36,728 nucleotides of DNA from an uncultured Lachnoclostridium sp. (GTDB lineage: Bacteria > Bacillota > Clostridia > Lachnospirales > Lachnospiraceae), in NCBI GenBank assembly GCA_947565985.1, contig CANOID010000014.1, forward strand, positions 1 through 36,728, written 5' to 3'. The translations under genes were made by a program, and so were the position numbers. Below, in pieces: positions 1 to 36,728 of this stretch. Numbering within the stretch: position 1 is the stretch's first letter; each line of letters opens with the position of its first letter. The notes below the pieces were generated by a model that saw nothing but the letters and a program-made list of their open reading frames with translations, did not search any database and was not told where the DNA came from.

Positions 1-334
1 CTTACTATTGTGGGGAAAGTTCATCAGCTCTGAACGAAAGGGGGAGTTTGAGATGTTGGCAACAAAAAATAAGTATATTGACAGCGCTTATAAACAGCTT
101 CAAGTGATTAGCCAAGATAAACAAAAACGTCTTGAGTATGAAGCAAGGGAGAAAGCTATAAGAGACCATAATCAGATGATGTTTGAATCAAGGGAAAGTG
201 GCAGGGAATTTGAAGCAGAACGCATTAATAAGCTAAACACCATTTTAATACAAAATAATCGTATTGATGATTTAAAACGTGCTACAACTGACAGAGAATT
301 TCAACAACAGCTAATGTCTGAATATGGCATATAA
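1..334 (+). CDS. C-terminal part of an Rpn-family (PD-(D/E)XK) nuclease/putative transposase, cut by window edge
   Basis: The frame is open back to the first bases of the window, so the gene starts outside and only about 110 C-terminal residues are visible. The nuclease core is not in view. What is seen is a charged helical tail ending in a block of the type '...ILIQNNRIDDLKRATTDREF' then 'QQQLMSEYGI'. This resembles the conserved C-terminus of Rpn/YhgA-like recombination-promoting nucleases (PD-(D/E)XK transposase family), which end in an 'L-x-x-GR-x-E-D-L-x-x-A' helix and 'LxxEYGI'. Proteins of this family are usually near 300 residues and are DNA endonucleases often found in multicopy or mobile contexts. 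The TTG at position 8 is not a credible start. The assignment rests on the tail only. Confidence 0.6.
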   Translation, partial: LLLWGKFISSERKGEFEMLATKNKYIDSAYKQLQVISQDKQKRLEYEAREKAIRDHNQMMFESRESGREFEAERINKLNTILIQNNRIDDLKRATTDREFQQQLMSEYGI

Positions 335-345
335 TGTGAATAAGA

Positions 346-368
346 CAGCAGTGTTTATGGCACTGCTG
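346..368 (+). terminator. Short stem-loop after the Rpn-type gene
   Basis: A perfect 8-bp stem, CAGCAGTG at 346-353 and CACTGCTG at 361-368, with a 7-base loop, lies 12 bases past the stop codon. There is no clear T-run after it, so termination is only a possibility. Confidence 0.35.
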
Positions 369-392
369 CCATTATGAATCTATACACAATAT

Positions 393-430
393 TATAATAT
401 ACTGCCTGTATTATTATATCATAGGCAGTA
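393..430 (+). promoter_or_regulatory. Recombinase promoter -10 with adjoining inverted repeat
   Basis: A TATAAT hexamer at 393-398 is immediately followed by an inverted repeat, TACTGCCT at 400-407 and AGGCAGTA at 423-430, around a 15-base AT-rich centre. The repeat overlaps the expected transcript start and ends 21 bases before the recombinase ATG at 452. It could be a repressor or autoregulation site, a 5'-UTR hairpin that limits translation, or part of the element's end. No convincing -35 was found. The RBS is the AAAGGTGG just before the gene. Confidence 0.4.
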
Positions 431-451
431 GCGAAAGAAAGGTGGTTATTT

Positions 452-2026
452 ATGCGTTTTGCTATATATATGCGTAAATCTATTTATTCTGATAAGTCAG
501 ATTCCGTAGACAATCAGCAACGAATGTGCAGGGATTATGTAGAATTTAATTTCAAGAACTGTATTAAATCATTTGAAATATATTCTGATGAAGGATTCAC
601 TGGGGGAAACATGAATCGTCCAGGACTTAAACGTTTACTAGAAGATATAAAAGACAGGATTATAGATGCCATTGTTGTTTACCAGCTTGATAGGCTTTCA
701 AGAAATGTAAGAGATTTTTCTAATATCTATACATTGTTAGAAGAAAACAATATAATGTTTATTTCTGTCAAAGAAAATATAGATACAACTACACCTATTG
801 GTAGGGCTATGATGTATGTCACAATGGTGTTTGCACAAGTAGAACGTGAGAACATTTCTGCTAGAGTTGCAGATAATTTATTATGTTTAGCTAAAAAAGG
901 GCTTTGGGTTGGTGGTAATCCGCCTTATGGATATAAAAGAGAGCGTATCGAAATTAACGGAAAAATACACGTTAGTATTGCAATAGACCCTGAAGCTGCT
1001 AAATATGATGAATGGATTTTTGATACATTTTTAGAAAATAATTACTCTTTACAGCGGATGGAGACAGCATTTAAAAAACAAAACATACGCACAGTAAATG
1101 GAGCGTTTTTTTCCACCTCGCAATTACATAAAATTTTAACTATGCCTTACTGTGTAGAAACTACCACAGAGGTATACGATTATTTTTCTAACCTTGGATG
1201 CCGTATGGACCCTGGCTCTCCACGTGAAATATGGGATGGAACACATGGGGTGATGGTCTATGGACGTTCTACCGAAAAAACTCATAAACACAAATTACAG
1301 CCACCTGATAAATGGCTTGTTTGCATTGGATATCATAAACCTTTTATTTCTGCCAAAAAGTGGTTAGCGGTTCAGGAACAATTCAGGCAAAATAATTTCG
1401 ACAAAACGATGAAATATGATATACCATTATTAAAAGGGGTACTACGTTGTGCCAAATGCGGATGTCTTATGGCAGTGTCACGTAAAAAGACAAAATATAG
1501 TGTAATCAGCCATTATTATTGTACAAAACGTATGCGCCAAGGTATGAATGTATGTGATGCCAGATGGACAAAATGTGATATTATTGATGATAAAGTACTG
1601 GAAGTTTTTCAAGAAATTGAAGCTGACCCTCAAATTATACAAAAATATGTATCAAACACACATACAATAGACTACAAAAAAAAGATAAAAGACCTCGAAA
1701 AGAAAATAATACAATTACGTACAAAAATAGAACGTCTTGTAGAATCTATTGCAGAAATAGAAAACTCTGCTGCTGCTAAATATATCGTTAAGCAAATCGA
1801 AAAAGAAGATTTAAACCTTGCCGCTACAAGAAGAGAAATAGAAGAAACTAAAATAGAAGCTAAAAGACAACAAACTAAAGAAGATTCATCAGAAAAAGCC
1901 GTCACAGAAATCGCACATTTTATGCATAACTTAAATGAACTATCATCTTCGGAAAAAAATAAAATTATCCATGAAGTTATTAAAGAATGTACATGGGATG
2001 GCAAGACAGTTTTTTTAATGCTTTAA
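452..2026 (+). CDS. Large serine recombinase (site-specific integrase/resolvase)
   Basis: This 524-residue protein has the three-part build of large serine recombinases. The N-terminal catalytic domain (about 1-150) begins with Y-x-R-K-S, making Ser10 the expected nucleophile, and contains 'DRLSRN' (80-85) and the helix segment 'GRAMMYVTMVFAQVEREN'. A 'recombinase' domain follows (about 160-310), then a zinc ribbon with Cys-x2-Cys near residue 332 and further cysteines to about 373, then a long coiled coil (about 400-500). The family cuts and rejoins DNA through a 5'-phosphoserine link and moves integrative elements and phages into specific sites. The ATG at 452 follows a strong AAAGGTGG RBS. 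The gene ends about 25 bases from the break in tadA, which implies this enzyme performed that insertion. It appears intact. Confidence 0.95.
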   Translation: MRFAIYMRKSIYSDKSDSVDNQQRMCRDYVEFNFKNCIKSFEIYSDEGFTGGNMNRPGLKRLLEDIKDRIIDAIVVYQLDRLSRNVRDFSNIYTLLEENNIMFISVKENIDTTTPIGRAMMYVTMVFAQVERENISARVADNLLCLAKKGLWVGGNPPYGYKRERIEINGKIHVSIAIDPEAAKYDEWIFDTFLENNYSLQRMETAFKKQNIRTVNGAFFSTSQLHKILTMPYCVETTTEVYDYFSNLGCRMDPGSPREIWDGTHGVMVYGRSTEKTHKHKLQPPDKWLVCIGYHKPFISAKKWLAVQEQFRQNNFDKTMKYDIPLLKGVLRCAKCGCLMAVSRKKTKYSVISHYYCTKRMRQGMNVCDARWTKCDIIDDKVLEVFQEIEADPQIIQKYVSNTHTIDYKKKIKDLEKKIIQLRTKIERLVESIAEIENSAAAKYIVKQIEKEDLNLAATRREIEETKIEAKRQQTKEDSSEKAVTEIAHFMHNLNELSSSEKNKIIHEVIKECTWDGKTVFLML

Positions 2027-2872
2027 GTTTCCCTTTTTTATATTGCGTCTTCTTGGTCGCATACGCAATGATGTCTTTAACAAGTCACGTATAGTAACTG
2101 CATTTTTGCCTTCAACATTAGCATTTCTAACTTCAAGCCTTACAAGGTTTGGCACATTATGTATCTGCAACTCTGCTGAATCCTCTATTGTAATTATCCT
2201 TTCGTCATTTGGGATATAATTAGACAGTACATTGAGAAAGGTCGTTTTGCCACTTCCTGTGCCTCCACTTATAAAGATGTTATACTTTGCCACAACAAGA
2301 GTTTTAAGAAAATCTGCCACTTCCTCATTTATAGAGCCAATTTCTAGCAGCTTATCCATAGTCATTGGATTATTAGGAAATTTTCTTATTGTTACAATTG
2401 GACCGTTTAATGAAACTGGTGGAAGCACAATATTTACTCTTGAGCCATCAAGTAACCTTACATCGACAATTGGATTAGCTTCGTTTACCATTCTGTTCAC
2501 CTTTGAAACAATCTGTTGGATTACATCTTCAAGCTTTTGCAAGCTTATAAAATGCTCAGGATATTCGGTTATTTTTCCATCTTTTTCAATAAATATATGC
2601 TCTGCCCCATTTACCATAATTTCTGTAATATCCGGATTGTCAACAATTTCTTGCAGTACATCCAAACCCTTTATAGAATTATAAATACTTTTGACTAGAT
2701 ACTGCTTTTCATCTGCTGTAATATAAACACTATGTCCTTTTTGAAGAACACTTTCCTCTATTTCATTATAAATTTCTTCATCAGATGTATAGTTTTTTTG
2801 TGCTATATTTTTTATAAGCTGCTCATAGAGTTTCTTTCTGATTTCATCAAGCTCATTATTTTTGATAAGATA
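2015..2872 (-). pseudogene. tadA: Tad pilus secretion ATPase TadA/CpaF, 3' end lost to element insertion
   Basis: TadA/CpaF is the hexameric cytoplasmic ATPase that powers Tad/Flp pilus assembly. Visible are the N-terminal helical region, 'GLDVLQEIVDNPDITEIMVNG', the conserved 'IVDVRLLDGSRVN', and the Walker A 'GGTGSGKTTFLNVLS' with 'IEDSAELQ' downstream. The reading stops after 'TSLRMRP' plus 12 foreign residues, so the Walker B/His-box half and about 100 or more residues are missing. Coding sequence extends upstream of the first ordinary start (TTG at 2665) to a TGA at 2873-2875: the translation 'ADEKQYLVKSIYNSIKG' and preceding helices match the usual N-terminus. No ATG, GTG or TTG lies in frame in that stretch, so the true start may be an ATT/ATC-type codon, or the gene also carries a 5' lesion. 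It follows tadZ closely and is almost certainly non-functional here. Confidence 0.85.
2036..2062. other. Probable element/host junction (att site) inside tadA
   Basis: On the minus strand tadA reads the conserved '...LLKTSLRMRP' and then changes to 'RRRNIKKGNLKH' and a stop. TadA/CpaF proteins normally continue with an 'RMRPDRIIVGEVRG'-type segment. The switch from host-like to foreign sequence therefore falls near 2045-2058. Serine recombinases usually leave short core identities at both ends. The second end is outside the window, so the exact crossover cannot be placed. Confidence 0.55.
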
Positions 2873-3794
2873 TCACCCTTTCTTTTAATGGTATCCATTT
2901 AATATTATCTGCCACTTTTTCCATTCCACTGCGGATAAGAAGTTTTTTAAAAGAATTTTGCTTATTCACTTGTATAGTATCAGATGGTTCTGGAAGCAAC
3001 AGTACATCGCAAATTTGAAACAGTCTTAATGAAGCTTCATTAATGTATCCTACATCAAAAATAATTTTCTCATATGCTGTCTCTCTAATAAGTACATCAG
3101 TTAAACGCTCCATATCATCTGTTGTAATACTGTACAAGTCCCTATAGTCTTCTACTGGCAAAATATAGCTATATCCATCATGATGCTGGTTAATTATAGA
3201 ACCAAGTTTAAAAGCAAGCTTATTTTTTTTCTGTTTTATATAAAACACAACATCCGACATTCCATGTATATATTCACGTTGATTCTCTGGTGTTTTTTCA
3301 AATTCTGCAAAACTATCAAATATTTCCATATTTATATATAGCACATTGTTGTTATCTGTCATACTGCTACATAAATTTCTTGCATATGTACTAATGCCGA
3401 CACCTCCAAATGCAGAAAACACAGCTATTAGTTCTAACTGTTTAGAATGATATACAGGTGATATGCTGGCTATATTATCATCATCTGCTATTTGTGCAAA
3501 TATTTCTTTTAATATATGTTCCGCTGATTGGTATTTAAAAATAACTGACTTACCATTTTGCCAACTATATTCTCCATCAGACAAAACTATTATTTTTTGT
3601 ATATTTTTTACATCTAGTACTAAAGAAGTCATATTATTATCAACAAGTAGTATATCAATCTTACTGTGCTTTATAAATATCTCTAAACTATTAACACTTG
3701 TAAATACCATACAATCCAGCATACTCTTATGATGGCTTACATAGCTTAAAAACCTATGTGAATACATCTCATCTGCCAGAATGGCAAGTAACAT
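2856..3794 (-). CDS. tadZ: Tad pilus assembly ATPase-like protein TadZ/CpaE
   Basis: A 312-residue protein with a receiver-like N-terminal half (about 1-105) and a ParA/MinD-like ATPase half. The deviant Walker A is 'FSAFGGVGISTYARN' (126-140), where the usual KGGVGKST is changed to FGGVGIST. This loses the first lysine and the P-loop lysine, a kind of degeneration known in some TadZ proteins. TadZ places the Tad pilus machine at a cell pole or site. The ATG at 3794 follows AAGGAGG with an 11-base gap. It sits between tadV and tadA in the order expected for a Tad operon, and its last codons overlap the upstream extension of tadA, suggesting translational coupling. Confidence 0.8.
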   Translation of the reverse strand: MLLAILADEMYSHRFLSYVSHHKSMLDCMVFTSVNSLEIFIKHSKIDILLVDNNMTSLVLDVKNIQKIIVLSDGEYSWQNGKSVIFKYQSAEHILKEIFAQIADDDNIASISPVYHSKQLELIAVFSAFGGVGISTYARNLCSSMTDNNNVLYINMEIFDSFAEFEKTPENQREYIHGMSDVVFYIKQKKNKLAFKLGSIINQHHDGYSYILPVEDYRDLYSITTDDMERLTDVLIRETAYEKIIFDVGYINEASLRLFQICDVLLLPEPSDTIQVNKQNSFKKLLIRSGMEKVADNIKWIPLKERVISYQK

Positions 3795-3814
3795 CTTTTT
3801 TATATCCTCCTTTC

Positions 3815-4312
3815 TTACAAAAATAGTGTAATAAAATATGCTGTCGCCATTATAGGAGCAAGACAGATAGTAAACTCGTAACCATCCGTGCGTGTATCAT
3901 AGTACTTTTGGCTTGGTATATCCCAATTTAAAAGATAACGAATAAAAGCTTTTACTCTTAACCATAGCACTTTTTTTCTTATTAGTTTTACCAATGATAT
4001 TACTCCTGCAATCAATAACAGCAAAAAAGTCACCTTACCAAGAAAGACAAGTCCATAGGCACCTCCTATGACAGACAGAAGTTTAATGTCACCAGCACCT
4101 GTTCCGCCTATTATAAAAAGAGGAATACCAATAATAATTGTGGACACTATACAAAATACAGCATTTAATGCACCACATAAGCCATCTGAAATAAAGTTTA
4201 AGCATATACCTGCTGACCATCCTGCTATAATAATAGGATTTCTTACTTTAAAATCCTGCAAATCACTTATGCTTGTGCATATAAATACATTTAACATAAT
4301 AAATTCTTTCAT
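3815..4312 (-). CDS. tadV: Prepilin peptidase, A24A family (TadV/CpaA)
   Basis: This 165-residue membrane aspartyl protease would cleave leader peptides of Flp pilins. Both expected aspartates are seen: one in 'SISDLQDFKVRN' near the N-terminus and one in 'GGTGAGDIKLLSVIGG', the GxGD motif. About five to six hydrophobic segments surround them. It lacks the N-methylation domain of PilD, as is normal for the short Tad form. The start is set at 4312 because GGAGG lies 8 bases upstream of that ATG; the ATG at 4318 is only 2 bases from GGAGG. It is first in the tad operon, 20 bases before tadZ, behind a strong promoter. Confidence 0.85.
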   Translation of the reverse strand: MKEFIMLNVFICTSISDLQDFKVRNPIIIAGWSAGICLNFISDGLCGALNAVFCIVSTIIIGIPLFIIGGTGAGDIKLLSVIGGAYGLVFLGKVTFLLLLIAGVISLVKLIRKKVLWLRVKAFIRYLLNWDIPSQKYYDTRTDGYEFTICLAPIMATAYFITLFL

Positions 4313-4343
4313 GGACATTACCTCCCTGCCAAAGTGTAGAGAT

Positions 4344-4372
4344 AATATAACATATAAATATTATTTTGTCAA
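4344..4372 (-). promoter_or_regulatory. Sigma-A promoter of the tad operon
   Basis: On the minus strand TTGACA (4367-4372) and TATATT (4344-4349) are 17 bases apart, close to the vegetative consensus. Transcription would begin about 25 bases before the tadV start at 4312 and continue into tadZ and the broken tadA. Confidence 0.75.
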
Positions 4373-4408
4373 ACAAATGTAGTATGGCAAACTATATAAA
4401 TTTTATTA

Positions 4409-4678
4409 CTACATGATTGTTAAAATCCACTGAAAAAGATACAAAAAACACAGCCCACTTATACCTAAAAGTGCTGAAATTGCTAAGCTAATTTCATTAA
4501 TATTGACATATAAACTCCTGCCAAGTAAAAAGATTAAATAGTTGCATACACTGATAAAAACAATGCCTGACAACACTCTTATAAGTATATTGACAGTAAT
4601 ATTTATTGGGTTAAAACCAAAAATTACATAGATAAGATAAAAAATTAAAATAAATGCCACTATGTATACTTCAAACAT
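4409..4678 (-). CDS. bofA: BofA-family membrane protein (pro-sigma-K processing inhibitor-like)
   Basis: An 89-residue protein with an N-terminal hydrophobic helix and two further hydrophobic stretches. The pattern 'FGFNPINITVNILIRVLSG', then 'VCNYLI', then 'INEISLAISALLGISGLC' fits BofA (isoleucine-asparagine before a glycine-rich last helix). In Bacillus, BofA holds the SpoIVFB protease inactive in the mother cell until the sigma-K checkpoint. In Clostridia, where SpoIVFB is often absent, the role is unclear. The start is placed at 4678 because AAAGGTGG lies 8 bases upstream of that ATG; the open frame runs to 4720 but without an RBS. The yaaL-like gene is next to it but divergent, whereas in Bacillus yaaL and bofA are co-directional after recR. 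Confidence 0.7.
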   Translation of the reverse strand: MFEVYIVAFILIFYLIYVIFGFNPINITVNILIRVLSGIVFISVCNYLIFLLGRSLYVNINEISLAISALLGISGLCFLYLFQWILTIM

Positions 4679-4808
4679 ACAAATTTGCCACCTTTCACCA
4701 TTCCAACGTATTAATATCACTCTTGTATCACTGATGCATTTACTACATTTGTATTAAGCATGTCTGGAAAAAATTCATATCAGTTTGCATATTTCTTCCA
4801 ACAATGTT

Positions 4809-4848
4809 TATAATTATATATAAGAACCCTTTTAAAACTATATATAAT
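4809..4848 (+). promoter_or_regulatory. Candidate -10 elements for the yaaL-like gene
   Basis: Two exact TATAAT hexamers occur at 4809-4814 and 4843-4848 in the 243-bp divergent gap (4679-4921). Neither has a convincing -35 at the right distance. Nothing else was recognised in this gap. Confidence 0.3.
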
Positions 4849-4921
4849 GATGTTGTGGTCAAAAGGTATTTTACCCCCAACTGATGCTACGGATTGCAAT
4901 ATTTTATTTGAAAGGAATCAT

Positions 4922-5155
4922 ATGAATTTTATTAAGACAAAAAAAGTAAACCTTACAAAAAAGGAAGATTTCTTAAGGAAAGCATTACTTGATGCACAAA
5001 AACGGTTTGATGATGCATATAAGGGATTTCAAAATGTCAACGAACCTGACCTTATAGATAGTTATATTTATGAAATAAATGCAGCAACCTTAAAATATAA
5101 AGTCCTTTTGCATGAAGTTAAAATGATGAATGATGACAACAGCTCTGTTAGATAA
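4922..5155 (+). CDS. yaaL: YaaL-like small protein (DUF2508)
   Basis: A 77-residue soluble, helical, charged protein. The C-terminal half has the DUF2508/YaaL signature: 'AQKRFDDAYKGFQNVNEPDL' followed by 'IDSYIYEINAATLKYKVLL'. The family has no established function; it is known mainly from its place between recR and bofA in Bacillus. The start at 4922 has AAAGGA 5 bases upstream, whereas the open frame from 4847 has no RBS. It is the only plus-strand host gene in the window and is followed at once by a terminator. Confidence 0.7.
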   Translation: MNFIKTKKVNLTKKEDFLRKALLDAQKRFDDAYKGFQNVNEPDLIDSYIYEINAATLKYKVLLHEVKMMNDDNSSVR

Positions 5156-5190
5156 AAAAGGGACTGCATTGTAAAGCAATCCCTTTTTGT
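5156..5190. terminator. Bidirectional intrinsic terminator between yaaL and glcK
   Basis: A stem of AAAGGGA-c-TGC paired with GCA-a-TCCCTTT, with an 8-base loop, has A-runs before it and T-runs after it, so it works on either strand. It can end the yaaL transcript and, from the other side, the glycoside operon that finishes with glcK at 5217. Confidence 0.85.
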
Positions 5191-5216
5191 CACTACATAT
5201 AAACTTTATAAAATTA

Positions 5217-6158
5217 TTATTCTAATACCAGACGAACCCCACCATATATTCCAGCATTGTTACTTAACTCTGCTGGCTTAAAATCCGTACTACAAACAGC
5301 GTGGAAAGCATATTCTGTATAGTGTTTCTGGATGCAGTCCAATAAAATATTGCCAGCTTTTGCCATTCCGCCTCCAATGACAAAAACTTCTGGATTTACT
5401 GTACAAGAAACACAGGCTAGAGCTTTTCCAAGTATAATTCCTACTTCATCTATCATTTCAAGTGCTACCTTGTCATCCTCTTTGGCAGCATCAAAAATAT
5501 CTTTTGCAGTAAAAGTATCAATATTTTTTAAAATGCTTTCTGCCTGCTCATGTTCATTAAAATATCGTTTTGTCATATTCACAATTCCTGTAGCAGAAGC
5601 ATACTGTTCAAGACATCCTTTTTTGCCGCAACCACATGTTTCAGGCTCATTATCTTTCATTGGCATATGCCCAATTTCCCCAGCAGCGCCATTTGTACCT
5701 GATAAGATATGCTCATTAATAATAATCCCACCGCCTACTCCAGTTCCAAGTGTCACCATCACGAGATTTTTATAGCCTCTACCACCACCCTGCCACATCT
5801 CGCCAAGTGCCGCTACATTGGCATCATTTCCTGCTCTTACTTTCAATCCAGTCAATGTTGACAATTCTTGTTCAACATTAAAAATGCCCCATCCAAGATT
5901 TACACATTTAAAAACAGTACCATCTTCTCCAATAGGTCCTGGAACTCCCATTCCAATTCCTTCAACATCCAAGCTTGAAATAGACTTTTCTTTTATTTTT
6001 TTATCTATCTCGTCTGCTATATCTCTAAGTATATATTTGCCATTTTCTTGTGTTCTTGTAGATATCTCCCAAGTGTCAAGAAGTGTTCCATCTGTTTCAA
6101 AAAATCCCATTTTCACAGTTGTTCCGCCTATATCTACACCAAAAGCATATTTTTTCAT
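5217..6158 (-). CDS. glcK: ROK-family glucokinase
   Basis: This 313-residue kinase should phosphorylate glucose with ATP in the cytoplasm. The N-terminal phosphate-binding motif is 'DIGGTT' (9-14). The catalytic aspartate lies in 'GNDAN' (Asp112), the sugar-binding Glu-x-x-His in 'GEIGH' (161-163), and the ROK zinc site in 'CGCGKKGCLEQ' (Cys175, 177, 182 with His163). Length is normal for the family. An AAAGAGGA RBS precedes the ATG. It is the last gene of the glycoside locus, 30 bases after the GH3 gene, where it would capture glucose released by the enzymes upstream. Confidence 0.93.
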   Translation of the reverse strand: MKKYAFGVDIGGTTVKMGFFETDGTLLDTWEISTRTQENGKYILRDIADEIDKKIKEKSISSLDVEGIGMGVPGPIGEDGTVFKCVNLGWGIFNVEQELSTLTGLKVRAGNDANVAALGEMWQGGGRGYKNLVMVTLGTGVGGGIIINEHILSGTNGAAGEIGHMPMKDNEPETCGCGKKGCLEQYASATGIVNMTKRYFNEHEQAESILKNIDTFTAKDIFDAAKEDDKVALEMIDEVGIILGKALACVSCTVNPEVFVIGGGMAKAGNILLDCIQKHYTEYAFHAVCSTDFKPAELSNNAGIYGGVRLVLE

Positions 6159-6188
6159 ATTTTTGCGTCCTCTTTCTAATATTATTTT

Positions 6189-8387
6189 TTAAAAGTTAAT
6201 AATTATTTCTTGCTCCAGACATTCTTTAGAATTGGTGCCGATGTAAATAATAAACTTACCATCTTCCAGATGGTAAACAGCATTATCATCATAAAATCCC
6301 ATCTGATTTTTTGGAAGTGTAATAGTTACTTTCCTTTCTTCACCCGCTTTTAGGTATTCCTTAGAAAAGCCTTTAAGTTCTTTTACAGGGCGTACAATTG
6401 ATGCACTAACATCATGCATATAGAGCTGCACAACTTCTGAGCCATCTCTTTTTCCAGTATTTTTTAATACCACAGACACATTAAGGCAGTCATCTTTTTC
6501 CTTAATATCCATGTCCAAATATTCAAAACTTGTATAGCTTAATCCATATCCAAATGGATAAAGAGGCTCTAATGGTGCATCTAGGTAACGTGATGTAAAT
6601 TTACTTTTGCTTCCCGGTCGTCCAGTCCTAGGACTGTTATAGTACATAGGACACTGTCCTGTCATAGCAGGAAAAGTACACGTTAATTTACCACTTGGAT
6701 TGACATCGCCAAATAAAACATTTGCTACTGCATTTCCCATCTGTATGCCAAGATGCCAGCACTCAAGTATAGCTGGTATATGCTTATCTTCCCATGACAG
6801 TGCAAGTGGACGGCCATTCATCAGCACTGCAACCACTGGCTTGCCACTATCTACAAGCATTTTTAAAAGCTCCCTCTGTCTGCCAGGAAGTGTAATATCA
6901 GCTCTTGAAGATGCTTCACCAGACATACTGACAAGTTCCCCTACAACTGCAACAATAATGTCACCTTCTGAAATTGCCGCTTTAACTTCTGCTTCATTTA
7001 TGCTGTCCTCTGGTCCACAACATGGATAATAGGATACATCAGCACCTTTATTTTTAAGTCCTTGATAAATTGTAACGCAGTCACTAGCTCTTCCACTAAG
7101 AGACCATGAACCAAGTACCTCCTCTGGCATATCTGCCAGTGCCCCTGTAAGGCTGATTTTGGCAGTCTTTTTAAGTGGTAAGACATCGTCATTTTTAAGT
7201 AGTACAATTGACTTTTCTGCTACTTCTAGTGCCTGAGAAAGATGTTCTTCTGGCAGTTGGTCATAGCGGTGCATTTGTTCATCAGTTACATAAGGTTTTT
7301 CAAACAGTCCTAGACGCATTTTAATGCTAAGAATCCTGTGTACTGCTTCATCTATATACGAAATATCCAGCTTGCCAGATTCTACTGCTTCTTTAAGTTC
7401 ATTATGATATATCCATGTTCCCATGTCCATATCCATACCTGCACTAACGGCTTTTATAGCAGCATCTTTTTCATCTTCGGCAATGCCATGTACTATACAT
7501 TCTCTTATTGCATTGGCATCACTTACTACAAAGCCATCAAATCCATAACTTTCCTTTAAAATGTTTCTTAGGGTATAGCTGTTCACTGTACATGGCACAC
7601 CATTTAAGTCATTAAAAGCTGCCATAACTGTAGCAGCTCCTTCTGAAACTGCTGCCTTAAATGGCGAAAGATATATGTTATGTAACATAGATTTTGCCAT
7701 ACCTGTAGTATTGTAATCTCTGCCGCTTTCGCACGCACCATATGCAACATAGTGTTTCAGACACGCCGCTACATAATTCTCTGGGTTTTCATCGTCATTT
7801 TGTAGTCCACGTACACGTGCTTTAGCAAATACAGATGCCAGATATGGGTCTTCACCCGGTCCCTCAGAAATACGACCCCAACGTGCATCCCTTGAAATAT
7901 CTATCATAGGTGCAAAATGCCATGCAATGCCGCTTGCCCTTGATTCTTTTGCAGCAATACGTCCTGTCTTTTCAAATAGCTCCGGCTCAAATGTGCCAGC
8001 TTCTGCAAGTGCAATTGGAAACACTGTACGAAAACCATGTATAACGTCAAAGCCAATAATAAGTGGAATACCAAGTCGTGTTTCTTCAACTGCAATTTTT
8101 TGCAGTTTATTTATCACTTTTGGGTCTGATACAAGGACAGAACCCAAGCCGCCTGCTCGGTTTACATCATCGTGAAAATCCTGCGTAGCACCTTCCATCA
8201 TATGCTCAAATTCTTCTTTGCTAATGCGCCCATCTGTCATCATTTCAATTAATTCTTCAAATGAGACATCAAAACCACCAACAATAGATGGGGAAATCTG
8301 GTTCATCTGTCCAATTTTTTCTTCAAGTGTCATTTTTTCTAATAATTCATCTATTTTAGCTTTTTGTTTATCTGTTAATTCTTTCAT
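6189..8387 (-). CDS. GH3 beta-glycosidase (beta-glucosidase/xylosidase, BglX-like)
   Basis: A 732-residue cytoplasmic enzyme (no signal peptide) that removes terminal beta-linked sugars, probably glucose or xylose, from oligosaccharides or aryl glycosides. Order: TIM-barrel domain (to about 340) with 'KHYVAYGACESGRDYN' and the nucleophile in 'GFDGFVVSDANAI' (Asp290); alpha/beta sandwich domain with 'MSGEASSRADITLPGRQ', likely carrying the acid/base glutamate; and a C-terminal Fn3-like domain ending with '...YIGTNSKECLEQEI'. The usual tryptophan after the nucleophile (SDW) is alanine here. The start at 8387 has GGAGA 6 bases upstream; the in-frame ATG at 8397-8399 immediately follows the GH43 stop codon. 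Substrate cannot be settled from sequence alone. Confidence 0.92.
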   Translation of the reverse strand: MKELTDKQKAKIDELLEKMTLEEKIGQMNQISPSIVGGFDVSFEELIEMMTDGRISKEEFEHMMEGATQDFHDDVNRAGGLGSVLVSDPKVINKLQKIAVEETRLGIPLIIGFDVIHGFRTVFPIALAEAGTFEPELFEKTGRIAAKESRASGIAWHFAPMIDISRDARWGRISEGPGEDPYLASVFAKARVRGLQNDDENPENYVAACLKHYVAYGACESGRDYNTTGMAKSMLHNIYLSPFKAAVSEGAATVMAAFNDLNGVPCTVNSYTLRNILKESYGFDGFVVSDANAIRECIVHGIAEDEKDAAIKAVSAGMDMDMGTWIYHNELKEAVESGKLDISYIDEAVHRILSIKMRLGLFEKPYVTDEQMHRYDQLPEEHLSQALEVAEKSIVLLKNDDVLPLKKTAKISLTGALADMPEEVLGSWSLSGRASDCVTIYQGLKNKGADVSYYPCCGPEDSINEAEVKAAISEGDIIVAVVGELVSMSGEASSRADITLPGRQRELLKMLVDSGKPVVAVLMNGRPLALSWEDKHIPAILECWHLGIQMGNAVANVLFGDVNPSGKLTCTFPAMTGQCPMYYNSPRTGRPGSKSKFTSRYLDAPLEPLYPFGYGLSYTSFEYLDMDIKEKDDCLNVSVVLKNTGKRDGSEVVQLYMHDVSASIVRPVKELKGFSKEYLKAGEERKVTITLPKNQMGFYDDNAVYHLEDGKFIIYIGTNSKECLEQEIIINF

Positions 8388-8399
8388 ATTTTTCTCCAT

Positions 8400-9992
8400 T
8401 TATTTCTCTATATAGCGGAACCAGTCAAATAAAGCCCAGTTATTAGATTTATTTCCATTAGAAGTAGCAAACATACCAATCATTGTACCTGTCATAGGTC
8501 CTAACTCTTCTGGATTAATACGTCTTCCGTCTACATGACATAATAAAAAATCATTACAATAAACTGTGAAATCCTGACCATTTGCTGCAATGCGTAGCGT
8601 AACTGTGTCAGGTTCATATGAATATTTGAATAAAATATGCTCTACTGTATTGTCTTTAAATGACAAAAGAAATGGTGGACCATCCATACTACATTCTGCA
8701 AGAATTACACATATTTCCTTAGCTCTTTTTTCTACACGAAGCTGATGGTTACACTGCTGTAATACTACAAGACCTGCTGCTTCCTCATCTTTAGCATCAA
8801 ACTGAAGTTTGCAGCAGTGTAACCATCAGCTTCGTGTAGAAAAAAGAGCTAAGGAAATATGTGTAATTCTTGCAGAATGTAGTATGGTAATGTCAATTCT
8901 CTTTAATGGGCTTGCTATTTTATGTGGCAATGCCTTTAATTTTAACATACTATCTTCAAGCTTCCAGAAATCTTGATATGGTGTTCCCCAGAATACCCAT
9001 TTCATATCTAGTTCATCGCTGTCAAAATCATCAATATCTTGTTGTATTTCAGATATAGGAGAATATGGCAGGTTAGGGAATGGATATGTCAATTCTATTT
9101 TTCCAGTGTTTGGTGAAAATACTGGCCACTCATCTTCCCATTCTACAGGAACTAGATACGTTTCACGACCCATATTTTTATGAAAACCACCTACAAGGCG
9201 TGAAGCCAGTAAAACTGCATACCAGTCACCATTTTGTGTCTGTACTATGTCTGCATGTCCGGGATTGCCGATTGGATAATTCTTACCAAGATGGCGATGT
9301 GTCATTATAGGGTTATGCGGGCAGCTAATATATGTTCCTAAAGGCTCTTTACTTCGTCCAATTACGACACTGTGATAGTGTTCTGTGCCACCTTCAGCAG
9401 TTATTAAGTAATACCAGTCTCCTATATGGTATATATGAGGTGCCTCACTTGAAGGTGCACCTCTTAATGCACTTCTCCACAATACCTTTTTCTCACATAA
9501 AAGTTCGCCATTATCTGGGTCAAACTCTGCTCCCCATATGCCCTGTTCTGTACTATCTGCAAAATCAAACTGTCCTGTACTTGTCACATAACATTTTCCG
9601 TTATTGTCAAAGAAAATAGATGCGTCAATCCCCGGCACATCTGGCAGTGGCAGTGGCTTATTCCAAGGGCCAGTAGGGTCTTTTGTGGTTATAATAAAGT
9701 TTCCACTGTCTGCAAAATTGCAGCAAATAAGATAAAATGTACCATTATTGTAACGCAGTGTTGGAGCCATCATACCACCTGCAAAAAGATTCGCATCTAA
9801 ATATAGCCATTCTTTTTTATCAAGCACATGTCCAAGCTGTTTCCAGTGGACTAGGTCTTTACTGTGAAATATCGGAAGTGCCGGAAAGATTTCAAAACTT
9901 GAAGTAACAAGATAGTAGTCATCATTAACACGACAGATTGTCGGGTCAGGATAAAATCCTGGCAAAATAGGATTGTTAAAATATTTCTGCAT
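8400..9992 (-). pseudogene. GH43 beta-xylosidase/arabinofuranosidase, split by an inverted duplication
   Basis: The frame from 9992 encodes the five-bladed propeller of GH43. The base Asp16 is in 'FYPDPTI', the middle Asp123 in 'GIDASI', and the acid Glu183 in 'SSEAPH'. At about codon 369 it enters the 76-bp inverted copy and stops at 8826-8828. The true C-terminal beta-sandwich ('KLQFDAKDEEAAGLVVLQQ' to '...ALFDWFRYIEK') continues in the same frame down to 8400. The span is exactly 531 codons, a normal length for this group, so a single stop inside the inverted copy is the visible lesion. A stable protein with an intact active site but no C-terminal domain could still be made. The TIM-barrel-free, signal-free architecture suggests a cytoplasmic enzyme. 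RBS AAGGAGGGG precedes the start. Confidence 0.85.
8684..8887. repeat. Perfect 76-bp inverted repeat with 52-bp spacer in GH43
   Basis: Bases 8684-8759 are the exact reverse complement of 8812-8887. The spacer is 8760-8811. The left arm translates in the GH43 frame as family-like sequence ('LQQCNHQLRVEK...ECSMDGP'), so it is the original copy. The right arm translates as nonsense with a stop, so it is the inverted copy that replaced original sequence. No transposase, terminal repeat or target duplication is associated with it. Confidence 0.97.
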
Positions 9993-10083
9993 ATTCCCCT
10001 CCTTAATTACAAATTTATATTGTTTTCTTATTATATCAAAATTTTTATGCTTTTTCTACTTAATATTATAAAAAAACAATATA

Positions 10084-10112
10084 AGTATTTGTAATGAAAA
10101 AATAATTGTCAA
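10084..10112 (-). promoter_or_regulatory. Promoter of the GH43-GH3-glcK unit
   Basis: On the minus strand TTGACA (10107-10112) lies 17 bases before AATACT (10084-10089), a moderate -10. The start site would be about 85 bases upstream of the GH43 ATG. The spacer holds TAATGAAAA in plus orientation, a word that recurs in the stem at 10172-10207 and may be an operator half-site. Confidence 0.55.
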
Positions 10113-10171
10113 CTTTTCTACAACTATTTTAGAATACACTAGATTGCCACATAGCCATAGATATGCTTTAA

Positions 10172-10207
10172 AGTAATGAAAAGCCCAAAGACAAGCTTTT
10201 CATTACT
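10172..10207. terminator. Stem-loop after the GH106-like gene
   Basis: A perfect 13-bp stem, AGTAATGAAAAGC at 10172-10184 and its complement at 10195-10207, with a 10-base loop, lies 48 bases past the end of the GH106-like gene. The T-run is weak, so it may be a partial terminator, an mRNA-stabilising hairpin or a regulator site for the next promoter. It is the main structure in the 262-bp gap 9993-10254. Confidence 0.5.
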
Positions 10208-10254
10208 CTAGGTATATTTCTAATATTTTTTATCATGCAAAACCATGATAACAA

Positions 10255-12900
10255 TTACATTTTCTTTATAAACAGTTTCACTTCTCCAAACATACCAGTC
10301 GCATCTACAGGTTCATACATAAAATCAAATGGCGGATGTGGATAGTTCATCTGGTCTCTTGCTGGAGTTGTAGTCACTTCTATTTCAATAGTATTTTTGC
10401 CTGATTTAAAAAAGCTACCTATTGACACTTGATAAGGCGGTGTAATTCGTATACCTGCTTCTCTTTCATTTATTGTAACCTTTAAAATTTCATATACATT
10501 TTCTGCTTTCAAATAAACTTCTTTTGAAATTTCTTCAAACTCTATTTCCTTTGTATAACGAATAATGCCAGAAAATGCAGGATAATCATCAGAAATTGGC
10601 TTGAGAGTGTCTACTCTTATACTTTCTGAAAACTGTGGGTAGTCCTTAGCCTTTACCATAGACACATCCCAACCATCAGAAATATCTATAACTTCACATT
10701 CACTGCCAATTTGCTGTTCAAATGGACGATGTACTGTGTTACATTGTCTGCATTTTTTACCAACTAACACACAGCACTCTGCAGGTTCTAACTGTAGCCG
10801 TACCTTTACATAACCATCAAATACCTCACACTCTGCTGTTTCGTAACAGTCTTTCCATGCATCATAATATAATGCCTCTTCCTGTAACGGCAGAAGTACT
10901 ATATCTGAATAAGCTATATTAGCAGATTCATTCAGAAAGACAAAAATATCCTCATCTTTTTTATAATGATAAAAACTAAGTTCTTTAAATTTGCTATCTG
11001 TTGCAATTTCATAAAATCCTTTTATGCGAAGAGCATTTACAAGGTTTTCAAGTGCAATCACCTCGCATTTGTCTATGGCATTTTCCTGTTTTGCTTTATC
11101 ACTCGCATTTATTATCTGATTTGGAAGTCCATCTATAAAAATAACTGGAAAGTTACCTGCATTGCTGATAAAATCTGCCAGTCCATTTGGAATACCCCTT
11201 GTATAAGGAATAATAAGTGCACGCATGACTACTCCATTTATTATCAATTTCCCATCTGTCAAACTGCCATTGTATGTTTCCATATTTTCTAACATATCAA
11301 TACTTAGGATTTCAAAATCAATCTGATTTTCTGTAAGTGTCCTGCAAACTTTCTGCATAGGCATATTTCCGCCAATCCAGTCGGCTTCTCCATCATACAA
11401 CACAGCCACAGAAGCTACATGGATTCCGCCGCTTAGCATTTGGCACATCCTGTCTGCGTATTTCATAAGCATGGCAAAGTATGGAAATTCTGGATTATTC
11501 CCTCTCGCATAATAATGGGGAGGACAGTCAGGGTCTGGATAATCTGCCATAGAAAAAGCGTGTGGAACTAGATAATTTACGCCTTTTACTAAAAGATGGT
11601 CTAAAACATATTTCATATCTCGTACACCAAAATTCCATCCATATGCACCAAATAATTCACACATTGTACGCCCCTTTTTCTTTGGGTCAAGATGACCGCA
11701 AGAAGCACCCATTTTCCCTAAAACATAGTGGTAAAACTCTCCATCTCCGCCACTTTCACCCATTCCAAGTCGTCCTTGTGTAGCACCTCCATATATGACC
11801 TGACTTCCGATACAGTCTATACCTGCCATATGTTGACCAGACATTGCCCTGAAATAATGAACAGCACCCATTCCAAAGCGACTGTGTATGCCATTATCTT
11901 CTACTATGTGTCCTATATATTCCACACCATGTTCAGTACACCAGTTGCCCAGCACATCACTAAAATTTTTCTTATACAGTTTGGAAACAAAATCCATATA
12001 ATCGTAGCGTATCTGCATTCCTATGTTCTGTTCTTCAGTTTCTTCAAACAGGAAAGGCAGATATTCTATATAGTTATTCCCATACTTTTCTTCCATCATC
12101 TTTTGTAGTTCATTACTCCATGGCAGAGGCATTCTCTTTTTTCCAAGCTTTGTATCATAACACATTTCTGATACATTCCCAAACTGTGGCTCATCAGAGA
12201 AAAATCCAGCTATTGTCTTTCCAAATTCTTTGGAAAATTGTTGATAATGTGGCTCATATACTGCTTCAATCTGTGTGTGGGCGGACTCTTTGTCAATTAA
12301 ATTTATGTAAGTTTCATCACCACCATCAGTTCTTGTCTTATAAATAACGTGTACACGCCATGCACCGCTTGGAAGTTTGAAAGTAACTTTTGTGCCATCA
12401 TAATATGGTGTCAAGTTTATTACTTCTTCTTTTAATTTCATTCCTTCTGCACATTTTACAGCTAAAATTGCCAAAACACGATTATTTTTACGCTCCTCTT
12501 CATTTACAGGTTTGCCAATTTCCCAATATCCAATTGAGGGCTTTAACATTCTGCTAACATCAAGAGTTACTAATTTTGAACTGCCATAAATATCTGCTTT
12601 TGAAGACTGAATATACAACTTTTTTCTTTCTGGATATTTTTCTGCAATCAAGCCATTTGCATATCCAGTTGGAAAATGCTTGTCATCTAATATCCACACT
12701 TGCATACTGCGTCTTTTTGCTTCTTCAATGACAACTCCTAAGTCATTCCACCATGTTTCGCTACAAAATCCATCATGTGGGCGTGCTTCTACGCAAACTG
12801 CATGAATACCACATTCTGCAATTTTTTCCATTTCCTCACGGATAATACTTTCTTCTTCTCCTCTCATCCACAAAAATGGAAATATGTGATTATCTGCCAT
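10255..12900 (-). CDS. Large glycoside hydrolase, GH106-like (possible alpha-L-rhamnosidase)
   Basis: An 881-residue protein without a signal peptide. The N-terminal part reads as a TIM-barrel catalytic region ('PFLWMRGEEESIIREEM', 'HDGFCSETWWNDLG', 'WILDDKHFPTGYANG'), with a conserved acidic motif 'GFFSDEPQFG' at 232-241 and later 'GHIVEDNGIHSR'. The C-terminal 130 residues form a GH2-type sugar-binding jelly roll ('VYLKAENVYEILKVTINERE', '...KSGKNTIEIEV'). This layout resembles the GH106/alpha-L-rhamnosidase-related proteins common in Lachnospiraceae. The family and the rhamnose specificity are my recollection of these motifs, not a computed match. An AAGGAGG RBS is 6 bases before the ATG. 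It follows the broken transporter and would trim decorated glycosides imported by the GPH carrier. Confidence 0.6.
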   Translation of the reverse strand: MADNHIFPFLWMRGEEESIIREEMEKIAECGIHAVCVEARPHDGFCSETWWNDLGVVIEEAKRRSMQVWILDDKHFPTGYANGLIAEKYPERKKLYIQSSKADIYGSSKLVTLDVSRMLKPSIGYWEIGKPVNEEERKNNRVLAILAVKCAEGMKLKEEVINLTPYYDGTKVTFKLPSGAWRVHVIYKTRTDGGDETYINLIDKESAHTQIEAVYEPHYQQFSKEFGKTIAGFFSDEPQFGNVSEMCYDTKLGKKRMPLPWSNELQKMMEEKYGNNYIEYLPFLFEETEEQNIGMQIRYDYMDFVSKLYKKNFSDVLGNWCTEHGVEYIGHIVEDNGIHSRFGMGAVHYFRAMSGQHMAGIDCIGSQVIYGGATQGRLGMGESGGDGEFYHYVLGKMGASCGHLDPKKKGRTMCELFGAYGWNFGVRDMKYVLDHLLVKGVNYLVPHAFSMADYPDPDCPPHYYARGNNPEFPYFAMLMKYADRMCQMLSGGIHVASVAVLYDGEADWIGGNMPMQKVCRTLTENQIDFEILSIDMLENMETYNGSLTDGKLIINGVVMRALIIPYTRGIPNGLADFISNAGNFPVIFIDGLPNQIINASDKAKQENAIDKCEVIALENLVNALRIKGFYEIATDSKFKELSFYHYKKDEDIFVFLNESANIAYSDIVLLPLQEEALYYDAWKDCYETAECEVFDGYVKVRLQLEPAECCVLVGKKCRQCNTVHRPFEQQIGSECEVIDISDGWDVSMVKAKDYPQFSESIRVDTLKPISDDYPAFSGIIRYTKEIEFEEISKEVYLKAENVYEILKVTINEREAGIRITPPYQVSIGSFFKSGKNTIEIEVTTTPARDQMNYPHPPFDFMYEPVDATGMFGEVKLFIKKM

Positions 12901-12931
12901 TGCTTTCCTCCTTAAATTATTTACTATATAT

Positions 12932-14047
12932 TTACTGGCTTAATTCTCCAGAAGCTATCTTAGCAGCAATCAACTCCTCATTTTCCTTGCCTTTAGCATT
13001 TGTCATATGTACCATAATAAAGAAAACGGCACTTAATGCAAAAAATATACATGGTCCAAAATTAATAACTGCATTCATTCTTGTAAGTACTTCTGGAGCC
13101 ATCTCTGTATTTGCAATAAAACCAACTGCACCAAGAATCACGATACCAACAGAACCACCAATTGCATTTCCAAGTTTTGTAGAAAATGAAATACAAGAAT
13201 AAATAACACCATCTGCACGGATTCCTGTCCTGAGCCAATTGTCGTCAATGATTTCTGCTCCAAGACCATAAGACACCAGACCACCAAAATTTGTTGAACC
13301 ATAGATAAGACCTACTACTGCGATTGCCATTGCTGACATTTTTGCCTGACCCATAAAGAAAAAGGCTGTACAGCAAATAATCTGGCAGATACAGGTGATA
13401 ACACCACACCATTTTTTATCAATATTATTAAGTAAAAGTGGCGCATAGAAATTAACTACAAGCATACCAATTGTCATTGCAGTTCCAAATGATGCAATTG
13501 CCATTGCGTCACCAAGAATATAAATAAAATAACATGCCATGATGCCAAGACGTCCAAAAATACCCGTCAAGAAACAAAACATCGCCAATACCAGAAACCT
13601 TGCATTGTGGTCTTTAAATGTCATTTTAAAAGAAGTAAATAGATTTTTAACTACACTCTCTTTTTCTCCTGTTTTCTTTGCACCACCTCCAATTACTTCC
13701 TTTGTGGTTACAAAACATATTATAAAACAAGGCAGACAAATAATTGAAAAAATAAGTGCTGCCATAAAATATCCTTTACCTGAAGAAGTAGAACCATTGC
13801 CAAAGTAAAGAATAATTGGCATAGTAATCGCATTAATAATTACACCAGCAATTTGTCCAATCGCACCACGATATGCATTTAAGGACACACGTTCTGTATT
13901 AATAGATGTCATGGAATTTGCCAAACACCCAACAGAAATATTTGCTGCAGTATAAGCCATACCACAGCCTATATAAGTAAATCCACACCATATAATTTTC
14001 CATACACCAGGTATATCAAGGTTTAAAAATGCCAGACAATTAAAATT
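12932..14047 (-). pseudogene. Second GPH-family sugar transporter, N-terminus deleted
   Basis: This is the remainder of a glycoside-pentoside-hexuronide:cation symporter. The frame opens directly after the stop of the intact transporter, in the same reading frame, and starts with 'NFNCLAFLN', then 'YIGCGMAYTAANIS'. These align with 'FNILTFTVF' and 'YIGTGMAYTACSIA' from residue 92 of the neighbour. About 91 residues are therefore missing: two membrane helices, part of the third and the conserved 'DAVNDPMMGNIAD' loop. The first ATG (13960) has no RBS. The remaining 371 codons contain no stop, so the loss is probably recent. A functional carrier is unlikely. Confidence 0.75.
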
Positions 14048-15424
14048 TTATTTGTTATCAGAGTCCCATGCGTGTCTTCCAGCATCCAGTTCTTCACGAA
14101 TTTCTGCCACGCGTGCAGGTGTGAGCTTATAAAAGAACAGTGGAATTATTGATATGCCAGCGATTATCGCAGGTACAATATTTACTACTAAGTTAATTCC
14201 AGCTTTAGCTGCGTCCGTCTGTTCTGCATTTGCCACGTAACCAGCAGCAGATAAAAGCAGTACTCCGGCAGAGCCACATATTGCGGTAGAAATTTTAACA
14301 CCAAAGCTAAGCATTGAAGCTGCCACACCTTCCTGACGGCTTCCAAGTTTCCAATCGCCGTACTCAATCGAATCACCTACCATGCCATAGCAGATAGAAG
14401 AAGCAGAATTACAAAGTCCGCAGATAAATGATACACCCATAAGATAAACTAGGTTGCTTGTCGGATTAATATACATTAATACAAAGCCAACTATCATTAT
14501 AACATTTAGTATTATCATATAATTGCGTTTTCCAAATTTGTTAGTGCCCCATGGTACAAAAAGAGTGCCAATAAGCTGTGCAACTGTCATTACTGTAAAT
14601 ATATAGGCAACTGCCTGATATGAACCTGCTACATAAATTACATAGTACACTAAAAGTCCCATTCTTCCTGTTACACAGATTGTACCACCGATTGTTGCAA
14701 GCACTACCATAAGAAGCTGGTCGTTTCTTACAAGCTCTTTTAAGCTCTTAAAGAATCCCATTTTTTCAGACTTGCTTTCTGTATGTAACTGCTCTGTGTA
14801 TGTTTCCTTACATCCTAATGCACAGAGCCAGAATACTGGAATTATACATATAGATAAAACTACAGTTGTCCAGAAATAACCTTTAGCAGTTGCTACATCA
14901 CTTTTGCCAAAAAAGAGAATCATTGGCATTGCAAATGCTGACATAAAAATACCAATTACGGAAGAACCAACACCACGTGCAGTAGCAAGGTTCATACGCA
15001 CTTGTGAATCAATCGCAACTACATTCTGTAATGCCTGATAAGCGATTGAACACGCAGTATATGCCATACCTGTGCCTATATAAAATATCAGACACAAAAC
15101 AACTTTTAATGCACCTTGTACTGGAAATACAGTAAATGTTAAAATATTAAATACTGCGAGAACTGGAGGTGCAAACATCAGATATGGTCTAAAACGTCCC
15201 CAACGTGTATTTGTATTGTCTGCAATATTTCCCATCATTGGGTCATTGACTGCGTCCCATATACGGGCAATCAGCATAATTGCTGAAATAGCCGCCGCAG
15301 TTAACCCTACAATATCTGTATAAAATATTGTCAAATAATTATTAATCATATACCAGCTCATCTGGCATCCGACTTCACCAAGTGCATAGCTTACGGCAAG
15401 CTTTGGATTTGTCTTTTCCTTCAT
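14048..15424 (-). CDS. GPH-family sugar/glycoside:cation symporter
   Basis: A 458-residue inner-membrane transporter with about twelve hydrophobic helices. The family motif 'IWDAVNDPMMGNIADNT' followed by 'TRWGRFRPYL' (56-82) marks it as a glycoside-pentoside-hexuronide symporter (MelB/XylP/UidB type), which imports glycosides with H+ or Na+. GGGAGGAGG lies 5 bases before the ATG. It follows the second oxidoreductase by 29 bases in the catabolic operon and is the obvious uptake route for the glycosides processed by the neighbours. The substrate is not predictable from the sequence. Confidence 0.9.
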   Translation of the reverse strand: MKEKTNPKLAVSYALGEVGCQMSWYMINNYLTIFYTDIVGLTAAAISAIMLIARIWDAVNDPMMGNIADNTNTRWGRFRPYLMFAPPVLAVFNILTFTVFPVQGALKVVLCLIFYIGTGMAYTACSIAYQALQNVVAIDSQVRMNLATARGVGSSVIGIFMSAFAMPMILFFGKSDVATAKGYFWTTVVLSICIIPVFWLCALGCKETYTEQLHTESKSEKMGFFKSLKELVRNDQLLMVVLATIGGTICVTGRMGLLVYYVIYVAGSYQAVAYIFTVMTVAQLIGTLFVPWGTNKFGKRNYMIILNVIMIVGFVLMYINPTSNLVYLMGVSFICGLCNSASSICYGMVGDSIEYGDWKLGSRQEGVAASMLSFGVKISTAICGSAGVLLLSAAGYVANAEQTDAAKAGINLVVNIVPAIIAGISIIPLFFYKLTPARVAEIREELDAGRHAWDSDNK

Positions 15425-15453
15425 ATGTACCTCCTCCCTAAGGATTGTCGTTA

Positions 15454-16524
15454 TTATTCAAAATTTATAGACTTTCCTGTACGAGCAGACTCACGGACTG
15501 CTTCCATTAAAGCCAGAACTCTTCTTGTTTCTGGAATTTTCACAAGAAACTCTTCTTCACCATAATATGCCTTTTTATAGTTTTCAAAATAATCTTCGTG
15601 TTTAGTTGACACCGCTGGCAGTTTTTCTGTAATTATTGTACCTTCTGCTGGTGGTCCAAATGAACGTGTAGGACCTGCTGCCGTCATTGTACGTTTTCCT
15701 GATACATTGGTAAGCAGATGAGATGTACGCACAATTTTACCTTCTGGTTCAAAACCATCTACATATGCACAGCCTTTGTTGCCACAAATCATCCAGTGTC
15801 GCTCAAACCACTTGTCATGCATCTTATCAGTAAGATAATAAGTGCCAAGCTCCACTTCTGCAGCAATGCCATTGTCAAAACGCATCAATATCTTAAAGTA
15901 ATCGTCTACTTCAAAGTTAATTACATTTCTTACATCTGCAAAAATACTTTTAATTTTGCTTTTAGGCATCATCCAAAGTATCTGGTCGAGAAGATGTACA
16001 CCCCAGTCAAAAAGCATACCGCCGCCTTCGCTTATATACACGTGCCAGTCGTGCATATTACCATTAAAGCCATACAGGCTGTTTTTAATTGAATAGACAT
16101 CACCAAGGCTTTTTTGGTCATAGACTTCTTTTATAGTGCGAAAATCTGGGTCTAATCTTCTCTGGTGGTGTACTGTAAATTTAACACCACACTTCTTAGT
16201 TTCTTTTATCATATCATCCAGCTCTGTAAGGTTCATTGCTACAGGTTTTTCGCAGATAATATCTTTTCCTGCACGTGCTGCCTGTATTACAATATCATGG
16301 TGCTGATTGTTATTTGCAGCAACTAAAACTACCTGAACCTCTGGGTCATTTATCAGCTCATCATTAGATGAATATCGCTTAAGACCTTCTTTTACATCTT
16401 TTAACTGTTCAGGGTCTCTGTCAGAAATTCCTACAACACGTATTCCTTCCATCTGGGTGAGCATCTTTTCATGTTCATGGCCCATAAAGCCATGACCGAT
16501 AATACCAATTCTAATGTCTTCCAT
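15454..16524 (-). CDS. Gfo/Idh/MocA-family NAD(P)-dependent oxidoreductase (second copy)
   Basis: A 356-residue enzyme with an N-terminal Rossmann fold ('GIIGHGFMGHEH'), the 'EKPVAMNLTEL' motif that ends the nucleotide domain, and a C-terminal alpha/beta domain. The latter carries 'GGGMLFDWGVHLLDQILWMM', where Asp and His match the catalytic D-x-x-x-H of the family. Such enzymes oxidise sugar hydroxyls or reduce keto-sugars. It is clearly different in sequence from the oxidoreductase at 18869-19984, so the two may act on different glycosides, or one may oxidise and the other reduce the 3-keto-sugar. The start at 16524 has GGAGG 8 bases upstream; an ATG at 16539 lacks an RBS. Confidence 0.85.
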   Translation of the reverse strand: MEDIRIGIIGHGFMGHEHEKMLTQMEGIRVVGISDRDPEQLKDVKEGLKRYSSNDELINDPEVQVVLVAANNNQHHDIVIQAARAGKDIICEKPVAMNLTELDDMIKETKKCGVKFTVHHQRRLDPDFRTIKEVYDQKSLGDVYSIKNSLYGFNGNMHDWHVYISEGGGMLFDWGVHLLDQILWMMPKSKIKSIFADVRNVINFEVDDYFKILMRFDNGIAAEVELGTYYLTDKMHDKWFERHWMICGNKGCAYVDGFEPEGKIVRTSHLLTNVSGKRTMTAAGPTRSFGPPAEGTIITEKLPAVSTKHEDYFENYKKAYYGEEEFLVKIPETRRVLALMEAVRESARTGKSINFE

Positions 16525-16546
16525 AAATTCTGCCTCCATTTAATTA

Positions 16547-16563
16547 AAGGCGGCGACCGCCTT
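16547..16563. other. Small GC-rich hairpin in the operon
   Basis: AAGGCGG at 16547-16553 pairs with CCGCCTT at 16557-16563 around a 3-base loop, in the gap between the epimerase-like gene and the second oxidoreductase. It is strikingly GC-rich for this AT-rich region. It may slow decay or cause partial termination to set the level of downstream genes. Confidence 0.5.
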
Positions 16564-16573
16564 GCCCTATATC

Positions 16574-17488
16574 TTAAATTACAAAGTTTCTAAGATACCT
16601 TGCACTTAAAAGCACTGCTTTCTTTGCATTTTCTAAACTCTTTTCAAATGCTTTATCCTCTACTTCAATACAGGTACATCCTTCATATCCTATATCTGAA
16701 AGTGCGGAAACGTATTTGCCCCAGTCCACATCACCAAGCCCTGGAAGCTTTGGAGTCATATATTCAAGCGGTGTTGCCATAACCCCTACATCTGCAAGCT
16801 TATCTTTATATACTTTGATATCCTTATAATGTACATGAAAAATCTTGTCTTTAAATTCATATAATGGCTTAATATAATCAATCTGCTGCCATACAAAATG
16901 CGATGGGTCATAGTTGATTCCAAAGTTATCACTGTCAATAACCTTAAAGACTTTTCTCCAGTTTGAAGGAGATGTCATAATATTTTGTCCACCAGGCCAC
17001 TCATCTTCTGTAAACAACATAGGACAATTTTCTATTGCAATCTTTACGCCCTTTTCTTCTGCATGTTTAACTAGAGGAGGCCACACTTCTTTAACAAGCT
17101 CTAAATTCTGTGTTACAGTCTTTGATGGATCACGTCCCACAAATGTTGTAATCATGTTTACGCCAAGCATTGCCGATGCATCAATCATTTTGTGAAGGTG
17201 TTCTACATAGCCTTTTCTTTTTTCAAGGTCTGGGTCCATTGTATTTGGATAATATCCAAGCGAAGAAATCTCTACATTCTTTTTACTGCAATATTCCTTG
17301 ATATAAGCAGCTTTTTCTTCTGTGAGATTTGCAACATCAATATGGCTTACACCTGCATATCTTCTCTTTGCACCGCCCTGTGGCCAACAAGCCACTTCAA
17401 GGCATTCAAGTCCATTTTCCAATGCAAAATCTACTACTTCTTCAAATGTCATTCCATCACAAATTGCTGTAAGAAGACCTAATTTCAT
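16574..17488 (-). CDS. TIM-barrel sugar isomerase/epimerase-like protein (AP-endonuclease-2 fold)
   Basis: A 304-residue cytoplasmic xylose-isomerase-like barrel. Metal ligands of the fold can be seen: Glu153 in 'IAIENCP', Asp194 and His197 in 'NYDPSHF', His218/His220 in 'FHVHYKD', Glu275 in 'CIEVED'. The family includes epimerases, isomerases, inosose dehydratases, and lyases or eliminases acting on 3-keto-sugars. It is not closely similar to the C-deglycosidase alpha subunit encoded just upstream. Paired with the next oxidoreductase gene it could isomerise or cleave a keto-sugar formed in the pathway. RBS AAAGGGG precedes the ATG by about 10 bases. The exact reaction is unknown. Confidence 0.8.
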   Translation of the reverse strand: MKLGLLTAICDGMTFEEVVDFALENGLECLEVACWPQGGAKRRYAGVSHIDVANLTEEKAAYIKEYCSKKNVEISSLGYYPNTMDPDLEKRKGYVEHLHKMIDASAMLGVNMITTFVGRDPSKTVTQNLELVKEVWPPLVKHAEEKGVKIAIENCPMLFTEDEWPGGQNIMTSPSNWRKVFKVIDSDNFGINYDPSHFVWQQIDYIKPLYEFKDKIFHVHYKDIKVYKDKLADVGVMATPLEYMTPKLPGLGDVDWGKYVSALSDIGYEGCTCIEVEDKAFEKSLENAKKAVLLSARYLRNFVI

Positions 17489-17509
17489 TTACATACATCC
17501 CCTTTCTAA

Positions 17510-17950
17510 CTATACAATAAGCAGTTTTCTCTTATTTACATGATGTCCAAACTCTGGCATAAATACAAAACTTTCTGCGTCAGGGTCTAAGTGTTCTTGA
17601 ATAACAGGTGGCATATAAGAAGATGTAAAGCAGAATCCATATACTAACTCATGGAAACCTTGTGAAAGTCCTCCCATCTTTTTCACTTTAAGCACTGCTG
17701 GCTCTGTTACAGCCCAGTGAGTTTTAAAATCTTCTTTCATTTCCTCATAAGTGTAGTCTTCCCCTTTTATATTCCAGATAATATCTCCTTTTTCAAACTT
17801 CTCTCCATCTACATAGAGAGTTCCTGGTCTTAACTGGCTTAAAAAAACACCACGGTAATAAGGAAGCCTGACTTTAAACTGGAAACCTGTAATTTCTCCG
17901 TTTTCCTTTGTATTTCTAAATCCTACTGACTGAATTACTTCTCTTTCCAT
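17510..17950 (-). CDS. C-glycoside deglycosidase beta subunit (CGDB/DUF6379 type)
   Basis: A 146-residue protein matching the small subunit of C-glycoside deglycosidases (DfgB of Eubacterium cellulosolvens and the Dgp small subunit of strain PUE are the described relatives). The pattern seen is 'VGFRN', 'GEITGFQFKVRLPYYRGVFL', 'LYVDGEKFEKGDIIWNIKGE', 'HWAVTEPAVLKVKKMGGLSQ' and 'GFHELVYGF'. In the known enzymes this beta-sandwich subunit packs on the TIM-barrel alpha subunit and is needed for activity on 3-keto C-glycosides. The start at 17950 has AAGGAGG 8 bases upstream; the in-frame GTG/ATG at 17974 overlaps the alpha gene. The alpha stop is 13 bases away, so the two are co-translated. Confidence 0.8.
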   Translation of the reverse strand: MEREVIQSVGFRNTKENGEITGFQFKVRLPYYRGVFLSQLRPGTLYVDGEKFEKGDIIWNIKGEDYTYEEMKEDFKTHWAVTEPAVLKVKKMGGLSQGFHELVYGFCFTSSYMPPVIQEHLDPDAESFVFMPEFGHHVNKRKLLIV

Positions 17951-17963
17951 TTTATTTACCTCC

Positions 17964-18836
17964 TTAATCACCAATGTAATTCTTTAACATAATATGCTGC
18001 TTGCGAAGTGTCTGGCCTACCTCATATCCTAGGTCATACTTATCTGCTCCTTCATATTCACTTAAAAGATAGCCATCCCAGTTATTATCCTTAAATATCT
18101 TGATAATTTCCTTATAAGGTATAGTAGTCTCCTCAAATGTATCACTCATATTAATAAACTTTGCATGGCAGCAGTAAATATATGGCAGCAGTGGAATTAA
18201 ATCTTCTGGAGCGTTTGGTGTGTAATTAGGGTCTACGTATTCTCCCTCTGCAAATTCAGTTCGGAACACACTAAAATCTATATTAAGTCCAAAGTTCTTT
18301 GTGCCGGTTTCTTTAATAAATGATACAAAATCATTTACCATATCACCTTTTAAATTCGTTGGTGTATGTATTTCAGGACACATCTGTATTCCAAGCTCTT
18401 CAGCTAGAGGAAGTGCCATTTTAATTATCTCTCTCCAGTTTTTAACTGGTTCAAGCTTATCTGTAATAACTGGCATTTTTGTCCTCATAACTGTAAAACC
18501 AAGTCTGTGTGCAAGGCGGATATCCCTTGCGAGCATTTCATAAGATTCCTCTGTAGTAAGGTCACGACTGCCAAGGACATGAGAGTCAATCCAGTTGCCA
18601 TACTCAACTGGTACAATCTCATATTTGTCACATAAACGGAACCATTTCTCTACCCATTCATCCGTAGGATATGGATAATTCTCTATATGTGTATTTGCCA
18701 GAATCTCAATCCCATGTGCTCCCATATCATGTACATCTTCAAAGCACTCTTCAAGTGACTTTGTAAGTCCAAACTCTGCGGAATAGCTGTACAGTGCTAC
18801 TCCACGTTTAGGTCCTTTCCAATCATATTTATACAT
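17964..18836 (-). CDS. C-glycoside deglycosidase alpha subunit (TIM barrel, metal-dependent)
   Basis: A 290-residue xylose-isomerase-like barrel. It resembles the large subunit of C-glycoside deglycosidases (DfgA type), which cleave the carbon-carbon bond between a 3-keto-glucose and an aromatic aglycone such as a flavone. Seen: '[20 protein letters not shown]' near the start, '[18 protein letters not shown]', and a Mn-type ligand set Glu155 ('CPEIHTP', with His157 nearby), Asp187 ('LNIDFSV'), His224 ('CCHAKF') and Glu260 ('LLSEYEG'). The beta subunit gene follows directly, which strongly supports the call over a generic sugar epimerase. O-glycoside or other keto-sugar substrates remain possible. 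Confidence 0.78.
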
Positions 18837-18868
18837 AGTCCGTTTCCTCCATAATCACATATCATATA

Positions 18869-19984
18869 TTAGAATTTTATTTCTTTACCTTCTGCTGCCG
18901 ATTTATAAATATTGTCTAATATCTTTGTAACAACAAATGCCTGCTCTGGTTTTACTAAAGGCTCTTTATCATTTAAAATTGCCTCAAGCCACTGTTTACA
19001 CTCAACTTCTTCTGGCTTGTCAGAACCACCTTCAAAAAATGCAATCGTTCCACCTGCTGACAGTGTTTCCTCTGTAAGTCTTCCATGGCTTGTTTTATTA
19101 ATAATCAGGTCATACTCGCCTTCTGCCTTGCTCATACCGCCTATAATTTCAGCACCAGCCTTAGTACCACACAGTGTAGTTGCAGCTTCTCTTGACTCTT
19201 TCATATTGATTGCCCATGCAGCTTCTAAGAAAATCGTAGCACCATTCTTCATCTTTACAAAACCAAATGCAGAATCTTCTACCTCAAAAGTCTTAGGGTC
19301 CCATGCTCCAAACATATTTCCTTTTGTAGCTTCTTCAAGGTGTCCTAATTTCTCATATACAGAACCTGTAACGCTTTCTACTTCGTAGTTATCCATCATC
19401 CAAAGTGTAATATCAAGTGCGTGTGTTCCTATATCAATTAATGGACCGCCGCCCTGTTTAGCCTTATCTGGAAATACACCCCATGTAGGAACTGCTCTTC
19501 TGCGGATAGCATGTGCCTTTGCAAAGTAAATCTCACCTAAATCTCCTGCTGTACAAGCTTCATGAAGCATCTGTGTATCATTGCGGAAACGATTCTGATA
19601 ACCAATCGTAAACTTCTTACCAGATTTTTTCCATGCTTCCATCATCTTCTGTGCATCTTCTGTAGTAGCTGCCATTGGCTTTTCACACATTACGTGTTTA
19701 CCAGCTTCAAAAGCTGCTACTGTAATAGGACAGTGTGCTACGTTAGGTGTACATACATGAACAACATCAATCTCTGTATCATTCATTACTTCCCTGTAAT
19801 CTTCACACACCTTTGCATCTGCTGTGCCATATTCCTTTGCCCCTTTTTCAGCTCTTTCATGTATAATGTCACAAAAAGCCACGATTTCGCACTTGTCCGC
19901 CTGTGATTTTAAAGTTGGAAAGTGTTTCTGATTTGCAATTCCTCCACATCCGATTACTGCTACCTGTAATTTACCGTTTTTCAT
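18869..19984 (-). CDS. Gfo/Idh/MocA oxidoreductase, probable glycoside C3-dehydrogenase
   Basis: A 371-residue NAD(P)-dependent enzyme: Rossmann motif 'VAVIGCGGIANQKH', 'GKHVMCEKPMAATTEDAQK', 'IGYQNRF', and the catalytic block 'GGGPLIDIGTHALDITLWMM' with Asp and His. In characterised C-deglycosylation systems a Gfo/Idh/MocA enzyme (DgpA of strain PUE) first oxidises the sugar C3-OH so that the alpha/beta complex can break the C-C bond, and can later reduce 3-keto-glucose back to glucose. Position directly before the alpha/beta genes fits that job. The start is 19984, with GAGGAGG 9 bases upstream; an upstream TTG at 20002 lies within the RBS itself and is rejected. First gene of the catabolic operon after the regulator. 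Confidence 0.83.
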   Translation of the reverse strand: MKNGKLQVAVIGCGGIANQKHFPTLKSQADKCEIVAFCDIIHERAEKGAKEYGTADAKVCEDYREVMNDTEIDVVHVCTPNVAHCPITVAAFEAGKHVMCEKPMAATTEDAQKMMEAWKKSGKKFTIGYQNRFRNDTQMLHEACTAGDLGEIYFAKAHAIRRRAVPTWGVFPDKAKQGGGPLIDIGTHALDITLWMMDNYEVESVTGSVYEKLGHLEEATKGNMFGAWDPKTFEVEDSAFGFVKMKNGATIFLEAAWAINMKESREAATTLCGTKAGAEIIGGMSKAEGEYDLIINKTSHGRLTEETLSAGGTIAFFEGGSDKPEEVECKQWLEAILNDKEPLVKPEQAFVVTKILDNIYKSAAEGKEIKF

Positions 19985-20051
19985 ATCAAAATTCCTCCTC
20001 AATATTTTATTTTTTATGTTCCTGTAGGATTATCTCCCTTTGATGTTTATT

Positions 20052-20057
20052 ATTATA
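20052..20057 (-). promoter_or_regulatory. -10 element of the C-deglycosylation operon, no -35
   Basis: An exact TATAAT on the minus strand lies 68 bases before the oxidoreductase start, with no recognisable -35 at 16-18 bases upstream (the region reads GGAGCGG-like). This is what is expected for a promoter that needs an activator, and an AraC-type regulator gene is the adjacent upstream gene. The 5' UTR would be about 60 bases. No operator repeat was found in the remainder of the 20003-20197 gap apart from the terminator. Confidence 0.45.
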
Positions 20058-20126
20058 TCTTCTGTTTTGAATTGCCGCTCCTTTTTGATTTCATTTTCTT
20101 TTACACATATTTCATTATTAAGCACA

Positions 20127-20168
20127 TAAAAAAAATAGATGCAACAAATGTAATACATCTGTTGCATC
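20127..20168 (-). terminator. Intrinsic terminator of the AraC-GH39 gene
   Basis: On the minus strand GATGCAACA pairs with TGTTGCATC (9 bp, extended inward by a G-T pair and ATGTA/TACAT) and is followed by a run of eight T's. It separates the regulator transcript from the catabolic operon. Confidence 0.85.
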
Positions 20169-20197
20169 CCTTTTCTTCTTATTATTTTTCTCTGACT

Positions 20198-22576
20198 TTA
20201 CTTTCTATATATGTGCAATAATACAATCTCATGTGCATCAAGTTGTACATTAAATTCAATTTTATTATCTTTAACTGTAGTATGCTCCATACTCATACGT
20301 GGATAACAGGCACGTCTTATATATTTTACATCTTTGCTGTCCAAGTTTCCATCATACTGAAAGTTTTTCCATTCACTTAATAAATTTCCTTCTTTAGGGT
20401 TTACTGAACGCTTTTTAATAACATAATTACCTGTTTCTACACCATTAAGCACAATATCTAATCCCATATTGTCATTATCTTTAAATAAATCGTCTATTTT
20501 TTCAGGTTCATTGACATCTTCATCATTAGTGTAATAGCTGTAATTATACTGTTTATAATTAAAACACAGTATATAGTAACTTTTTTTCTCTGTGCTTGTA
20601 ATAATACAGTTGCTTCCTCTCGTAATACAGTACTTTCCAAGACTGTTCATAAACGCCAGTGCATGGTAAGCAGGTTTACAAATACTGTCTTTAGTAATAA
20701 GACCATTGCCGCCATTAGCAATTCCTCTTGCGTCAAAATAATTGCTTACCCAATCTGAAGCCATCCATATACAAATCATATCTAAAGAGTTCCACAGCTC
20801 TGACAGAGTTCTTATAATATAAGCTGCCCTAAAGCAACTGTCATTAAGATAGTTTCTACTAGAAACAGAACTGTTCCACTCTGATATATAAACTTTGCTT
20901 TCTATGCCTTGTCTTGATAAAATAGCATGAATTTCTTGAAGCCTTTCTTTTTCTATCCCATACTCTGTGCTTCTCATATACTTCTTTTTGCCGTCTCTTT
21001 CAACATCTACATATGGAAACAGTATAAATGATACAAAGTCTGGTATACACTGTGCCTCTTTACACTGATCAAAAAACTTCTCTATAAACTCAGTTTTTAC
21101 ACCTGCAATTCCCATCGGCCCGCCTACTTCTGCTGACGGGGCAGTTTCTTTAACTGTCTTATATAAATGCTTGAATGCATTAATATAGCTGTAGTCTTTG
21201 TCTTCATAACAGTGAATATCATGTACTACATCATATCCAAGTTCAAAAATCCACTTGCCAACTTCCGCTTCGCCATACCTTTGTACAACATGGTGTATAA
21301 AATCAGAAACCATTTCTTCCCATACTTCTCTTGACTGAAACTTTATGCCTTCATCTTCAAAATAAAGAACAACATTTTCAGTTCGTACAGCCGTATTTGG
21401 ACGCACACTAATGTCTAAAAATGGAATAATCTGGTGCGAAACCAGAAAATCTAAAACTATATCTACTTTGTCATAGCTGTAATTTCCTATATGAATGCCA
21501 TCCGTAAGCATCATCTTTGTAGAAAAAACATTCCAAAGTCTGGCGTATCTAAACCCCAGATTCTCAACAAGATATATAAGGTGATACTGGATATTTGCAA
21601 GCATAAGGGTATCCATAGAACCTATATTTATAGCCTTATTCCATGTTTTATCATAAATCTTACTCTCTGAAACATCAGCCATAACCACGACATCTGCTGA
21701 TACTTGCTTTTCAGGATAAATGTTTTGTATCTTTTTCAGTTCTTCAAAAAGCTGTCTGTCTTGTTCTTCCTTTTTTTGATTAGTTTCTCTTTCTATTTTT
21801 CTACAGTCGCTGGGGGACATTCCATAGCGTTCCTTAAATACTCGGTTAAACACTGATAGATTAGAAAAACCACTGTCTGCTGCAATTCTTGTAATATTGT
21901 TATCAGTGTACATAAGTTCTTTAAACGCATATTGAAGCCTCATCTGATTAATGTATTCTGCGAAATAAATGCCTGTCTGCTTCTTAAAAAATCTCGACAG
22001 TGTAGAGCTTGACATATACATATTTTCCGCTAATTCAGACAAGCTTGCATTATATCTAAAATTTTGTTCAATATATTTAAAAATCTGACACATCTTTGCA
22101 TTTGTACTATTTATCTTAGTATTATCTAAAGATTCTTCAATAAGAAAATTTTCTATCAGACAGTCTAAAAGTTTATAAAAAAGCCCTTGCAGCAAACACT
22201 GTGTTTTATGTGGCATAATCACGTGTTGATAAACAATTTCTCTGAATATCTCTCTTAATTTTCTATAAGAATGTATATCATCGCTTGCACTATTACAATA
22301 GAAAGTGTAGTCATCTCTGTGAAGAATATCAGACAACGCCTTGTAAGAATAACACACTATGCACATAATAGCTTCTCTATCTGCATGGATTCTATGTAAA
22401 AGACCAGCACTAAATACGATTATATCATTTTCTTTTAAAGTATACTCTGTATCATTAATTGTAGCCTGCATATGCCCCTTAATTAAAAACACAGCTTCTG
22501 TCTCTGGCTGGTAATGCGGTTTTTCTTGTATTTCTCCCTTTACAATCTTGATTTCTATTCCAGCATAAATATCCAT
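20198..22576 (-). CDS. AraC-family regulator fused to a GH39-like domain
   Basis: A 792-residue soluble protein. A cupin-like sensing domain (about 1-100: 'VFLIKGHMQATINDTEYTL') is followed by a linker and a double HTH AraC domain (about 165-262, 'SLSELAENMYMSSSTLSRFF' and 'RVFKERYGMSPSDCRK'). The C-terminal 500 residues resemble the GH39 beta-xylosidase barrel plus beta-sandwich. The usual acid/base motif W-N-E-P is replaced at 447-450 by G-Y-D-V after 'WIFEL', while the nucleophile-type 'ISEWNSS' (Glu566) is kept. This points to a domain that binds rather than hydrolyses a glycoside, acting as a second ligand sensor. RBS GAGAGGAT precedes the ATG. It probably controls the downstream operon, and possibly its own gene. 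Confidence 0.88.
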   Translation of the reverse strand: MDIYAGIEIKIVKGEIQEKPHYQPETEAVFLIKGHMQATINDTEYTLKENDIIVFSAGLLHRIHADREAIMCIVCYSYKALSDILHRDDYTFYCNSASDDIHSYRKLREIFREIVYQHVIMPHKTQCLLQGLFYKLLDCLIENFLIEESLDNTKINSTNAKMCQIFKYIEQNFRYNASLSELAENMYMSSSTLSRFFKKQTGIYFAEYINQMRLQYAFKELMYTDNNITRIAADSGFSNLSVFNRVFKERYGMSPSDCRKIERETNQKKEEQDRQLFEELKKIQNIYPEKQVSADVVVMADVSESKIYDKTWNKAINIGSMDTLMLANIQYHLIYLVENLGFRYARLWNVFSTKMMLTDGIHIGNYSYDKVDIVLDFLVSHQIIPFLDISVRPNTAVRTENVVLYFEDEGIKFQSREVWEEMVSDFIHHVVQRYGEAEVGKWIFELGYDVVHDIHCYEDKDYSYINAFKHLYKTVKETAPSAEVGGPMGIAGVKTEFIEKFFDQCKEAQCIPDFVSFILFPYVDVERDGKKKYMRSTEYGIEKERLQEIHAILSRQGIESKVYISEWNSSVSSRNYLNDSCFRAAYIIRTLSELWNSLDMICIWMASDWVSNYFDARGIANGGNGLITKDSICKPAYHALAFMNSLGKYCITRGSNCIITSTEKKSYYILCFNYKQYNYSYYTNDEDVNEPEKIDDLFKDNDNMGLDIVLNGVETGNYVIKKRSVNPKEGNLLSEWKNFQYDGNLDSKDVKYIRRACYPRMSMEHTTVKDNKIEFNVQLDAHEIVLLHIYRK

Positions 22577-22632
22577 AATGCTATCCTCTCTAATAAAACT
22601 TGTCTTTTAAAATATAAACATTTGTCAAGAGC

Positions 22633-23727
22633 TTAAATTAAATCAAGTAAAACTTTAAGTAGTGCATCATTGTCTTCTGGTTTCATAAAGCAAAAACGTA
22701 TATATTTATTATCAAGAAATGGGAAAGTCGAACAATCCCTTATCATAAGCCCTTTTTTAATTGCAGCGTCAAATAAATCTTCAGATGTAATTTTATCTTT
22801 TAATATCCGCAGCAGTATAAAATTAGCATGTGGTTTATAAAATTTTATGCCTGACACTTGTTCTAAAATTGAACAAACACGCTCTCTCTCAGAAGATATA
22901 AGATTTATAGTTTCATTAATATAATCTGTGTCTTTAAACATTATTTCCCCAGCAATAGCAGCTAGAGAGTTTATAGTCCACGGATTTTTGCGGCTTTCTA
23001 TCTCTTTTAGAAGCTGACGATTGCCGCATATTGCATATCCTAGCCTAAGTCCCGGGGCAGCAAAAAATTTTGAAATACCACGTAAAATTATTATATTATT
23101 ATAGTATTCGGTAAGTGGAACTGATGTTATATCCTGATAGTCTTTAGAAAATTCCACATACGTTTCATCTACCATTACAAATATGCCTTTTTCTTTGCAA
23201 GTATCAAGTATTTTTCGCATAGTTTTCCTGTCAATCTGGGACGATGTAGGATTGTTGGGGTTACATATTACAAGTAAATCAATTTTAGAAGTCAATGCTT
23301 TTTGTAAAGCGTCAATATCCAGATTAAAGTCGTCATACTCTTGAAGCCTAAAATAATGTGAACGTCCATTATAAAGTGATATTTCATGTTCATATTCAGA
23401 ATATGTGGGTCCTGCTATAAGTGCTTTTGAAGGCTTCAAAATCTGAATGGCGAGTGAGATAAGCTCAGTTGAGCCATTACCAGTGAGAATATTCTTGTAA
23501 TCTGTATGTACATATTCTGCAATGCACTTACGCAATGATGTGTATTCTCTGTCTGGATAAGAAGTAATAGCATCAATATGTGAAGATAGTTCTTTTTTTA
23601 ATCTGTATGAAATGCCAAGTGGATTGACATTAGCTGAAAAACTAGTGATATCTTCCTTTTTTATTCCATAAATTGCTTCTATTTTTTCTAAATCACTTCC
23701 GTGAAAATGTTCTTTATGCTCTAACAA
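22633..23727 (-). CDS. PLP-dependent aminotransferase-fold enzyme, threonine-phosphate decarboxylase (CobD)/HisC-like
   Basis: A 364-residue fold-type I PLP enzyme. The start 'HGSDLEKIEAIYGI' and 'ITSFSANVNPLG' is characteristic of CobD-like L-threonine-O-3-phosphate decarboxylases rather than ordinary HisC. Also seen are 'GNGSTELI' (83-90), 'CNPNNPT' (155-161), 'VDETYVEF' (186-193) and the PLP lysine in 'GISKFF' (Lys220). CobD makes aminopropanol phosphate for the cobalamin loop. No other cobalamin gene is in the window, so histidinol-phosphate or a different amino acid remains possible. The start is TTG at 23727 with AGAAAGG 10 bases upstream; no better start exists. It lies 56 bases before the AraC gene and may share its transcript. 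Confidence 0.7.
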   Translation of the reverse strand: MLEHKEHFHGSDLEKIEAIYGIKKEDITSFSANVNPLGISYRLKKELSSHIDAITSYPDREYTSLRKCIAEYVHTDYKNILTGNGSTELISLAIQILKPSKALIAGPTYSEYEHEISLYNGRSHYFRLQEYDDFNLDIDALQKALTSKIDLLVICNPNNPTSSQIDRKTMRKILDTCKEKGIFVMVDETYVEFSKDYQDITSVPLTEYYNNIIILRGISKFFAAPGLRLGYAICGNRQLLKEIESRKNPWTINSLAAIAGEIMFKDTDYINETINLISSERERVCSILEQVSGIKFYKPHANFILLRILKDKITSEDLFDAAIKKGLMIRDCSTFPFLDNKYIRFCFMKPEDNDALLKVLLDLI

Positions 23728-23763
23728 ATTAATCAGACCTTTCTTAATTTTATTTATTACACT

Positions 23764-23792
23764 ATACTACTCTTTTTTGCCAATTAAATCAA
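23764..23792 (-). promoter_or_regulatory. Candidate promoter of the CobD-like gene
   Basis: On the minus strand TTGATT (23787-23792) lies 17 bases before TAGTAT (23764-23769). Both hexamers are imperfect. Transcription would start about 30 bases before the TTG codon at 23727. Confidence 0.4.
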
Positions 23793-23825
23793 CAGTCATA
23801 CTATTTACTTTTTTTAAAGAATAAT

Positions 23826-23855
23826 AAAAACCCTCGCTAAAAGGCGAGGGTTTTT
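23826..23855. terminator. Strong intrinsic terminator after the M60/cohesin-like operon
   Basis: CCCTCGC (23831-23837) pairs with GCGAGGG (23844-23850) around a 6-base loop, flanked by A5 and T5, so the full stem is 12 bp. It can act in both directions and mainly ends the minus-strand transcript of the gene ending at 23882. Confidence 0.92.
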
Positions 23856-23881
23856 GCAATTATTTTTTTATTTTACAACAA

Positions 23882-25213
23882 TCAGGATTTTGATGGAAGA
23901 CTTTTACTAAAGTTTCCATATACACGTTTTTTATTGGCATTGGTTACATATGCTCTTACTTTGTAGTAACAAGCCTTTTTATTCTTTTGTTTTACTGTAG
24001 TGCTTAAAGTAGAACCCTTTTTAATAGTTTTGACAAGCGAATATTTTCCATTCTTTTTCTTACTACTAAAAATCTGATAACCACTTGCCCTTTGAACTTT
24101 TTTCCAAGAAACGGAAACTTTTGAGTTCCTTGCACGTCTTACTTTAAGACCATTTGTCTTAGCTGGTGCTGTTGTAACTTTAATAATGCTGCTATACTTT
24201 CCGTAAACTTTACTGCCATCCTCTGATGTTTTAAATGCACGTATCCTAAATGAATAGGAAGTAGCATAGTTCATTTTTAGAGAACAAGTTGTTTTATCAG
24301 GGTTTGCAATTGTCTTTATACTCTTATACTTGCTATTTTTTTTGTTGTACTGACAGATAATATATCCATCTGCACCATCAACCTTATTCCAGCTAAACTT
24401 GACATTCTTAGAGCCTTTTGCAACGGTTGTTTTTAGTGCTGGCTTCTGATTGGTGTCAAACGAAGCAGGTTCTTGTGAAGCATCAGGTGTTTCTGAAGTT
24501 GTAGGAGCAGTTGTAGGGGCATTAGAAGCACTAGGAGCAGCAGAGCCAGTAGGTGCCGCTGTATTTCCTGGTGTAGCTGATGGGGCTGTTGTGCTAGTGC
24601 CACCACCTGTGTAATCTGTAGCCGTTCCTCCAGAACCTATATAAATATTAGAACCACTGCTTCCAGATGAGCTGGTTTTTTCTATTGTAATTGATTTTGT
24701 GTTTATAAGTGGAACTTCTTGGGCATACTGACCTTCACTTGTTACATATTCTGCAGCAGGTTCTTTACTATCGTTATTTATTCCTGTAAAGTCTGTTGTT
24801 ATTTTATATGTATTTGTTGTTGGATGCAGAGTAATAGTTCCAATATCAGCTTGTTTACTAGTTTGAAAAATATTCTGGTCTTTTGTTCCAGAAAGGATGA
24901 TATCAAGTATATAGTTAGAAGAACCATCCTTAATTGCTGCCACATCCTTTACTTTACTTTCTACTGTGCTAGCAAACTGGAATGTTGGTACATCCATACT
25001 GCCATTTGCAATAGATATATATATTCTGTAATGCAGGGATGTAATATCTTCTGTTTGTGTCTGTGGAGCCAACAGCGTTACATTGATATTATTGTTCTCT
25101 CCACTTGCTGTAAAAGTGCCACTCCAGTCTGTTTCTGCTGCTGTTGCATTAAAAGATGGAACAGCAGTAAGCAGGAGAGCAGACAGAATTATGCAAGTAA
25201 GCCATTTTTTCAT
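23882..25213 (-). CDS. Secreted protein with cohesin-like N-terminal domain and two Fn3 domains
   Basis: 443 residues. A signal peptide (about 1-26, 'WLTCIILSALLLTAVPS' ending 'ATAA') is followed by a beta-rich domain (about 28-178). Its pattern 'LHYRIYISIANGSMDVPTFQF' and 'ADIGTITLHPTTNTYKITTD' recalls cohesin/CBM2-like jelly rolls, which would match the dockerin of the partner gene. This is a weak, motif-level resemblance. Next is a Thr/Ala/Pro/Ser linker (about 179-255) and two fibronectin type III repeats (about 258-348 and 352-443), very rich in lysine, as in other lachnospiral surface proteins. There is no LPXTG or SLH anchor; the basic Fn3 repeats may stick to wall polymers. The ATG overlaps the stop of the M60 gene (ATGA), so expression is coupled. 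Confidence 0.7.
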   Translation of the reverse strand: MKKWLTCIILSALLLTAVPSFNATAAETDWSGTFTASGENNNINVTLLAPQTQTEDITSLHYRIYISIANGSMDVPTFQFASTVESKVKDVAAIKDGSSNYILDIILSGTKDQNIFQTSKQADIGTITLHPTTNTYKITTDFTGINNDSKEPAAEYVTSEGQYAQEVPLINTKSITIEKTSSSGSSGSNIYIGSGGTATDYTGGGTSTTAPSATPGNTAAPTGSAAPSASNAPTTAPTTSETPDASQEPASFDTNQKPALKTTVAKGSKNVKFSWNKVDGADGYIICQYNKKNSKYKSIKTIANPDKTTCSLKMNYATSYSFRIRAFKTSEDGSKVYGKYSSIIKVTTAPAKTNGLKVRRARNSKVSVSWKKVQRASGYQIFSSKKKNGKYSLVKTIKKGSTLSTTVKQKNKKACYYKVRAYVTNANKKRVYGNFSKSLPSKS

Positions 25214-28200
25214 TTAGGTACCTCCACTCCATTTAAAGTAATCTCTGGCAAGGTTTCTGGTATATTTATAATAAGAGTATCACTAGTAATGCGTTCTCCT
25301 TTTAAGCTCTCGGCATCGTCAGTACGATAAAGTTCACCACGCACACCCTTTAATGCTTTTAAGGTATTTTCATCCCATTGACCTTGTTCTACATAATATA
25401 CCCATGTTCCATCGCTTGTTTCACCAAGATTTCCTTTTTCTGGAACATCTGCAAATATTACCTGACCTGCTTCAACTTTATCATCTTTTGCACCAATTAC
25501 ATTGCCATCAGTGTCATATAATACAACCACGTTATAAGCAGGATTGCCTTTGTATTTTCCTGTAAAGATTAATGAACCTTTAGGAATAATATCTGCATTT
25601 TGAGTGCCATACTTAAAATCTTCTTTAAGTTTACCAATGGATGGTTTGCCACTGTCCGTTGTTATAAATTCAAGGTTATCTCCAGTTGGACCACATATTG
25701 CAATTTCTTTAATTGAAATGTTTCCAGTTTGGGATGTTGTTAATTTAACGTATCTGGCGTTATAAGTGCCAATCCAATTATCACGTTCTCCTTCCTTAAC
25801 AGAATCAAACCAGATAGTATCTTCTTTTGTTCCATCCAAAGGAACATTTTCTTTTACTTTGGTCCATGTACTGCCATCTTCACTTACTTGTATTGTTACA
25901 TCAGAAAGTGCATTTCCAAGATACTTAAATGATGTTACTTCTTGTATTTTGTGCATATCAATTGTAATTTCTGCACCAGTATTTGAAGCAGTTCCATTAT
26001 AGGTATTTGTCTTGTCATTATCAATAATTCTGTCAATGCTGTGTTCTGTCTTTGCTGTAACACTACTAGGATTTTTCTCATTGTAACCACTGTCAGGGTC
26101 ATCGTTATCTGTTGTAATTTGTTTATCATCCTCTGATGTCATATTGGTCTCTACTGTCCAAGAAGACTTATCAAGAATACCATCTGTCTGAATTTTAACT
26201 GAGCCAGCAGATACTTCTTTGGAATAGTTGAGATATTTATCAACTGCTCTAACTGTATAAGACATTACTCTGTTGTTTATTGTAGAGATAGTATCTATAA
26301 AAACAGTACTATCGTTTGTAGTGTCTATAGGTACAAAGCCTACTACTTGTGACTCTGGTTTGCCGTTACTTGTCATACTGCGACTAATTTCATAACCAAG
26401 GATTAAGTCTTTCTTTTCATTTGTGTTAATAGTAACTTTTACTTGATTTGAGTTTGCTTCTGCTGCAGATGCTGTTGCAGCTTTTGCTGTCACAATATTT
26501 TCTTTATCTAAGATTGTTCCAGCTTCATCAAGATGGTCAATACGATAATTCCTTGCGTCAGGATTTACGTAGTAAAGTGCCTTTTTATATGGTTCACCGT
26601 ATTTTGCTGCATAGGTAGTAGTATCTGCGTTAGGCACCATACCCCAGCGTTCAAAGAACGGAAGGATGTTTTTATTAGCAGCCGCACATGCAAGACGCAT
26701 AATATTTTGGTCAGCACCGCCATTTAATGTAAGACCACTTTGTGGTGCTTTGGCAGGATTTCTTGAATAAGTGTCTACACGAGCAAAAAACAGGTTATTA
26801 AACTGGTCTTCATATTTACTGTATATATACTGGTCATCTTTGTTATTATCAAATGCAAGATGAAGTTGCCAGTACATTGCTAACTGTGTAAATACATTGG
26901 AAGCACGACCAACAGCACCAGATGTAACTTTCTTATATACTTCTGACCATTTGTAGCGTTCTGTACCTGTCAGTAATTGGGAGAAGTAATTGTTAGTAAC
27001 TTCTGCAACGGCATAACTACCTTGGTTAATATCATGACCAATTTCATGAGCAATTCCCCATCCAAAACTCTTCATGCTTGTTGCACCACTAGCTATACCT
27101 GTTGAGCCATATTCAATCCCTATATGATTTCCAGAAGCATACATAAATGCACCTGCAAACATTCTCATATACCTGATATTTAAATGTTGTGAAGGAAGGG
27201 CATTATTGCCTTTAGCCGCTGCCGCTGTATCATTGCTAAGTCCTTTGTGATGGTAGAACAGCGTCATCACATCATCCATTGATTTTAGGGAGACATCAAG
27301 TGCATTAATTTTATCAGTTTTATTTTCTAATGGGCTTGCTACCTGTGTTGCTGGCAGTGAGTACATCATCTGCTCCATCATAATATCGGTTGCGTTTAAA
27401 ATGCAGTTTGTTTTATCATAATCATAGTTTACAGAGTTATTTTGACCTTTATGTTTACTATTGTGTTCTGATTCAATATTGTTTACATGGTTTTCAAGTT
27501 TACTAATATAAGTTTGAATAGCGGCATTTCTCTCAAGTCCAGTTTTTCCATATACATTTAATACTGGAATGTCGCTTCCTCCAAGGACACGCACAGCATA
27601 CTTGTCAGAACTATTATTGCCAGAGTAGGCAATATAGAGCTGTCCTCCACGTTCAAAATCTCTGTTTGTAATCTTTGGTACTGTAATTTCATTTCTTCCT
27701 ATCTTAAGGGCAGCAGACGATTGTGCAAGGCTGTTTGCTTCTGAGTGGTACTGTGTCATTACTAATTGCAGATTTGTTGACTCGTTAGTTCTCTTTGTAT
27801 TGTGTCCAACATATACAACTAGTGTTTCACCTGCATAGACAGCTTTGCCAAGTGGCTGCCATGGATTTAATCCACCAAAACCAAGATGCCCGTCTTTCTT
27901 TGCAGTAATTTGGTTAATTACCTCATAAGAAGGAGATGGATTGTTATTTAAAATATCTTTAGCAGTATTAATTTCCAGTTTTAATTCATTATAAAGAGGA
28001 TGCTTTTCACCACTTTCTGTATCAGGTGTCTCTAGACGTTCTTCTAATGAATTGATTGCATTAAGAGTTACAGTACTTTTTAGTGTAGTATGCATTTCAT
28101 CTGCATACAGACCCATAATATCATCTTCAATTGAATCATACTGGTAGAAACGGATTTCTCCTACTTTCATCTCTGCGCGGTTACTACCTCTGCCAAGGCA

Positions 28201-30468
28201 GATACGCACCTTATTAGCCATTACTGTTTCATAAAACTTTACAATGTAAAACTGGTTCTGGTTTTTATCCTGTTTTCTAATCAGCTTTGCACCAACTACT
28301 TTGGATGTATTGCCAGTTGCTGTATTCCAGTATTCAACTCTGACTGTTTCAAGTGATGCTGCTTCATTAAATGCTGCGAAGGTTATGTAATTCATCTTGT
28401 ATTCTGCATCAAGTGTAACAGTCATTCCCTTGCCATTGGCAGGATATGCAACACCATCATCCCAGTCACTTTTGCTCCAGTAAGAAGCATAGTCATTATC
28501 CACAAGTCCAAGACCACTTCCTGCCTCTGTATCAAGAGAGCTTCCTACCATTTTAGCTCCGCCGTGGTTACCAATAGAGACTGTTTGAATATGAGCTGAA
28601 ACTTTGCCTTCACCATTAGAGGTATTTAACAATTTGTAGGCTGGAAGCTCAGGAGGATTAGAACTCTTTGTTTTTCCAAGGGATACTAAAGACTTGCCTC
28701 CCCAACCTAGCTCATTCCATCCAATTACATAGACAGAATATTCTGTTTGATCTTCCAAATTTTCAATCGTATAGTTATTAACATTTATACAATCTGCAAT
28801 ATTAGCAGTTCCATATTTATCAGTTGTAAAACCATCAAGGACCGGACGATATTTGTCATCAGTTTCACTTGATTTTTTGTAATAGACCATGTAATAGCTT
28901 GAGTCGCTCATATTCTTCCATGAGATACTTATAGAACGATAGCCTCCTGTCACTGTTACATTGTCTGGTGGTGCTGGTTTTTCTTGTGGTGCAGGTATTC
29001 CTGTCACTTCTTCTGACCACGGGCTTTTCCAGTCACCATTTACAGAACGTACTTTAATTGTATATGTTTTAAAGTTTAAAAGTGATGCATTATTAATAGC
29101 ACTGATAGTGTATGAGTTACTCTGTACACTGATAACCTGTGAAACAGGTTCTGTACTGCCCTTTACAGGACCACTTACATAAAGTTCATATCCTGTAACA
29201 TTATTCTTAGCACTCCATGATACATCAAGCATCTGGTTGCCCGGTTTTGGTTCTGAAAGTACTGGTATATCAAGTACAGGTGCAGGTATTCTGTTAGCCA
29301 TGTCATTGACAAATTCTACTTTTGCAATATGTACCAGTGGTTCAACTTTTTTAGTACCAGTAATTCTCAAAGTTACTCTTTTTACTGCAATCTGACCACC
29401 AAAGTCAAGAACTAAGGAACCATCCTCATTTTCTGTTACAGAAGCACCAGCTCTTGCTGCTGTTCTTAAAGATTTAGTGCCTTGCCTTAAACCAGCATTA
29501 TTTATTTGATTTAGGGGAATTTCCAATGCTGGTGTTTGGTCATCAGTTGAATAAACCTCTACAACTCCATTTGTAATATTATTTGTAACAAAGCCATGTT
29601 CATCCGCTTCAGAAGGGGCAAGAAGTGTCATGCCACCAATTTCAGGGAGCTTATCATTATCAGCCAGTATAAAATCTAATTCTGCCGGATATTTATCTGA
29701 AATATTTTCACCTTCCGGAGCATTAAGCAGCTTTAACGTAGCACCACCTTCGCCACTTATAAGACCTGTTACTGAACCTTCAGTAATTTTAACAGTACTT
29801 AATTTAATACCACTTATAATTTTTAGATGTTCTACTACCGACTCCTGTGATTTTTCATTAATGTTTTGTACAAGATACTGCAAATCTGCAATATCTGTCT
29901 TTCCATCATTATTTATATCAGAATTGGTGCTTTCTGGTTTATGATGGATATCAGATACAATCTGGTCTGTGTCTTTTTCATCAATGATTTTATCACCGTT
30001 TACATCGCCTGCCTGAATCCAGCCAAGTTTCGCATTAGACCCTGTATTTATTTTTGATGAACATACGGTAAGTCTATGCATCCAGCCAGTTGTTACAGTC
30101 ACTTTCTGCTGGTATTTTGCAAACTTATCAGCCAGAATAGTAATAGTGTAGTCACCTTCCTCCACTCTAAACTTAGCTGTGCGGGAGACTACTTCTGTGT
30201 CTGAAAAATCTAATTCTTTTTTCTGTGTCTGCTTTGCAACACTGTTGCTGATTTCCACAGATACTGCTCCTTTACACGGAGAAAAAAGAGATGAACGCAC
30301 CTCTATTTCCAAAGAGCTATTTGCCTCTTCGGAAGAAGCTTCGTTCTGAGCAACAGCTTTTGCAGATACATCTGTCACACTGTCTAGGACAGCAAAGCCA
30401 GTACATAACTGGAGCATTAAACAGGTAGCAAGTAGTGTTGCCATAATACTTCTAATCTTCGTCTTCAT
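25210..30468 (-). CDS. Secreted dockerin-bearing M60-family metallopeptidase (mucinase-like)
   Basis: 1752 residues. Signal peptide (about 1-37); a carboxypeptidase-regulatory-like beta domain (about 55-135); a type I dockerin (about 153-206) with two calcium loops, 'GDVNGDKIIDEKD' and 'SDINNDGKTDIAD'; a beta region; two Fn3 domains (about 398-490 and 500-600); an F5/8-type discoidin/CBM32-like module (about 620-780). The M60 catalytic region has 'GWGIAHEIGHDINQG' with ligands His1141 and His1145, catalytic Glu1142 and third ligand Glu1156. A last F5/8-like module is at about 1490-1610. M60 (enhancin-like) proteases attack mucin-type O-glycoproteins. A dockerin implies assembly onto a cohesin partner, and the next gene may supply it. 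It appears intact, with RBS AGAAAGGAAGG before the ATG. Confidence 0.9.
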   Translation of the reverse strand: MKTKIRSIMATLLATCLMLQLCTGFAVLDSVTDVSAKAVAQNEASSEEANSSLEIEVRSSLFSPCKGAVSVEISNSVAKQTQKKELDFSDTEVVSRTAKFRVEEGDYTITILADKFAKYQQKVTVTTGWMHRLTVCSSKINTGSNAKLGWIQAGDVNGDKIIDEKDTDQIVSDIHHKPESTNSDINNDGKTDIADLQYLVQNINEKSQESVVEHLKIISGIKLSTVKITEGSVTGLISGEGGATLKLLNAPEGENISDKYPAELDFILADNDKLPEIGGMTLLAPSEADEHGFVTNNITNGVVEVYSTDDQTPALEIPLNQINNAGLRQGTKSLRTAARAGASVTENEDGSLVLDFGGQIAVKRVTLRITGTKKVEPLVHIAKVEFVNDMANRIPAPVLDIPVLSEPKPGNQMLDVSWSAKNNVTGYELYVSGPVKGSTEPVSQVISVQSNSYTISAINNASLLNFKTYTIKVRSVNGDWKSPWSEEVTGIPAPQEKPAPPDNVTVTGGYRSISISWKNMSDSSYYMVYYKKSSETDDKYRPVLDGFTTDKYGTANIADCINVNNYTIENLEDQTEYSVYVIGWNELGWGGKSLVSLGKTKSSNPPELPAYKLLNTSNGEGKVSAHIQTVSIGNHGGAKMVGSSLDTEAGSGLGLVDNDYASYWSKSDWDDGVAYPANGKGMTVTLDAEYKMNYITFAAFNEAASLETVRVEYWNTATGNTSKVVGAKLIRKQDKNQNQFYIVKFYETVMANKVRICLGRGSNRAEMKVGEIRFYQYDSIEDDIMGLYADEMHTTLKSTVTLNAINSLEERLETPDTESGEKHPLYNELKLEINTAKDILNNNPSPSYEVINQITAKKDGHLGFGGLNPWQPLGKAVYAGETLVVYVGHNTKRTNESTNLQLVMTQYHSEANSLAQSSAALKIGRNEITVPKITNRDFERGGQLYIAYSGNNSSDKYAVRVLGGSDIPVLNVYGKTGLERNAAIQTYISKLENHVNNIESEHNSKHKGQNNSVNYDYDKTNCILNATDIMMEQMMYSLPATQVASPLENKTDKINALDVSLKSMDDVMTLFYHHKGLSNDTAAAAKGNNALPSQHLNIRYMRMFAGAFMYASGNHIGIEYGSTGIASGATSMKSFGWGIAHEIGHDINQGSYAVAEVTNNYFSQLLTGTERYKWSEVYKKVTSGAVGRASNVFTQLAMYWQLHLAFDNNKDDQYIYSKYEDQFNNLFFARVDTYSRNPAKAPQSGLTLNGGADQNIMRLACAAANKNILPFFERWGMVPNADTTTYAAKYGEPYKKALYYVNPDARNYRIDHLDEAGTILDKENIVTAKAATASAAEANSNQVKVTINTNEKKDLILGYEISRSMTSNGKPESQVVGFVPIDTTNDSTVFIDTISTINNRVMSYTVRAVDKYLNYSKEVSAGSVKIQTDGILDKSSWTVETNMTSEDDKQITTDNDDPDSGYNEKNPSSVTAKTEHSIDRIIDNDKTNTYNGTASNTGAEITIDMHKIQEVTSFKYLGNALSDVTIQVSEDGSTWTKVKENVPLDGTKEDTIWFDSVKEGERDNWIGTYNARYVKLTTSQTGNISIKEIAICGPTGDNLEFITTDSGKPSIGKLKEDFKYGTQNADIIPKGSLIFTGKYKGNPAYNVVVLYDTDGNVIGAKDDKVEAGQVIFADVPEKGNLGETSDGTWVYYVEQGQWDENTLKALKGVRGELYRTDDAESLKGERITSDTLIINIPETLPEITLNGVEVPK

Positions 30469-30522
30469 AATACCTTCCTTTCTTTAAAATAATAATGTCC
30501 TTTTTGAATTTTTGGAAACAAT

Positions 30523-30565
30523 CCCCTATTATTTTAATTATATAATTAGGGGAAAATATTGTCAA
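30523..30565 (-). promoter_or_regulatory. Consensus sigma-A promoter with overlapping inverted repeat, for the M60 operon
   Basis: On the minus strand TTGACA (30560-30565) and TATAAT (30537-30542) are exact consensus hexamers 17 bases apart. An inverted repeat CCCCTA/TAGGGG spans 30523-30552, covering the spacer, the -10 and the start site. These are the only G/C runs in the region. A repressor binding there would block a promoter that is otherwise expected to be very strong. Confidence 0.8.
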
Positions 30566-30592
30566 TAAAGAAAAATCATATAAAAGCTTAAA

Positions 30593-31348
30593 TTAAGCCA
30601 ATCCTCGTTTCTTTAATATTCTATTTTCAACTACTGAAAAGATAAATTTATCAATTATAATCCCAACTACTACAATTACGACCATTACAAGCATTACTTG
30701 ATTAATATCGGCAAGGTCACGACCCATAATAAGAGTTTGACCAAGCCCTGTTGATGTTGTCATAACTTCACCTGCCATTAATGCTCTCCATGCGAATGAC
30801 CAGCCTTGTTTTAAACCAGATACTAATTCAGGCAAACTAGCAGGAAATATTACATTAGTGTACATTTGCTTTTTATTTGCTCCCATTGTAAGGGCAGCTT
30901 TTATATAAATGGGTTGTATATTTTTTATAGCATTATCAACTGAAATAGCAATGCTAAAGGCTGAACCCATAATTATAACAAATAATATAGCATTGGCTGA
31001 AAGCCCAAACCACAAGATGGAAAACGGAACCCAACATACACTTGGAAGTGTCTGTACACCTAGCACAATGGGTTTAAGATTTTTTTGCAAGTAATTAAAG
31101 TGACTAATTAGAAGCCCTATTATTATACCTATTATCACAGCTATAAAATATCCTGTAATTCCACGCACAAGTGAATTAACCACCGCTTCTATTAATGTTC
31201 CGCTTTTTAAAAGAGTTATAAATCTCTCTGCAACACCAGCAGGTGATGGTACTGCATATGGTTTCCACCATCTGAATATATCAACGCCAATCCAGTAAAA
31301 TCCCTGCCAGAACAGTACTAGAACTAACAAAAAGAATATTATATTCAT
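30593..31348 (-). CDS. ABC transporter permease, nitrate/sulfonate/taurine type
   Basis: A 251-residue inner-membrane permease with about six hydrophobic helices. It has the binding-protein-dependent permease loop 'LPELVSGLKQGWSFAWRALM' followed by '...GEVMTTSTGLGQTL', which is the SsuC/TauC/NrtB-type EAA region. The stop of the ATPase gene and the ATG here are adjacent, so the operon is tightly packed. It should partner the ATPase and lipoprotein encoded upstream. The ligand is unknown; alkanesulfonates, taurine, nitrate and thiamine precursors are all transported by relatives. Confidence 0.88.
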   Translation of the reverse strand: MNIIFFLLVLVLFWQGFYWIGVDIFRWWKPYAVPSPAGVAERFITLLKSGTLIEAVVNSLVRGITGYFIAVIIGIIIGLLISHFNYLQKNLKPIVLGVQTLPSVCWVPFSILWFGLSANAILFVIIMGSAFSIAISVDNAIKNIQPIYIKAALTMGANKKQMYTNVIFPASLPELVSGLKQGWSFAWRALMAGEVMTTSTGLGQTLIMGRDLADINQVMLVMVVIVVVGIIIDKFIFSVVENRILKKRGLA

Positions 31349-32092
31349 CTAAACCGCCTCCCCTCTGACTTCTGCTAAAATCTGGTGTCTTAAATTAACA
31401 AATTCAGTTGCATAGACATGACGAGGTCTTTCAATATCAATTTTTATGATATCGGCTATACTACCTGTAACTGGTGAGAGTACAACGACTCTATCTCCAA
31501 GATATACGGCTTCCTCAACGCTGTGTGTTATAAATAGTATGGTTTTTTTTGTTTCCATCCATATTTTTTGAAGCTCTTCTCTTAACATATTTGAGGTTTG
31601 CTTATCAAGTGCTGAAAATGGTTCGTCCATAAGAAGTACTTTTGAATCCATAGAAAGAGCTCTTGCAAGTGCTGTTCTCTGTCTCATTCCACCAGAAATT
31701 TGATGTATTGGGTAATCTTTGTAGTCTTGCAAATGTACCATTTCAAGGTAATATAATGCCCTTTTTTCCTGTACATCATTTGACATTCCTGCAATCTTCA
31801 TGCCAAACTTGACATTTTCTATAACACTTAGCCATGGAAAAAGCCCATGTTCTTGAAACATAACTGTCCTGTCTGCTCCAGGTCCAGTTACTCTATTTCC
31901 ATCAACCAGTATTTCGCCTTCTGTGGGTTTATCAAGACCAGCAACAAGATTTAAAAGTGTGCTTTTGCCACACCCTGAAGTACCAGCTATACATACAAAC
32001 TCACCAGTTTTAATTTCTAGATTTATCTCATTAAGAGTTGCTTTTTCGCTATTTTTAAAGTGCTTGCTTAACCCTTTAATAATTAGTGCCAT
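31349..32092 (-). CDS. ABC transporter ATP-binding protein, SsuB/TauB-like
   Basis: A 247-residue ATPase with Walker A 'GTSGCGKST' (37-45), Q-loop 'MFQEHGLFPW', signature 'ISGGMRQRTALARAL', Walker B 'VLLMDEPFSALD' and the H-loop in 'LFITHSVEEAV'. The 'EHGLFPWLSVIENVKFGM' segment is typical of the nitrate/sulfonate/taurine family. The ATG overlaps the end of the binding-protein gene by 10 bases. It supplies energy to the permease encoded downstream. Confidence 0.93.
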   Translation of the reverse strand: MALIIKGLSKHFKNSEKATLNEINLEIKTGEFVCIAGTSGCGKSTLLNLVAGLDKPTEGEILVDGNRVTGPGADRTVMFQEHGLFPWLSVIENVKFGMKIAGMSNDVQEKRALYYLEMVHLQDYKDYPIHQISGGMRQRTALARALSMDSKVLLMDEPFSALDKQTSNMLREELQKIWMETKKTILFITHSVEEAVYLGDRVVVLSPVTGSIADIIKIDIERPRHVYATEFVNLRHQILAEVRGEAV

Positions 32093-33051
32093 ATCAAGTC
32101 TCCTTCTGGTAGTTCAGGGATAAAACCTGCTGATTTGCTTATATTTGCAAAGTCAAATAAGGATTCTTCATTGACTTCTGTGCTTATTCCTATACGCTCA
32201 AAGGCCTTTGTAATAATATCATTGTCAAGAGATTTGCCAGTAGCCTTTTTTAGCTCATTATTTATAATTTTAAGCGAATTTTCTTTATCATCATTTATTT
32301 TAATAGCTGCTTCTTCATGTTGTTTAAGAAATTCATCAACAATATCAGGATTGTCTTCAATAAATTCTTTTCTGGCAACAACAAGTGCGACATCATATTC
32401 GCCATTATAATATACTTCATCATAGTCAAGAATAAGTTCTGCATCGTTTTTCAGAAGTGTAGCACCCCATGGTTCTGGTACATATGCTGCATCAATGTCT
32501 CCACGTTCCATAGTGTTTCCTACATCGGCATTAGACACTGCACTTATTGTCACTGTGCCACCATCTGTTACAGGCTTAAGCCCATTATCATTAAGAAGCT
32601 TTAAAAGCGATAAATGTTGTGTATTGCCCATCTGTGGAATTGCAACAACTTTTCCATCCAAATCTGCAACATTATTTATATCTGACCCTTTTTTCTTGAC
32701 AAGCACTGCGCCACCTTTAGTTGCACCTGATATAATTACCACATCACCTTTAGATTTTACATTGGCACTTATGGCAGGGACTGGTCCAATATATCCTATA
32801 TCAATATCTCCTGAAAATAATGCCTCAACTTCGGCAGGTCCAGCATTAAAAGCGGTCCACTTGACAGTAGTACTATCACCAAGACTTTTCTGTAAAGTAC
32901 CTTCTGCTTTTAACATTAATGCCTGTGCATGAGTAATATTGTTAAAATATCCAATGTGTAATTCTTTTTTATCATCAGAATTGTTTGCACATCCAGTTAT
33001 GCCTAAAGCTGTTAATAAAAGCAGTCCTGTCAACAAAATTTTATTTAGCAT
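32083..33051 (-). CDS. ABC transporter substrate-binding lipoprotein, SsuA/NrtA-like
   Basis: 322 residues with a lipoprotein signal 'LLLLTALGITGC' (lipobox LGITGC; the cysteine would be lipidated) and a periplasmic-binding-protein type 2 fold. 'LHIGYFNNITHAQALML', 'GDIDIGYIGPVPAI' and 'GDIDAAYVPEPWG' are hallmarks of the sulfonate/nitrate/taurine binding group. The start is 33051, since GGAGG lies 6 bases before it; the open frame extends to 33150 but those residues precede a normal signal peptide. It is the first gene of the three-gene transporter operon. Upstream AT-rich DNA (33052-33133) has no clear promoter pair. Confidence 0.88.
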   Translation of the reverse strand: MLNKILLTGLLLLTALGITGCANNSDDKKELHIGYFNNITHAQALMLKAEGTLQKSLGDSTTVKWTAFNAGPAEVEALFSGDIDIGYIGPVPAISANVKSKGDVVIISGATKGGAVLVKKKGSDINNVADLDGKVVAIPQMGNTQHLSLLKLLNDNGLKPVTDGGTVTISAVSNADVGNTMERGDIDAAYVPEPWGATLLKNDAELILDYDEVYYNGEYDVALVVARKEFIEDNPDIVDEFLKQHEEAAIKINDDKENSLKIINNELKKATGKSLDNDIITKAFERIGISTEVNEESLFDFANISKSAGFIPELPEGDLIWH

Positions 33052-33127
33052 ATTTATCCTCCATTTGCACACACTTTTTATGAATACAATATATTTTGCA
33101 CATAATTTTAACTTATATACAGATGCT

Positions 33128-33178
33128 AAAAAAAGAAGGTTTTCAAACAATGCTTATGGCATCGTTGAAAAACCTTCT
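33128..33178 (-). terminator. Intrinsic terminator of the coiled-coil protein gene
   Basis: On the minus strand a long imperfect hairpin with arms about 20 bases each, bounded by AGAAGG and CCTTCT, at 33134-33178 is followed by a run of seven T's. It ends the transcript of the gene finishing at 33207 before the ABC transporter genes. Confidence 0.9.
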
Positions 33179-33206
33179 ATACTAATAAATAGAAGCTAAT
33201 TATATT

Positions 33207-34520
33207 TTACATCATTGTGCTAAAACCACTGGTAGGAATAAAAGCTGGTGCTGCAGCAGTACCACCAGTTACAGCAGAAGCAGATATAGTACCACCAGAC
33301 GACACTTGTGCATTAGAAACAGCATCAGCTACACCAGATACCATTTCATATGTTGTACCTGCAAATTCACTATTTTCTAAAAATTGTTCCAAATTTTCTT
33401 TTATTGCCTCTTTCTTCATTATATAGGCAGCTTGGATAGCCGTGTTTGCAGTTATATTGCTATTTCCTGCAATACCTGAAGCAGAGGAACTTCCACCACT
33501 CTTTATATACTTTATCTGTGCTTTTAAATAGTCCATGTCAGCTTTTAAAAGCTCCATATCCTCTTCTTTGCGGTGAGCTTTTTTAACAATTTTTCTGTAT
33601 TCAACAGATATCTCATCCTGACTGCCATAATCTTCAGCCGCCTCTTCCTGCTTCATATGTGCTAACTTTACTTTAGCTATACGTACCATTTTTCTTGCAT
33701 GAGTTTCTGCCATAGCTATTTCATTTGAATCATACTTTCCACTTGCGCCTTTTCTTCTTATACTTGCTAAGGCATTTTTAGCCTTAAATACAGCATTGTC
33801 TGCTTGGGTAACACTTTTTGCTTTAGAAATTGTTCCAGAAATTCTTTTAAATTGGTACCTTAATGGTTTTTTTGCCTTAGCCTTTTTTTCATTGTTGGCT
33901 TTATTGCGTTCTCTTGCTCTTTTCATGCTTTCTAAAAGGCTGTTCATATGGTCAATATCGCTTTCATTAAAGCCATATGACCTGCTTCCTTTCTTTTTTT
34001 CTTCTTCTTCAAGCAAAGCAAGTTCCTCATCAGTCAGTGCATCACCAAATAAAACTGTTTGGTCCTTTGAAGAGTTGACATCTGATGTTGTCTGTTGTCC
34101 CTGTGCATTTTGTGCTTGCTGCTGACTGTAGGCTGTCTGTTGCCCATATGCTGCCTGTGCCGCATTATAGGCATTCTTATATCCCGGCACTGTGCTTGGC
34201 ATAGGCATACCATTACTCTTTGGCGTTTCTTCAGATGTCATCCAATTTTCTACATCATTTTGGTTGACGATAGAAGAAAGTCTGTCAAAACCTTCTGGCA
34301 ATGAGTATGCCCTGCTGCCCATGCCCGGAATGCTGTTGTTAGCTGGTGGAACAACACTGTTTCTTGCGGCAGGATTATTTCGTGCCAAAGCACTGTTTCT
34401 TGCTGCCTGCGTCCGTTCTCTGTCTCTGGCAGAAAGAGCCCGCCCTTGGTTTCCAAAATTACCATCCGTGGCCATATATCCTCTCATAAGCAACTCCATT
34501 TCCTTATATACCGCAATCAT
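33207..34520 (-). CDS. Uncharacterised basic coiled-coil protein
   Basis: Not recognised. 437 residues from the first ATG; an ATG at 34487 has GGAG 6 bases upstream and may be the true start, and another at 34475 follows AGAGG. There is no signal peptide or membrane helix. The N-terminal 100 residues are Asn/Arg/Ala-rich and probably disordered, then a Gln/Ala stretch (about 117-145) and an acidic patch ('LTDEELALLEEEEKKKGS'). A long, very basic helical region (about 183-341, many Lys/Arg/Ala, 'KAKAKKPLRYQFKRISGTIS') follows, then a Gly/Ser/Thr/Ala-rich tail ending 'IPTSGFSTMM'. It is a lone gene with its own terminator and, as described separately, a sigma-28-like promoter. A structural or DNA/RNA-contacting role is conceivable but nothing shows it. 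Confidence 0.75.
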   Translation of the reverse strand: MIAVYKEMELLMRGYMATDGNFGNQGRALSARDRERTQAARNSALARNNPAARNSVVPPANNSIPGMGSRAYSLPEGFDRLSSIVNQNDVENWMTSEETPKSNGMPMPSTVPGYKNAYNAAQAAYGQQTAYSQQQAQNAQGQQTTSDVNSSKDQTVLFGDALTDEELALLEEEEKKKGSRSYGFNESDIDHMNSLLESMKRARERNKANNEKKAKAKKPLRYQFKRISGTISKAKSVTQADNAVFKAKNALASIRRKGASGKYDSNEIAMAETHARKMVRIAKVKLAHMKQEEAAEDYGSQDEISVEYRKIVKKAHRKEEDMELLKADMDYLKAQIKYIKSGGSSSASGIAGNSNITANTAIQAAYIMKKEAIKENLEQFLENSEFAGTTYEMVSGVADAVSNAQVSSGGTISASAVTGGTAAAPAFIPTSGFSTMM

Positions 34521-34626
34521 CTCATAGCATACGACTATATAGATAAATGCTTCAATAATAATAAAATCCGTTAAAAACTACAATTAAACAAAAACGTAAG
34601 ATAAAAAATAGGTGTAATTGTCTTAT

Positions 34627-34654
34627 TTATCGGCAATTATTATTATTTTATTTA
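34627..34654 (-). promoter_or_regulatory. Sigma-28 (SigD/FliA)-like promoter of the coiled-coil protein gene
   Basis: On the minus strand an exact GCCGATAA (34627-34634) is preceded, after 16 bases, by TAAA (34651-34654). The motility sigma factor of Bacillus and relatives recognises TAAA, about 15 bases, GCCGATAT. Transcription would begin near 34620, giving a 5' UTR of about 100 bases. The surrounding DNA is so A/T-rich that TAAA means little, but the GC-containing octamer is unlikely by chance. Confidence 0.6.
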
Positions 34655-34680
34655 ATGCATTTATACAGTTACAACAAAAA

Positions 34681-36669
34681 TTAACAAACCACTGCACCTG
34701 ATGGCATACTTTTTTCAGGGGTCATCAGTGCAAGTCCGCCTTTGTTATCTTCTGCACAAAGAAGCATACCCTCTGACAATACTCCAGCGAGTTTGGCTGG
34801 TTTAAGGTTGACTAGCACCATTACCTTTTTGCCAACCATTTCTTCTGCTGTATAATACTGTTTTATTCCTGATACAATCTGCTTTACCTCGCTGCCAATT
34901 TTAACTTTTGAACAAAGAAGTTTTCTGGACTTTTTAACTTCTTCACAGGCAATAATTTCGCCAATCTGGAATTGCATTTTTTCAAAGTCTTCAAATGTTA
35001 TCTCAGCTTTAGGTTCAATATCCATTACCTCTTCATACTCTTTAACTGTATCTTCTGTGCTATTTTCTACTGACTGTACAGCAGTGATTTCTTCTGCTTT
35101 GGCAATAACATCTTTAATATCCTGTCTCATAAACAGTATTTCAGGTTTGTCTGTAACTTTAGTTCCTGACATATATGTGCCAAATGTCTTTATATCATCA
35201 AAGCTTTTTTTCTGTGCATTAAGTTGTGTAAGTATTTTTTCTGTAGTTTCAGGCATAAATGCTTCAAGAAGACTTGCACCAGATACAATGCTTTCTATAA
35301 GGTTATAAAGAACTGTGGAAAGCCTGTCTTTTTTGCTTTCGTCCTTGCCAAGTACCCAAGGCTCCGTTTCGTCAATATATTTATTACATCTTTTAAAGAT
35401 AGCAAGCACCTCTGAAATTGCGTCAGAAACACGCAATGCGTCCATCTTTGTAATTACTTTTTCTGGTGCAGCAGTTACTAGTGTTTTCAATTCTTCATCT
35501 ACAGGCTCTATAACTCCTTTGTTTTCTGCCACTCCATCAAGATATTTATTAGTCATGGAAATTGTCCTGTTTACAAGGTTCCCAAGTGTATTGGCAAGGT
35601 CAGAATTAACTCTTTCAGCTATAAGGTCCCATGATATTACACCATCGTTTTCAAATGGCATTTCGTGGAGTACAAAGTAACGTACAGCATCTACACCAAA
35701 TATTTTTACAAGGTCATCAGCGTATATTACATTTCCTTTGGATTTACTCATCTTACCATCATTTTGTAAAAGCCAAGGGTGTCCAAATATCTGTTTTGGC
35801 AATGGTAAGTCAAGTGCCATAAGCATTATTGGCCAATAAATTGTGTGAAAACGCAGTATATCTTTGCCTATAAGATGTAGGTCGGCTGGCCAGTACTTTT
35901 CAAAGAGGTCTTCTCCGTTTTCCAGTGCATTGTTACCATCTGTATCATAGCCAAGCCCTGTAATATAGTTGCTAAGTGCATCTATCCACACATAAACAAC
36001 GTGTCCTTCGTCAAAGTCAACAGGAATGCCCCACTTAAATGAAGTACGTGATACACATAAATCCTGAAGACCCGGAAGCAAAAAGTTATTCATCATTTCA
36101 TTTTTACGTGATTCTGGCTGTATAAATTCAGGATGTGTCTTAATGTGCTTGATAAGCTTGTCTGTGTATTTGCTTAATTTAAGAAAATATGCTTCTTCTT
36201 TTGCAGGTTGGCACTCTCTGCCGCAATCAGGACATTTACCATCTACAAGCTGTGAAGAAGTAAAAAATGATTCACATGGAGTACAATACATACCTTCGTA
36301 AAATCCCTTGTATATATCCCCCTGCTTGTATAATTTCTTAAAAATTTTTTGAACCTGTTTTTCGTGGTATTTATCTGTAGTGCGTATAAATTTATCATAT
36401 GATGTATTCATTAAATCCCATATACTTTTTATCTCGCCTGATATATCATCGACAAATTTTTTAGGGTCAACACCCGCTTCTGCTGATTTAATCTCAATTT
36501 TCTGTCCGTGTTCATCTGTACCAGTCTGGAAACGTACGTCATAGCCCTGCTGCCTTTTAAATCTTACAATACTGTCTGCAAGAACTGCTTCATATGTGTT
36601 GCCGATATGTGGCTTGCCTGAAGTATATGCAATCGCTGTAGTTAAATAGAATTTTTTCTTTTCTTTCAT
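34681..36669 (-). CDS. metG: Methionyl-tRNA synthetase
   Basis: This 662-residue cytoplasmic enzyme charges tRNA-Met. It has the class I 'KPHIGN' motif at 19-24, a zinc knuckle with 'CTPCESFF' and 'GKCPDCGREC', and 'GKMSKSKGNV' (KMSKS). The C-terminal EMAP-II-like tRNA-binding OB domain (about 555-662) reads 'FQIGEIIACEEVKKSRKLLC' and 'MVGKKVMVLVNLKPAKLAGV'. Length and order are those of the bacterial dimeric form. The ATG at 36669 follows GAGGT. It appears complete and conserved, and marks core chromosome at the right end of the window. Confidence 0.97.
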   Translation of the reverse strand: MKEKKKFYLTTAIAYTSGKPHIGNTYEAVLADSIVRFKRQQGYDVRFQTGTDEHGQKIEIKSAEAGVDPKKFVDDISGEIKSIWDLMNTSYDKFIRTTDKYHEKQVQKIFKKLYKQGDIYKGFYEGMYCTPCESFFTSSQLVDGKCPDCGRECQPAKEEAYFLKLSKYTDKLIKHIKTHPEFIQPESRKNEMMNNFLLPGLQDLCVSRTSFKWGIPVDFDEGHVVYVWIDALSNYITGLGYDTDGNNALENGEDLFEKYWPADLHLIGKDILRFHTIYWPIMLMALDLPLPKQIFGHPWLLQNDGKMSKSKGNVIYADDLVKIFGVDAVRYFVLHEMPFENDGVISWDLIAERVNSDLANTLGNLVNRTISMTNKYLDGVAENKGVIEPVDEELKTLVTAAPEKVITKMDALRVSDAISEVLAIFKRCNKYIDETEPWVLGKDESKKDRLSTVLYNLIESIVSGASLLEAFMPETTEKILTQLNAQKKSFDDIKTFGTYMSGTKVTDKPEILFMRQDIKDVIAKAEEITAVQSVENSTEDTVKEYEEVMDIEPKAEITFEDFEKMQFQIGEIIACEEVKKSRKLLCSKVKIGSEVKQIVSGIKQYYTAEEMVGKKVMVLVNLKPAKLAGVLSEGMLLCAEDNKGGLALMTPEKSMPSGAVVC

Positions 36670-36687
36670 TAACTTTACCTCACTCGT

Positions 36688-36693
36688 ATTATA
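36688..36693 (-). promoter_or_regulatory. -10 element upstream of metG
   Basis: An exact TATAAT on the minus strand lies 18 bases before the metG start codon. No clear -35 lies 17 bases further up. The short leader leaves no space for a T-box here, unless a longer transcript starts outside the window. Confidence 0.45.
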
Positions 36694-36728
36694 TAGTAGT
36701 AGTGTTTATAGACCCTCTCCAAGGTCTT

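Follow-up and report, generated by a model that had tools for sequence, protein, structure and literature searches.

Five close genes lie on the minus strand of the window (the whole stretch of 36,728 nucleotides from an uncultured Lachnoclostridium sp. that was analysed). The first encodes a Gfo/Idh/MocA oxidoreductase and the next two the subunits, alpha and beta, of a C-glycoside deglycosidase; a second TIM barrel and another oxidoreductase follow. The gaps between them, as called, are 32 bp (from the DgpA-type oxidoreductase to the alpha gene), 13, 21 and 34 bp. This tandem had been described in an initial annotation, and all five reading frames were found at the positions given there. The glycoside operon around it was also recovered, with a regulator upstream and symporters, GH106-like, GH43, GH3 and ROK proteins downstream on the same strand. 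From the upstream end, the features are:

20198..22576, minus strand: AraC-type regulator with cupin, HTH and C-terminal GH39 domains (Pfam HTH_18, Cupin_2, GH39)
20137..20169, minus strand: terminator-like hairpin of 15 pairs with a T tract, between regulator and operon (hairpin scan)
18869..20002, minus strand: DgpA-type Gfo/Idh/MocA oxidoreductase, likely for glycoside 3-oxidation (550 bits to DgpA 7xr9)
17964..18836, minus strand: C-glycoside deglycosidase alpha subunit, DfgA type (594 bits to 7bvs_A; 86% identity)
17510..17950, minus strand: C-glycoside deglycosidase beta subunit, DfgB type (CGDB, PF19906; 76% identity; 7bvs_B)
16574..17488, minus strand: second TIM barrel, candidate 2-hydroxy-3-keto-glucal hydratase (profile matches to 2zds, 8ro4 and 3cny; ENCP motif)
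15454..16539, minus strand: DfgE/DgpA2-type Gfo/Idh/MocA oxidoreductase (416 bits to 9m37, a structure titled as DgpA2 and isoorientin complex; synteny with L012 and L060)
14048..15424, minus strand: GPH-type sugar symporter, likely for uptake (TIGR00792, 361 bits)
12932..13960, minus strand: second GPH symporter, N-terminal part missing (MFS_2 profile matched from position 109 only)
10255..12900, minus strand: GH106-like (rhamnosidase-like) protein (Pfam 20.3 bits, under the 29-bit cut-off)
8826..9992, minus strand: GH43 glycosidase, its C-terminal domain interrupted by an in-frame stop (PF04616, 278.7 bits)
6189..8399, minus strand: GH3 beta-glucosidase, BglX type (NF011678, 711 bits; cut-off 666)
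5217..6158, minus strand: ROK glucokinase (TIGR00744, 310 bits; cut-off 260)

Two of the starts probably lie further downstream than called. The DgpA-type gene probably begins at ATG 19984, behind GAGGAGG, instead of at TTG 20002. Similarly, the second oxidoreductase probably begins at ATG 16524, behind GGAGG, instead of at 16539, and the gap before it thus becomes 49 bp.

The two deglycosidase subunits are the best-defined members of the set. As the initial annotation had expected, the small protein belongs to the CGDB family (129.7 bits, 5.4e-38, against a cut-off of 27.6), and the large one resembles the characterised large subunits. The beta subunit is the only CGDB match in the source genome, which is 87% complete, and none of 14 control genomes has one. 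Among solved structures, the nearest relative of the alpha subunit is the crystallised DfgA of Eubacterium cellulosolvens, with the identity taken from an ungapped comparison, and the beta subunit corresponds to the crystallised DfgB of the same species. The scores of the CGDB and DfgA matches exclude chance. The full set of metal ligands that had been noticed in the alpha subunit is indeed kept (E155, D187, H224, K226 and E260; a 1His/2Glu/1Asp/1Lys set), and so are the catalytic residues H157 and E262. These positions are named in PMC8563793 in AgCGD2 numbering, and were transferred here through an alignment with DgpC and the ungapped DfgA comparison. Leu128 of the alpha subunit and the proline of the beta subunit, the C6-selectivity residues to which the exclusion of C8-linked orientin is attributed (PMC8563793), are also kept. 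The cleavage of C6-glycosides has been demonstrated for the DfgAB pair.

The first oxidoreductase carries the motifs EKP (residue 107) and DxGxHxxD (residue 190; both numbered from the TTG). In published work, DgpA and D3dgpA carry out oxidation when a 3-oxo-sugar is present, and DgpA was assayed with 3-oxo-glucose. The second oxidoreductase was placed by gene order. Its relatives at two surveyed loci (L012 and L060) follow a 279-aa barrel and a 426-aa oxidoreductase, which stand after the A and B genes; in Catenibacillus scindens the 279-aa and 426-aa proteins also adjoin, matching the published adjacency of dfgCD. Because of this order and the C. scindens pair, the second oxidoreductase is assigned by synteny to the DfgE type, and, by the same comparison, the barrel beside it differs in kind from the DfgC-type barrel that synteny identifies. 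The second oxidoreductase therefore falls within the published dfg cluster of five genes (PMC11170127, PMC8398226). The initial annotation had set both members of the barrel/oxidoreductase pair outside the minimal described set, which was wrong for the oxidoreductase and right for the barrel. It should be noted that the DfgC, DfgD and DfgE types were assigned via synteny and the papers. Two other assignments were dropped: the pair at 15454-17488 as DfgC and DfgD, since the synteny of L012 and L060 gives the 279/426-aa pair instead, and a hydratase-like barrel (348 aa) paired with an oxidoreductase of 382 aa (L132, L133) as DfgCD of C. scindens, where the 279/426 pair fits instead.

The operon resembles several known systems in part. 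With dfgABCDE of E. cellulosolvens (EuCGD = DfgAB, 7bvs), it shares highly similar subunits, catalytic residues included, and the DfgA, DfgB and DfgE types occur together in this genome too (DfgE by synteny). However, where that cluster has DfgC and DfgD, this operon has the DgpA-type oxidoreductase and another barrel, and DfgC-type and DfgD-type genes had no match in the 87% complete source genome at 1e-15 and 1e-40. With dgpABC of strain PUE (PuCGD = DgpBC), it shares a DgpA-type oxidoreductase adjoining both subunit genes, but the subunits are far nearer to DfgAB than to DgpCB of PUE (alpha 594 vs 131 bits, beta 256 vs 61). The Agrobacterium OGE/HYD and levoglucosan lgdA-B1-B2-C operons combine, as here, two oxidoreductases with an eliminase and an additional isomerase-like barrel, for oxidation, elimination, hydration and reduction, whereas the eliminase here is of the two-subunit C-glycoside type and its companion barrel is no more than distantly related to the Agrobacterium HYD. 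For levoglucosan, these four steps have been demonstrated, although the hydration step was in part inferred; for the Agrobacterium and PUE operons they have been proposed, with the hydratase called preliminary. The complete order found here (DgpA type, alpha, beta, barrel, DfgE type) recurs at two further loci (L002 and L049).

The second barrel, of 304 aa, matches 2zds (84.2 bits), the 8ro4 hydratase (37.8 bits, E 1.4e-8) and IolE 3cny (30.2 bits) in profile searches. It is nearer to 2zds, a protein without assigned function, than to 8ro4, which is only a distant relative; a DPSHFVxQxxD stretch is common to the barrel, 8ro4 and 2zds. The motif ENCP at residues 153-156 is invariant in 16 aligned sequences. 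At the ExH position, 8ro4 has His, whereas the barrel reads ENC. A hydratase of 2-hydroxy-3-keto-glucal is a plausible candidate function, against which the distance to 8ro4, the missing His and the higher score of 2zds have to be weighed.

A survey gathered 61 loci with DfgA relatives, 16 of whose record titles name the rumen or a ruminant animal; since the relatives were collected by DfgA similarity, the sample is biased. No 100% DfgA match was found among 397 genomes of the family and 19 of another genus. The DgpA-type gene is present in 19 of 51 DfgA genomes and absent from 32, so it is not required for DfgAB as such. All 19 genomes with the DgpA type also hold the second barrel type; in 13 of these genomes, the two genes are no more than 5 kb apart. 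The DfgC type occurs in 31 of the 51 genomes and together with the DgpA type in five; at none of the 61 loci do the two stand together. This exclusion reaches a Fisher p of 0.0002 over the 51 genomes, or 6e-6 when two matches with 45-46% identity are left out of the DfgC count. On a quick DfgA tree, six changes suffice for the DgpA trait, only two independent pairs lie on well-supported branches, and a sign test of the exclusion is not significant. The exclusion may therefore be treated as lineage-linked, not as proven.

As controls for the neighbourhood, 40 stretches were taken from 20 of these genomes; they are contig starts and not random draws. The comparison used the 29 controls (from 16 genomes) that are at least 18 kb long and the 32 of the 61 DfgA loci with at least that length. 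The regulator has a relative at 30 of the 61 loci (21/32 long loci vs 0/29 controls), and the GPH symporter at 15/32 vs 0/29. GH43 proteins are likewise more frequent near DfgA (9/32 vs 1/29, p 0.014), GH3 proteins are borderline (7/32 vs 1/29, p 0.055), and the second barrel is found at 5/32 vs 0/29 (p 0.054). GH106-like proteins (3/32 vs 0/29, p 0.24) have 56-57% identical relatives at L006 and L007; the one here scores 85.6 bits against an NCBIfam rhamnosidase model with a cut-off of 1300, far above that score. ROK proteins are not enriched (2/32 vs 0/29, p 0.49). Residues 307-789 of the regulator match beta-xylosidases in the PDB, so the inducer may be a different sugar. Across the whole hairpin scan, 12 such sites were found, with 8.9 expected. 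The second symporter, whose relatives align from residue 100 only, is probably non-functional, and the GH43 reading frame continues past its stop to about 8412.

Taken together, this is very probably a C-glycoside deglycosylation operon that performs C3 oxidation followed by C-C cleavage by the alpha-beta complex, a succession already suggested in the initial annotation and supported, at the level of sequence, by the close identity to the crystallised pair and the kept catalytic residues. The GPH symporter would take up the glycoside, and GH3, GH43 and GH106-like proteins may first trim O-linked sugars; that the operon acts on O-decorated C-glycosides is a guess. The DgpA-type enzyme, the DfgE-type enzyme or both would then oxidise C3 of the C-linked glucose, as judged from the known function of close relatives. 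In the metal-dependent complex, His157 would remove the C2 proton and the aryl-C bond would break, as known for relatives with these residues, to give the aglycone and 2-hydroxy-3-keto-glucal. The predicted substrates are C6-linked flavones such as isoorientin and isovitexin. With roughly even chances, the second barrel hydrates the enolone to 3-keto-glucose. This product would take the hydride from the enzyme-bound NADH, yielding glucose and the re-oxidised dehydrogenase, as the published DgpA work with 3-oxo-glucose suggests; the overall reaction would be a redox-neutral hydrolysis via elimination. The ROK glucokinase would finally trap the glucose.

It could instead be argued that O-glycosides are the main targets and C-glycosides a side substrate; the oxidoreductases would then make 3-keto-O-glycosides that break down whether or not the complex acts on them. 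Published work reports that CGE also eliminates 3-keto-O-glucosides (PMC10628242) and that D3dgpA oxidises O-glycosides whose products then fall apart; the GH43 and, at the borderline, GH3 neighbours suggest O-glycosides as well. Nevertheless, the dedicated CGDB subunit, which should be unnecessary for O-glycosides, and the strong identity to a C6-glycoside-cutting pair make this very unlikely.

The role of the second barrel is less settled than C-glycoside cleavage itself. An O-glycoside eliminase, the counterpart of DfgC, so that the DgpA type and the barrel would together replace DfgCD, agrees with the near exclusion of the DfgC and DgpA types, and an IolE model is matched at about 52 bits by both barrels. 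Yet five genomes hold both types, and phylogeny may explain the exclusion. Moreover, AtOGE 8BVK is matched by the DfgC-type profile (L012 barrel; 102 bits) but not by that of the second barrel at E 0.001, and the two barrel profiles do not align (probability 1.6%, from shallow alignments). In motif and alignment comparison, the second barrel lacks the catalytic His of C- and O-glycoside eliminases, at the position where the H134A mutation abolishes AtOGE activity. An eliminase is thus unlikely. An isomerase or epimerase acting on 3-keto-glucose or glucose is likewise a rather unlikely reading: weak matches to models of 5-keto-L-gluconate epimerase and L-ribulose-5-phosphate 3-epimerase, weak profile matches to tagatose 3-epimerase and IolI structures, and ENC in place of the hydratase ExH favour it. 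The stretch common to the barrel, 8ro4 and 2zds argues against it, as does the constant association with the DgpA type, for which assays with 3-oxo-glucose have been published. On the preferred hydratase reading, it is tentatively proposed, at less than even confidence, that the barrel represents a separate hydratase family, with ENCP for ExH, accompanying the DgpA type in all DgpA-bearing genomes seen. With DfgAB and DfgE, the two would then make up a C-glycoside hydrolase that is complete in itself, redox-neutral and independent of free NAD turnover. Lachnospiraceae would have two interchangeable back ends, this one and DfgC with DfgD, for the same C-C-cleaving enzyme.

Flavone C-glycosides are resistant to ordinary glycosidases, and their cleavage has been proven for only a few known organisms. 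The operon is a clear candidate for the cleavage of C6-flavones. Its core gene set is already known in kind; the extra enzyme is the second barrel, which may return the released sugar to glucose. It thereby bears on how DgpA might obtain its 3-oxo-glucose acceptor, and could be the missing part for an in vitro reaction without added 3-oxo-sugar.

The initial annotation had proposed a C-glycoside deglycosylation gene set including a small protein of the CGDB type, and this protein (17510-17950) does match the CGDB profile, at 129.7 bits against a cut-off of 27.6. It is the sole CGDB match in the genome, and none was found in 14 control genomes. Among proteins of solved structure, the large subunit is nearest to DfgA of Eubacterium cellulosolvens (594 bits, 86% identity) and the beta subunit to DfgB (256 bits, 76% identity). 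By sequence, the cleaving pair is a close relative of an already solved enzyme. The metal ligands, the base His and the supporting Glu were named in AgCGD2 numbering by Mori et al. (PMC8563793). With positions transferred through alignments with DgpC and with DfgA, all seven residues are kept in the alpha subunit (E155, D187, H224, K226, E260, H157, E262). The E. cellulosolvens enzyme is reported to cut C6-glycosides and not C8-glycosides, and Leu128 of the alpha and Pro115 of the beta subunit are named as clashing with orientin (PMC8563793). Since both are retained here and the relative shows this selectivity, we predict C6-glucosyl flavones or mangiferin as substrates.

The genes are arranged, in order of transcription, as follows.

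20198-22576, minus strand, AraC-GH39 regulator, followed by a terminator-like hairpin
18869-20002, minus strand, DgpA-type oxidoreductase
17964-18836, minus strand, DfgA-type alpha subunit
17510-17950, minus strand, DfgB-type beta subunit
16574-17488, minus strand, second TIM barrel
15454-16539, minus strand, DfgE-type oxidoreductase
minus strand, GPH symporter
12932-13960, minus strand, shortened second symporter
minus strand, GH106-like protein
8826-9992, minus strand, GH43
minus strand, GH3, then ROK glucokinase

The five core genes, as called, are separated by 32, 13, 21 and 34 bp. Better start codons, each preceded by a Shine-Dalgarno-like sequence, lie at 19984 (DgpA type) and 16524 (DfgE type); the latter widens the final gap to 49 bp. 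The genome spans 2.76 Mb in 185 contigs and is 87% complete, the window being one contig. The nearest named match among the loci, Lachnoclostridium sp. UBA7122 (L002), is 94-98% identical in six proteins and collinear with the window up to its contig end.

The first oxidoreductase is of the DgpA type (550 bits against 7xr9). The nearest structure to the second is 9m37 (416 bits), an entry titled DgpA2 and isoorientin complex, for which a literature search found no paper. Both carry the catalytic motifs EKP and DxGxHxxD. The second is of the DfgE type by synteny, because in L012 and L060, two DfgA-bearing loci, a 279-aa barrel and then a 426-aa oxidoreductase come after subunits A and B and before a relative of the window's second oxidoreductase, as in dfgABCDE. 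A quick tree groups the L012 DfgA with that of E. cellulosolvens, though the support of 83 is not strong. In Catenibacillus scindens, the 279-aa barrel and 426-aa oxidoreductase genes adjoin, in agreement with the published dfgCD (PMC11170127, PMC8398226). The profile of this barrel scores 102 bits against the O-glycoside eliminase AtOGE (entry 8BVK, named in PMC10628242) and 103 bits against two more isomerase-like entries; the likeness to AtOGE fits the published O-deglycosylation by DfgCD. C. scindens also carries, at two places (L132:7886-10102, L133:7315-9562), a hydratase-like 348-aa barrel paired with a 382-aa oxidoreductase; the two copies are apparently duplicates, as they agree in match scores and in their leading residues.

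The window's second barrel is not of the DfgC type, as the two profiles, built on shallow alignments, fail to align with each other (probability 1.6%). The two types nonetheless share membership of AP_endonuc_2 and a weak match to the IolE model. No DfgC- or DfgD-type gene was found in the 87% complete genome. The second-barrel profile (16 members) matches 2zds, of unknown function, the hydratase 8ro4 and IolE. The eliminase His is H143 in PuCGE and H134 in AtOGE, where exchange for Ala abolishes activity (PMC10628242); the position is Cys (ENCP) in 16/16 aligned second-barrel sequences. The hydratase, in contrast, has His there, an argument against simply carrying its function over to the second barrel. 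No paper describing this barrel was found in the open-licence literature, though subscription papers may do so.

Of 51 genomes (the window's and 50 from the 61 loci retrieved by DfgA similarity), 26 have the second barrel, 19 the DgpA type and 31 the DfgC type. The barrel is present in all 19 DgpA-type genomes, within 5 kb in 13, and in seven others. DgpA and DfgC types occur together in five genomes and neither in six. The pattern follows lineages and is merely suggestive. Five of the 61 loci (L002, L003, L039, L042, L049) have the five-gene combination with the second barrel, and two of them, L002 and L049, share the window's gene order. At 1e-60, DfgA matches occur in 8 of 397 family genomes, the window's included, seven at 71% identity or more. 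One Faecalicatena orotica cluster (L105:6587-13944) holds two different CGD pairs with DgpA-type, DfgE-type and barrel genes.

The neighbourhood was compared between the 32 of 61 DfgA loci of at least 18 kb and 29 control stretches. The AraC-GH39 regulator was seen in 21 loci versus no control, the GPH symporter in 15 versus none, GH43 in nine versus one, GH3 in seven versus one, GH106-like in three versus none and ROK in two versus none. GH39 enzymes carry an NEP motif. The regulator reads GYD there, so its GH39 domain may be a sugar sensor rather than an enzyme. At 22633-23727, 56 bp upstream on the same strand, lies a CobD-like aminotransferase (284.7 bits, just below the cut-off of 290.55), and at 25210-30468 a 1752-aa surface-type protein with M60 (enhancin-like) peptidase, fn3 and F5/8C domains, then a 443-aa fn3-type protein. 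The GH43 gene has an in-frame stop after 388 codons, either real decay or a sequence error; the frame continues to about 8412 and there resembles relatives of 560 and 568 aa. The second symporter, with 29% identity to its neighbour, misses about 100 N-terminal residues and is probably a remnant.

Gene order, homology, residues and co-occurrence were observed directly, whereas the reactions proposed for this organism are all inferred. For levoglucosan, a route of oxidation, elimination, hydration and reduction has been shown, with the hydration partly deduced (PMC7676230). According to PMC11239390, enzymes of the DgpA kind oxidise when a 3-oxo-sugar is present. A hydratase encoded in the operon would turn the elimination product into such an acceptor, closing the loop, and the ROK glucokinase would use the resulting glucose.
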